The notes under the pieces were generated by a model that saw only the letters and a program-made list of their open reading frames with translations, was not told where the DNA came from and did no database searches. A stretch of DNA of 64,000 bases from Harmothoe impar (Eukaryota; Annelida; Polychaeta; Phyllodocida; Polynoidae), in the NCBI GenBank assembly GCA_947462335.1, contig OX381708.1:310001-374000 (forward strand), given 5' to 3'. This document shows, piece by piece, positions 1 through 64,000 of the stretch (position 1 is its first letter; the number at the start of each line of letters is the position of its first letter). Made by a program: the position numbers and the translations under genes.

Positions 1-2071
1 CCGTGCTACGTACATACTGTGTCTAATACTGCACCGCTGTGTGACGGATCTGACACCTTTGTGCAGCCTATAACAGACAGGTCAGCTCACATCGAGCCGT
101 GTAAAACTGGAACTGTCAGGGTATGCCATGTCAGAAACCCTCTGCTGTAAAACACCATGGGGCCATAGTTAAACCCGCAGGTCTCGGTACCCCTCCAGCG
201 GCAGTCGGAGTGGAGTCGGGACAGGTACTCAGCGCTATATATAGGGGCACTGGGCCTTTAAGCCATTTCAATCTCTGTATGACTGGTCCTTGATGTAATC
301 AGATTTTGTTTAGTCAAGTGTCACATTATTTTCTTCAAAGATGAACAATCCCCTAACAAAAACTCACAATATCTATATTGACGGTGGTCCTGGAAAATCA
401 CATATTCTTTTCAATCTCTAATTTAGATTCAAGATGAGGTGCTGGGTGCGGTTGGTTTTGTGGATTGTGACAAAGCAGGCGCACATGGCCTCGTGGCAAA
501 CATAGCAGAAGCGGCCTAAACGGCATTTCATGTTGTTTCATACGCAATACTCAACATAAGTAATCCAATGGGGGTAAAAAAACAACATAGCAACAGCAAG
601 TATATCACACCTGTGGGACTGCATGCAGGTCATCCCTAAATACACAGGAACCACCACAAAGTCTGCCGCTGACTTGGTGTTCCACCTGGTCAAAGCCACA
701 ACTAGATCAATGCGGGCGGCAAATATAGACCAATGTCATTGTGACTGGCTCTAAGCATAATGACTTTGTAAAACAAACTGCTGTCTGTCACTGCCTCCAT
801 AGCCTCCTGTGGATACATCAAAGAGGAATGTGAACTAGAAGCAGGGGTAGGTAGATGATGTGTGCGGTGGGGGTGGGAGACATGGCTAGATGCGGTCTGC
901 AGAATGGGCTGATGAGGGATGAAGGTGTACATGACATGATGAAGGATCTACACACAGCCTCCTCCGTGTCACACATTGTGGCACAGAGTCAGCCACCTGC
1001 TGGAATGGATACATCGTACAGAAACCACCGCCTCCTATTGTCACATCAGATAATAATAACAATAATAATAACAGTTACACGGATAACCTGGACTAACGCT
1101 TCATACAATGTCTGCTACCTACACAAATCTGGGGGTAAAAGGAATTCCATGTCTATCCAGCTGTGAACTTGATACAACATAGTAACACAGGATGATGGGG
1201 TGGGGCCAAACTGAGGACTAGATTATGTAATGCACTGTATATCACCACATGGGGGAATAGACTGAGGACTTTATATCAATATAACATTGTGTATATCACT
1301 GGTGACTATATGCTTTAGTGCTGCTCAGAGTATCGGTGTAGTTGACCTCCCACGGCAGCTTGTTCCCATGTTGGGGGGATCCTGACCACTCGGTCTACAA
1401 GAGGGGCCGTGTGTCAGGCGCCATAACGTTCTCAGGTAGGCAATACGGCGCATGCACAGTAAACCGTTGGGACAGTAAAAACTACAAATATCCATACATA
1501 TATATATAATTATCTTACGATAGAGACTCATACAAAACTTGTCTTTCTAAAATGCTCCTCCAATATCACTTACAAACCCTTTGGGATAAAAGCGTCTCCC
1601 GTAGTGTGAGAAAATAGTGGGTGTTGAAATCAGCATGAGTCTGGGTGATGCGTGCTGGGTGTGCCCTCCTCACCCACCGCCACCCCCGCCTGCACGCCGT
1701 CTGTCACAGGGCACTACCAACTCCACGTCTCTCAAGTAAAAATATATCTTGTTGTGGGACACGGCGAGGGGTAAGAAGAAGAGTGGTCCAGGTGTGATAT
1801 ACAGAGTCAGTGAGGATGCTGAAGGTAGCATGCAGCAAACCCGACAGCTGTGAGACAAGGGGTTGTCACCACTGCTGGCTGGCAGTGGGGTGGGGGCTGT
1901 CAGGTTGGCTGCCCTACCACCACTCTCTGCCCGGGCAGCACATAATACACCCCGCAGGTGACTACTTTGTGGAATGGTCGACTGTTTGTTCTGAAATGTC
2001 TCCAACTCGGACAATAAGATAAACACAGGAGGGCCGCTGCATGGAGGGTCGACTGGCGGGAGGCAGGGCGC
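1..2071 (-). other. tub copy 1 3' flank (probable 3' UTR and intergenic)
   Basis: No protein homology seen. It is highly similar to 44,697-46,768 (about nine substitutions and one indel over 2.2 kb). I found no canonical AATAAA on the minus strand, so the end of the 3' UTR cannot be placed. It contains the SINE-like segment at 178-262 and a short AATAAT-type microsatellite near 1,048. The small ORFs here have no recognisable domain. Confidence 0.6.
178..262. mobile_element. Short interspersed element, site 1
   Basis: This segment (GGTCTCGGTACCCCTCCAGC ... TATAGGGGCACTGGG) is about 80% similar to a segment at 47,072-47,156 that is present in only one copy of the large repeat. Presence or absence at the second site, with good similarity between sites, indicates a short non-autonomous mobile or duplicated element. 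No terminal inverted repeats or poly-A tail are clear. Confidence 0.5.
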
Positions 2072-2205
2072 TCATTCACAGGCCAGCTTACTGTCAAAGC
2101 TGCTCAGGGCGACGCCAAAGGCCTGCACGGCACACATGGGGTAGTTGTAGTCCATGGTGAAGACTTCCTCAGCCACACGACCAAACTGCATCACAATGTA
2201 GTCAA
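2072..2205 (-). CDS. tub: tub copy 1 terminal coding exon 12 (Tubby signature 2)
   Basis: Encodes [20 protein letters not shown] then [20 protein letters not shown] and LACE, ending at TGA (2,072-2,074). This is the standard end of Tubby proteins, where the last residues form the buried central helix of the beta-barrel. The acceptor is GCCCCTACAG|TTGAC. Identical in copy 2. Confidence 0.97.
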
Positions 2206-5200
2206 CTGTAGGGGCACAACACAACGCAAGGTCAGATTAAATCATCACATAGAACACATGCACAATCTGTCCAATCACAGTTTACTTTTCTAATGACTAA
2301 GTTTGCCCTATGTATGGTGGTAGACAATTCTTCAATTATTTATTATTTTAACTTAATCTATTGTAAGTGCAACACCATACTATCTTCAGGTATATTCAAA
2401 CTCTTTCCTCAGTGCACAATGCTGACTACACCCTTGTGCACATATCTTGTCCTCCTGGTGAAGAACCTCAGCCACTTTAAGGCTGTATAGAGTCTAACAC
2501 AGGCTAACTTAGTACAAGCTACTCACCATCATTGTCATGAACAATTTGGAAATTCTTCACGGAGGCTTGTGTAACGCGCCCGTGGAAGTTAAGGACGTAG
2601 GACTGTGTGTCTGCAAGCAACAAACAAATAGGGTCAGTCTCACAATTCAACCATTTACAATGTACATTCTTAATACATGGATATGACATGGAATTTTTTT
2701 CTTTTTACTCTGATTCATGAAAGTGCGGATTAAAAATGGGAAAATGTGATTCATTAAACTCATCTGCTAATACACACATCAGGTCTATGCTGCATTATCT
2801 AGTGGCACATTCCACACAGTTGTCAGGGAAGACACCTCTATTAAAAGCTGTTTAGTTCAGATATAGAGCCTGGTCCTGCAGTACTCATTCTGCTAACCTG
2901 GTTCTGCTAATGAACCTTTTACTAAGTGATTCATAATGCCCCTTTGTATGCTGATAACAAGATTAGCCGCATGTTCTATAACTGCCTCCCACACACCCCA
3001 TACCAAGGTACACTGTGTATAACTGCCTCCTACATGTAATATATCAAGGTGCGCTGTGAGTGAGTCTTATTTATAATGGCAGACCATGTTATACAGCTCA
3101 TGAAGATGACTACATCCCAGGTTATATAACCTACTGTGGGTAAGAAGACAGAACACAGACCTTCATTCCAGACTGGTGTCTTATTGTGTAGTTCCAGCAG
3201 GTTCTCCATATTCTTGTTCTTCCATCTCGATATCAAACCATCATGGTCCTAAAACACCAGAACAACAAGATATCAAACCTGTGTGCTATTAAAGTACTAA
3301 GTGACCAGAATAAAGAGGTTATTACAAATACTTGTTATCATGTAGCATAGAATATCACATTATGAGTTATCATGACTTACATTTTTAGGTTTGATGTCGA
3401 CTCGCTTTTGGTCCAGGTTCATACCAGGGATGACAACTGTCATTTTCCGTGGTCCTTTAAACCCGAGAACATTTGTTTCCTGCAAAAGTAAATAAATTAA
3501 TTTAAATGCAATGTATCAATATCTTTAATATTAATTTGCAATACAATTTGGAGATATTTAGTTTGGCCAAGTTTCAAATTTTACAGCCTTCCTTCAGTTT
3601 TAGAATGCTTAAGCAATGACAACTTAAATGGCCAATAATCAAAGTGCTGACATCAGGCATACATGCTTTTTGACATTGTCTCACAATTGTAACACAAGAC
3701 TTGACCTATAAAAGGGTAAGTATACGTACATATACAGCGGCGGCCATTTCACAGCGGAGATTGCTGGTGTCAGAGCCGTGGTTCTTTGGACTGTCGCCTC
3801 CATCAAATACGGTGAACTGTGTGCCCAGGAGGTTAGATCTGCAGAAGAGAACAAAACACACATGTACATTACAGTCTCTGACACCAAATTATGACGTATC
3901 AAAGCACCCATTTTGCAAAGAACTCAAGGCTGCCTCAACACAATGCCTAATCTTCAATACAACTGGTTGAAAGGGTAATTTATTCTTTATACAAATCCGC
4001 CAAATTTCCAATAATTTAATTCCAAAGGTTCTGCATGGTAGTACAGAGAGTTAACTAGTGTCAAGTGAGGTAACTACGAACCTGAGTTTGCCGACGAATG
4101 CGTCTCCCCCGCGGGACAGGTCGGTGGGGTCGGTGGAGATGAGATAGTTAGAGGTGGCACTCTTCTTCCGTTTCCGTGCAGCTAACAAGAATACCTGACA
4201 ACAACAAAATTAAGTTTATTGCTCAGACTCTCTGGTATGTAGGTACATAGACATAGTATCCACATCCTTTACATGTCAATGACCATTGTGATGAAGGTAG
4301 TTGATTAATTCAGTATTGACAAATGTTGAAAAGCCGTTAAATATTGGGAGTATTGATGCATACACAATATGCTAATTCATACAATGTTAGTGTCAGGTAC
4401 ATGTTAGGATGAGCCTGGTACACCTGGACATGTGGCTTGTGTCTAGTACATCCTGGACCACCCTTCGGTGAGCCGTGTGTCTTTACTATATAACAAATAG
4501 TACACAGTGTTCTCTATGATGCAGTCTGTGGCCAGCCGATATAAAGAGTGGATTCTTTATACCCAAGGCAGCTGAGGAAAGTGCAAGGAGATATTTAAAG
4601 GAGTCTAAGTAGAATAACTACAAGATATTTTACTTGTGACTATGAAGATTATAGGTTTTTTAAATCAGTATCACCTTTAATGCAGACTTAAAGTCAAATC
4701 TTACTTAGGACAACTTAGACATGGCAATCTTCAATTAATTTTGTGTATTACATGAAGAAATATGTTAATGTAACTATCTGCTGCTACACGGCTTCAGTCC
4801 ACACCACGCCTCGCTATACTCCACTGTACACCACTACTTATCCACTGCTAGGTCACGCAGGTGTTACTTTGTCACACAGAAAGAGCTGATAATCAGACAC
4901 GGGCAGACGCAGCCACCCAGGGTGTCAGGGGGTTAGTTTACACTTACACCACCAGGTGAGGTCACTGTTGTCATGGTAACCAGGTGGCTGACTGATTCAG
5001 CTAGTTGTTGGTATTGTATTCATTGTATTGGATGCTGTGTACGGCCTTTACAACATGACTTAACGATGCAGTGAATCATTGGTCACTACGTATAGAGAGA
5101 TGGTCATGTCCCACAGAATGTACCCAGTCAGCGCTCTGGTTGGGGCTTCACAACATGCACACAAGGTATGTCCTGCATCAATTATGGGCAATAAACGACA

Positions 5201-8200
5201 CTCTTCTTCTCATGGAGTTGATTGTTTCAGTGAAATACATGTTGTCTATCTATGACTGTGTAAGTGTAGAGAAGTCTAACTTGGTGGCAGTCAGTTGTAT
5301 ATGTAGCATGTAAAGACACTAGATGAGGACCTAGAGTGAGGCAGACATCTTGTACAGCTGCTACCCACTAGGAGCTGCTGCTGCTGCTGTATAGGTGACT
5401 ACTGACACGTGAATGAGTGGTCCCAGACAGACCGCCTTCTTCATACATGCAAACTCCCAGCCCACCAACTTCAACAGTCCCTGTATTTACTATATCATCT
5501 CACTTTCTACTCCCAGAATGGAGTGTCAAGTAGCCAGTCCATCTTAATGTTATAAAGGTAGCTCAATAATGAAATTTAAGGTAAAGTTATGAAACATATG
5601 AAAGTTTGCATGTATGTTTACTTGAAGTTCACACAGAGTGAGTCAATTGCAGCTTGAGGTGGACGAGGAACTGACAGAGGGGCAGGGACTGAGGGGCCAT
5701 TGGGGGGAGGGGGGCCGGGGACTGAGGTGGCCAGCTCAGACTGCTGTGACTGAGAGTTGTGTTGGCTGGAGGCCGACTGACCACAGGAGGAGGGGGCCGG
5801 GACTGTTGTGACTCAAGAGTTGTGTTAGCTAGAGGCCAGCCGCTGGGGCAGGGGGCCGGGACTGTTGTGACTTGAGAGCCGTGTTAGTAGACAGGAGAAA
5901 CAACACAAGTAGTGAGGAGGAGGATGTGGAGAGGAGTGCCGGACACGCAGACACGGCCATTACTTACATTCTGGACACCCTAGAGAACAACGAGCAGCAC
6001 CGGTTACTATGGTTACCACAGGGTCAAAGGTCACAGCCAGCCACACTCAACATGATACCAAAACATCGGGAGTGGACCTGAACCCTTGTAAGACTAGGTG
6101 TAGACAAATGACTTCAGGAATTATCATTTGTCTACAAATAGTCTGACCAGGGCATTATGCAACAAAACAGTCTTGACTGCCCCAATAAGACATCCAGTTA
6201 GATAGAACAGGTGTGAGTGCGACTGTTGCTTGGTCCACTCCAGCTGCAGTAGTATCTCTTATAATATACACAAATACTGCTAATGTCTAACAAGCCAAAA
6301 CAAACCTTTAACATTTGTCATCTGACAGAATACAAGATGACTGAAGAACTCATGATACAACTTATCTGGCATAGACTACACATTGAGCAGGAGAAGGTTC
6401 TCGTTATGTCTGAATACTTGGTTGGAGAGGAGAGCTCTGACCTTTACCCTACACTGTTGGCGCTCTGTGTAACACTGGTTCTGGTACTAGCTGGTGTATG
6501 TGGAGCCTGCAGGACTACAGCAGCAATAGGTAAGGAGGCAATGACTGTACTGAGAGGGACTGGGGGCAGCTCATGAAGCCAATGGTGAGTTCCTGAATGA
6601 GGGACAAGGGTTCTGTGTAGTACTTACACAGGGGAATTACCATGGGTGTGTTTTACAACCTTACTACACTCAGGGAGCACCAACTAGTGCCAGATGTCGT
6701 GCAGCGTCAACCAAAGCTACCTCTACCACCGCCAAGTTAACAGTTATTGTACCATATCTCATCTGTGGTAAATGAAGTAATGTAAATATAGCATGAAAAG
6801 TACTGTCTACAGGGTTACAAATGCAATAAAAGGGGGAGAAACAATTACAAATTTGGGCCGTGATGGGGAAACAAACAGGGGAGTTATGTGAAGATTTAAA
6901 AAGTATAGATTTCAGTTTTCCTACCAGGTGTTGTGAACGGTAAGTGAAGGGAGGTGCCAGCTAAATCAATGTGATGTGTCAATGTGTGTGCATTGCTGCT
7001 GATCATGACTGAAGCCTGCGAGGCATCAGATGAGTTGTCTAACAACATAAAGAGAGGACATGCAGGCTTCAGTCAGTGTGACAGTGTGTTTAATCCTCTG
7101 CTGACATGAACCCTTTAAGGACCTACCTTCTTGCCGTCGTCTCGCTCCATGTGCAGGTAGTAGGTGGGGTAGATGCCCCGGTCCATGCCCTTCTTGTCAC
7201 GTGTGATGCGGCACTTGATGGTCTGACCTTGGGGCGCAGGGTCAAGGACAAACTCCTCCAGGTTGATGGTGGGGTCGGGGCTGCCGCCGGACGCACCACC
7301 TTGGTTAAGGTCCTGGAGGAACACAACAACATTATACACAATATGGACTCTCTTATGGTGAAGTCAAAGAGGGCATGAATGAAGAACACAGGTTTTCTAT
7401 ATTCATTTCGCTTAATGAAAAAACCTTTTGATATGAAAGTTGTTGGACCAGAATTTTTTTCATGTTAATGAAGATCATAATGGTGATTTAGAGACTTTAC
7501 ATTTCATATGCCAATCACATTTGATACTTCTCATAACAAAGTGTTAGCAATGCTGTTTGGTTCATCCTTCAACACTGCAGTATTTACAATTCACAATATG
7601 CCACATCTCCAGCTGCATCAAACTATTTGACATGGTAGGGGGTGAATGTAAACACAAATCATTGTTACATCCACATATTTCTCATTTCAACAATAGAACA
7701 TCAACTGTAACAATGAAGTTGAAACCACGCGACAAATTTTAGAAACTCCATTGAAGTAAATGCAAACAGACAACCCCAAATGCCAAGTTGTCTTATAGTG
7801 ATAGAGGCTCCTACTTCAGACACCACAGTAGAGGTCTCCGACGTGCTGGTGGTCTCACTGACGCTCAACTCACACGCCGCTTCAACTGGCTGTGGGCATA
7901 TGTGACACATTTACACATGTGTTTGTTTATAAGTCATTATAAATATATTTAAGCAGGACTTATAATTTAGTGGAAGCGTCTCATATTCTGTTCTGCGGTA
8001 GTGGAGGCATAGTTTAGTAGAAGCAACTCTTGGTCTAATTTGTTGAGGTCTAATAGAAGGTACTCTTATTCTGTTTTGGGCAGGTGGAGTCATAATTTAG
8101 CAGAAGCTACTCACATTCTGTTTAGAACTGGAGTTGTCGTAGTTGAGGTTGCTGCTGCTGTAGGCACCCGCCGGTCCCACCGCCTGTTCTACCGCTTCTT

Positions 8201-11200
8201 CCTCCTCGTCATCTGAACACACAATAGGGATAGGTCAGTTAGGTCACATTTATCATATAATGTGTGGCAGTCTATCTCACAAAATAAGGTTCTGTTGCTT
8301 ACATACCAAACTGTTTCAGTGTATGCATGGTATTTGTTTAGTTGTACTCATCAAACTGCAACAGGGTGTTGTAGATAACTAAAACAAATCAAACTTTCCC
8401 TTTTTCAACTATTTGCCACATGTAGAAGCTCCACTTACCAGCATTAATGGTGGGAATGTCGTCATCGTCGTCGCTTTCTGCCACATAGTCTTTGGACTGT
8501 GTAGATGTAACCTGAAGGATCTGTGTACAAATATATTGTAGTTAGTAAACTTGTTAAGTATGTTCATAAATCTGATGTATTTAGGTGTTTAGATATTTGT
8601 TTAATCATTGTTTGAAAATTGTGGTTTACTTAACCCGTAGAATCTGGGTATACACATGTATTGTTTTAAGTGTGCCTATGGAACCTGTGAGCATGTGTCA
8701 TTGGTTCACCTGACTCGTTAGTGCACAAACATGACTTAGTTAGGTTCAGCTGGAGAATTCTCTGTACAGACAATGTACCTTCAGTTACCCTGCAGGATTA
8801 AGTACCACTCATTTGGAGACATTTAACAACCTGTGTGTGTTTGAGTACAAATAAACAAGGGTTTTGTCTCTACTTCTTTCCTCCTACTTTATGTACATTT
8901 ATTGTTTAACAAGGTATGGAAACATGTGAGGTTCTATTGTAAGTGAGTGTGGTTTGGTTGTTAACACATGTCTATGTCAGCCGCTACTGTAACTGTTAAT
9001 GTGCATGCCTGTTTGGGGTGTGAGGGTGGTAGAACTGCCTCACAGCGTACTGCCGGGTTGCAGATGGGGTTAGTGTTTTACCGTGTACTGTCTCTGGTTG
9101 AGCTAGTTTCTAAGTGGACCATGTGTTACGGCTTGTGCAGTATAAAATGGGTAATTGCTGCCTCACGGCGAGGGGTCAGTAGAAGTGAGTCTGTGGGGCA
9201 ATGTTAGTGTACAATAGGTATCACACCACAGTATGGACCCTCAGGATACAGCCTTTGTAGAAGGCACCCGCACCAAGGGCTCTCAGTGTAGCACCCAGTC
9301 GCCATCAGCCGCTGAATATGCCGCAATGAGAGCCCTGGACATGGACCCTGTTTAGGTTCCCAGGACCCTGGTTCAGATGTAACCCTGAGGTGTAGAGCTG
9401 TGTAACAGGGGGAGGTAGAAGATGTTAATGCAGCAAGATGTGTGCTGACCTAGGGTACACGCGGGGCGCAGTGGGTGCTGCACACCCCGTGTCAGGCTGT
9501 TAGTTGTTAATCAGCACCCCAGCAGGCATGGGATTGGGCTTTGAAGAAAAAGAACCAAAAAGGTGAAATGAGACTCAGTATGGGCTGTACCCCAGCAACA
9601 AATCTGGGGTTGGAAGCAGTGACCAGTGACCGTTTTTAGCCCTCAAAAACAGAATCAGCCAAAAGAAAAAAAGGAAAATCCCACGCCTGCAGAATAGATG
9701 GGGACTAGTCCAGACCACTACAAGTGCAACAAGCGAAGGCACAATAGTAAACTGCAGTAATAGCTGCTAGCGGAGAACTGCAGGAGGACTGCTTCTGGTA
9801 CTTACTAAGGGTCACCAGGTGGCACCACAAGGACCAGCATGCAGCAAAGCAACACACCATGCAGCCGTGGCAGCCATCACGAGGGAACAGGAGGAGAAAG
9901 GACACAGAAATGAGGCGACTGTCTGCAGCACTCGTTACATCCAGGTCTGGAGGCCAATGTGGCAGCTACATTCTAGTTACAGGGCACTCTCTGTTCTATT
10001 CTGCCCCCGTCTGTCACACAGCAGCGTGACAGGCAGAGAAGGGGGTGGCTGAGGAGTGACAGACCCTGTTACCACTATAGAGGTGCCACATGAGCCTCCA
10101 ACCAGGTGTGTAGTGAGTTGCTGCCCTTGGTGTGCAGCGGGGTGCGTCCTGAGAAGCACACAGAGTAGGACTGTGTGCAGCGCTGTGCTGCAGGCTCTTT
10201 GTATCTATCTAGTTACATGTGGTACATATGTTCTATATAGATATAGTATACAGCTTGTTCTACATACAGGCAGTCTACCATATCTGGATATAGCACCGAT
10301 AGTCCAGCTGATGCGCAGCCTGATACCAAATTACATACTTAACATCTTTATTGCACATCGTAATCTTTAAATCACACAGACATTAATATCAACTAATACT
10401 CTAGTTTATATACTCTTAATCAATCATTTATTTCTCAGCATCTAGTACCTCATTAACTTATTCTTAACCCTACATACCTGCACTACTTTAATGGTATTAA
10501 TTGAAGTTTACAAACCTTACTTAATTATGTATCTTTATTGTTGAGAAGTCTACATCTACATGTCACATTAAACTTATAATACAAAATCAAGCAATCAAAA
10601 ATATTACAAAGGTCTAGATGAGGCAAGAATTTGGCCTCTTCTGAATTAGCAATGTCAAGCCACAGATAGAAAGATGTAATATTTCATTTTTTTCAAATTC
10701 AAATTTAGTCTGTTGTGCAAAAGGCAATCCAAACACTCAAGTTGCAGAACCCTGGTAGTAGAAACTATCACCTTGATCCCTGATCAGCACAGGGTGCACG
10801 CATGTTATAGAACTCTGTTTACACGGTATTATGTCACGTTGTGTGCACGCTGCTGCAGCAGTTCAACCTGCCTGCTATAAGGTACTATATGGTGCATGTT
10901 AGTCAGACTTAACTTGGGTCAGGGCTTATTATGTCTACCAGTAAACCCGTGTATCAAGACCAGGTTAGATCGAAGGGGGTGAAATGACAGTCACTTATGT
11001 CCTAGCTTTACCTCGCGCGCTGGCGGTGGAGGCAGTTTGGAGGAACTGCTCGAGCTTTTTTTCCCTGCGCTTTTCCTAGACTTCATGCCAACAACAAAAT
11101 ATCCAAGTTCAAGATGCATTTCTTACACGGAAAAAATCGGGGGAAACCATTTTTAAACTGAAAAGGACTCTAATATGTGGACACACGGGGGGCGTATAAC

Positions 11201-13839
11201 ACACAATAACTGAGTATTGGGAGCGTTTAAGGTTTAGAACTAAGACAAGCCGCACATGGAGAGAACCGAGGTGGTTACCTGCAGCATGGGCGCCCCTTGG
11301 TCTAAGACAATTAAGGGAGCTTCACTCTGTGGTAAAGGAATAGAACAGCGTCTGTTTAGTGCTTCACGCCATGCAGCCCCTGCAGCCCTGTCCCGCTAAT
11401 CTTTCCTGCAGTCGCATCACACATGGATGAATGCAGACCCAGTTACTTGGCGAGTCACTCACTTGACAAGTTACTCGCTGAGTTAATTGGCGAAACACTC
11501 GCTGCATTACTTGGCAAGTTACTCGCTGAGTTACTTGGTGAGTTACTTGGTGAGTTACTCGCTGAGTTACTCGCTAATTTACTTAGCGAGTTATTCGCTG
11601 AGTTACTTAGAGAGTTACTTGGCGAGTTACTCGCTGGTAATGCATTCATGTATATTTTGTCAGGACTATGAGAACACTGAGGATTGTCCCATTAGCGAGA
11701 CATGGCTGCAGCATATTTCAAACAGTTTCTAAAATATTCCTGAAGTAGCGAGAAATGTAGATTATTGAAAGGAACCAGTTAGACAGTAAGTTACTGTTGT
11801 TGATGCGGAGATTTGGAGAGGAGGGCGGCGGGTGCACAGTGATGGGTGCCGCACACAACAATATGAGTGTTGATACCAGAACCAGGTAGGATATCAACAC
11901 TACCACTAACAGTAAGCCCACATCATGAGTGTTGATACAAGTGTTGATACCAGAACCAGGTAGGATATCAACGCTCCCACTAGCAGTAAGCCCACATCAT
12001 GGGTGTTGATATGAGTGTTGATACCAGAACCAGGTAGGATATCAACGCTCCCACTAGCAGTAAGCCCACATCACGAGTGTTGATACAAGTGTTGTGACTG
12101 GCAAAAATTTATTGTAAAAATAGTTCTAATTTTCACCAGATTTTATCCAAGTGGCGAAAATAAGTCAGCATGTACACCACCTGAACAAATGCTAAATTAT
12201 CCACTTTGAAATGCACATAAACCTGGCTCAATATCTAGTAAATTATCTCTGAGAAAGAAAAACTGAATTTTTTTCTGCCAATCTGGCATAAAAAAAAAGT
12301 ACCCTAGCGTGAGCCTATTAAGCCTGCAGTCCGACTGGAGACTTTGAGGTGCAGGACAGGGCTTTACATTCTCACACAGTCAGGCTTCTTAATGAGGCCA
12401 GCACCTCCACATTCAGCTACAGGCTTGCACTTGGACATGTGTGCAAAGCAGAGTTCCCCATCTACTGTTTCTGCCAAAGCTGCCAGCTCTTAACTTCTAA
12501 GTTCATGCTGCATTTATCATATACAGGTCTCAGCTACCACGAGCTGGCGCCAACACAAGGTGAATCATGGACCAATCAGGCGTCAACGCTGACTGCCCCT
12601 ATACACACTACTTGTGTTTACTTACCGGCAGAGATGGCACTGTCGATAATTAACAGTTTACTGTAATACAGATAGTAGCATCTCTGTACCTATGACCGGT
12701 ATATGATAGAGACAGCATTAACACACCATGCAGTACCAGACATGAACCCACAAACCATGCCTTACCCTGCCCGTCTGTCACGGAGATATCAGAGTACAAC
12801 TCACCTGAACCCGCGTCCTTGTGTCAGCATCAGGGTCAAACGCCGGCCCGTCATAGGCTGCAGGTACACAAAGATACAAACTCATGTAGCAGCTTTATAC
12901 ACCTGAGTCATAGGCTGCAGGTACACAAAGATACAAACTCATGTAGCAGCTTTATACACCTGAGTCATAGGCTGCAGGTACACAAAGATACAAACTCATG
13001 TAGCAGCTTTATACACCTGAGTCATAGGCTGCAGGTACACAAAGATACAAACTCATGTAGCAGCTTTATACACCTGAGTCATAGGCTGCAGGTACACAAA
13101 AACACAAACTCATGTAGCAGCTTTATACACCTGAGTCATAGGCTGCAGGTACACAAAGATACAAACTCATGTTGCAGCTTTATAAACCTAAATTATAGCT
13201 AGATTGTATTCTCCTAATATAACTAAACATTCAAGGGGATGTGAATTTGAACTTTCAATTTAATTAAGTAAAATTTAAGGCTTACCCTGAAATACTCTTT
13301 CCCAAATCCTTCTGAAGGAAGGCTCTGGGGACAGCCAGTATGACCTTGAACTTGGATTTTGCTGGGCTTAGGCAGTCCCTGTAGTTAGCCTAGAACCAGC
13401 GAACAGAAACCAGAAATGGAACCATCAAACCCAGCAAAATCCCAAGTTCAAGGTCATACTGGCCGTCACCAGAGCCTTCCTTTGGAAGGATTTGGGAACG
13501 AGAGTAACCCTGAAAGAGAAAAATGACAGATCACATGCAAAAATGTCTTCCTTTAGTTTGTTTTGGTTGGTGGTACTTACCATGTGCGTGGTCGGGTTGG
13601 CTGTTCTTGGTGCTAGGAGCACTGACTAGGGGCCTCATGGAGTCGTCGCGGGGCGTGGGCCCGAAGCCTCCCCGCCCGGTGCGGGGCCGGTCCTCGTTGG
13701 CCTGCATCATACCGGAGTGGCTGCGCTTCTTGCGCTCTTGTTCCTGGTAGATGCGCTGCTGGGCGCGCCGCTTCTGTTCTGACAGCGACCCGGGCTCCTC
13801 CACGCTGCCGGGCGGACCGCCATATCCAGGGTAAGACAT
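2072..13839 (-). CDS. tub: Tubby-like protein gene, copy 1 (12 coding exons)
   Basis: Tubby-family protein: the C-terminal tubby domain binds PI(4,5)P2, and the N-terminal helix of the family binds IFT-A to deliver membrane cargo to cilia (family knowledge). Joining 13839-13581, 12857-12805, 8511-8439, 8212-8115, 7889-7815, 7312-7127, 4194-4082, 3838-3730, 3479-3381, 3248-3161, 2610-2527 and 2205-2072 keeps frame at every junction and gives about 456 residues, close to the usual 440-510. Residues 17-50 or so are the conserved basic, Gln/Arg-rich N-terminal helix followed by MMQANED. Residues 105-186 are acidic and Ser-rich. The tubby domain runs from about 204 ([12 protein letters not shown]) to 456. 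Both family signatures are visible: [14 protein letters not shown], and [16 protein letters not shown] at the C terminus. The basic patch RKRKK is kept. An optional 23-codon exon or alternative first exon lies at 11,012-11,086. Exon 1 has an acceptor just upstream of the ATG, so at least one 5' UTR exon lies further up and was not found. No canonical AATAAA was found downstream. Confidence 0.96.
2527..2610 (-). CDS. tub: tub copy 1 coding exon 11 (Tubby signature 1)
   Basis: Encodes [20 protein letters not shown] then FQIVHDND. It contains the complete Tubby signature F-x-G-R-V-T-x-A-S-V-K-N-F-Q. The acceptor is TTGCTTGCAG|ACA and the donor GATG|GTGAGT. Identical in copy 2. Confidence 0.97.
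3161..3248 (-). CDS. tub: tub copy 1 coding exon 10
   Basis: Encodes [20 protein letters not shown] then HNKTPVWNE, matching the family motif (S/A)RWxNxxxExxxELxNKxPVWN. The donor GAAG|GTCTGT is unusual (GTCTGT) but is kept in copy 2. Confidence 0.96.
3381..3479 (-). CDS. tub: tub copy 1 coding exon 9
   Basis: A 33-codon, phase-0 exon: [20 protein letters not shown] then [26 protein letters not shown] is near-invariant in the family. The acceptor is TTTTGCAG|GAA and the donor AAAAAT|GTAAGT. Confidence 0.97.
3730..3838 (-). CDS. tub: tub copy 1 coding exon 8
   Basis: Encodes [20 protein letters not shown] then [27 protein letters not shown](F/Y)D is a tubby hallmark. The donor is TAT|GTACGT (GTAAGT in copy 2). 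Confidence 0.97.
4082..4194 (-). CDS. tub: tub copy 1 coding exon 7
   Basis: Encodes [20 protein letters not shown] then [17 protein letters not shown], including the basic RKRKK patch of the phosphoinositide-binding face and the invariant SNYLIS and DPTDLSRGG motifs. The acceptor is TTGTCAG|GTA, the donor CTCAG|GTTCGT. The last Arg codon is split with exon 8. Confidence 0.97.
7127..7312 (-). CDS. tub: tub copy 1 coding exon 6 (start of tubby domain)
   Basis: A 62-codon exon. It begins [10 protein letters not shown] and enters the tubby domain at [12 protein letters not shown], followed by the highly conserved [20 protein letters not shown] and the HMERDDGKK strand. The acceptor is TTCCTCCAG|GAC and the donor AAG|GTAGGT. 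Confidence 0.97.
7815..7889 (-). CDS. tub: tub copy 1 coding exon 5
   Basis: A 75-bp, phase-0 exon encoding a Ser/Thr/Glu-rich stretch starting [18 protein letters not shown]. The acceptor is CCCACAG|CCAG. The donor GAA|GTAGGA lacks the usual G at -1. Because it is a multiple of three it could be skipped without a frameshift. Identical in copy 2. Confidence 0.8.
8115..8212 (-). CDS. tub: tub copy 1 coding exon 4
   Basis: A 98-bp exon encoding [20 protein letters not shown] then [12 protein letters not shown], with the first Asp codon split with exon 3 (G|AT). The acceptor is GTTCAG|ATGACG and the donor AGAAT|GTGAGT. Identical in copy 2. Confidence 0.9.
8439..8511 (-). CDS. tub: tub copy 1 coding exon 3 (acidic linker)
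   Basis: Encodes [18 protein letters not shown] then IPTINA, part of the acidic linker typical of tubby N-terminal regions. The donor is GCTG|GTAAGT. The acceptor used here is CTTCAG|GTT. An in-frame alternative nine bases upstream (TACACAG|ATC) would add ILQ and has a TACTAAC branch-site match about 20 bases before it, so the true start may be 8,520. Confidence 0.85.
11012..11086 (-). CDS. tub: tub copy 1 alternative first exon or optional internal exon
   Basis: An open stretch encoding [19 protein letters not shown] then PPPARE, ending at a good donor (GAG|GTAAAG) in phase 0, which fits exon 3 (phase 0). Two readings are possible. An ATG at 11,086 makes an alternative first exon, as known for vertebrate TUB isoforms. 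Alternatively, a weak acceptor at GAAG (exon 11,012-11,080, 69 bp) would insert 23 residues in frame between exons 2 and 3. Copy 2 keeps it with one synonymous change, which supports coding function. No strong polypyrimidine tract precedes it, favouring the first-exon reading. Confidence 0.65.
11440..11640. repeat. 12-bp minisatellite (GAGTTACTYGSY)
   Basis: Tandem 12-bp units of the form GAGTTACTCGCT/GAGTTACTTGGC. The unit equals the centre of the palindromic element found elsewhere (GGCGAGTAACTCGCC), and the array ends in TAATGCATTCATG, also part of that element. Copy 2 (56,217-56,440) is two units longer. ORFs through it are artefacts of a period divisible by three. Confidence 0.9.
11866..12095. 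repeat. 73-bp minisatellite, 3 units
   Basis: Units contain GTGTTGATACC ... GGATATCAACGCT, an imperfect inverted repeat within each unit. Three GATATCAAC-bearing units here against seven in copy 2. Confidence 0.9.
12805..12857 (-). CDS. tub: tub copy 1 coding exon 2
   Basis: A 53-bp exon encoding [18 protein letters not shown] (the first codon is split with exon 1, G|CC). The acceptor is TACCTGCAG|CCTATGAC and the donor TTCAG|GTGAGT. The acceptor and the first eight exon bases are the edge of the adjacent 57-bp minisatellite, so every repeat unit carries a copy of this 3' splice site. Exon phases match on both sides (1 in, 0 out). Confidence 0.85.
12851..13190. repeat. 57-bp minisatellite carrying tub exon-2 splice acceptor, 6 units
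   Basis: Units start at 12,851, 12,908, 12,965, 13,022, 13,079 and 13,136. On the minus strand each unit contains TACCTGCAG|CCTATGACTCAG|GTGTAT, that is, the exon-2 acceptor, 12 exon-like bases and a GT donor-like site. Confidence 0.95.
13284..13510. mobile_element. Long hairpin (MITE-like) element next to tub exon 1
   Basis: Left arm 13,297-13,376 and right arm 13,430-13,503 are inverted complements over about 70 bases (for example AAGTTCAAGGTCATACTGG on the right and its complement on the left), separated by about 55 bases. Both copies of the locus have it. It sits in the intron between exons 1 and 2, about 70 bp from the exon-1 donor. Confidence 0.8.
13581..13839 (-). CDS. tub: tub copy 1 coding exon 1 (N-terminal helix)
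   Basis: Encodes residues 1-86 plus the first base of codon 87. It starts [11 protein letters not shown] and contains the basic helix [17 protein letters not shown] and then MMQANED, which align with the conserved N-terminal IFT-A-binding and nuclear-localisation region of TUB/TULP3. The donor is CATG|GTAAGT at 13,580. The acceptor TTTCTTACAG ends at 13,850, ten bases before the ATG, so this exon is spliced to an upstream UTR exon. A purine at -3 (GCCATG) makes a good start context. Confidence 0.93.
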
Positions 13840-13884
13840 GGCCGTGTTTCTGTAAGAAAACCAGGGAAGACGTTAGTATAATTA

Positions 13885-14130
13885 ACATAGGAAACCAGGG
13901 ACAACATTATTATATATGTCAAATACATGTAACATATTAAACATAGGAAACCAAGGACAAGGTTAGTTAGATATGTCATATACATGTAACATATTAACCA
14001 TAGGAAAATAGGTACAAGGTTAGTTAGATATGTCAAATACATGTGACATATTAAACATAGGAAACCAAGGCCAAGGTTAGTTAGATATGTCATATACATG
14101 TAACATATTAAACATAGGAAACAAGGGATT
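13885..14130. repeat. 56-bp minisatellite, 5 units
   Basis: Units contain ACATAGGAAACCAAGG and GATATGTCATATACATGTAA. Five units here, six in copy 2 (59,145-59,445). Confidence 0.9.
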
Positions 14131-14899
14131 ACGCTAGCATATCAAATGTACTAAAATTAAGCATACCAGCTATGGTCAGATTTCTATGAGTAAACCTGAC
14201 ATAACGGTAGCACGTTTCATGTACTAAACATGCATAGATGTATGAACTGTGTGCTGGGATTCTCAAGAAAACCAGATATAACTCATGCATTTCTAGTATA
14301 TCAAACATATTAATCAAGGCAAGATATGGCTGTTTTAAGGTGGCCAGCGGGTATAGGCTAAGAGTAACTACGATTCTACCATACTTATACCACTTGCTCC
14401 ATAGGATATATACTCTCAGAAAATAAGAAAAAAATAAGGGGGTCCCGAGCTTGTTTCTGAGATATTCAACCACAAAGTTTGAGTGAGCTGCAATAGGATT
14501 ATATAGTGCTCTGGTACATATGTGGATGGAATAACATTGAAAAGTAACTATATATTTTTCAAACTTCAACACAATATTCTACATAATGTTATCTGCCCTG
14601 AACATGTCTTTTGAACATATATGGTCCCGGGCACATTTGTAATATTTGTGATGTTTGAAATAGAAAACATAGTATTATGGTAAGAACAATGCCAGACAGG
14701 ATAGATATACCTTTTTACTTCCTCACCTACAACAGATTCCATAGCATGATGGTTATGGCATTTGACTTATGATCCAAGGGCCTGGGGTTCTAGTCTCAGT
14801 CATGCCAAACTAGCTAGGGTTTTACTAATTTCGTCACAGTATGTGCCAATATGACAAAATTGCCCCCTGGTGTCCCATTCCAGAACTAAAATCCCCGCC

Positions 14900-15375
14900 G
14901 GCCACCTTAACAACTAGGTAAAAGTCCTTTTGGTACCTAGTCCTACCCAGACCCCTGCCACCACTAGGTAAGGGTCCCATTGGTACACAGTCCTGCCCAG
15001 ACTCCTGCCACAACTAGGTAAGGGTCCCGTTGGTACCCAGTCCTGCCCAGACTCCTGCCACAACTAGGTAAGGGTCCTGATGGTACCTAGTTCTATCCAG
15101 ACTCCTACCACAACTAGGAAAGGGTCCTGATGGTACCTTGTCCTACCCAGACTCCTACCACAACTAGGAAAGGGTCCTGATGGTACCTAGTCCTACCCAG
15201 ACTCCTACCACAACTAGGAAAGGGTCCTGATGGTACCTAGTCCTACCCAGACTCCTACCACAACTAGGAAAGGGTCCTGATGGTACCTAGTCCTACCCAG
15301 ACTCCTACCACAACTAGGAAAGGATCCTGATGGTACCTAGTCCTGCCCAGACTCTGGCCACACATGGGTAAGTGT
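14900..15375. repeat. 50-bp minisatellite, about 10 units
   Basis: Units contain CAACTAGGAAAGGGTCCTGA and TGGTACCTAGTCCTACCCAG. Early units are more diverged than the central ones. Copy 2 (60,270-60,700) has about nine. Confidence 0.9.
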
Positions 15376-15627
15376 CTTGATGGTAACCCACTCATTTCTG
15401 AAACCGATCCCACATGTAGTATTGTAAGGACATAGCTAGGATTGTACAGAACTAAGCTAATTCCCACAAACTGGTGCTGGAGGAGTGTAGACCCCGTACA
15501 GCAGCAGCAGCAGTGTATGTGTGGTGTGAGGACCGGCTGCAGGTGGCCCTGATATGTCAGGTGCCTACAGGTAGACAGACAGACAGTGTTTGTCCGGTTG
15601 GAGACAAAGCCCTACAAGTGCAGGAGT

Positions 15628-16040
15628 ACTGCAGCTTCCACCCACAGGGACCTCGTTAACACGGCCCGGTAGCAGGAGTCCTGCAGCTTCCACCCACAGG
15701 CACCTCGTTAACACGGCCCGGTAGCTGGAGTCCTGCAGCTTCCACCCACAGGGACCTCGTTAACACGGCCCGGTAGCAGGAGTCCTGCAGCTTCCACCCA
15801 CAGGGACCTCGTTAACACGGCCCGGTAGCTGGAGTCCTGCAGCTTCCACCCACAGGCACCTCGTTAACACGGCCCGGTAGCTGGAGTCCTGCAGCTTCCA
15901 CCCACAGGGACCTCGTTAACACGGCCCGGTAGCTGGAGTCCTGCAGCTTCCACCCACAGGGACCTCGTTAACACGGCCCGGTAGCTGGAGTCCTGCAGCT
16001 TCCACCCACAGGGACCTCGTTAACACGGCCCGGTAGCTGC
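15628..16040. repeat. 52-bp minisatellite, 8 units
   Basis: CCTCGTTAAC recurs at 15,651 and every 52 bp to 16,015. Units also contain CGGCCCGGTAGCTGGAGTCC and CTGCAGCTTCCACCCACAGG. Copy 2 has 12 units. Confidence 0.95.
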
Positions 16041-16689
16041 AGTCCTGCAGGTTCTGACATGTTATGGGGTGGTGCCACCTGTTGGCACAGAGCAGATCTA
16101 AATGGTAGGACAAGATAACACTGAGCCTCCTTGTAATTGTATAGTCTTCTTTGAGCACTTCTCACTGTGCATTATTTATCAATTAATGTATTGTAAACCT
16201 GCCCTTTACAACAAATATATATGTAAGTTCTCATAGCAACGAGCCCAATGGTCCACCTGGCGGATATATGAAGAACCAACCCACCAGTTAACATAAGAAA
16301 GGGGCGGGAGGCGTAACTATGAAAACATGTAAATGGGACCTGCCATCGGACTATCGAGGTCTGACTGTATAGATGTCCTCCCTCGTCCTGGTGGGTGCTC
16401 GGCTGCCACACGCGGGTGGTACTGGGACTGGGGTAAAGGCATTAATCGATGCATTGACCTCCGCTCCCCCCGGGACGTCCCACCGACCCCCCTGGGACAC
16501 CCCCGGGATGCCGGGTACAGCCCAGGGTAAGGAGGCCTAACGAGCATTGTGCAGGAATATTGGGTAAATCGGTTAATCCATAACCAGCTGTCCCTACCCC
16601 ATAACCAGCTAGTCACCCTAGATCTAACCACCCTACAGCACTAACCAGCTCGTTACTCCATAACTCACAACGAGCAACCACCCTAACCA

Positions 16690-16915
16690 TACTACCGTGC
16701 TCGTTAGCGTAGATTCAGAGCTAAACCTCCAGTGCAGGTTTTACATTCTCAAAGTCTAGGTGCGGGGAATACAAGGTTTTTGAAAATATAGAAAAGTACT
16801 AAACAATTTTCAGACCTCCGGTGCGGGTTATAAGATTCTCCCAAAGTCGGGGTATGGGTTATATGCGAAGTGTGGGTTATAGGCGGGATGTACAGTACCT
16901 CCCAAATCAACAACC
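16690..16915. mobile_element. MITE-like segment with GCGGGTTATA motifs
   Basis: Contains repeated GGTGCGGGTTATA, AAGTCGGGGT and AGTGTGGGTTATAGGCGG motifs that resemble the internal sequence of the MITE at 42,420-42,642 (CCGCACC, GACTTTGGG, TATAAGCC). It is present in both copies of the large repeat (62,255-62,450). Ends are not defined. Confidence 0.5.
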
Positions 16916-17254
16916 CAGCCCAACACAAGCACCCCCTCACTGGCTAACGAGTCTGCACTTAATGAGATCTATCTCACTTACAACTTGATATTTTAATTAC
17001 ACTGATGTGAGATTGTCTGATGTGAGATTGTCTGTAATTATAATTCTACTTACAATGTATCATTAGGTTTCTTTGTGATATTGTACCCTGGCCATTATAG
17101 ATGTACAAACATGCCTCCTATAACTCTGTGTCATGAGACACGGTAAGTGGACAGGCTGATAGCTGTGAGAAGGCTCGGTGTGATATTGTACCCAGACTAA
17201 TGGTGACAGCTACTTACAGTGTCACACAGGTAACGACAGGTACAACTGCGGCAC

Positions 17255-17690
17255 AGTGCATGAATGCATCATATCCCTGGTCGTCATGATGCATGAATGC
17301 AGCATATCGCACTAATGCATCATATCCCTGGTCGTCATGATGCATGAATGCAGCATAGTGCACTAATGGATCATATCCCTGGTCGTCATGATACATGAAT
17401 GCAGCATAGTGCACTAATGCATCATATCCCTGGTCGTCATGATACATGAATGCAGCATAGCGCACTAATGCATCATATCCCTGGTCGTCATGATGCATGA
17501 ATGCAGCATAGTGCACTAATGCATCATATCCCTGGTCGTCATGATACATGAATGCAGCATAGCGCACTAATGCATCATATCCCTGGTCGTCATGATACAT
17601 GAATGCAGCATAGTGCACTAATGCATCATATCCTTGGTCGTCATGATGCATGAAAGCAGCATAGTGCATTAATGGCAATACTCCATCATG
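17255..17690. repeat. 51-bp minisatellite, about 9 units
   Basis: Units contain CATATCCCTGGTCGTCATGA and ATGAATGCAGCATAG. The unit is an end of the dispersed palindromic element (GGTCGTCATGATGCATGAATGCAGC). The 51-bp period, divisible by three and stop-free on the minus strand, gives a spurious 17-residue repeat ORF. Confidence 0.93.
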
Positions 17691-17696
17691 TTAATA

Positions 17697-17785
17697 ACAT
17701 AGTTATTGGTCGTCATAATGCATGCAGCCGTGGTGAGTAACTCGCCAGTGCTGCATGCATACATGTATATATAAAGGACGGTACA
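17697..17785. mobile_element. Dispersed palindromic element at the edge of the 51-bp array
   Basis: GGTCGTCATAATGCATGCAG, CCGTGGTGAGTAACTCGCCA and GTGCTGCATGCATACATG. The 51-bp array abuts this copy, consistent with the array being seeded by it. Counterpart at 63,738-63,810. Confidence 0.75.
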
Positions 17786-18189
17786 TGATGCGTCATGAGG
17801 CGGCAGTCACACATGTATCAGTATATGTGTGTACCATGATCGGGCCATGATACAGCAATGTACGTTATACGCTGAGTTTGTAGAGGCATCATGCACCCTG
17901 ACACAGTTACAGTAATGTACGTTATACGCCGATTCTGACGTCATTACACAGTTACAGCTGTTAATGTATGGTTACAGGGTGCTACCTGGACTACCACGTG
18001 GTATGACGTGTGTCTCACCTGAGGGGGGAGGAGGCCGGCATGCTGCGTGCTGTGTGTGTGTAGGTGTGTGTGTAGGTGAGAGAGATGGTAGATGTGTGCG
18101 TCCACTCACGTGTAGGTGTGTAGTGGGTGACTTGGGGTTCAGTAGTTGTGTCACACACACGGCGCTCATTAACTACTGCAGCAGCAGCA

Positions 18190-18190
18190 C

Positions 18191-18230
<40 letters not shown>

Positions 18231-18235
18231 GGGGG
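18190..18235. repeat. (GT)n microsatellite followed by G-run
   Basis: Uninterrupted GT dinucleotides preceded by CAGCAGCAGCACGG and followed by a G tract. Confidence 0.95.
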
Positions 18236-18296
18236 GTACCTCTACCTGCCGCTGTCACACCTGTACAGGTGTGGCCCCGGTCAGCACGAGGTGTGA

Positions 18297-18393
18297 AGGC
18301 TACAGGTGTTGTATCAGGTGTGAACACTACAGGTGTGGACACTACAGGTGTGGACACTACAGGTGTGGACACTACAGGTGTGGACACTACAGG
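18297..18393. repeat. 15-bp minisatellite (CTACAGGTGTGGACA)
   Basis: About five tandem 15-bp units. Each contains CACAGGTG-like E-box or CAGGTG sequences. Confidence 0.9.
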
Positions 18394-18399
18394 TATCCC

Positions 18400-20518
18400 T
18401 ATAGAGATGCTACCGTTGTCATGGCTACAGGTTTATTATACACCATACAGATGCTGTATAACGTGTCAAGGCCTCACTTTTTATGCATTAACAAATCTCT
18501 GTATGTGAACATTTTTATTCCTAACCTTTCTGTATCCCTCGATTTTTAAAAGGGCGTGTTGCCCGTGTCGTATTTTACCCATGTAGAGGCACAGATTTGA
18601 TGACAAATAAGGTACCTAAATGAACTGCCATTTATCGCTAACATTTGTCTCTATTATCAATTTTAAGAAATGATCCATGTCACTATCTATTGTTTCCTCC
18701 TGCCCCATGTCACTAAGCCCCAGAATGGTCCACGTGGCCAGGTCCCATTCAGGGGCCTAGCGTCATTTTCCTTGTCATTCTCACGTTCAACTCCGTGGTG
18801 TCGTGATTATATTCATGATTTTGAAGTAAAACGTTTAATTGCTTTAGGCCCAGGTTTTTAGCCTAAAAGTAAAAATGATGGACGTCAATAATTTATATGG
18901 CTATTCGGGTAGATTCGTCACTCCCCGACGTTCAGCTGCAGCGGTACCCTGACCCCTTTCTAATTCTTTAATGCCTGATTGTATTTAACTTTTTACCGCC
19001 GTTATTATTACGGCTATACATGCTATGGACAGGGGAGGATATGACATTTCTAAGAAACTGATAATTAACCCACCTCAATATATATATAGATATACTGATA
19101 ATTAATGCATCTCAGTATTTATACATGTATATATGAGGGAATGTAAAGGCATCAATTTCACCTGCAGTCGGACAGAAGATTAGGCATTTTACCTGAAATC
19201 GACACTTTCCTTTTCCCGAGATTTTGGAAGGAAATTTAGTGAAAAATCTCGTATCTATTTGAACTTACAGCAGAAATGTGACGCAAAATGTCACATGGCT
19301 CCCAGCATGGCTCACACTTAAGGCATGTACATGCCCATTTAAACGTTCCTTAACTTCCATGGTTCTATCAGGAGGTGTTATTGAACCTTCTGTCAGGAAG
19401 ACCAGCCCCATAAGCTTCCTAACAAACTAGTCATCTCCCGAGTCTGTGAATATAAATACGTGAACTAGGTGTAATACTGCAGACCAGGGTTACTACTACT
19501 TCCTATATATTTCTGTGTTAATTTGTCTAAATCAGATCTCTCTTTTGGACGTTTTGCTGTCTCATAATATGATGACATATGGCCTTTGTTTAACCCATGT
19601 ATTATATGGTAGTATATAAACACTATGTATGTATCTACACAACCTCTATACAGCTACAACACACACTATACATGTAGACGGTAATACTAAACTTTTTCTG
19701 ACAATAGCACACATTTATGACATGTGTAATACCTGTAGATACTCAGACAACACCCCCCCCCCCGTCCCCACGCCTATTGTTAAGTAAGTATCACTCCCTA
19801 ACTGGTGTATAAGCCACATCCCTGACTTTGACACATTTTAAAAGCAGCAGAGGGGTCTGAACATTGCTAATTGCGGTGCTATACTTATAAAGACCACTTG
19901 TCCTGTATATAGGCTGTCTTCACATCAAGCTGAGTCTGGCTCTGATTCAAGCGCGGCTTGTAGAGTAGACAGGTATATGTAGAGACTCCATGCTAACCCA
20001 TGCTATTAAACAGTCACACCCTCTGTAGATGGTCTCCACACAGTGACAAGACAGCACGCAGTAGGGGGGGGGGGGTGTAGGTGTGTGGGGGGGGGGGGAG
20101 AGTTACTTCAGTGATTGAGCCCAAACTCCCATTTGGGAGTCACCGTGATTCTACTTCTTTTCTCTGTGTTGCTCAGCTCTGACTGTTACTGCAGGGGCAG
20201 CGAGTGTCTGAAATCTGTTGTTGACTTGTGTTACATTGAAGATGTAATATTTCTGTTATTGAAAGACAACCCCCCCCCCCCCCCTCCCACCGGGCCGGAC
20301 TGATGGCAGACAGTAATACACACACACACACCCTGCAGTCCACCCTCACTACCTCCAACATTTACTACCTTAAACCCCTCACATCCTCAGACACAAGCCC
20401 TGCAATTGGCCATATATATTTCATTCTATTTGGATTTAATTCCTCTGATAATTTGCTTCCTCCAACATTTTCCCGTGTATTTTCTACACGTGAGTAGTTG
20501 AGTGCTGACTGTAGAGCA
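18400..20518. other. Intergenic DNA without recognised genes
   Basis: AT-rich unique-looking sequence with C and G homopolymers (around 19,750, 20,066 and 20,270). ORFs are short and have no recognisable domains. One at 20,115 looks like a signal peptide but begins at TTG. Confidence 0.5.
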
Positions 20519-20520
20519 GC

Positions 20521-23500
20521 ACTAACAGCTCACACGGGGGTCAGCCCGGGACTGAACATGTATAAATAAGACATACTAACAGCTCACACGGGGGTCAGCC
20601 CGGGACTGAACATGTATAAATAAGACATACTAACAGCTCACACGGGGGTCAGCCCGGGACTGGACATGTATAAATAAGACATACTAACAGCTCACACGGG
20701 AGTCAGCCCGGGACTGGACATGTATAAATAAGACATACTAACAGCTCACACGGGGGTCAGCCCGGGACTGAACATGTATAAATAAGACATACTAACAGCT
20801 CACACGGGAGTCAGCCCGGGACTGAACATGTATAAATAAGACATACTAACAGCTCACACGGGGGTCAGCCCGGGACTGAACATGTATAAATAAGACATAC
20901 TAACAGCTCACACGGGGGTCAGCCCGGGACTGAACATGTATAAATAAGACATACTAACAGCTCACACGGGAGTCAGCCCGGGACTGAACATGTATAAATA
21001 AGACATACTAACAGCTCACACGGGGGTCAGCCCGGGACTGGACATGTATAAATAAGACATACTAACAGCTCACACGGGGGTCAGCCCGGGACTGAACATG
21101 TATAAATAAGACATACTAACAGCTCACACGGGGGTCAGCCCGGGACTGAACATGTATAAATAAGACATACTAACAGCTCACACGGGGGTCAGCCCGGGAC
21201 TGAACATGTATAAATAAGACATACTAACAGCTCACACCGGGGTCAGCCCGGGACTGAACATGTATAAATAAGACATACTAACAGCTCACACGGGGGTCAG
21301 CCCGGGACTGGACATGTATAAATAAGACATACTAACAGCTCACACGGGGGTCAGCCCGGGACTGAACATGTATAAATAAGACATACTAACAGCTCACACG
21401 GGAGTCAGCCCGGGACTGGACATGTATAAATAAGACATACTAACAGCTCACACGGGGGTCAGCCCGGGACTGGACATGTATAAATAAGACATACTAACAG
21501 CTCACACGGGGGTCAGCCCGGGACTGAACATGTATAAATAAGACATACTAACAGCTCACACGGGGGTCAGCCCGGGACTGAACATGTATAAATAAGACAT
21601 ACTAACAGCTCACACGGGGGTCAGCCCGGGACTGGACATGTATAAATAAGACATACTAACAGCTCACACGGGAGTCAGCCCGGGACTGGACATGTATAAA
21701 TAAGACATACTAACAGCTCACACGGGAGTCAGCCCGGGACTGAACATGTATAAATAAGACATACTAACAGCTCACACGGGGGTCAGCCCGGGACTGGACA
21801 TGTATAAATAAGACATACTAACAGCTCACACGGGGGTCAGCCCGGGACTGGACATGTATAAATAAGACATACTAACAGCTCACACGGGGGTCAGCCCGGG
21901 ACTGAACATGTATAAATAAGACATACTAACAGCTCACACGGGGGTCAGCCCGGGACTGAACATGTATAAATAAGACATACTAACAGCTCACACGGGGGTC
22001 AGCCCGGGACTGAACATGTATAAATAAGACATACTAACAGCTCACACGGGAGTCAGCCCGGGACTGAACATGTATAAATAAGACATACTAACAGCTCACA
22101 CGGGGGTCAGCCCGGGACTGGACATGTATAAATAAGACATACTAACAGCTCACACGGGAGTCAGCCCGGGACTGGACATGTATAAATAAGACATACTAAC
22201 AGCTCACACGGGAGTCAGCCCGGGACTGAACATGTATAAATAAGACATACTAACAGCTCACACGGGGGTCAGCCCGGGACTGAACATGTATAAATAAGAC
22301 ATACTAACAGCTCACACGGGAGTCAGCCCGGGACTGAACATGTATAAATAAGACATACTAACAGCTCACACAGGGGTCAGCCCGGGACTGGACATGTATA
22401 AATAAGACATACTAACAGCTCACACGGGAGTCAGCCCGGGACTGGACATGTATAAATAAGACATACTAACAGCTCACACGGGGAGTCAGCCCGGGACTGA
22501 ACATGTATAAATAAGACATACTAACAGCTCACACGGGGGTCAGCCCGGGACTGAACATGTATAAATAAGACATACTAACAGCTCACACGGGGGTCAGCCC
22601 GGGACTGAACATGTATAAATAAGACATACTAACAGCTCACACGGGAGTCAGCCCGGGACTGAACATGTATAAATAAGACATACTAACAGCTCACACGGGG
22701 AGTCAGCCCGGGACTGAACATGTATAAATAAGACATACTAACAGCTCACACGGGGGTCAGCCCGGGACTGAACATGTATAAATAAGACATACTAACAGCT
22801 CACACGGGGGTCAGCCCGGGACTGAACATGTATAAATAAGACATACTAACAGCTCACACGGGGGTCAGCCCGGGACTGAACATGTATAAATAAGACATAC
22901 TAACAGCTCACACGGGGGTCAGCCCGGGACTGGACATGTATAAATAAGACATACTAACAGCTCACACGGGGGTCAGCCCGGGACTGGACATGTATAAATA
23001 AGACATACTAACAGCTCACACGGGGGTCAGCCCGGGACTGGACATGTATAAATAAGACATACTAACAGCTCACACGGGGGTCAGCCCGGGACTGGACATG
23101 TATAAATAAGACATACTAACAGCTCACACGGGGGTCAGCCCGGGACTGGACATGTATAAATAAGACATACTAACAGCTCACACGGGGGTCAGCCCGGGAC
23201 TGAACATGTATAAATAAGACATACTAACAGCTCACACGGGAGTCAGCCCGGGACTGAACATGTATAAATAAGACATACTAACAGCTCACACGGGGGTCAG
23301 CCCGGGACTGAACATGTATAAATAAGACATACTAACAGCTCACACGGGAGTCAGCCCGGGACTGAACATGTATAAATAAGACATACTAACAGCTCACACG
23401 GGGGTCAGCCCGGGACTGAACATGTATAAATAAGACATACTAACAGCTCACACGGGGGTCAGCCCGGGACTGAACATGTATAAATAAGACATACTAACAG

Positions 23501-23866
23501 CTCACACGGGGGTCAGCCCGGGACTGAACATGTATAAATAAGACATACTAACAGCTCACACGGGGGTCAGCCCGGGACTGAACATGTATAAATAAGACAT
23601 ACTAACAGCTCACACGGGGATGAGCCCGGGACTGAACATGTATAAATAAGACATACTAACAGCTCACACGGGAGTCAGCCCGGGACTGAACATGTATAAA
23701 TAAGACATACTAACAGCTCACACGGGGATGAGCCCGGGACTGAACATGTATAAATAAGACATACTAACAGCTCACACGAGAGTCAGCCCGGGACTGAACA
23801 TGTATAAATAAGACATACTAACAGCTCACACGGGAGTCATCCCGGGACTGAACATGTATAAATAAG
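20521..23866. repeat. 54-bp satellite array, 62 units
   Basis: The span divided by 54 is 62 units, almost without indels (two units have one extra G). The consensus contains ACTAACAGCTCACACGG, TCAGCCCGGGACTG and ACATGTATAAATAAGACAT. Variation is concentrated at two positions: GGGG or GGAG before TCAGC, and GAAC or GGAC after ACT. The near-perfect homogeneity indicates recent expansion or gene conversion. No open reading frame runs through it. Confidence 0.97.
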
Positions 23867-23869
23867 TGC

Positions 23870-24950
23870 CCTGTATGGGACGCCTCACATTCACGTCTCA
23901 TGAAAGGTTTTAAATTGACAGCCCATTGAGTCGGTATCAGCGCGCTGTGGTCGGCTGTATGTGATGTTTGCTGTTTGTGTGTGTACAGTGCTGTTATAGG
24001 GAAGGTGTTGTAGTTTATTTCATGGTGAATACGGCACTCCCATTGACTTAACCAAGGAAGGCTGTATTTAACACCCCCCATGAAATAACCCTCCCCCGTA
24101 TTTCACGGCCTGCTGAATACAACGGTCAGTATGCTGATGTACTACAAATCCTGTACTCCTATGGAATACAATGTTTTAGTATCACATGGCCTGTGATGAC
24201 ATCATTTGTTCAAATTTGAATGGCCATTTGCAAATTAACATATTTTTAGTAGTATAAAAATAAAGGCAAAGCCCCGTATGCCACTCCTGAAGCGTTCGGC
24301 CTCATGGGATACGGCCCCAGTCTGGGGGTGCAGAGGGCCCCCCCCCCCTCAGGTCGGAAAGTCGCCAAAATTAAGGGGACCATTTTTGTATAGTCTGGGT
24401 ATCTTTATATCTATATCTGGGTCAGGTGACTGTATGCTGATCTGGGCTACATTTAGATAATCCAGATTCACACCGTGCTCCAATACACCACTCACAGGAA
24501 GCAGTACTCTTCTGTCCGTGTCTCATGACATTGTGACAATTGAAACGTCTTTGACCAGCAAGCTTCAAAATGGCTGAAATGGGGGCTATGCACACAAAAG
24601 TTCCAGGGAAATTTGTAAGATATAGTGTTAAAATATCCATTAACATTTTCCGGCATTACTGTGTGCATAGCTGATTCGCGTACTAGCCGCAGCTTCTACA
24701 AGAGAATTTACAATAGGCACAAATACAAGTTTGGCAAGTAACTCGCAGTGCTGCATTCATGCATGGTGCCAACCATACAAGATTAAGTAGAAGCCTTGAG
24801 CAGTTCACCTGTGCAGGTGGTAGTGTAGGGCAGGGAGTAGAGGCCAGTGTTTGAGAACCGCTCAGTGTTATATTAGAATAGGAATACCGTGCTGATAAAC
24901 CGACTCGTGTCAATATTGACGCCAATAAAACAGGTAGGCCTTGTCATGGC
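23870..24950. other. Intergenic DNA without recognised genes
   Basis: No exon or RNA gene recognised. It includes a decayed copy of the palindromic element near 24,731-24,770 (GGCAAGTAACTCGCAGTGCTG). Confidence 0.5.
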
Positions 24951-24954
24951 AACA

Positions 24955-25009
24955 GGTGACCCAATAAAGAGGTGAACATTCACTTCAACTCCATACAATG
25001 AGTGCTGCT
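24955..25009. repeat. Direct repeat flanking the 18-bp array, left
   Basis: About 50 bp (GTGACCCAATAAAGAGGTGA ... GAGTGCTGC) that recurs almost unchanged at 26,393-26,446 on the other side of the 18-bp array. Confidence 0.95.
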
Positions 25010-26250
25010 CCCCTCACCCTGAGCTGCTCCCCTCACCATAAACTGCTCCCCTCACCCTGAGCTGCTCCCCTCACCATGAGCTGCTCCCCTCACCCTGAGC
25101 TGCTCCCCTCACCCTGAGCTGCTCCCCTCACCCTGAGCTGCTCCCCTCACCATAAACTGCTCCCCTCACCCTGAGCTGCTCCCCTCACCATAAACTGCTC
25201 CCCTCACCCTGAGCTGCTCCCCTCACCATGAGCTGCTCCCCTCACCCTGAGCTGCTCCCCTCACCCTGAGCTGCTCCCCTCACCCTGAGCTGCTCCCCTC
25301 ACCATGAGCTGCTCCCCTCACCCTGAGCTGCTCCCCTCACCCTGAGCTGCTCCCCTCACCATGAGCTGCTCCCCTCACCATGAGCTGCTCCCCTCACCCT
25401 CAGCTGCTCCCCTCACCCTCAGCTGCTCCCCTCACCATGAGCTGCTCCCCTCACCATGAGCTGCTCCCCTCACCATGAGCTGCTCCCCTCACCATGAGTT
25501 GCTCCCCTCACCATGAGCTGCTCCCCTCACCATGAGCTGCTCCCCTCACCCTGAGCTGCTCCCCTCACCATGAGCTGCTCCCCTCACCATGAGCTGCTCC
25601 CCTCACCCTGAGCTGCTCCCCTCACCCTGAGCTGCTCCCCCACCATGAGCTGCTCCCCTCACCCTGAGCTGCTGCCCTCACACTGAGCTGCTTCCCTCAC
25701 CCTGGGCTACTCCCCTCACCCTGAGCTGCTCCCCTCACCCTGAGCTGCTGCCCTCACCCTGAGCTGCTGCCCTCACACTGAGCTGCTTCCCTCACCCTGA
25801 GCTGCTCCCCTCACCCTGAGCTGCTCCCCTCACCCTGAGCTGCTCTCCTCACCATGAGCAGCTCCCCTCACCCTGAGCTGCTCCCCTCACCATGAGCTGC
25901 TCTCCTCACCATGAGCTGCTCCCCTCACCCTGGGCTGCTCCCCTCACCATGAGCTGCTCCCCTCACCCTGAGCTGCTCCCCTCACCCTGAGCTGCTCCCC
26001 TCACCATGAGCTGCTCCCCTCACCATGAGCTGCTCCCCTCACCATGAGCTGCTCCCCTCACCCTGGGCTGCTCCCCTCACCATGAGCTGCTCCCCTCACC
26101 CTGAGCTGCTCCCCTCAGCATCAGCTTCTTCCCTCGCCCTCTGCTGCTCCCCTTATCCTGGGCTGCTCCCCTCACCCTGAGCTGCTCCCCTCAGCATCAG
26201 CTTCTTCCCTCGCCCTCTGCTGCTCCCCTTATCCTGGGCTGCCCCCTTCC
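25005..26250. repeat. 18-bp minisatellite (CTGAGCTGCTCCCCTCAC)
   Basis: Roughly 65-70 tandem 18-bp units with CCTGAGC/CATGAGC variants, becoming degenerate after about 26,110. Strongly strand-asymmetric: the plus strand is C-rich and nearly G-poor. Confidence 0.95.
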
Positions 26251-26392
26251 TCACCATGGGCGGCCCCTCTCATCCATGGCTAAATGTCTGTCCTAACCTG
26301 AGTTATTCCCCAACCCATATCCATCATAACATCAACTCCATCTTTCTGCCATGGTGTGGGTGGTAGTGTTGTATTTGATGTTGCTGCAGTGT

Positions 26393-26446
26393 TGGTGACC
26401 CAATAAAGAGGTGAACATTCACTTCAACTCCACACCATGAGTGCTG
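26393..26446. repeat. Direct repeat flanking the 18-bp array, right
   Basis: Second copy of the 24,955-25,009 sequence; it ends at GAGTGCTGC, which is where the array begins on the left side. Confidence 0.95.
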
Positions 26447-26558
26447 CATTACCCCCCCCCCCTGCCCCCCTCTCCCCCCAGGGATCAATGCGGCCATTGT
26501 TTCTACTTTTTACATTCATCATGGCGGCTATTTGTCAGGATGAATCATGTGTCTGCAG

Positions 26559-26601
26559 GTCGCCTCTATCAGCGTGATTTGCGGCATCCCGGTCCTCAAT
26601 G
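26559..26601 (+). CDS. Candidate internal exon of plus-strand gene
   Basis: Acceptor GTGTCTGCAG|GTC and donor AATG|GTAAGC flank 43 bases encoding VASISVICGIPVLN, phase 0 in and 1 out, which fits the exon at 41,643 (G|CA gives Ala). The same stretch can also be read as a first exon from the ATG at 26,540 (frame MNHVSAGRLYQRDLRHPGPQ), but that phase (2) does not fit the next candidate exon. No homology is recognised, and the 15-kb gap to the next exon lowers confidence. Confidence 0.3.
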
Positions 26602-26914
26602 GTAAGCAGTATTTCACAATTGACAAATCAAATTTGGAATTTAAAACAAGGAAAAAATAGATGAATCCCAATTATGTCGTAAATAGTAGAACAAACACGG
26701 TCGGCAAACCACAAGAGGCACACAGCGCCACCTGCCACAAATACCGGGAACCACCGTCACTAATTCCTGCTGAGTGCCAGTTAAGCCGCACCAAATTAGT
26801 ACCTCAACTTTTTATAGGCGACTTGCCGTGAAGGTACCTTTGTGAGGGCTGCATAGTGCTTTAACAAATTATGTCTTTTCTTGTCTTGCATTTAGCTTTT
26901 TTCAAACATCTTGC

Positions 26915-26998
26915 TGACCCTAGAGGGTTGATATTCTCCCGTAGGGTCACCATGATGTAGCCTTGGTGAGTAGACTTCATGCATCATGCCGACAAAGG
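26915..26998. mobile_element. Dispersed palindromic element, partial copy
   Basis: GCTGACCCTAGAGGGTTGAT, CTCCCGTAGGGTCACCATGA, then TTCATGCATCATGCCGAC; the right half of the element. Confidence 0.7.
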
Positions 26999-27184
26999 GG
27001 ATGCCGGCACAGTAAAGCCCTATGCGGTGCCTAAAGGATAGGAACTAAAACCGGCTTAAATTGTGCCTTATTTCAGGCGGGCCGTGCACTCTGACTGAAA
27101 TAATCAATGTCCTTGTACAAACACGGCACGCTGATCTTTGTGGAGGCGCGTGTTTGTCTTACTCCGTCAATGTTATGTAAATCT

Positions 27185-30100
27185 GGCAGCCCTGCCTGAC
27201 ACACTGTCACAGCCACCTGAGTAATGCATCTACCTGACACACAGCTACCTGAGTAATGCATCTACCTGACACACTGTCACAGCTACCTGAGTAATGCATC
27301 TACCTGACACACAGCTACCTGAGTAATGCATCTACCTGTCACAGCTACCTGAGTAATGCATCTACCTGACACACTGTCACAGCTACCTGAGTAATGCATC
27401 TACCTGACACACAGCTACCTGAGTAATGCATCTACCTGACACACAGCTACCTGAGTAATGCATCTACCTGACACACAGCTACCTGAGTAATGCATCTACC
27501 TGACACACAGCAACCTGAGTAATGCATCTACCTGACACACAGCTACCTGAGTAATGCATCTACCTGACACACAGCTACCTGAGTAATGCATCTACCTGAC
27601 ACACAGCTACCTGAGTAATGCATCTACCTGACACACAGCTACCTGAGTAATGCATCTACCTGACACACAGCTGCCTGAGTGATGCATCTACCTGACACAC
27701 AGCTACCTGAGTGATGCATCTACCTGACACACTGTCACAGCTACCTGAGTAATGCATCTACCTGACACACAGCTACCTGAGTAATGCATCTACCTGACAC
27801 ACAGCTACCTGAGTAATGCATCTACCTGACACACAGCTACCTGAGTAATGCATCTACCTGACACACTGTCACAGCTACCTGAGTAATGCATCTACCTGAC
27901 ACAGCTACCTGAGTAATGCATCTACCTGACACACAGCTACCTGAGTAATGCATCTACCTGACACACTGTCACAGCTACCTGAGTAATGCATCTACCTGAC
28001 ACACTGTCACATCTACCTGAGTAATGCATCTACCTGACACACTGTCACAGCTACCTGAGTAATGCATCTACCTGACACACAGCTACCTGAGTAATGCATC
28101 TACCTGACACACTGTCACAGCTACCTGAGTAATGCATCTACCTGACACACAGCAACCTGAGTAATGCATCTACCTGACACACAGCTACCTGAGTAATGCA
28201 TCTACCTGACACACTGCCACAGCTACCTGAGTAATGCATCTACCTGACACAGTCACAGCTACCTGAGTAATGCATCTACCTGACACACAGCTACCTGAGT
28301 AATGCATCTACCTGACACACAGCTACCTGAGTAATGCATCTACCTGACACAGTGTCACAGCTACCTGAGTAATGCATCTACCTGACACACTGTCACAGCT
28401 ACCTGAGTAATGCATCTACCTGACACACAGCTACCTGAGTAATGCATCTACCTGACACACAGCTACCTGAGTAATGCATCTACCTGACATACTGTCACAG
28501 CTACCTGAGTAATGCATCTACCTGACACACTGTCACAGCTACCTGAGTAATGCATCTACCTGACACACTGTCACAGCTACCTGAGTAATGCATCTACCTG
28601 ACACTGTCACAGCTACCTGAGTAATGCATCTACCTGACATACTGTCACAGCTACCTGAGTAATGCATCTACCTGACACACTGTCACAGCTACCTGAGTAA
28701 TGCATCTACCTGACACACAGCTACCTGAGTAATGCATCTACCTGACACACAGCTACCTGAGTAATGCATCTACCTGACACACAGCTACCTGAGTAATGCA
28801 TCTACCTGACACACAGCTACCTGAGTAATGCATCTACCTGACACACTGTCACAGCTACCTGAGTAATGCATCTACCTGACACACAGCTACCTGAGTAATG
28901 CATCTACCTGACACACAGCTACCTGAGTGATGCATCTACCTGACACACAGCTACCTGAGTAATGCATCTACCTGACACACTGTCACAGCTACCTGAGTAA
29001 TGCATCTACCTGACACACAGCTACCTGAGTAATGCATCTACCTGACACAGCTACCTGAGTAATGCATCTACCTGACACACTGTCACAGCTACCTGAGTAA
29101 TGCATCTACCTGACACACTGTCACAGCTACCTGAGTAATGCATCTACCTGACACACTGTCACAGCTACCTGAGTAATGCATCTACCTGACACACTGTCAC
29201 AGCTACCTGAGTAATGCATCTACCTGACACACAGCTACCTGAGTAATGCATCTACCTGACACACAGCTACCTGAGTAATGCATCTACCTGACACACAGCT
29301 ACCTGAGTAATGCATCTACCTGACACACAGCTACCTGAGTAATGCATCTACCTGACACACTGCTACCTGAGTAATGCATCTACCTGACACACTGTCACAG
29401 CTACCTGAGTAATGCATCTACCTGACACACAGCTACCTGAGTAATGCATCTACCTGACACACAGCTACCTGAGTAATGCATCTACCTGACACACTGCTAC
29501 CTGAGTAATGCATCTACCTGACACACAGCTACCTGAGTAATGCATCTACCTGACACACAGCTACCTGAGTAATGCATCTACCTGACACACTGCTACCTGA
29601 GTAATGCATCTACCTGACACACAGCTACCTGAGTAATGCATCTACCTGACACACAGCTACCTGAGTAATGCATCTACCTGACACACAGCTACCTGAGTAA
29701 TGCATCTACCTGACACACTGCTACCTGAGTAATGCATCTACCTGACACACAGCTACCTGAGTAATGCATCTACCTGACACACAGCTACCTGAGTAATGCA
29801 TCTACCTGACACACTGCTACCTGAGTAATGCATCTACCTGACACACAGCTACCTGAGTAATGCATCTACCTGACACACAGCTACCTGAGTAATGCATCTA
29901 CCTGACACACAGCTACCTTAGTAATGCATCTACCTGACACACATCTACCTGAGTGATGCATCTACCTGACACACAGCTACCTGAGTAATGCATCTACCTG
30001 ACACACAGCTACCTGAGTAATGCATCTACCTGACACACAGCTACCTGAGTAATGCATCTACCTGACACACAGCTACCTGAGTTATGCATCTACCTGACAC

Positions 30101-30562
30101 ACAGCTACCTGAGTAATGCATCTACCTGATACACAGCTACCTGAGTAATGCATCTACCTGACACACAGCTACCTGAGTAATGCATCTACCTGACACAGTG
30201 TCACAGCTACCTGAGTAATGCATCTACCTGACACACTGTCACAGCTACCTGAGTAATGCATCTACCTGACACACTGTCACAGCTACCTGAGTAATGCATC
30301 TACCTGACACACTGTCACAGCTACCTGAGTAATGCATCTACCTGACACACTGTCACAGCTACCTGAGTAATGCATCTACCTGACACACAGCTACCTGAGT
30401 AATGCATCTACCTGACACACTGCTACCTGAGTAATGCATCTACCTGTCACACTGTCACAGCTACCTGAGTAATGCATCTACCTGACACACTGTCACATCT
30501 ACCTGAGTAATGCATCTACCTGACACACAGCTACCTGAGTAATGCATCTACCTGACACACAG
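27185..30562. repeat. Mixed 32/38-bp satellite array, about 100 units
   Basis: Two unit types share AGCTACCTGAGTAATGCATC and TACCTGACACA. The long type has an extra TGTCAC before AGCTACC (38 against 32 bp), plus rarer shorter forms (ACACTGCTACC). The types alternate irregularly. TCTACCTG/GCTACCTG half-repeats within each unit suggest an ancestral shorter unit. Confidence 0.96.
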
Positions 30563-30685
30563 GTGTATGTCCATGTGGCGGCATGATGCACCAATGCAGC
30601 CTTGTACCACTACCTTCCTACGTGTCCACCAACAGGTGTATGTCCATGTGTCGGCATGATGCACCAATGCAGCCTTGAATCTCTA
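30563..30685. repeat. Two direct copies of a palindromic-element fragment
   Basis: GTGTATGTCCATGTG(G/T)CGG followed by CATGATGCACCAATGCAGCC occurs twice, about 70 bp apart, joining the satellite to the next array. Confidence 0.8.
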
Positions 30686-30749
30686 CCTTCCTGCATCTAC
30701 CATCATGCCACAACAAATAGCCCTATTTCCGTATCCTCACACCACCTCT

Positions 30750-32460
30750 CAAATTCAAGTTCAACGTACCCTTTTATATTTGTCTGATCTCTTAGCCTTC
30801 ATACATGCCAATACAGGGAATCTATTGCTAAATTACCATGGAGAGATATTGTAATCTTTTGCAATATTTAGTTTATATAAATACCATTTCATATTTTAAG
30901 CATGACACACCAAATAGTCATATTTCAAAAAAAAAAAAACCACCCCTTAAATTCAAGTTCAACGTACCCTTTTATATTTGTCTGATCTCTAAGCCTTTAT
31001 ACATGCCAATAAAGCGAACCTATTGCTAAATTACCATGGAGAGATATTGCTATCTTTTGCAATATTTAGTTCATATAAGTAGTGTGAACCATTTCATATT
31101 TTAAGCATGGCACACCTAATAGTCATATTTCCAAACCCATATATACCGCCTCTTGAATTCAAGTTTAACGTACCCTTTTATATTTGTCTGATCTCTAAGC
31201 CTTTGTCCATGCCAATACAGGGAACCTATTGCTGAATTACCATGGAGAGATATTGTTATCTTTCACAATATTCAATTCCTAAAAGCAGTGTGAACCATTT
31301 CATACTATAAGCATGACATAGCAAATAGTCATATTTCCGTGCCCCCACACCAACCCTTAAATTCAAGTTCAACGTTCTCTTTTATATTTGTCTGATCTCT
31401 TAGCCTTTATGCATGCCAATACAGGAAATCTATTGCTAAATTACCATGGAGAGATATTGTTATCTTTTACAATATTTAGTTTATTAAAATACCATTTCAT
31501 ATTTTAAGCATGGCACACCAAATAGTCATATTTCCAAATCCTCATATACCACCCCTTAAACTTGAGTTCAACGTACCCTTTTATATTTGTCTGATCTCTA
31601 AGCTTTTATACATGCCAATACAGGGAACCTATTGCTAAATTACCATGGAGAGATATTGTAATCTTTTGCAATATTTAGTTTATATAAATACCATTTCATA
31701 TTTTAAGCATGACACACCAAATAGTCATATTTCAACAAAAAACAAAAAAACACCCCTTAAATTCAAGTTCAACGTACCCTTTTATATTTGTCTGATCTCT
31801 AAGCCTTTATACATGCCAATAAAGCGAACCTATTGCTAAATTACCATGGAGAGATATTGCTATCTTTTGCAATATTTCGTTCATATAAGTAGTGTGAACT
31901 ATTTCATATTTTAAGCATGGCACACCTAATAGTCATATTTCCAAACCCATATATACCGCCTCTTGAATTCAAGTTCAACGTACCCTTTTATATTTGTCTG
32001 ATCTCTAAGCCTTTGTCCATGCCAATACAGGGAACCTATTGCTAAATTACCATGGAGAGATATTGTTATCTTTCACAATATTCAGTTCATAAAAGCAGTG
32101 TGAACCATTTCATACTATAAGCATGACATAGCAAATAGTCATATTTCCGTGCCCCCCCGACCCCCCCACCAACCCTTAAATTCAAGTTCAACGTTCTCTT
32201 TTATATTTGTCTGATCTCTAAGCCTTTATGCATGCCAATAGAGGGGATCTAATGCTAAATTACCATGGAGAGATATTGCTATCTTTTACAATATTTAGTT
32301 TTTATAAGTAGTTTGAACCATTTCATATTTTGAGCATGACATAGCAAAATGTCATATTTCCGCACCCTCACACCCTTTGAATTCAAATTCAAAACAGCCT
32401 TTTGTATTCCTCCAATCTCTAAGTCTTTATATATGCCATTGCTAAATTACCATGCACAGA
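30750..32460. repeat. About 200-bp satellite with four-monomer higher-order repeat
   Basis: The landmark CCATGGAGAGATATTG has its ATG at 30,838, 31,036, 31,242, 31,446, 31,645, 31,846, 32,052 and 32,266, with a degenerate one at 32,452, so monomers are 186-214 bp. Monomers 1-3 match monomers 5-7 (807-810 bp apart) much better than their neighbours: monomers 1 and 5 share the same A-rich insert, 2 and 6 the same ATATATACCGCCTC, 3 and 7 the same CATACTATAAGCATGACATA. This is a higher-order repeat. Confidence 0.93.
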
Positions 32461-32504
32461 TATTGTTGGCTGTAGTCAGCTATCATGCTGACCTATACGG
32501 TTTG

Positions 32505-32575
32505 ATACACTCACCCTTTAAGGGCCCCATAGTACATGCCCTTGGTCGTCATGAATGCAGCCCTGGCGACTCAGA
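32505..32575. repeat. Palindromic element fragment
   Basis: GCCCTTGGTCGTCATGAATG and CAGCCCTGGCGAC match one half of the dispersed element. Confidence 0.75.
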
Positions 32576-33004
32576 GAAGCAAGGCTATTGTTTATATATA
32601 TTCAACAGCTTGTCTGTTTTCAATCATCTGGAAACCACTTGAATTAAAAGAAGATCACAAAAAAGGTTTACATGACAAAATTTATTCACACAAACTTGAT
32701 AAAACATGTTGATGAAGCACTTGCTACAGTATGTCTAAAGTTGTTAAACTGATGATATTCTTTAGTCCTCTCATCAGAGTATACCCATGAATATATACAG
32801 AGTCTCCATCACCATGTATAATAGCCTGTATACGTGGAGGGTGGAGTGCATTGGGCTTCATGACAAATGGCCATGTTCTACAATTGATGTGCATGTCACC
32901 ACATTTGCTACCTCCTCCAAGAAGAATGTCTTAGAACTGCAGTAGTCCACAGTAGCCTTGCGTGGCTGTCCCCCCATCCCGCACCACCAGCACGGCCAGC
33001 CAAG

Positions 33005-33100
33005 CCTGACCCACTGCATTCATGCATCATGCTGACCCTGCTGGAGTGTATCAACCCCCTGTAGGTTAGGCATGATGCATGAATGCAGCACTGGCTATAA
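33005..33100. mobile_element. Dispersed palindromic element, copy
   Basis: TGCATTCATGCATCATGC (33,015) and GCATGATGCATGAATGCAGC (33,070) are inverted complements separated by GACCCTGCTGGAGTG ... CCCTGTAGG. This is the clearest paired-arm copy of the family. Confidence 0.8.
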
Positions 33101-33564
33101 AGGATTGTAGTGCATTCCATGTCGAAAGTTTAGATTTCGATGCTCAATGTGCGACCAGTGATATCCAGTGTATAGCATAAGACATGCAGTCAAGTTCCCA
33201 GAAAGCTCAAGAACAGTCCGATCGACTAGCTGTAAAAGCTTGCACAAAAATCAGAGTGTGGGCAACGCTGCTAAATTGTCCCAAGGGATGATAAACACAG
33301 TCCCTCACCGTGGTGACAAAAAAACTGTGTCACAGGTGGTGAAAAAGGAGACAATTAGGACTTTGAAACCAACTTAGTGTTGGGTTCCCTCAGTAGAATC
33401 CTTAATAACGGTTCGATTGCAAAACCCTGAAAACTGACATGTAGCCAGGACCCCTGGCAACAGGCCCTGATGCAGAGACATGGGCTGTGACCATTTCCCT
33501 AGCTGCAGCAACCATAAGCGCAATTGTCGGGCAATTGACAGACTGTGGAAGAGACCTTTCCACA

Positions 33565-33700
33565 GGTTTTAATTGTGCCCTTAGTCGTCATGTTGCATGA
33601 ATGCAGCCCTGGCGGGTAACTCGACATTGCTGCATTCAAGCATCATGCTGACCCTACAGGGTTAAGACACTCCCGAAGGGTCGGCATGATGCAGCGACGT
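33565..33700. mobile_element. Dispersed palindromic element, copy
   Basis: Order of motifs: GTGCCCTTAGTCGTCATG, TGCATGAATGCAGCCCTGG, CGGGTAACTCG, TGCTGCATTCAAGCATCATG, GACCCTACAGGGTTAAGACA, TCCCGAAGGGTCGGCATGAT. It shows the full element with a central hairpin and a second inverted CCCTACAGGG/CCGAAGGG part. Confidence 0.8.
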
Positions 33701-34344
33701 ACATGAAATCATAAAGGTTTTGACATCAGGAACTCCAGGTTTTCAGCTCTGGGAGAATCTGAGCAAGGCTAGCTTTTAGCCCCCCCCCCTGGGTTGCTGC
33801 AGTAATCTCATCACTGGACATTTTGGCAGAGTCCAATCTCTTACTTCTCGGTGGTTTAATGGGTTCATGGTCCATTACTGGTTCTTTCTTACAGTTCCTC
33901 CTGCTGGAGGAGTAAGATCGCTACCACAGCGGCAGCACCACGCCTCAGCCATAGCGATGGCTTATCAGAAAAGAACCCAATTTTGAATTCCTAACCGACA
34001 ATCAGACAGCGGGCCTACACCAGTAGACGCATCCTCTTGCTGCTGAGTTTTGAAACCAACTGTAATACGAACCTGCAGCAGCTGAGTGTCGACACCTTTA
34101 CTCATCCCGGCAGTTCTATCATGTACTAACCACCGGATAACAATTGGCGCGCGCCAGGACTGTTGTATCTAGGTATATTGACATATAAACTCTGCCACCT
34201 TTATGTAGTTAAAATAAACAGTGATATAAATGAATAATGTAGATATCTGGTTTCGGCTGATAGTTTTTGTTACGGCCGACAGTGAGCAACTCTCATCTAA
34301 AAGGCGAGGGTTTCCGAATTTTGATTTTAAAAAGATGGACGATT

Positions 34345-35873
34345 GTTGCAGTTTAATTCATGACATTCAGAGCACTAGGCAGAAATTACATTGCGTCAAC
34401 ACCAGGCTATGGCCATTGCAATGCTTTGTTTTGATTAGACAGTCGGATTCCCCCGGTCCCTACCAGTTCTAAGTTGGCTGTTGGACCACGGACGAAGCGG
34501 ATGCGCCGACCACAGTTGCCCGCAGCCGACACCGCACAGCTGAGGCGGTCCATGGGAAGGTCCCGGCGACGGTCCGAGCTTGACGCGCCGTTGCCGACGA
34601 CGTCTCGTCCAGCCCCTGCCGGTTCCAGGCCCGGTTCGCACCCCAGCCCGACCGGCCCAGCCCTTAGAGCCCACCAGAGGCTGTTCACCTTGGAGACCTG
34701 CTGTGGATATGGGTATGGTCGGGCACGAAAATCTCACCGTCTCCCCAGGTTTTTCAAGGGCCGACAGTCTTTTAGCCCTATAAGTTCGAGGATTGATTTG
34801 CAAGTCATAATAGCTGCGGATCTCCATCAGGGTTTCCCCTGCATTTGTCTTACTCAGGCATCTTTCAGGTCCCAACATGTACGCTCTTGCTTTGCCTCCT
34901 CGACGTGGTGACCGAGACAGGCCAGCAGTGCGCGGCCGCCCGGAGACATCGGATCCTGCCATGGATGCGAACGCCCTGTCACTTTCATTGCGCCTGTGCG
35001 TTTAGTAGAGCCCAATGACTTGCGCACATGTTAGACTCCTTGGTCCGTGTTTCAAGACGGGTCTGATGGGGTGCCGATCGATTCGCCACGGACCCTAGGC
35101 TTCCAAACGGGAGCACACCCAGAGCTGATCAGCCCAGCAGTCGGAACAAACTATAAACAGTCCATCCTCGACCCAACCAAACTAGGCAGGGGCCCGCGCC
35201 ATCCCGAGGGAGGAGGAAGCGGCAGCATGCTTTCCCTCGGTTCACCGGCCGGGCTCTGAGCCCAGGGACTATAACACGGGAGGCGCCTGAAGGCGTTCCG
35301 GCTACCTTTCCTCGGGACTTCTCTCCTCGTGGAAAGAGCACCCTCAGGAGCCCGCAAACACTGAAGCAGTCCCATGTGGATCTACAATCAGAAGCTCCGA
35401 GCCCTCGGAAGAGTTGAATTCCACGAGGCTACTTTGCGGTCACATCAGTTTGCCTCTGAGTGGTTTCACGTACTCTTGAACTCTCTCTTCAAAGTCCTTT
35501 TCAACTTTTCCTCACAGTACTTGTCTGCTATCGGTCTCATGTCAGTATTTAGCCTCAGATGGAGTTTACCACCCACTTTGGGCTGCATTCCCAAACAACC
35601 CGACTCCAAGGACATTTAGAGGCACGTTGGCCCTCGCCTAGACTAGAGGCCTGACACACGCTATGAGAAAGGCCCCGATCAGGAGCACTCGGACCGGAGC
35701 ACGTACCGGAGTGATCGTCCTAAAAACCACAGTTCACTGCCGCAGCAACAGGGGATTCAGTGGTGGGCTATTCCCGCTTCACTCGCCGTCACTAGGGAAA
35801 TCCTTGTTAGTTCTTTTCCTCCGCTTAGTGATATGCCTAAGTTCAGCGGGTAATCCCCCCTAAGGCGATGGAC
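34345..35873 (-). pseudogene. 28S rRNA pseudogene, 5' part only
   Basis: On the minus strand the sequence starts at GGATTACCCGCTGAACTTAG with GCATATCACTAAGCGGAGGA (conserved 28S start), passes CCCGTCTTGAAACACGGACC and AAGGAGTCTAACATGTGCGC, and ends near GTGCTCTGAATGTCA. About the first third to half of a 28S gene is present. Decay is clear: internal deletions (for example loss of the segment between CAAGGTGAACAGCCTCTGG and the GGGCTGGGCCGGTCGGG part) and many C-to-T and G-to-A changes in otherwise invariant stretches (ACCTGAAAGATGCC, TTGCAAATCAATCCTCGAAC). The remainder of 28S is missing. ORFs through this region are accidental. Confidence 0.92.
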
Positions 35874-35944
35874 CGAGGCAATCCACCCGTGAGTGAACTG
35901 ACGCTACTACGCTCAAGGTGCGCACGAGAATGGACTTCCGGACG
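35874..35944 (-). other. ITS2 remnant
   Basis: Only about 70 bases separate the 5.8S and 28S matches, much shorter than a normal animal ITS2, so it is probably deleted. Confidence 0.6.
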
Positions 35945-36105
35945 TCAACCAACCCTGAGACAGGCGGGGCCTTGGGAATGCCCAAGGCCGCAATATGCAT
36001 TCAAGATGTCGCTGCTCAATGTGTCCTGCAATTCACATTAATTAACGGAGCTGGCTCTACTCTTCATCGACGCATGAGCCAAGTGATCCATCGCTGAGTC
36101 CATTC
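35945..36105 (-). pseudogene. 5.8S rRNA pseudogene
   Basis: Minus-strand landmarks: GCGATGGATCACTTGGCTCA, TGCGTCGATGAAGAGTAGAG, TTAATGTGAATTGCAGGACA, CATTGAGCAGCGACATCTTG. The normally invariant GATGAAGAACGCAGC reads GATGAAGAGTAGAGC, and two CpGs have become TpG/CpA, so the copy is unlikely to be functional. Confidence 0.9.
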
Positions 36106-36262
36106 CGCTGCCTCCTTCCAAAGTTGGACTTTGATTGGAATTGGGTTGGGTCATGGGGCCACAGAGAAACCGACGCAAGCGATCGGGAACCGAAGCCCAC
36201 CGGTGCGCGTTGCTCTCGTCTCCGGGGTCCAAGAGAACTCTTACCAGGACGAATGACACGTT
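36106..36262 (-). other. ITS1 remnant fused to truncated 18S
   Basis: No similarity recognised. The 18S match stops at GGAATCAACGTG and the last about 250 bases of 18S (V9 and the conserved 3' end) are absent, so a deletion joins 18S directly to spacer. Confidence 0.6.
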
Positions 36263-36580
36263 GATTCCTTCAGTGTAGCACGTGCGGCCCCGAACATCTC
36301 AGGGCATCACAGACCTGTTATTGCTCAATCTCGCGTGGCTGTACGTCACTTGTCCCTCTAAAAAGTTGGTGTCGACTGGACGGACCAGGTAAATCGATGG
36401 ACTAGTCAGCAGGTCAGAGTCTCGTTCGTTATCCTAATTAACCAGACAAATCGCTCCACCAACTAGGAGCGGCCATACACCGCCACTTACCAAATCAAGA
36501 AAGACCTCTCAATCTGTCTCAATCCTAATGGTGTCCGGGCCAGGTGAGTTTCCCCGCCACGAGTCCCACCCCCCATGTAC
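36263..36580 (-). pseudogene. 18S rRNA pseudogene fragment (V7-V8 region)
   Basis: Minus-strand landmarks: GAGCGATTTGTCTGGTTAAT, GATAACGAACGAGACTCTG, GAGATTGAGCAATAACAGG, TCTGTGATGCCCTGAGATGT, CTACACTGAAGGAATCA. Upstream 18S and the 3' end are both missing, and conserved stretches carry substitutions (TTAATTAGGATAACG for TTAATTCCGATAACG). Confidence 0.9.
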
Positions 36581-36699
36581 TAATGGCACAAGGGTGGTGA
36601 CATTGTGAGGCATGTCACGAACTTTGAAGAGCTCTCATACAGAAACCGCCAGGACTTTCACCACCAAATTCGGGTTCAGGAGGAGTTTCTGGGTAGCTT

Positions 36700-39030
36700 T
36701 TCAAAAAAAAGAATTCGGAGTGATGACTTGAGGTCCAAGTGTAGGAATGACCTTTCGGTAGGTTTCAATAAGGGTATCCACTTCACGTCGAAGTATGGGC
36801 CTAGTATTTTCTCTTTTATAGAGATTTTATTCAGGGTATCCATTTCAAGTCCAAATGCAGAAATCTCGTGTAGCTAGCGGTAGGTTTCCCTGGACATCAG
36901 AGGAGGATGCACATTTAATAGCAGCAGGCTTTCCCTGGACGTCAGACAAGGATGCACGCTAGTGGCAGGCTTCCCTGGACGTCAGACAAGGATGCACGTT
37001 AGCGGAAGGCTTACTAAGAGGTTTTATTCAGAGTATCCATTACAGGTCAAAGTGCAGGAATGACTTTTCAGTGCAGTTTAATTCAGAGTATCAACCAGAG
37101 GTCCAAGTGTAGGAATTACCTTTCGTGAGGTTTAAATGAGGGTATCCACTGCAAGTGCAAGTCCAAGTATAGGCCTAGCGTCTGCTATAGAGGTTTTATT
37201 CAGGGTACCCACTTCAGGCTCAAGTGTAGAAATGGCCTTCTGAGATTTCTTTTTGAAGAGTATCCCGACGGCACATGGTAGTATCAGGGTTTGCTTGGAC
37301 GTCAGACGAGGATGCACGTTAGCAGCAGGCTTATCCTGAGGTTTTATTCAGGTCACATTTCAAGTCCAAGTGCAGGAATAGCCTTCAGCGCATGTTAGCA
37401 GTAGGGTACCTGGGCGTCAGACAAGGATGCACATTAGCGGCAGGGTTTCCCTGGACGTCAGACGAGGATGCACTTTAGCAGCAGGGTTACCTGGACGTCA
37501 GATAAGGACGCACGTTAGCAGCAGGGTTACCCTGGACATCAGACGAGGATGCACGTTAGCAGCAGGGTTACCTGGACGTCAGATAAGGACGCACGTTAGC
37601 GGGAGGGTTTCCCTGGACGTCAGATGAGGACGCACGTTAGCAGCAGGGTTACCTGGACGTCAGATAAGGACGCACATTAGCGGCAGGGTTACCCTGGACG
37701 TCAGACGAGGACGCACGTTAGTGGCATGGTTACCCTGGACCTCAGACGAGGACGCCCATTAGCAGCAGGCTTATCCAGAGGTTTTATTCAGAGCATCCAC
37801 TACAGGTCAAAGTGCAGGAATGGTCTGTGAGTGCACGTTATTTCAGAGTATCAACTAGATGTCCAAGTGTAGGAACGGCCTTTCATGAGGTTTTATTCAG
37901 GGTATCCACTTCAAGTCCTAGTGTAGGCCTAGTGTCTGTCATTTATAGAGGTTTTATTCAGGGTATCCACTTCAGACTCCAGTGTAGAAATGGCCTTCTG
38001 TGATTTCTATTTTAAGAATATCACGAGGGCACATGGTAGTAGCAGGGTTTGCTTGGATATCAGATGAGGACGCACGTTAGCGGCAGGCTTATCCAGAGGT
38101 TTTATTCAGGTCAAAGTTTAGGAATGGCCTGTCAGTGAGGTTTTAATGAGGGTTTCCCTTTCAAGTCCAAGTGTAGCCTAGTGTTGGCCTAGTATCGGTC
38201 TTATATAGAGGTTTTATTCAGGGTATCCACTTCAGGCTCAAGTATAGGAATGACCTTTTGTTAGTTCTTTTTAAAGAGTATCGACCTGAAGTCCAAGTGT
38301 AGGAACGACCTGTCATGAGGTTTTATTCAGGGTATCCATTTCAAGTCCAAGTGCAGGAATAACCTTTAGTGCCTGTTAGCGGCAGGGTTACCCTGGACGT
38401 CAGACAAGGACGCACGTTAGCAGCAGGGCTACCCTGGACGTCAGACAAGGACCCACGTTAGCAGCAGGGTTACCCTGGACGTCAGACGAGGACGCACGTT
38501 AGCTGCAGGGTTACCCTGGACGTCAGACAAGGACGCACGTTAGCAGCAGGGTTACCCTGGACGTCAGACGAGGACGCACATTAGCAGCATGGTTACCCTG
38601 GACGTCAGACAAGGACGCACGTTAGCAGCAGGGTTACCCTGGACGTCAGACGAGGACGCACGTTAGCGGCAGGGTTACCCTGGACGTCAGACGAGGACGC
38701 ACGTTAGCGGCAGGGTTACCCTGGACGTCAGACGAGGACGCACGTTAGCGGCAGGGTTACCCTGGACGTCAGACAAGGACGCACGTTAGCGGCAGGGTTA
38801 CCCTGGACGTCAGACAAGGACGCACGTTAGCGGCAGGGTTACCCTGGACGTCAGACGAGGACGCACGTTAGCGGCAGGGTTACCCTGGACGTCAGTCGAG
38901 GACGCACGTTAGCGGCATGGTTACCCTGGACGTCAGACAAGGACGCACGTTAGCGGCAGGGTTACCCTGGACGTCAGACAAGGACGCACGTTAGCGGCAG
39001 GGTTACCCTGGACGTCAGACAAGGACGACA
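36700..39030. repeat. 41-bp and related repeats beside rDNA fossil (spacer-like)
   Basis: Two families are mixed. One is 41 bp with TTAGCGGCAGGGTTACCCTG and GACGTCAGACAAGGACGCAC, present singly or in short runs from 36,880 and as a clean array from 38,368 to 39,028 (about 16 units). The other has GAGGTTTTATTCAGGGTATC and CACTTCAAGTCCAAGTGTAG. Their place directly upstream of 18S on the rDNA strand suggests derived intergenic-spacer repeats. The 41-bp unit contains the palindromes GGGTTACCC-like and GACGTC. Confidence 0.9.
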
Positions 39031-39155
39031 CCCAACTTGAATCACTTCAACTTCTGGCTGTGCTTTGCAAAGTCGCATCAACATGTAAATATTGAACACC
39101 AACAGTGAAAAAACACCTTAATCTAGAATATTACAAGTTGGATATACTGACACTG

Positions 39156-39608
39156 TTATGGAAACTGGCAATATGGGTCGTGTGCCTTGGAGCAGTGACG
39201 CATCAGCTTGCAGGTCCGGCGATCGGCGTTCTTACTCCGCGTCTCAAGGGTGAGGTGGTCGCTGTTCACGCACAACGTGGTATGGCAGAGATGGGAAACT
39301 TCAAGTTTGTTGTCTTTTGAATGAAGAATCCTTAGATCATAGTGCTTCAACATGTAGACCAGTCTGTGGACTGACATTGGCTTGTTTTTCAGGCCTAGCT
39401 CTATTCTAGTAACAGCCTTCACGCCGTATCTATTGTCTTTACCTTTGCCAGTTGCTGCCCCCGTCCACAAGAGGCAGCCACCAGCTCCCCCCACACACCG
39501 GTTATGGATCAAGACGAGTTGCTCGTCACACCAGCGCTTGAGATCAGGTTGGAAGACGCCTGTAGAGGAAATAGCTTTAAATGAGGGTTCCAGCCAAATC
39601 CACTCCAT
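39156..39608 (-). CDS. His-Cys box homing endonuclease-like protein (I-PpoI type)
   Basis: An intact 150-residue ORF with a His-Cys box. Residues 104-147 read as the family pattern S-H-L-C-H-x-T-x-C-x-N-x-x-H-L ... E-T/S ... N ... R-x-x-C ... C-x3-H-x3-C. By comparison with I-PpoI (163 residues, encoded in a group I intron of Physarum LSU rDNA; family knowledge), His106 would be the general base and Asn127 the metal ligand. Cys108, Cys113, His118 with Cys45 would form zinc site 1, and Cys133, Cys139, His143, Cys147 zinc site 2. Arg68 or Arg82 may fill the catalytic Arg role. The usual early GGCLLWTG and HRLVYMLKH segments are present. Start: first ATG in frame. The frame stays open 17 codons further up to a TAA, without another ATG. 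It lies upstream of the 18S remnant on the same strand, beyond the 41-bp repeats. No group I intron core and no terminal repeats were recognised around it. The endonuclease assignment is by motif only; activity is unknown. Confidence 0.85.
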   Translation of the reverse strand: MEWIWLEPSFKAISSTGVFQPDLKRWCDEQLVLIHNRCVGGAGGCLLWTGAATGKGKDNRYGVKAVTRIELGLKNKPMSVHRLVYMLKHYDLRILHSKDNKLEVSHLCHTTLCVNSDHLTLETRSKNADRRTCKLMRHCSKAHDPYCQFP

Positions 39609-40404
39609 GTTTACTGGGACCTTTGGATACCGTGAACCAAAAAAGTGATCAAACTGTTACCGGGGTCACAAGAAGCCCGGTCACAACTTGGATAGGGTTC
39701 AAATAGTGCTGCAGCATATAAAACAGCGCCCAATACAACTGCCTTTTAACATAATTCAAAAAAGTGATCTCAATAGCCAAAGGCCTTTTTTGAACAAGTC
39801 ATGTTTTAATTGTAATTTTACATCAAGATCAAGAAAGACTAGCAACATCTCACACTAACAATAGACTGGGGTCATATTATTAAATCCTTCCTAATCAATA
39901 TCCATCCAACCAACAACATACTAGTATGCTGGTCAGACAATCATGTCAACAAACCTGCATGGTCAGCCATCTTGGAAGTGAATCATTTCATTTCTGACCC
40001 AACCCAAATGGACCCCCAAACAATTCCTTCACAACAATCAACCATGCTTATATACATCTCGCATCATGATGAGACCTTATTCTGGCTCTATTCTCATCTC
40101 TAACACAATTTCCAAAAAAATACCAAACTATTTAGACCACTCAGAGCTCATCTGGTATTCACTGCAGACTGATTCTTTCCCTAATTATGCACTCACTCAC
40201 CCCCCACACCAAACTTGGCCACAGTCTTCTCATGACTCTCACCCCCACCAAACTTGGCCACAGTCTTCTCATGCCCAACAGCAACAAACAACCAAAAACA
40301 AACAACACTCCTAACTAACAGCAAGTCACAGCATTTTGTCTTTGGCTGCTGTAATCTGCCTGGATTGATAGATTCCTTCTCTAGCCTACATTGGAGCTTT
40401 TTTC

Positions 40405-40790
40405 AGAAAATCCGAGTGCCGAAAATTTGCGTATCGTCGTCTGCGCCGGCCTTATCATGCCGTATAGACACTGTGGCTGATCTGATGGACGTAGCCCTGA
40501 ATCTCCTCTTTCCAGCAAAGTTTGAATTTTGAAAATCGGTTGGTAAACAGCTGAGTAAATGAGAGTTTTCTCGGATATGATTTTTAACATTTTGTTCCAA
40601 TTTCCGAGTGCCGAAAATTTGCGTATCGTCCTCTGCGCCGGCCTTATTATGGCCTTGGGACACTGTGACTGCATCTAGGATTGTAGCTCTGAATCTCCTC
40701 ATTCCAGCAACGTTTGAATTTTGAAAATCGGTTGGTAAACAGCCGAGTAAATGCAAGTTTTCTCAGAAATGATTTAAAAAAAGAATGTCT
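40405..40790. repeat. About 195-bp direct repeat, two units
   Basis: CCGAGTGCCGAAAATTTGCG at about 40,412 and 40,605 starts two units sharing CTGCGCCGGCCTTAT, CTGAATCTCCTC and TTGAAAATCGGTTGGTAAAC. The two overlapping minus-strand ORFs reflect this repetition; their proteins have no recognised domain. Confidence 0.88.
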
Positions 40791-40869
40791 TCCAATTTTT
40801 CTGATTTTCAAATGTCGACGAGTTTGCCGAAAAGCGACAGGCACTCTATATAGGGCTTAGAATAGTGAA

Positions 40870-41425
40870 GAAATGAAGAGCTTACAAAATTCTGATCGAA
40901 ATGGACTATTTATATGTCAAAATCAGACAAGATTTCATTTTAATTAATTTTCTTTGACAGCCAAAAATGTGTATTTGGGTGCTATTTTCGGTTTGCTTAG
41001 CTGTCACTACAGTGACAGACCCACCCACCTACAGAGGGAGTCTACCATGCTGTACCATGTGATCAGGGAGTGGTCAGTTCTTAAACAAAGGGAGGGCATG
41101 GCAACAAATAATTAGCCCTTTCTGGTGGGGGAGGGGAATGCCAGAAATGAAGAGCAGACAAAATTCTGATCGGAATGGACTATTTACATGTCAAAAAATG
41201 GAACAAGATTTCATTTTTTGACAGCCAAAAATATGTATTGGGTGTTCATTTTCACCTTGTTGAACTGTCACAATAGTGAGAGAACCCCCTACCCACCGCC
41301 GGACCCACCCATCCAGACTACAGACTTGATTGAACCTTAGTAGTATGGCCAATATTGTGTATTGGAGTGGTCAATTTCGGTTTTTCAATTGTCACTATAG
41401 TGACAAATCCACCCACCCACGCCCA
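40870..41425. repeat. Degenerate about 250-bp direct repeats, two to three units
   Basis: ATGAAGAGC(T/A)(T/G)ACAAAATTCTGATC occurs near 40,874 and 41,148. GTCACTA(C/T)AGTGACA with CCACCCACC follows near 41,003 and 41,393, with a variant near 41,266. GTCACTATAGTGAC is a perfect palindrome. Confidence 0.8.
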
Positions 41426-41642
41426 TTGACAGAAACAGATAAACTGCTGGTGGCCAAAACTAAAATAGCACTGTTTAGAAACAAAGTTTTCTTGATGTAT
41501 TAACATTTGATCATGTAAATGTACAGTTTGACAGTCCCTTCCCATCCCCTGCTTTTAGAATTGGATCACACCCTGAACAACAACACAACACACCATACAT
41601 TCATGATTCTATTTGCTGATTTCACTTTTATTTTGCACACAG

Positions 41643-41741
41643 CATTATATTCCACCTGCCTCCGATGTGTACCACCAGACATCGTCGTCCGGTGCTACGA
41701 GTCGGTTGACGCCGTCACACGTACTGCAGTCCCCATACACG
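41643..41741 (+). CDS. Candidate exon of plus-strand gene
   Basis: A 99-bp exon between CACACAG and GTAAGC. Two frames are open; the one used here (phase 1 in, 1 out) continues into the 43,463 exon. The phase-0 frame (HYIPPASDVYHQTSSSGATS) would continue only into the short terminal exon at 41,920. Confidence 0.45.
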
Positions 41742-44612
41742 GTAAGCAACTGGGCTCAAAGTCTGACCCAGTAGGTCTACCTACCTGTGACTGAAATAAG
41801 ATAACATGCCTAAACCAGATAAGAATTGTATTTGTTTGAATTTGTTTTTTTGGTTTTTTTAATATAAAAGATTTTAATTCATGTGTCCAAAGATGTAACC
41901 TTTTGTCCTTTTATATAGGGGACTTTGTCTTCCCATGTGGTCGGTCATGAGGCTCCAAGATCAAGTTGACTTGTGACGCAGCAACACCGGAAGAGATTTA
42001 GTCGAGCATAGATGAGGCTTTTCTCCCGGATGGAAGCATCATGTGTTTACTTATAATACCTGCATGTTAACTCTTAGAAGACTTCCCTGTGTAGAATATC
42101 ATGTATTTCCTTAAGGTGTATAAGGGTGAGGCTTCTCTCACAGATAAAGAGGATGGCATAAATGTATTAATGTGTCATGCCCTTGGTCGTCATGATGTAT
42201 CAATGCAGCCCTGCTGAGTAACTCTCCAGTGCTGCATTCATGCATCATACTGTTTGTGGGTTTTTTTACTCTCGAAGGATCATCATGATGCACCTAGGCA
42301 ATCCCAGCGTGTAACTTTCCAGCACTGCATTGGTGCATCACAACAACTGTATGGTGAGTCCCCCTGGTGTGGAGTGTCTGAACTGCCTCAACTATTTCTT
42401 GACAGTGCTGCCATCTGTCTTACCATAAAACCTCGCGTATAACCCTAACTCTCGTATTAGCCGCACCCCGACTTTGGGCCGACCCTATAAGCCGCACCAG
42501 AGATCTGATTATGGTGCCTTTAGCACTGTACCATAGTAGCAAAAACTTGTGTATAACCCGCACCCTGACTCTGGGTCTATCCTATAAGCCGCGCTGCCGA
42601 TCTGAAAAGCGGCGGCTTATATGTGAGGTTTTACGGTAGTTGACCTGTTATGAGGCCCTGTATCTATGTTATTCAATGATTCATGTGATTTGAAATGAAA
42701 TAACCATGACCAAACATAGTCTGTGTCTGTCTCTTACTGTTATAAACTCTACATGTAATGCCGGGGAAAGTTTCAAATTGAAAACCCACAAATTAAACAC
42801 AGTAGAAAAAGGAGGCAAGTTGTGATTGATTGAGCCGTTTATTTCTGTACAGCAGACAATATCTTAATTTCACACAATCTGGAGAACAGTAAACAAAATA
42901 TATACTTTACAAGATAACATGTGATACAATGTCGCACACATAAAATGTCATAGTCAATGAATACAAACTGTGAGTTGTCAACTAGTGCTCTAGAAAGCTT
43001 GTTAAAAGTGCTGGACGGTATCGGGACGGCGCTGCGGAGGCACCGTGTTTCTTTTAGTGGGTCGAGTTGAGAGTTGACTTGTACCTCCCCGTGCTTCCTC
43101 CAGGGGGGGCTGCGGTCAGCTGTCTGACACGCTGCAGGTAAAAGTGGGTCAAGTTCCAAGATGTAAAGCAGTATTACAATCTCACACACCCTGCATGACA
43201 TGAAAAGGTGACGGTGGAGGGTCGGTACAAAAATAGCCCCATGCTCTGAAGTACTCGGCAACTATCACTCCTGAACCATAACCTGCTAGGTTACTGCACT
43301 TCTTTGGTTCTTTTATATACAGAACTTATCCATGGAATTCTAGAATACAGCAATGGAAACATGTGTAATGGTATATTCAGGTAATACAGGATAGGCTTAC
43401 AGCAAATATGATAATAATAAAGAGAGTGGTTCATGCTATTATGTTGTCTTTAAATTTAACAGTAGCGAAACCTTTAAGAGGTCCTCTCACCAAGAGTGTA
43501 CTGGACACTGTAAACTGGTCAACTCATGAGGAGCTGGTTACTGGGGAGAGGGCCGCTTTAAACAGACCAGTTTCTGGGACTTTGTGTGAGAAGCTTGGAG
43601 GGTGAGGTTTACTGCCCATGCTGCTGCCTAGAACAGGCAGCAGCAGTGAGGGGCGGCAGGCAGGGGCGGCAGGCAGGTCTTCAGGGTGAAGCTCTATATG
43701 ACCTTGTAGTTTGTACATTGTGCTGCTACCTGTTTGGTCCCTAGATCATCAGTCAAAACGACAGGGGAGAATCCCCGGCTGCTAACAGCTAGGTGTTCCT
43801 CCTGTCACGGTGAGATCTATCTCGCTACTGAAGGGTACACTTTGGGGTCAGCGCGGCTTTCACACGTTACATGGTAAATAAGACGGTCTACACTACGCAG
43901 CATGCGCTGTCTATATACTAAGGGGCTGACGGGGCAGGCACAAACAGAGATGACGTGAAGAGGTGAACAAACCTACCAGCAGTCTGTACCATCAGAAGCC
44001 AACACAGAGTTGGTTCTGTACAAGTCTTCCTCCTCTGGCACCCTGCACACAGCTTCCACCCTCATGTGGTGTGCAGAGGGTGCTGAGGGTGATGTCTGGG
44101 CGCACCGCCCCCGGTTAGTAGTAGTTACATGACATAGTACATACCCACGCAGCATCATCAGTATAATCCAAGTCATTCTAATACAACGCAAGTCACTGCT
44201 AATACAATGTAGGTCGCTACAATAGATACAACATGTGTTCCCCATCCTGTGCTGGACTTGAAGGTCGTTTACTGACAGAAAACTGTGGTGTTAGTTTACT
44301 GCAGAATGGGTCTCGGTGACCGCACTCCGCTGACCTTACTGGCACGGTGTTCAAGGATGGTTGCTCCAGCATCAGATGACACTTTCTGGTCTCAGTAACA
44401 ACAGTTAATTTGATATTTGTACTTCTTCTCCCAAACATAAATACATTTTCTTACTATGAAACATTTGATACAAGGCTCCTATTAAACCACTCATTGGAAA
44501 ACTAAAATTCTGACTGTTTTTTTCAAGGTTTGCCACTCTGCCTGGAAACTACAAGCCTGATACAGACTCAGAGGACGTTTACATGAAATGTGAATCCTGC
44601 CGTATTGAATGA
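41643..44612 (+). CDS. Unrecognised plus-strand protein, C-terminal exons
   Basis: Three exons join in phase: 41,643-41,741 (LYSTCLRCVPPDIVVRCYES then VDAVTRTAVPIH), 43,463-43,601 (AKPLRGPLTKSVLDTVNWST then HEELVTGERAALNRPVSGTL and CEKLG) and 44,528-44,612 (FATLPGNYKPDTDSEDVYMK then CESCRIE, stop TGA). Junction codons are G|TA (Val) and GG|G (Gly). Splice sites are good: CACACAG|CA, CACG|GTAAGC, TTTAACAG|TA, GGAGG|GTGAGG and TTTTTTTCAAG|G. The exon at 26,559 fits upstream in phase. I do not recognise the family. The end is rich in Cys and acidic residues. An alternative last exon could start at 41,920 (TATATAG|GGG). The gene would end tail-to-tail with tub copy 2. The 5' part is not found, and without homology this remains a prediction. 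Confidence 0.5.
42172..42345. mobile_element. Dispersed palindromic element, copy
   Basis: ATGCCCTTGGTCGTCATGAT, CAATGCAGCCCTGCTGAGTA, ACTCTCCAGTGCTGCATTCA, TGCATCATAC, then CTCGAAGGATCATCATGATG. Same motif order as the 33,565 copy. Confidence 0.8.
42418..42643. mobile_element. MITE with inverted termini and TA flanks
   Basis: The left end TACCATAAAACCTCGCGTAT and the right end (complement) TACCGTAAAACCTCACATAT match at nearly all positions, giving an element of about 225 bp. The interior has two copies of CCGCACC ... GACTTTGGG / GACTCTGGG ... CCTATAAGCCGC, so it is itself a near direct repeat. TA at both outer edges suggests a Tc1/mariner-like mobiliser (inference). No transposase is encoded. 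Confidence 0.8.
42815..43136 (-). other. Possible terminal exon of a minus-strand gene
   Basis: On the minus strand TTTTACCTGCAG precedes an open stretch, and an AATAAA lies at 42,843-42,838 near the presumed end. One frame reads RVRQLTAAPPGGSTGRYKST then LNSTH stop; another reads on with the exon candidate at 43,980 to an early stop. No homology is recognised, and it would be interleaved with the plus-strand gene, so one of the two models may be wrong. Confidence 0.25.
43463..43601 (+). CDS. Candidate exon of plus-strand gene
   Basis: 139 bp, with a pyrimidine-rich acceptor (CTTTAAATTTAACAG) and donor GGAGG|GTGAGG. The peptide has balanced composition (TKSVLDTVNWSTHEELVTGE), which supports coding. 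The antisense strand also has a long ORF here, which I consider the shadow. Confidence 0.5.
43979..44093 (-). other. Possible coding exon on minus strand
   Basis: Acceptor GTGCGCCCAG with a CTACTAAC branch-site match upstream, and donor TGCTG|GTAGGT. One frame encodes SAPSAHHMRVEAVCRVPEEE then DLYRTNSVLASDGTDC. Composition looks coding, but no family is recognised and its partners are uncertain. Confidence 0.25.
44528..44612 (+). CDS. Candidate terminal exon of plus-strand gene
   Basis: Strong acceptor TGTTTTTTTCAAG. Encodes FATLPGNYKPDTDSEDVYMK and CESCRIE before TGA. It lies 84 bp before the start of the second large-repeat copy. No poly-A signal was found between the stop and 44,697. Confidence 0.5.
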
Positions 44613-44874
44613 GGGCATTACGTCATGGTGTGTCGGTGTGTGTGTCTGGTGTGGGCGTCGTATAACAGCGTATGATAACAGGTTTAGCAGGCTGCGCCGT
44701 GCTACGTACATACTGTGTCTAATACTGCACCGCTGTGTGACGGATCTGACACCTTTGTGCAGCCTATAACAGACAGGTCAGCTCACATCGAGCCGTGTAA
44801 AACTGGAACTGTCAGGGTATGCCATGTCAGAAACCCTCTGCTGTAAAACACCATGGGGCCATAGTTAAACCCGC

Positions 44875-44958
44875 AGGTCTCGGTACCCCTCCAGCGGCAG
44901 TCGGAGTGGAGTCGGGACAGGTACTCAGCGCTATATATAGGGGCACTGGGCCTTTAAG
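44875..44958. mobile_element. Short interspersed element, copy-2 counterpart of site 1
   Basis: Orthologous position of 178-262 in the second large-repeat copy, nearly identical to it. Confidence 0.5.
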
Positions 44959-46768
44959 CTATTTCAATCTCTGTATGACTGGTCCTTGATGTAATCAGAT
45001 TTTGTTTAGTCAAGTGTCACATTATTTTCTTCAAAGATGAACAATCCCCTAACAAAAACTCACAATATCTATATTGACGGTGGTCCTGGAAAATCACATA
45101 TTCTTTTCAATCTCTAATTTAGATTCAAGATGAGGTGCTGGGTGCGGTTGGTTTTGTGGATTGTGACAAAGCAGGCGCACATGGCCCTCGTGGCAAACAT
45201 AGCAGAAGCGGCCTAAACGGCATTTCATGTTGTTTCATACGCAATACTCAACATAAGTAATCCAATGGGGGTAAAAAAACAACATAGCAACAGCAAGTAT
45301 ATCACACCTGTGGGACTGCATGCAGGTCATCCCTAAATACACAGGAACCACCACAAAGTCTGCCGCTGACTTGGTGTTCCACCTGGTCAAAGCCACAACT
45401 AGATCAATGCGGGCGGCAAATATAGACCAATGTCATTGTGACTGGCTCTAAGCATAATGACTTTGTAAAACAAACTGCTGTCTGTCACTGCCTCCATAGC
45501 CTCCTGTGGATACATCAAAGAGGAATGTGAACTAGAAGCAGGGGTAGGTAGATGATGTGTGCGGTGGGGGTGGGAGACATGGCTGGATGCGGTCTGCAGA
45601 ATGGGCTGATGAGGGATGAAGGTGTACATGACATGATGAAGGATCTACACACAGCCTCCTCCGTGTCACACATTGTGGCACAGAGTCAGCCACCTGCTGG
45701 AATGGATACATCGTACAGAAACCACCGCCTCCTATTGTCACATCAGATAATAATAACAATAATAATAACAGTTACACGGATAACCTGGACTAACGCTTCA
45801 TACAATGTCTGCTACCTACACAAATCTGGGGGTAAAAGGAATTCCATGTCTATCCAGCTGTGAACTTGATACAACATAGTAACACAGGATGATGGGGTGG
45901 GGCCAAACTGAGGACTGGATTATGTAATGCACTGTATATCACCACATGGGGGAATAGACTGAGGACTTTATATCAATATAACATTGTGTATATCACTGGT
46001 GACTATATGCTTTAGTGCTGCTCAGAGTATCGGTGTCGTTGACCTCCCACGGCAGCTTGTTCCCATGTTGGGGGGATCCTGACCACTCGGTCTACAAGAG
46101 GGGCCGTGTGTCAGGCGCCATAACGTTCTCAGGTAGGCAATACGGCGCATGCACAGTAAACCGTTGGGACAGTAAAAACTACAAATATCCATACATATAT
46201 ATATAATTATCTTACGATAGAGACTCATACAAAACTTGTCTTTCTAAAATGCTCCTCCAATATCACTTACAAACCCTTTGGGATAAAAGCGTCTCCCGTA
46301 GTGTGAGAAAATAGTGGGTGTTGAAATCAGCATGAGTCTGGGTGATGCGTGCTGGGTGTGCCCTCCTCACCCACCGCCACCCCCGCGTGCACGCCGTCTG
46401 TCACAGGGCACTACCAACTCCACGTCTCTCAAGTAAAAATATATCTTGTTGTGGGACACGGCGAGGGGTAAGAAGAAGAGTGGTCCAGGTGTGATATACA
46501 GAGTCAGTGAGGATGCTGAAGGTAGCATGCAGCAAACCCGACAGCTGTGAGACAAGGTGTTGTCACCACTGCTGGCTGGCAGTGGGGTGGGGGCTGTCAG
46601 GTTGGCTGCCCTACCACCACTCTCTGCCCGGGCAGCACATAATACACCCCGCAGGTGACTACTTTGTGGAATGGTCGACTGTTTGTTCTGAAATGTCTCC
46701 AACTCGGACAATAAGATAAACACAGGAGGGCCGCTGCATGGAGGGTCGACTGGCGGGAGGCAGGGCGC

Positions 46769-46902
46769 TCATTCACAGGCCAGCTTACTGTCAAAGCTGC
46801 TCAGGGCGACGCCAAAGGCCTGCACGGCACACATGGGGTAGTTGTAGTCCATGGTGAAGACTTCCTCAGCCACACGACCAAACTGCATCACAATGTAGTC
46901 AA
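46769..46902 (-). CDS. tub: tub copy 2 terminal coding exon 12
   Basis: Identical to copy 1 exon 12, stop TGA at 46,769-46,771. Confidence 0.97.
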
Positions 46903-49900
46903 CTGTAGGGGCACAACACAATACAAGGTCAGATTAAATCATCACATAGCACACATGCACAATCTGAGGTAGACATCCGTACAATCAAAGTTTACTTTTC
47001 TAATGACTCAGTGGTAGACAATGGTTCATGATTTATTATCTCTATTTATAGAAAAGAAAGCGGCTTAAAGGTGTTGATCTCGGTACACCTCCAGTGGCAG
47101 TCGCCGTGGAGCCGAGACAGGTACTCAGCCCTATACATAAGGGCGCTGGGGATTTAACTTAATCTATTGAAAGTGCAACACCATACTATCTTCAGCAATA
47201 TTCAAACTCTTTCCTCAGTGCACAATGCTCACTACACCCTTGTGCACATAGCTTGTCCTCCTGGTGAAGAACCTCAGCCACTTTAAGGCTGTATGGAGTC
47301 TAACACAGGCTAACTTAGTACAAGCTACTCACCATCATTGTCATGAACAATTTGGAAATTCTTCACGGAGGCTTGTGTAACGCGCCCGTGGAAGTTAAGG
47401 ACGTAGGACTGTGTGTCTGAAAGCAACAAACAAATAGGGTCAGTCTCACAATTCAACCATTTACAATGTACATTCTTAATACATGGATATGACATGGATT
47501 TTTTGTTTTACTCTGATTCATGAAAGTGCTGATTAAAAATGGGAGAATGTGATTCACTAAACTCATGTGCTAATGCACACATCAGGTCTATGCTGCATTA
47601 TCTAGGGGCACATTCCACATAGTTGTCAGGTAAGACACCTCTATTAAAAGCTGTTTTGTTCAGATATAGAGCCTGGTGCTGCAGTATTCATTCTGCTAAC
47701 CATGTTCTGCTAATGAACCTTTTACTAAGTGATTCATAATGCCCCTTTTGTATGCTGATAACAAGATTAGCCGCATGTTCTATAACTGCCTCCCACACAC
47801 CCCGTACCAAGGTACACTGTGTATAACTGCCTCCTACATGTAATATATCAAGGTGCGCTGTGAGTGAGTCTTATTTATAATGGCAGACCATGTGGTCTAC
47901 AAGACATCCCAGGTTATATAATCTACTGTGGGTAAGAAGACAGAACACAGGCTAAGTAAACAGACCTTCATTCCAGACTGGTGTCTTATTGTGTAGTTCC
48001 AGCAGGTTCTCCATATTCTTGTTCTTCCATCTCGATATCAAACCATCATGGTCCTAAAACACCAGAACAACAAGATATCAAACCTGTGTGCTATTAAAGT
48101 ACTAAGTGACCAGAATAAAGAGGTCATTATAAATACTTGTTATTATATAGCATAGAATACCACATTATGAGTTATCATGACTTACATTTTTAGGTTTGAT
48201 GTCGACTCGCTTTTGGTCCAGGTTCATACCAGGGATGACGACCGTCATTTTCCGTGGTCCTTTAAACCCGAGAACATTTGTTTCCTGCAAAAGAAAACAA
48301 ATTAATTTAAATGCAATGTATCGATATCTTTAATATTAATTTGCAATACAATTTGGAGATATCTAGTTTGGTCAAGTTTCAAATTTTACAGCATTCCTTC
48401 AGTTTTAGAATGCTGAAGCAATGACAACCTAATTGGCTGATAATCAAAGTGCTGATTTTAGGTATATGCCTTATGTCATTATCTTATATTTGTAATTAAC
48501 ACACAAGAGTCAACCTATGAAAGGGTATTAAAGTCTACTTACATATACAGCGGCGGCCATTTCACAGCGGAGATTGCTGGTGTCAGAGCCGTGGTTCTTT
48601 GGACTGTCGCCTCCATCAAACACGGTGAACTGTGTGCCCAGGAGGTTAGATCTGCAGAAGAGAACAAAACACACATGTACATTACAGTCTCTGACACCAA
48701 ATTATGATGTATCAAAGCACCCAGTTAGCACGTAACGCTAGGCTGCCTCAACACTATGCCTAACACTCAGTACAACTGGCTGAAAGGGTAATTTATTCTT
48801 TGTACAAATCTCCCACCGTTCCAAATTATTTGATTTTCTGCATGGCAGTACACAGGGTCAACTAATTTCAAGTGAGGTAACTACAAACCTGAGTTTGCCG
48901 ACGAATGCGTCTCCCCCGCGGGACAGGTCTGTGGGGTCGGTGGAGATGAGATAGTTAGAGGTGGCACTCTTCTTACGTTTCCGTGCAGCTAACAAGAATA
49001 CCTGACAACAACAAAATACAGTTTATTGCTCAGATTCTGTGGTATGTAGGTACATAGACATAGTATCCACATCCTTTACATGTCAATGACCATTGTGATG
49101 AAGGTAGGTGATTAATTCAGTATTGACAAATGTTGAAAAGCCATTAAAAATTGGGAGTGTTGATGCATACACAATATGCTAATTCATACAATGTAAGTGT
49201 CAGGTACATGTTAGGATGAGCCTGGTACACCTGGACATGCGGCTTGTGTCTAGTACATCCTGGACCACCCCTCGGTGAGCCGTGTGTCTTTACTATATAA
49301 CAAATAGTACACAGTGTTCTCTATGATGCAGTCTGTGGCCAGCCGATATAAAGAGTGGATTCTTTATACCCAAGGCAGCTGAGGAAAGTGCAAGGAGATA
49401 TTTAAAGGAGTCTAAGTAGAATAACTACAAGATATTTTACTTGTGACTATGAAGATTATAGGTTTTTAAAATCAGTATCACCTTTAATGCAGACTTAAAG
49501 TCAAATCTTACTTAGGACAACTTAGACATGGCAATCTTCAATTTATTTTGTGTATTACATGAAGAAATATGTTAATGTAACTATCTGCTGCTACACGGCT
49601 TCAGTCCACACCACGCCTCGCTATACTCCACTGTACACCACTACTTATCCACTGCTAGGTCACGCAGGTGTTACTTTGTCACACAGAAAGAGCTGATAAT
49701 CAGACACGGGCAGACGCAGCCACCCAGGGTGTCAGGGGGTTAGTTTACACTTACACCACCAGGTGAGGTCACTGTTGTCATGGTAACCAGGTGGCTAACA
49801 GCTTGTTGTTGGTATTGTATTTATTGTATTGGATGCTGTGTACGGCCTTTACGACATGACTTAACAATGCAGTGAATCATGGGTCACTACGTATAGAGAG

Positions 49901-52900
49901 ATGGTCCACAGAATGTACCCAGTCAGCGCTCTGGTTGGGGCTTCACAACATGCACACAAGGTATGTCCTGCATCAATTATGGGCAATAAACGACACTCTT
50001 CTTCTCATGGAGTTGATTGTTTCAGTGAAATACATGTTGTCTATCTATGACTGTGTAAGTGTAGAGAAGTCTAACTTGGTGGCAGTCAGTTGTATATGTA
50101 GCATGTAAAGACACTAGATGAGGACCTAGAGTGAGGCAGACATCTTGTACAGCTGCTACCCACTAGGAGCTGCTGCTGCTGCTGTATAGGTGACTACTGA
50201 CACGTGAATGAGTGGTCCCAGACAGACCGCCTTCTTCATACATGCAAACTCCCAGCCCACCAACTTCAACAGTCCCTGTATTTACTATATCATCTCACTT
50301 TCTACTCCCAGAATGGAGTGTCAAGTAGCCAGTCCATCTTAATGTTATAAAGTCAGCTCAATAATGAAATTTAAGGTAAAGTTATGAAATATATGAAAGT
50401 TTGCATGTATGTTTACTTGAAGTTCACACAGAGTGAGTAAATTGCAGCTTGAGGTGGACGAGGAACTGACGGAGGGGCAGGGACTGAGGAGCCACTGGGG
50501 GAGGGGGGCCGGGGACTGAGGGGGCCAGCTCAGACTGCTGTGACTGAGAGTTGTGTTGGCTGGAGGCCGACTGACCGCAGGAGGAGGGGACCGGGACTGT
50601 TGTGACTCAAGAGTTGTGTTAGCTAGAGGCCGGCCGCTGGGGCAGGGGGCCGGGACTGTTGTGACTTGAGAGCCGTGTTAGTAGACAGGAGAAACAACAC
50701 GAGTAGTGAGGAGGAGGATGTGGCGAGGAGTGCCGGACACGCAGACACGGCCATTACTTACATTCTGGACACCCTAGAGAACAACGAGCAGCACCGGTTA
50801 CTATGGTTACCACAGGGTCAAAGGTCACAGCCAGCCACACTCAACATGATACCAAAACATCGGGAGTGGACCTGAACCCTTGTAAAACTAGGTGTAGACA
50901 AATGACTTCAGGAATTATCATTTGTCTACAAATAGTCTGACCAGGGCATTATGCAACAAAACAGTCTTGACTGCCCCAATAAGGCATCCAGTTAGATAGA
51001 ACAGGTGTGAGTGCGACTGTTGCTTGGTCCACTCCAGCGGCAGTAGTATCTCTTATAATATACACAAATACTGTCTAACAAGCCAAAACAAACCTTTAAC
51101 ATTTGTCATCTGACAGAATACAAGATGACTGAAGAACTCATGATACAACTTATCTGGCATAGACTACACATTGAGCGGGAGAAGGTTCTCGTTATGTCTG
51201 AATACTTGGTTGGAGAGGAGAGCTCTGACCTTTACCCTACACTGTTGGCGCTCTGTGTAACACTGGTTCTGGTACTAGCTGGTGTATGTGGAGCCTGCAG
51301 GACTTCAGCAGCAATAGGTAAGGAGGCGATGACTGTACTGAGAGGGACTGGGGGCAGCTCATGAAGCCAATGGTGAGTTCCTGAATGAGGGACAAGGGTT
51401 CTGTGTAGTACTTACACAGGGGAATTACCATGGGTGTGTTTTACAACCTTACTACACTCAGGGAGCACCAACTAGTGCCAGATGTCGTGCAGCGTCAACC
51501 AAAGCTACCTCTACCACCGCCAAGTTAACAGTTATTGTACCATATCTCATCTGTGGTAAATGAAGTAATGTAAATATAGCATGAAAAGTACTGTCTACAG
51601 GGTTACAAATGCAATAAAAGGGGGAGAAACAATTACAAATTTGGGCCGTGATGGGGAAACAAACAGGGGAGTTATGTGAAGATTTAAAAAGTATAGATTT
51701 CAGTTTTCCTACCAGGTGTTGTGAACGGTAAGTGAAGGGAGGTGCCAGCTAAATCAATGTGATGTGTCAATGTGTGTGCATTGCTGCTGATCATGACTGA
51801 AGCCTGCGAGGCATCAGATGAGTTGTCTAACAACATAAAGAGAGGACATGCAGGCTTCAGTCAGTGTGACAGTGTGTTTAATCCTCTGCTCACATGAACC
51901 CTTTAAGGACCTACCTTCTTGCCGTCGTCTCGCTCCATGTGCAGGTAGTAGGTGGGGTAGATGCCCCGGTCCATGCCCTTCTTGTCACGTGTGATGCGGC
52001 ACTTGATGGTCTGACCTTGGGGCGCAGGGTCAAGGACAAACTCCTCCAGGTTGATGGTAGGGTCGGGGCTGCCGCCTGACGCACCACCTTGGTTAAGGTC
52101 CTGGAGGAACACAACAACATTATACACAATATAGACTCTCTTATGGTGAAGTCAAAGAGGGCATGAATGAAGAACACAGGTTTTCTATATTCATTTCGCT
52201 TAATGAAAAAACCTTTTGATATGAAAGTTGTTGGACCAGAATTTTTTTCATGTTAATGAAGATAATAATGGTGATTTAGAGACTTTACATTTCATATGCC
52301 AATCACATTTGATACTTCTCATAACAAAGTGTTAGCAATGCTGTTTGGTTCATCCTTCAACACTGCAGTATTTACAATTCACAATATGCCACATCTCCAG
52401 CTGCATCAAACTATTTGACATGGTAGGGGGTGAATGTAAACACAAATCATTGTTACATCCACATATTTCTCATTTCAACAATAAAACATCAACTGTAACA
52501 ATGAAGTTGAAACCACGCGACAAATTTCTAGAAACTCCACTGAAGTAAATGCAAACAGACAACCCTAAATGCCAAGTTATCTTATAGTGATAGAGGCTCC
52601 TACTTCAGACACCACAGTAGAGGTCTCCGACGTGCTGGTGGTCTCACTGACGCTCAACTCACACGCCGCTTCAACTGGCTGTGGGCACATGTGACACATT
52701 TACACATGTGTTTGTTTATAAATCATTATAAATGTATTTAAGCAGGACTTATAATTTAGTGGAAGCTTCTCATATTCTTTTCTGCGGTAGTGGAGGCATA
52801 GTTTAGTAGAAGCAACTCTTGCTCTAATTTGCTGAGGTCTAATAGAAGGTACTCTTTTTCTGTTTTGGGCAGGTGGAGTCATAATTTAGCAGAAACTACT

Positions 52901-55900
52901 CACATTCTGTTTAGAACTGGAGTTGTCGTAGTTGAGGTTGCTGCTGCTGTAGGCACCCGCCGGTCCCACCGCCTGTTCTACCGCTTCTTCCTCCTCGTCA
53001 TCTGAACACACAACAGGGATAGGTCAGTTAGGTCACATTTATCATATAATGTGTGGCAGTCTATCTTACAAAATAAGGTTCTGTTGCTTACATACCAAAC
53101 TGTTTCAGTGTATGTATGGTATTTGTTTAGTTGTACTCATCAAACTGCAACAGGGTGTTGTAGATAACTAAAACAAATCAAACTTTCCGTTTTTCAACGG
53201 TTTGCCACATGTAGAAGCTCCACTTACCAGCATTAATGGTGGGAATGTCATCATCGTCGTCGCTTTCTGCCACATAGTCTTTGGACTGTGTAGATGTAAC
53301 CTGAAGGATCTGTGTACAAACGTATTGTAGTTAGTAAACTTGTTAAGTATGTTCATAAATCTGATGTTTTTAGGTGTTTAGATATTTGTTTAATTATTGT
53401 TTGAACATTGTGGTTTACTTAACCCGTAGAATCTGGGTATACACATGTATTGTATTAAGTGTGCCTACAGAACCTGTGAGCATGTGTCATTAGTTCACCT
53501 GACTCGTTAGTGCACAAACATGACTTAGTTAGGTTCAGCTGGAGAATTCTCTGTACAGACAATGTACCTTCAGTTACCCTGCAGGATTAAGTACCACTCA
53601 CTTGGAGACATTTAACAACCTGTGTGTGTTTGAGTACAAATAAACAAGGGTTTTCACTCTACTTCTTTCCTCCTACTTTATGTACATTTATTGTTTAACA
53701 AGGTATGGAAACATGTGAGGTTCTATTGTAAGTGAGTGTGGTTTGGTTGTTAACACATGTCTATGTCAGCTGCTACTGTAACTGTTAATGTGCATGCCTG
53801 TTTGGGGTGTGAGGGTGGTAGAACTGCCTCACAGCGTACTGCCGGGTTGCAGATGGGGTTAGTGTTTTACCGTGTACTGTCTCTGGTTGAGCTAGTTTCT
53901 AAGTGGACCATGTGTTACGGCTTGTGCAGTATAAAATGGGTAATTGCTGCCTCACGGGGAGGGGTCAGTAGAAGTGAGTCTGTGGGGCTATGTTAGTGTA
54001 CAATAGGTATCACACCACAGTATGGGCCCTCAGCATACAGCCTTTGGAAAAGGCACCCACACCAAGGGCTCTCAGTGTAGCACCCAGTCGCCATCAGCCG
54101 CTGAATATGCCGCAATGAGAGCCCTGGACATGGACCCTGTTTAGGTTCCCAGGACCCTGGTTCAGATGTAACCCTGAGGTGTAGAGCTGTGTAACAGGGG
54201 GAGGTAGAAGATGTTAATGCAGCAAGATGTGTGCTGACCTAGGGTACACGCGGGGCGCAGTGGGTGCTGCACGCCCCGTGTCAGGCTGTTAGTTGTTAAT
54301 CAGGACCCCAGCAGGCATGGGATTGGGCTTTGAAGAAAAAGAACCAAAAAGGTGAAATGAGACCCAGTATGGGCTGTACCCCTGCAACAAATCTGGGGTT
54401 GGAAGCAGTGACCAGTGACCTTTTTTAGCCCTCAAAAACAGAATCAGCCAAAAGAAAAAAGGAAAATCCCACGCCTGCAGAATAGATGGGGACTAGTCCA
54501 GACCACTACAAGTGCAACAAGCGAAGGCACAATAGTAAACTGCAGTAAGAGCTGCTAGCGGAGTACTGCAGCAGGACTGCTTCTGGTACTTACTAAGGTT
54601 CACCAGGTGGCACCACAAGGACCAGCATGCAGCAAAGCAACACACCATGCAGCCGTGGCAGCCATCACGAGGGAACAGGAGGAGAAAGGACACAGAAATG
54701 AGGCGACTGTCTACAGCACTCGTTACATCCAGGTCTGGAGGCCAATGTGGCAGCTACATTCTAGTTACAGGGCACTCTCTGTTCTATTCTGCCCCCGTCT
54801 GTCACACAGCAGCGTGACAGGCAGAGAAGGGGGTGGCTGAGGAGTGACAGACCCTGTTACCACTATAGAGGTGCCACATGAGCCTCCAACCAGGTGTGTA
54901 GTGAGTTGCTGCCCTTGGTGTGCAGCGGGGTGCGTCCTGAGAAGCACACAGAGTAGGACTGTGTGCAGCGCTGTGCTGCAGGCTCTTTGTATCTATCTAG
55001 TTACATGTGGTACATATGTTGTATATAGATATAGTATACAGCTTGTTCTACATACAGGCAGTCTACCATATCTGGATATAGCTGACCCGCAGCCTGACAC
55101 CAAATTACATACTTAACATCTTTATAGCACATTGTAATCTTTAAATCACACAGACTTTAATATCAACTAATATTCTAGTTTATATACTCTTAATCACCAA
55201 TTTATTTCTCAGCGTCTAGGACCTCATTAACTTATTCTTAACCCTACATACCTGCACTACTTTAATGGTATTAAATGATGTTTACAAACCTTACTTAATT
55301 ATGTATCTTTTTTGTTGAGAAGTCTACATCTACATGTCAAATTAAACTTATAATACAAAATCAAGCAATCAAAAATATTACAAAAGTCTAGATGAGGCAA
55401 GAATTTGGCCTCTTCTGAATTAGCAATGTCAAGCCACAGATAGAAAGATGTAATATTTCTTTCTTTTTTTCAAATTCAAATTTAGTCTGTTGTGCAAAAG
55501 GCAATCCAAACACTCAAGTTGCAGAACCCTGGTAGTAGAAACTATCACCTTGATCCCTGATCAGCACAGGGTGCACGCATGTTATAGAACTCTGTTTACA
55601 CGGTATTATGTCACGTTGTGTGCACGCTGCTGCAGCAGTTCAACCTGCCTGCTATAAGGTACTATATGGTGCATGTTAGTCAGACTTAACTTGGGTCAGG
55701 GCTTATTATGTCTACCAGTAAACCCATGTATCAAGACCAGGTTAGATCGAAGGGGGTGAAATGACAGTCACTTATGTCCTAGCTTTACCTCGCGCGCCGG
55801 CGGTGGAGGCAGTTTGGAGGAACTGCTCGAGCTTTTTTTCCCTGCGCTTTTCCTAGACTTCATGCCAACGACAAAATATCCAAGTTCAAGATGCATTTCT

Positions 55901-58900
55901 TACACGGAAAAAATCGGGGGAAACCATTTTTAAACTGAAAAGGACTCTAATATGTGGACACACGGGGGGCGTATAACACACAATAACTGAGTATTGGGAG
56001 CGTTTAAGGTTTAGAACTAAGACAAGCCGCACATGGAGAGAACCGAGGTGGTTACCTGCAGCATGGGCGCCCCTTGGTCTAAGACAATTAAGGGAGCTTC
56101 ACTCTGTGGTAAAGGAATAGAACAGTGTCTGTTTAGTGCTTCACGCCATGCAGCCCCTGCAGCCCTGTCCCGCTAATCTTTCCTGCAGCCACATCACACA
56201 TGGATGAATGCAGACCCAGTTACTTGGCGAGTTACTCACTTGACAAGTTACTCGCTGAGTGTCTTGGCGAAATACTCGCTGCATTACTTGGCAAGTTACT
56301 CGCTGAGTTACTCGCTGAGTTACTTGGCGAGTTACTCGCTGAGTTACTTGGTGAGTTACTTGGTGAGTTACTCGCTGAGTTACTCGCTAATTTACTTGGC
56401 GAGTTATTCGCTGAGTTACTTGGCGAGTTACTCGCTGGTAATGCATTCATGTATATTTTGTCAGGACTATGAGAACACTGAGGATTGTCCCATTAACGAG
56501 ACATGGCTGCAGTATATTTCAAACAGTTTCTAAAATATTCCTGAAGTAGCGAGAAATGTAGACTATTGAAAGGAACCAGTTAGACAGTAAGTTACTGTTG
56601 TTGATGCGGAGATTTGGAGAGGAGGGCGGCGGGTGCACAGTGATGGGTGCCGCACACAACAACATGAGTGTTGATACCAGAACCAGGTAGGATATCAACG
56701 CTACCACTAACAGTAAGCCCACATCATGAGTGTTGATATGAGTGTTGATACCAGAACCAGGTAGGATATCAACGCTACCACTAACAGTAAGCCCACATCA
56801 TGAGTGTTGATATGAGTGTTGATACCAGAACCAGGTAGGATATCAACGCTACCACTAACAGTAAGCCCACATCATGAGTGTTGATATGAGTGTTGATACC
56901 AGAACCAGGTAGGATATCAACGCTACCACTAACAGTAAGCCCACATCATGAGTGTTGATATGAGTGTTGATACCAGAACCAGGTAGGACATCAACACTCC
57001 CACTAACAGTAAGCCTGCATCATGAGTGTCGATACAAGTGTTGATACCAGAACCAGGTAGGATATCAACGCTCCCACTAACAGTAAGCCTGCATCATGAG
57101 TGTTGATATGAGTGTTGATACCAGAACCAGGTAGGATATCAACACTCCCACTAACAGTAAGCCCACATCATGAGTGTTGATACAAGTGTTGTGACTGGCA
57201 AAAATTTATTGTAAAAATAGTTCTAATTTTCACCAGATTTTATCCAAGTGGCGAAAATAAGTCAGCATGTACACCACCTGAACAAATGCTAAATTATCCA
57301 CTTTGAAATGCACATAAACCTGGCTCAATATCTAGTAAATTATCTCTGAGAAAGAAAAACTGAATTTTTTTCTGTCAATCTGGCATAAAAAAAAAGTACC
57401 CTAGCGTGAGCCTATTAAGCCTGCAGTCCGACTGGAGACTTTGAGGTGCAGGACAGGGCTTTACATTCTCACACAGTCAGGCTTCTTAATGAGGCCAGCA
57501 CCTCCACATTCAGCTACAGGCTTGCACTTGGACATGTGTGCAAAGCAGCGTTCCCCATCTACTGTTTCTGCCAAAGCTGCCAGCTCTTAACTTCTAAGTT
57601 CATGCTGCATTTATCATATACAGGTCTCAGCTACCACGAGCTGGCGCCAACACAAGGTGAATCATGGACCAATCAGGCGTCAACGCTGACTGCCCCAATG
57701 CACACTACTTGTGTTTACTTACCGGCAGAGATGGTCGATAATTAACAGTTTACTGTAATACAGATAGTAGCATCTCTGTACCTATGACCTGTATATGATA
57801 GAGACAGCATTAACACACCATGCAGTACCAGACATGAACCCACAAACCATGCCTTACCCCGCCCCGTCTGTCACAGAGATATTAGAGTACAACTCACCTG
57901 AACCCGCGTCCTTGTGTCAGCATCTGGGTCAAACGCCGGCCCGTCATAGGCTGCAGGTACACAAAGATACAAACTCATGTAGCAGCTTTATACACCTGAG
58001 TCATAGGCTGCAGGTACACAAAGATACAAACTCATGTAGCAGCTTTATAAACCTGAGTCATAGGCTGCAGGTACACAAAGATACAAACTCATGTAGCAGC
58101 TTTATAAACCTGAGTCATAGGCTGCAGGTACACAAAGATACAAACTCATGTAGCAGCTTTATAAACCTGAGTCATAGGCTGCAGGTACACAAAGATACAA
58201 ACTCATGTAGCAGCTTTATAAACCTGAGTCATAGGCTGCAGGTACACAAAGATACAAACTCATGTAGCAGCTTTATAAACCTGAGTCATAGGCTGCAGGT
58301 ACACAAAGATACAAACTCATGTAGCAGCTTTATAAACCTGAGTCATAGGCTGCAGGTACACAAAGATACAAACTCATGTAGCAGCTTTATAAACCTGAGT
58401 CATAGGCTGCAGGTACACAAAGATACTGATGTAGCAGCTTTAAACCTAAATTATAGCTAGATTGTTATCTCCTATTATAACTATACATTCAAGGGGATGT
58501 GAATTTGAACTTTCAATTTAATTAAGTAAAATTTAAGGCTTACCCTGAAATACTCTCTTTCCCAAATCCTTCCGAAGGAAAGCTCTGGGGACAGCCAGTA
58601 TGACCTTGAACTTGGATTTTGCTGGGCTTAGGCAGTCCCTGTAGTTAGCTTGGATCCAGCGAACAGAAACCAGAAATGGAACCAGCAAACCCAGCAAAAT
58701 CCCAAGTTCAAGGTCATACTGGCCGTCACCAGAGCCTTCCTTCGGAAGGATTTGGGAACGAGAGTAACCCTGAAAGAGAAAAGTGACAGATCACATGCAA
58801 AAATGTCTTCCTTTTGTTTGTTTTGGTTGGTGGTACTTACCATGTGCGTGGTCGGGTTGGCTGTTCTTGGTGCTAGGAGCACTGACTAGGGGCCTCATGG

Positions 58901-59099
58901 AGTCGTCGCGGGGCGTGGGCCCGAAGCCTCCCCGCCCGGTGCGGGCCCGGTCCTCGTTGGCCTGCATCATACCGGAGTGGCTGCGCTTCTTGCGTTCTTG
59001 TTCCTGGTAGATGCGCTGCTGGGCGCGCCGCTTCTGTTCTGACAGCGACCCGGACTCCTCCACGCTGCCGGGCGGACCGCCATATCCAGGGTAAGACAT
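46769..59099 (-). CDS. tub: Tubby-like protein gene, copy 2 (12 coding exons)
   Basis: Same structure as copy 1. The exons are 59099-58841, 57950-57898, 53300-53228, 53001-52904, 52678-52604, 52100-51915, 49001-48889, 48651-48543, 48284-48186, 48053-47966, 47307-47224 region (exon 11; see note below) and 46902-46769. All splice sites and the reading frame are intact. Comparing coding exons 1-12 directly, I count 12 substitutions between copies: 10 synonymous and 2 amino-acid changes, both in exon 1 (Pro to Ser in VEE(P/S)GS and Pro to Ala in EDR(P/A)RTG). The optional exon adds one more synonymous change. Nothing marks this copy as a pseudogene. Note: exon 11 is better placed at 47,333-47,416, as given in its own entry. 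Confidence 0.95.
47040..47156. mobile_element. Short interspersed element inserted in last tub intron, copy 2 only
   Basis: Copy 1 reads straight through from ATTTATTAT to TTTAACTTAATC at 2,337-2,356. Copy 2 has about 110 extra bases between these flanks, containing CTCGGTACACCTCCAGTGGC and a CCTATACATAAGGGCGCTGG end. The core matches 178-262. Target-site duplication is not clear. Confidence 0.6.
47333..47416 (-). CDS. tub: tub copy 2 coding exon 11 (Tubby signature 1)
   Basis: Same sequence as copy 1 exon 11; the donor GATG|GTGAGT lies at the ACTCACCATC stretch near 47,327-47,336. The acceptor reads GCTTTCAG|ACA (GCTTGCAG in copy 1). Confidence 0.95.
47966..48053 (-). CDS. tub: tub copy 2 coding exon 10
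   Basis: Identical to copy 1 exon 10 including the GTCTGT donor; the adjacent intron has a 16-bp insertion and a deletion relative to copy 1. Confidence 0.96.
48186..48284 (-). CDS. tub: tub copy 2 coding exon 9
   Basis: Two synonymous Val codon changes relative to copy 1. Confidence 0.97.
48543..48651 (-). CDS. tub: tub copy 2 coding exon 8
   Basis: One synonymous change relative to copy 1. The donor here is the consensus TAT|GTAAGT. Confidence 0.97.
48889..49001 (-). CDS. tub: tub copy 2 coding exon 7
   Basis: Basic RKRKK patch and SNYLIS motif; two synonymous changes relative to copy 1. The donor reads CTCAG|GTTTGT. Confidence 0.97.
51915..52100 (-). CDS. tub: tub copy 2 coding exon 6
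   Basis: Start of the tubby domain; two synonymous changes relative to copy 1. Confidence 0.97.
52604..52678 (-). CDS. tub: tub copy 2 coding exon 5
   Basis: Identical to copy 1 exon 5, with the same non-G donor context (GAA|GTAGGA). Confidence 0.8.
52904..53001 (-). CDS. tub: tub copy 2 coding exon 4
   Basis: Identical to copy 1 exon 4, while its introns on both sides differ at several sites. Confidence 0.9.
53228..53300 (-). CDS. tub: tub copy 2 coding exon 3
   Basis: Acidic linker exon with one synonymous Asp codon change relative to copy 1; same donor, and the same choice between two in-frame acceptors. Confidence 0.85.
55789..55863 (-). CDS. tub: tub copy 2 alternative first or optional exon
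   Basis: Counterpart of 11,012-11,086 with one synonymous Pro codon change; ATG at 55,863, donor GAG|GTAAAG. The internal-exon reading would be 55,789-55,857. Confidence 0.65.
56217..56440. repeat. 12-bp minisatellite, copy 2
   Basis: Same array as 11,440-11,640 with two additional units and different unit order. Confidence 0.9.
56665..57192. repeat. 73-bp minisatellite, 7 units
   Basis: Copy 2 counterpart of 11,866-12,095, expanded from three to seven units. Confidence 0.9.
57898..57950 (-). CDS. tub: tub copy 2 coding exon 2
   Basis: A 53-bp exon with one synonymous change relative to copy 1. It is again the edge of the 57-bp minisatellite, here with nine units instead of six. Confidence 0.85.
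57944..58450. repeat. 57-bp minisatellite, 9 units (copy 2)
   Basis: Units start every 57 bp from 57,944 to 58,400; the last is shortened. The donor-like site is GTTTAT in most units here, against GTGTAT in copy 1. Confidence 0.95.
58543..58770. mobile_element. Long hairpin (MITE-like) element, copy 2
   Basis: Counterpart of 13,284-13,510, with arms at about 58,555-58,633 and 58,688-58,763. Several differences between copies are compensatory or lie in the loop. Confidence 0.8.
58841..59099 (-). CDS. tub: tub copy 2 coding exon 1
   Basis: Carries the only two amino-acid differences between the gene copies (Pro to Ser near residue 16, Pro to Ala near residue 53) plus one synonymous change. 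The acceptor before the ATG and the donor CATG|GTAAGT are kept. Confidence 0.93.
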
Positions 59100-59144
59100 G
59101 GCCGTGTTTCTGTAAGAAAACCAGGGAAGACGTTAGTATAATTA

Positions 59145-59445
59145 ACATAGGAAACCAGGGACAACATTATTATATATGTCAAATACATGTAACATATTAA
59201 ACATAGGAAACCAAGGACAAGGTTAGTTAGATATGTCATATACATGTAACATATTAACCATAGGAAACCAAGGTCAAGGTTAGTTAGATATGTCATATAC
59301 ATGTAACATATTAACCATAGGAAAATAGGTACAAGGTTAGTTAGATATGTCAAATACATGTGACATATTAAACATAGGAAACCAAGGCCAAGGTTAGTTA
59401 GATATGTCATATACATGTAACATATTAAACATAGGAAACAAGGGA
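59145..59445. repeat. 56-bp minisatellite, 6 units (copy 2)
   Basis: Counterpart of 13,885-14,130 with one extra unit. Confidence 0.9.
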
Positions 59446-60269
59446 TTACGCTAGCATATCAAATGTACAAAAATTGACCATACCAGCTATGGTCAGATTT
59501 CTATGAGTAAACCTGACATAACGGTAGCACGTTTCATGTACTAAACATGCATAGATGTATGAACTGTGTGCTGGGATTCTTAAGAAAACCAGATATAACT
59601 CATGCGTTTCCAGTATATCAAACATAATCAAGGCAAGATATGGCTGTTTTAAGGTGGCCAGCGGGTATAGGCTAAGAGTAACTACGATTCTACCATACTT
59701 ATACCACTTGCTCCATAGGATATATACTCTCAGAAAATAAGAAAAAAATAAGGGGGTCCCGAGCTTGTTTCTGAGATATTCAACTACCAAGTTTGAGTGA
59801 GCTGCAATAGGATTATATAGTGCTCTGGTACATATGTGGATGGAATAACATTGAAAAGTAACTATATATTTTTCAAACTTCAACACAATATTCTACATAA
59901 TGTTATCTGCCCTGAACATGTCTTTTGAACATATATGGTCCCGGGCACATTTGTAATGTTTGTGATGCTTGAAATAGAAAACATAGTATTATGGTAAGAA
60001 CAATGCCAGATAATGTTTGTGATGCTTGAAATAGAAAACATAGTATTATGGTAAGAACAATGCCAGACAGGATAAATATACCTTTTTACTTCCTCACCTA
60101 CAACAGATTCCATAGCATGATGGTTATGGCATTTGACTTCTGACCCAAGGGCCTGGGGTTCTAGTCTCAGTCATGCCAAACTAGCTAGGGTTTTACTAAT
60201 TTCGTCACAGTATGTGCCAATATGACAAAATTGCCCCCTGGTGTCCCATTCAAGAACTAAAATCCCCGC

Positions 60270-60705
60270 CGGCCACCTTAACAACTAGGTAAAAGTCCTT
60301 TTGGTACCTAGTCCTACCCAGACCCCTGCCACAACTAGGTAAGGGTCCCATTGGTACACAGTCCTGCCCAGACTCCTGCCACAACTAGGTAAGGGTCCCG
60401 TTGGTACCCAGTCCTGCCCAGACTCCTGCCACAACTAGGTAAGGGTCCTGATGGTACCTAGTTCTATCCAGATTCCTACCACAACTAGGAAAGGGTCCTG
60501 ATGGTACCTAGTTCTATCCAGACTCCTACCACAACTAGGAAAGGGTCCTGATGGTACCTAGTCCTACCCAGACTCCTACCACAACTAGGAAAGGGTCCTG
60601 ATGGTACCTAGTCCTACCCAGACTCCTACCACAACTAGGAAAGGATCCTGATGGTACCTAGTCCTACCCAGACTCTGGCCACACATGGGTAAGTGTCTTG
60701 ATGGT
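60270..60705. repeat. 50-bp minisatellite, about 9 units (copy 2)
   Basis: Counterpart of 14,900-15,375, one unit shorter. Confidence 0.9.
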
Positions 60706-60947
60706 AACCCACTCATTTCTGAAACCGATCCCACATGTAGTATTGTAAGGACATAGCTAGGATTGTACAGAACTAAGCTAATTCCCACAAACTGGTGCTG
60801 GAGGAGTGTAGACCCCGTACAGCAGCAGCAGTGTGTGTGTGGTGTGAGGATGGACCGGCTGCAGGTGGCCCTGGTACGTCAGGTGCCTACAGGTAGACAG
60901 ACAGACAGTGTTTGTCCGGTTGGAGACAAAGCCCTACAAGTGCAGGA

Positions 60948-61575
60948 GTCCTGCAGCTTCCACCCACAGGGACCTTGTTAACACAGCCCGGTAGCTGGAG
61001 TCCTGCAGCTTCCACCCACAGGGACCTCGTTAACACGGCCCGGTAGCTGGAGTCCTGCAGCTTCCACCCACAGGGACCTCTTTAACACGGCCCGGTAGCT
61101 GGAGTCCTGCAGCTTCCACCCACAGGGACCTCGTTAACACGGCCCGGTAGCTGGAGTCCTGCAGCTTCCACCCACAGGGACCTCGTTAACACGGCCCGGT
61201 AGCTGGAGTCCTGCAGCTTCCACCCACAGGGACCTCGTTAACACGGCCCGGTAGCTGGAGTCCTGCAGCTTCCACCCACAGGGACCTCGTTAACACGGCC
61301 CGGTAGCTGCAGTCCTGCAGCTTCCACCCACAGGGACCTCGTTAACACGGCCCGGTAGCTGCAGTCCTGCAGCTTCCACCCGCAGGGACCTCGTTAACAC
61401 GGCCCGGTAGCTGGAGTCCTGCAGCTTCCACCCACAGGGACCTCGTTAACACGGCCCGGTAGCTGGAGTCCTGCAGCTTCCACCCACAGGCACCTCGTTA
61501 ACACGGCCCGGTAGCTGGAGTCCTGCAGCTTCCACCCACAGGGACCTCGTTAACACGGCCCGGTAGCTGCAGTCC
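60948..61575. repeat. 52-bp minisatellite, 12 units (copy 2)
   Basis: Counterpart of 15,628-16,040, from 60,973 to 61,545 in 52-bp steps. Confidence 0.95.
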
Positions 61576-62254
61576 TGCAGGTTCTGACATGTTATGGGGT
61601 GGTGCCACCTGTTGGCACCCAGCAGATCTAAATGGTAGGACAAGATAACACTGAGCCTCCATGTATAGTCTTCTTTGAAGACTTCTCACTGTGCATTATT
61701 TATTAATTAATGTATTGTAAACCTGCCCTTTACAGCAAATATGTATGTAAGTTCTCATAGCAACGAGCCCAATGGTCCACCTGGCGGATATATGAAGAAC
61801 CAACCCACCAGTTAACATAAGAAAGGGGCGGGAGCCATAACTATGAAAACATGTAAATGGGACCCGCTATCGGACTATCAAGGTCTCACTGTATAGATGT
61901 CCATCCCTCGTCCTGGTGGGTGCTCGGCTGCCACACACAGGTGGTACTGGGACTGGGGTAAAGGGGACTAATCGATGCATTGACCTCCGCTCCCCCCGGG
62001 ACGTCCCACAGACCCCCCCTGGACACCCCCCTGGACACCCCCAGGATGCCGGATACAGCCCAAGGTAAGGAGGCCTAACGAGCATTGTGCAGGAATATTG
62101 GGTAAATTGGTTAATCCATAACCAGCTGTCCCTACCCCATAACCAGCTAGTCATCATAGAGCTAAACACCCTACAGCACTAACCAGCTCGTTACTCCATA
62201 ACTCACAACGAGCAACCACCCTAACCACCCTAACCACACTAACGTGCTCGTTAG

Positions 62255-62455
62255 CGTAGATTCCGAAATAAGCCTCTAGTGCGTGTTATACATTGTATAA
62301 GTCTAGGTGCGAGTAATACGAGGGTTTTTGAAAATATAGAAAAGTACTAAACAATTTTCAGACCTCCGGTGCCGGTTATAAGATTCTCCCAAAGTCGGAG
62401 TGCGGGTTATACGTGAAGTGTGGGTTATAGGCAGAAATTTACAGTACCTCCCAAA
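62255..62455. mobile_element. MITE-like segment, copy 2
   Basis: Counterpart of 16,690-16,915 with several substitutions. Confidence 0.5.
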
Positions 62456-62799
62456 TCAACAACCCAGCCCAACACAAGCACCGGCTAACGAGTCTGCACT
62501 TAATGAGATCTATCTCACTTACAACTTGATATTGTAATTACACTCAGTGCAAATGATGTGAGATTGTCTGTAATTATAATTCTACTTACAATGTATCATT
62601 AGGTTTCTGTGTGATATTGTGCCCCAGTCATTATAGATGTACAAACATGCCTCCTATAACTCTGTGTCATGAGACGCGGTAAGTGGACAGGCTGACAGCT
62701 GTGAGAAGGCTCGGTGTGATATTGTACCCTGACTAATGGTGACAGCTACTTACGGTGTCACACAGGTAATGACAGGTAGAACTGCGGCACAGTGCATTC

Positions 62800-63705
62800 A
62801 TGCATCATGCCCCTGGTCGTCATGATACATGAATGCAGCATAGCGCATTAGTGCATCATATCCCTGGTCGTCATGATACATGAATGCAGCATAGCGCACT
62901 AATGCATCATATCCCTGGTCGTCATGATACATGAATGCAGCATAGCGCACTAATGCATCATATCCCTGGTCGTCATGATACATGAATGCAGCATAGCGCA
63001 CTAATGCATCATATCCCTGGTCGTCATGATACATGAATGCAGCATAGCGCATAAGTGCATCATATCCCTGGTCGTCATGATACATGAATGCAGCATAGTG
63101 CATTAATGCATCATGTCCTTGGTCGTCATGATGCATGAATGCAGCATAGCGCACTAACGCATCATATCCCTGGTCGTCATGATACATGAATGCAGCATAG
63201 TGCATTAATGCATCGTGTCCTTGGTCGTCATGATGCATGAATGCAGCATAGCGCACTAATGCATCATATCCCTCGTCGTCATGATACATGAATGCAGCAT
63301 AGTGCATTAATGCATCATGTCCTTGGTCGTCATGATGCATGAATGCAGCATAGCGCACTAATGCATCATATCCCTGGTCGTCATGATACATGAATGCAGC
63401 ATAGTGCATCTGTACATCATATCCCTGGTCGTCATGATACATGAATGCAACATAGTGCATTAGTGCATCATATCAGTGGTCGTCATGAACGATGCATAGA
63501 TGCAACATAGGGCATTAGTGCATCATGTCCTTGGGCGTAATGATGCATAAATGCAGCATAGTGCATTAGTGCATCATGCCTTTGGTCGTCATGATGCAGC
63601 AATGCACTATGCTGCTTTCATGGACATGATGCATGAAAGCAGCATAGTGCATTACTGCATCATGTCCTTGGCGTCATGATGCATAAAAGCAGCATAGTGC
63701 ATTAA
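62800..63705. repeat. 51-bp minisatellite, copy 2 (expanded)
   Basis: Counterpart of 17,255-17,690; at least 13 regular units followed by degenerate ones up to about 63,700. Confidence 0.93.
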
Positions 63706-63819
63706 TGGCAATAATCCATCATATCAATAACATTGTTATCGGTCTTCATAATGCATGCAGCCGTGGTGAGTAACTCGCCAGTGCTGCATGCATACATGTA
63801 TACATAAAGGACGGTACAT

Positions 63820-64000
63820 GATGCATCATGGGGCGGCAGTGCTGCATCATGAGGCGGCAGTGCTGCATCATGGGGCGGCAGTGCTGCATCATGAGGCGGC
63901 AGTGCTGCATCATAAGGCGGCAGTGCTGCATCATAAGGCGGCAGTGCTGCATCATGAGGCGGCAGTGCTGCATCATGAGGCGGCAGTGCTGCATCATAAG
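63820..64000. repeat. 21-bp minisatellite, copy 2 only
   Basis: Tandem GCGGCAGTGCTGCATCATGAG units running to the window end (at least nine). Copy 1 has a single unit at this place (17,798-17,812). The unit is again a piece of the palindromic element (GTGCTGCAT). Confidence 0.9.

Follow-up and report, generated by a model that had tools for sequence, protein, structure and literature searches.

KolobokP DNA transposons from seven animal phyla encode I-PpoI-like nucleases; three Branchiostoma species were the only chordates in which these were found (Kojima and Bao 2022, PMC9587614). In KolobokP, the nuclease gene is convergent with a gene for a DDD/E transposase, and both lie between long terminal direct repeats (LTDRs) of about 450 or 660 bp. 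The nuclease conserves a set of residues comprising S, two H, E, N and eight H/C. KolobokP and intron-encoded nucleases are not separable by their conserved residues, and an intron-encoded homing enzyme was considered the likely origin of the KolobokP nuclease. It was further proposed, speculatively by the authors' own word, that the nuclease helps multiply the element (all PMC9587614). The initial annotation of the locus described here regarded such a nuclease as surprising in an animal, a point that these transposons have largely answered in print.

A literature search for KolobokP returned PMC9587614 only, and a search on the Pfam name of PF05551 returned no match. Among the matches listed (titles and the starts of abstracts), none concerned a His-Cys box enzyme encoded in an animal nucleus outside KolobokP. 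The gene for I-PpoI itself sits in a group I intron of Physarum polycephalum, whereas the locus described here is without such an intron. Phage HNH nucleases (such as Mycobacterium phage HNH endonucleases and I-HmuI, PDB 1u3e) have the His-Me finger superfamily in common with the ORF. Of 50,697 phage records, 40 matched by tblastn, each at less than 60% identity, and one phage HNH nuclease (L002) has DHLC where the ORF has SHLC.

The ORF lies in a 64-kb window, which is the whole stretch of DNA analysed (64,000 nucleotides), and its features are collected in Table 1. Its frame runs for 150 aa from an ATG, with 16 more codons open upstream. The ORF is single-copy inside the window, where the remaining tblastn matches all had E values of 3.2 or worse. 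A Pfam search gave a significant match to PF05551, the zinc-binding loop region of homing endonucleases (E 3e-13; 50.6 bits, above the 27-bit cut-off), and HNH_3 stayed below its cut-off (17 vs 24.8 bits). When solved structures were searched with the ORF alone, I-PpoI was matched weakly (E 0.062); a profile of the family alignment, A3, matched I-PpoI at E 5.5e-8. Comparison with the I-PpoI structures (PDB 1a73, 1a74 and 1evw) gave the ORF product the I-PpoI fold, at 15-17% identity over the structural alignments.

Table 1 Position of the nuclease ORF, its residues and neighbouring features within the window.
Feature	Position	Strand	Basis or remark
I-PpoI-type His-Cys box (His-Me finger) nuclease ORF, 150 aa, intact	39156..39608	-	ORF call, Pfam, structure comparison
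His-Cys box, residues 103-147	39168..39302	-	alignment A3 and column counts
His-Cys box residues S105; H106 (catalytic His); E122; N127 (metal)			roles carried over from I-PpoI
His-Cys box zinc 1: C108, C113, H118; zinc 2: C133, C139, H143, C147			roles carried over from I-PpoI
C45 codon (C45 is presumably the first ligand of zinc 1)	39474..39476	-	kept in 25/26 A3 rows
41-bp minisatellite array	38375..39027	.	128 bases from the ORF stop codon, on the side where a KolobokP transposase is expected
SSU rRNA piece, model positions 1194-1488	36568-36286	-	Rfam
5.8S rRNA piece	36102-35950	-	Rfam
LSU rRNA piece	35850-34673, or 35873 to 34000 (edge of the stretch scanned)	-	Rfam

Relatives of the ORF were collected in three rounds of protein search. 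With the ORF as query, one relative, P0001, was retrieved (86% identity over 99% of the query), and the ORF together with P0001 added P0002. A third round, with all three sequences, yielded 114 candidates, of which 27 proteins had E <= 10 and 25 reached E <= 1.9e-3. PF05551 is borne by 26 of these 27 relatives. Their longest source contigs span 648 to 809,654 bases (23 of the 27 are shorter than 5,000), and two relatives, P0022 and P0025, may be one gene, since they share sequence and their source contigs are equally long. Alignment A3 consists of the ORF and 25 of the 27 relatives (26 rows, some of them fragments). In a tree of 22 rows, the ORF, P0001, P0002 and P0003 formed a well-supported clade, and much of the remainder was without resolution.

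Seven positions are invariant in all 26 rows of A3 (Y61, S105, H106, C108, C113, H118 and E122), and C45 and H81 (25 of 26) and R82, N127 and C133 (24 of 26) are nearly so. C147, C139 and H143 are less well kept, in 23, 22 and 20 rows, respectively. By alignment, the ORF has the catalytic histidine (H106), the metal-binding asparagine (N127) and all eight Cys/His zinc ligands (C45, C108, C113, H118, C133, C139, H143 and C147). We take C45 to be the counterpart of Cys41 of I-PpoI, a zinc-1 ligand. Residue roles were assigned by alignment to I-PpoI, in part with PMC9587614. The PF05551 match, the A3 residues and the I-PpoI fold bear out the earlier description of a complete I-PpoI-type His-Cys box in an intact frame. 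Judged from its sequence and fold, the ORF is a member of the I-PpoI-type (PF05551) family with a complete set of active-site residues.

The ORF product would belong, in predicted activity, to the zinc-stabilised DNA endonucleases of the I-PpoI (His-Cys box) group. By analogy with I-PpoI, H106 would activate water, N127 would help hold a divalent metal, and two zinc sites would hold the small fold together. The protein would presumably dimerise and cut DNA as a homodimer. For KolobokP, Kojima and Bao (PMC9587614) speculated that the nuclease cuts in or at the terminal repeats and that repair then multiplies or reinserts the element; the ORF product may have served in the same way.

The ORF and P0001 are both 150 aa long and align without gaps, with 22 differing positions, none of them at 15 key sites. 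In 5000 neutral runs, which used one mutation model with indels left out and 15 key sites picked from the family alignment, no stop arose in 33%, no key site changed in 7%, and both held in 2.3%. The observed changes were not unusually mild, 17% of neutral runs being at least as mild. This pattern hints at past constraint in the lineage, and does not distinguish selection on a mobile element from selection by the host. The intact frame, the complete active-site residues and the absence of change at the key sites would suit a nuclease gene that the host has domesticated and maintains by selection for a function of its own, yet mobile-element proteins show an equal pattern, and the locus is repeat-rich and near an rDNA pseudogene; we regard domestication as improbable.

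Like the KolobokP nucleases, the ORF product is small and I-PpoI-like, is encoded outside any intron in what is probably an animal nuclear genome, and has S, two H, E, N and eight H/C conserved, a likeness drawn from the published description of those nucleases. In contrast, KolobokP has LTDRs and a transposase, and neither was found around the ORF. A KolobokP transposase would be expected on the plus strand at lower coordinates, where 128 bases are followed by the 41-bp minisatellite; beyond this array lie more arrays, with gaps, down to 36873. By blastn, no direct repeat of LTDR size joined 32500-39155 with 39609-50000, the best pair being 118 bp at 76%. A Pfam scan, in which a Kolobok model may be lacking, found a transposase domain in none of 35 flanking stop-to-stop ORFs of at least 60 aa, which cover 32440-34000, 36560-39155 and 39609-44697. 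The weak matches among these ORFs (E 0.035 or worse) were under the cut-off and unrelated. As neither LTDR-size repeats nor a transposase match turned up in these ranges, the locus appears to lack an intact KolobokP element. Within 39028-40420, no inverted pair of at least 14 bases was detected at the first setting; a smaller seed gave seven weak inverted pairs (76-92% complementary), which were attributed to chance, none being taken for an element end.

The best account of the ORF, to which we give a probability of roughly 60%, is that it is a truncated copy of a KolobokP DNA transposon, since KolobokP is the only vehicle of such a gene in animals that the literature search brought up. The proposed tie is one of likeness of kind. 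The remainder of the element would be missing from the copy at this locus, either through loss or because it was never present, and the copy is adjoined by a minisatellite. More broadly, the ORF most likely derives from a mobile element of some kind. An intact ORF with no intron, transposase domain or terminal repeats seen around it also fits a homing endonuclease gene of the His-Cys box type that is free-standing, or that is carried by a different mobile element from KolobokP, and that propagates by cutting a target in intergenic or repeat DNA. We hold this to be less likely; no such animal element was among the matches listed in the literature search, whereas KolobokP did appear. The initial annotation had proposed a free-standing or domesticated endonuclease: the former fits the window, because neither a transposase domain nor terminal repeats were seen near the ORF, and the latter gained no positive support.

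The nuclease ORF is real and, given its most likely transposon origin, a largely explained find, with its orphan state as the one loose end. If it derives from KolobokP, a transposon type for which a double life of transposition and homing has been proposed gains an orphan nuclease copy. The ORF also provides an intact 150-aa protein, and measuring its cutting site would test whether the nuclease cuts the ends of its own element, as has been suggested in print but is unproven. If free-standing, it would be, going by the matches listed in the literature search, the first His-Cys box homing gene known from an animal that is not part of a transposon.

The rRNA pieces in Table 1 are partial and degenerate, and are therefore read as an rDNA pseudogene that apparently occupies 34000-36568 on the minus strand, beside minisatellites. 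The 5.8S piece is 82.6% identical to that of human vs 70% to that of yeast or plant; being nearer to human, it favours an animal, and the host is probably metazoan, as first proposed. Intron-encoded His-Cys box enzymes live in rDNA, and the rDNA pieces lie 2.6 kb from the ORF on the same strand, as might be expected if the ORF were a homing endonuclease gene left over from a group I intron of the rDNA, with the pieces at 34000-36568 as its former host. However, an Rfam scan of 34000-42500, read up to E 1, detected no group I intron, in keeping with the earlier remark that no intron core was visible. Moreover, minisatellites lie between the rDNA pieces and the ORF, the rRNA pieces found are not interrupted by it, and the I-PpoI target site occurs in the window about as often as expected by chance (2 matches with 3 mismatches vs 1.55 expected). 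An intron remnant is thus very improbable, and since there is neither an intron match nor an I-PpoI site above chance, the proximity of rDNA and nuclease may be fortuitous.

Contamination or misassembly could have placed a protist or fungal gene in the window, a large part of which is present twice, as can arise from an assembly fault. Against this, the GC content of the ORF (51%) resembles that of its surroundings (49% in 38001-40000), no sequence break lies beside the ORF, and the window contains no N; we judge such an origin to be quite improbable. Long stretches of 1-17674 and 44697-63210 are about 93-99% identical, among the matches listed, at an offset of ~45 kb, and represent either a segmental duplication in tandem or two haplotypes that the assembly has joined.

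An extremely improbable idea is that this is a selfish endonuclease of the His-Cys box type, free-living in an animal and no longer bound to an intron or transposon, which cuts nearby repeats and in that way promotes both the growth of minisatellites and the copying of its own gene. An example target would be the 41-bp unit, which contains a 13-bp palindrome, and conservation of the palindrome lends no support. Of 24 ungapped units in 36917-39030, 15 retain this palindrome, CAGGGTTACCCTG, in full, and it is kept hardly better than the rest of the unit (95% vs 92%). Elsewhere, a near-dimer of a 192-bp unit (88%) lies at 40411-40775, 800 bases from the ORF start. Minisatellites and satellites are dense at 20521-23866 (61.9 copies of a 54-bp unit), 25004-26247, 27208-30562, 30741-32438 and 36873-39027.
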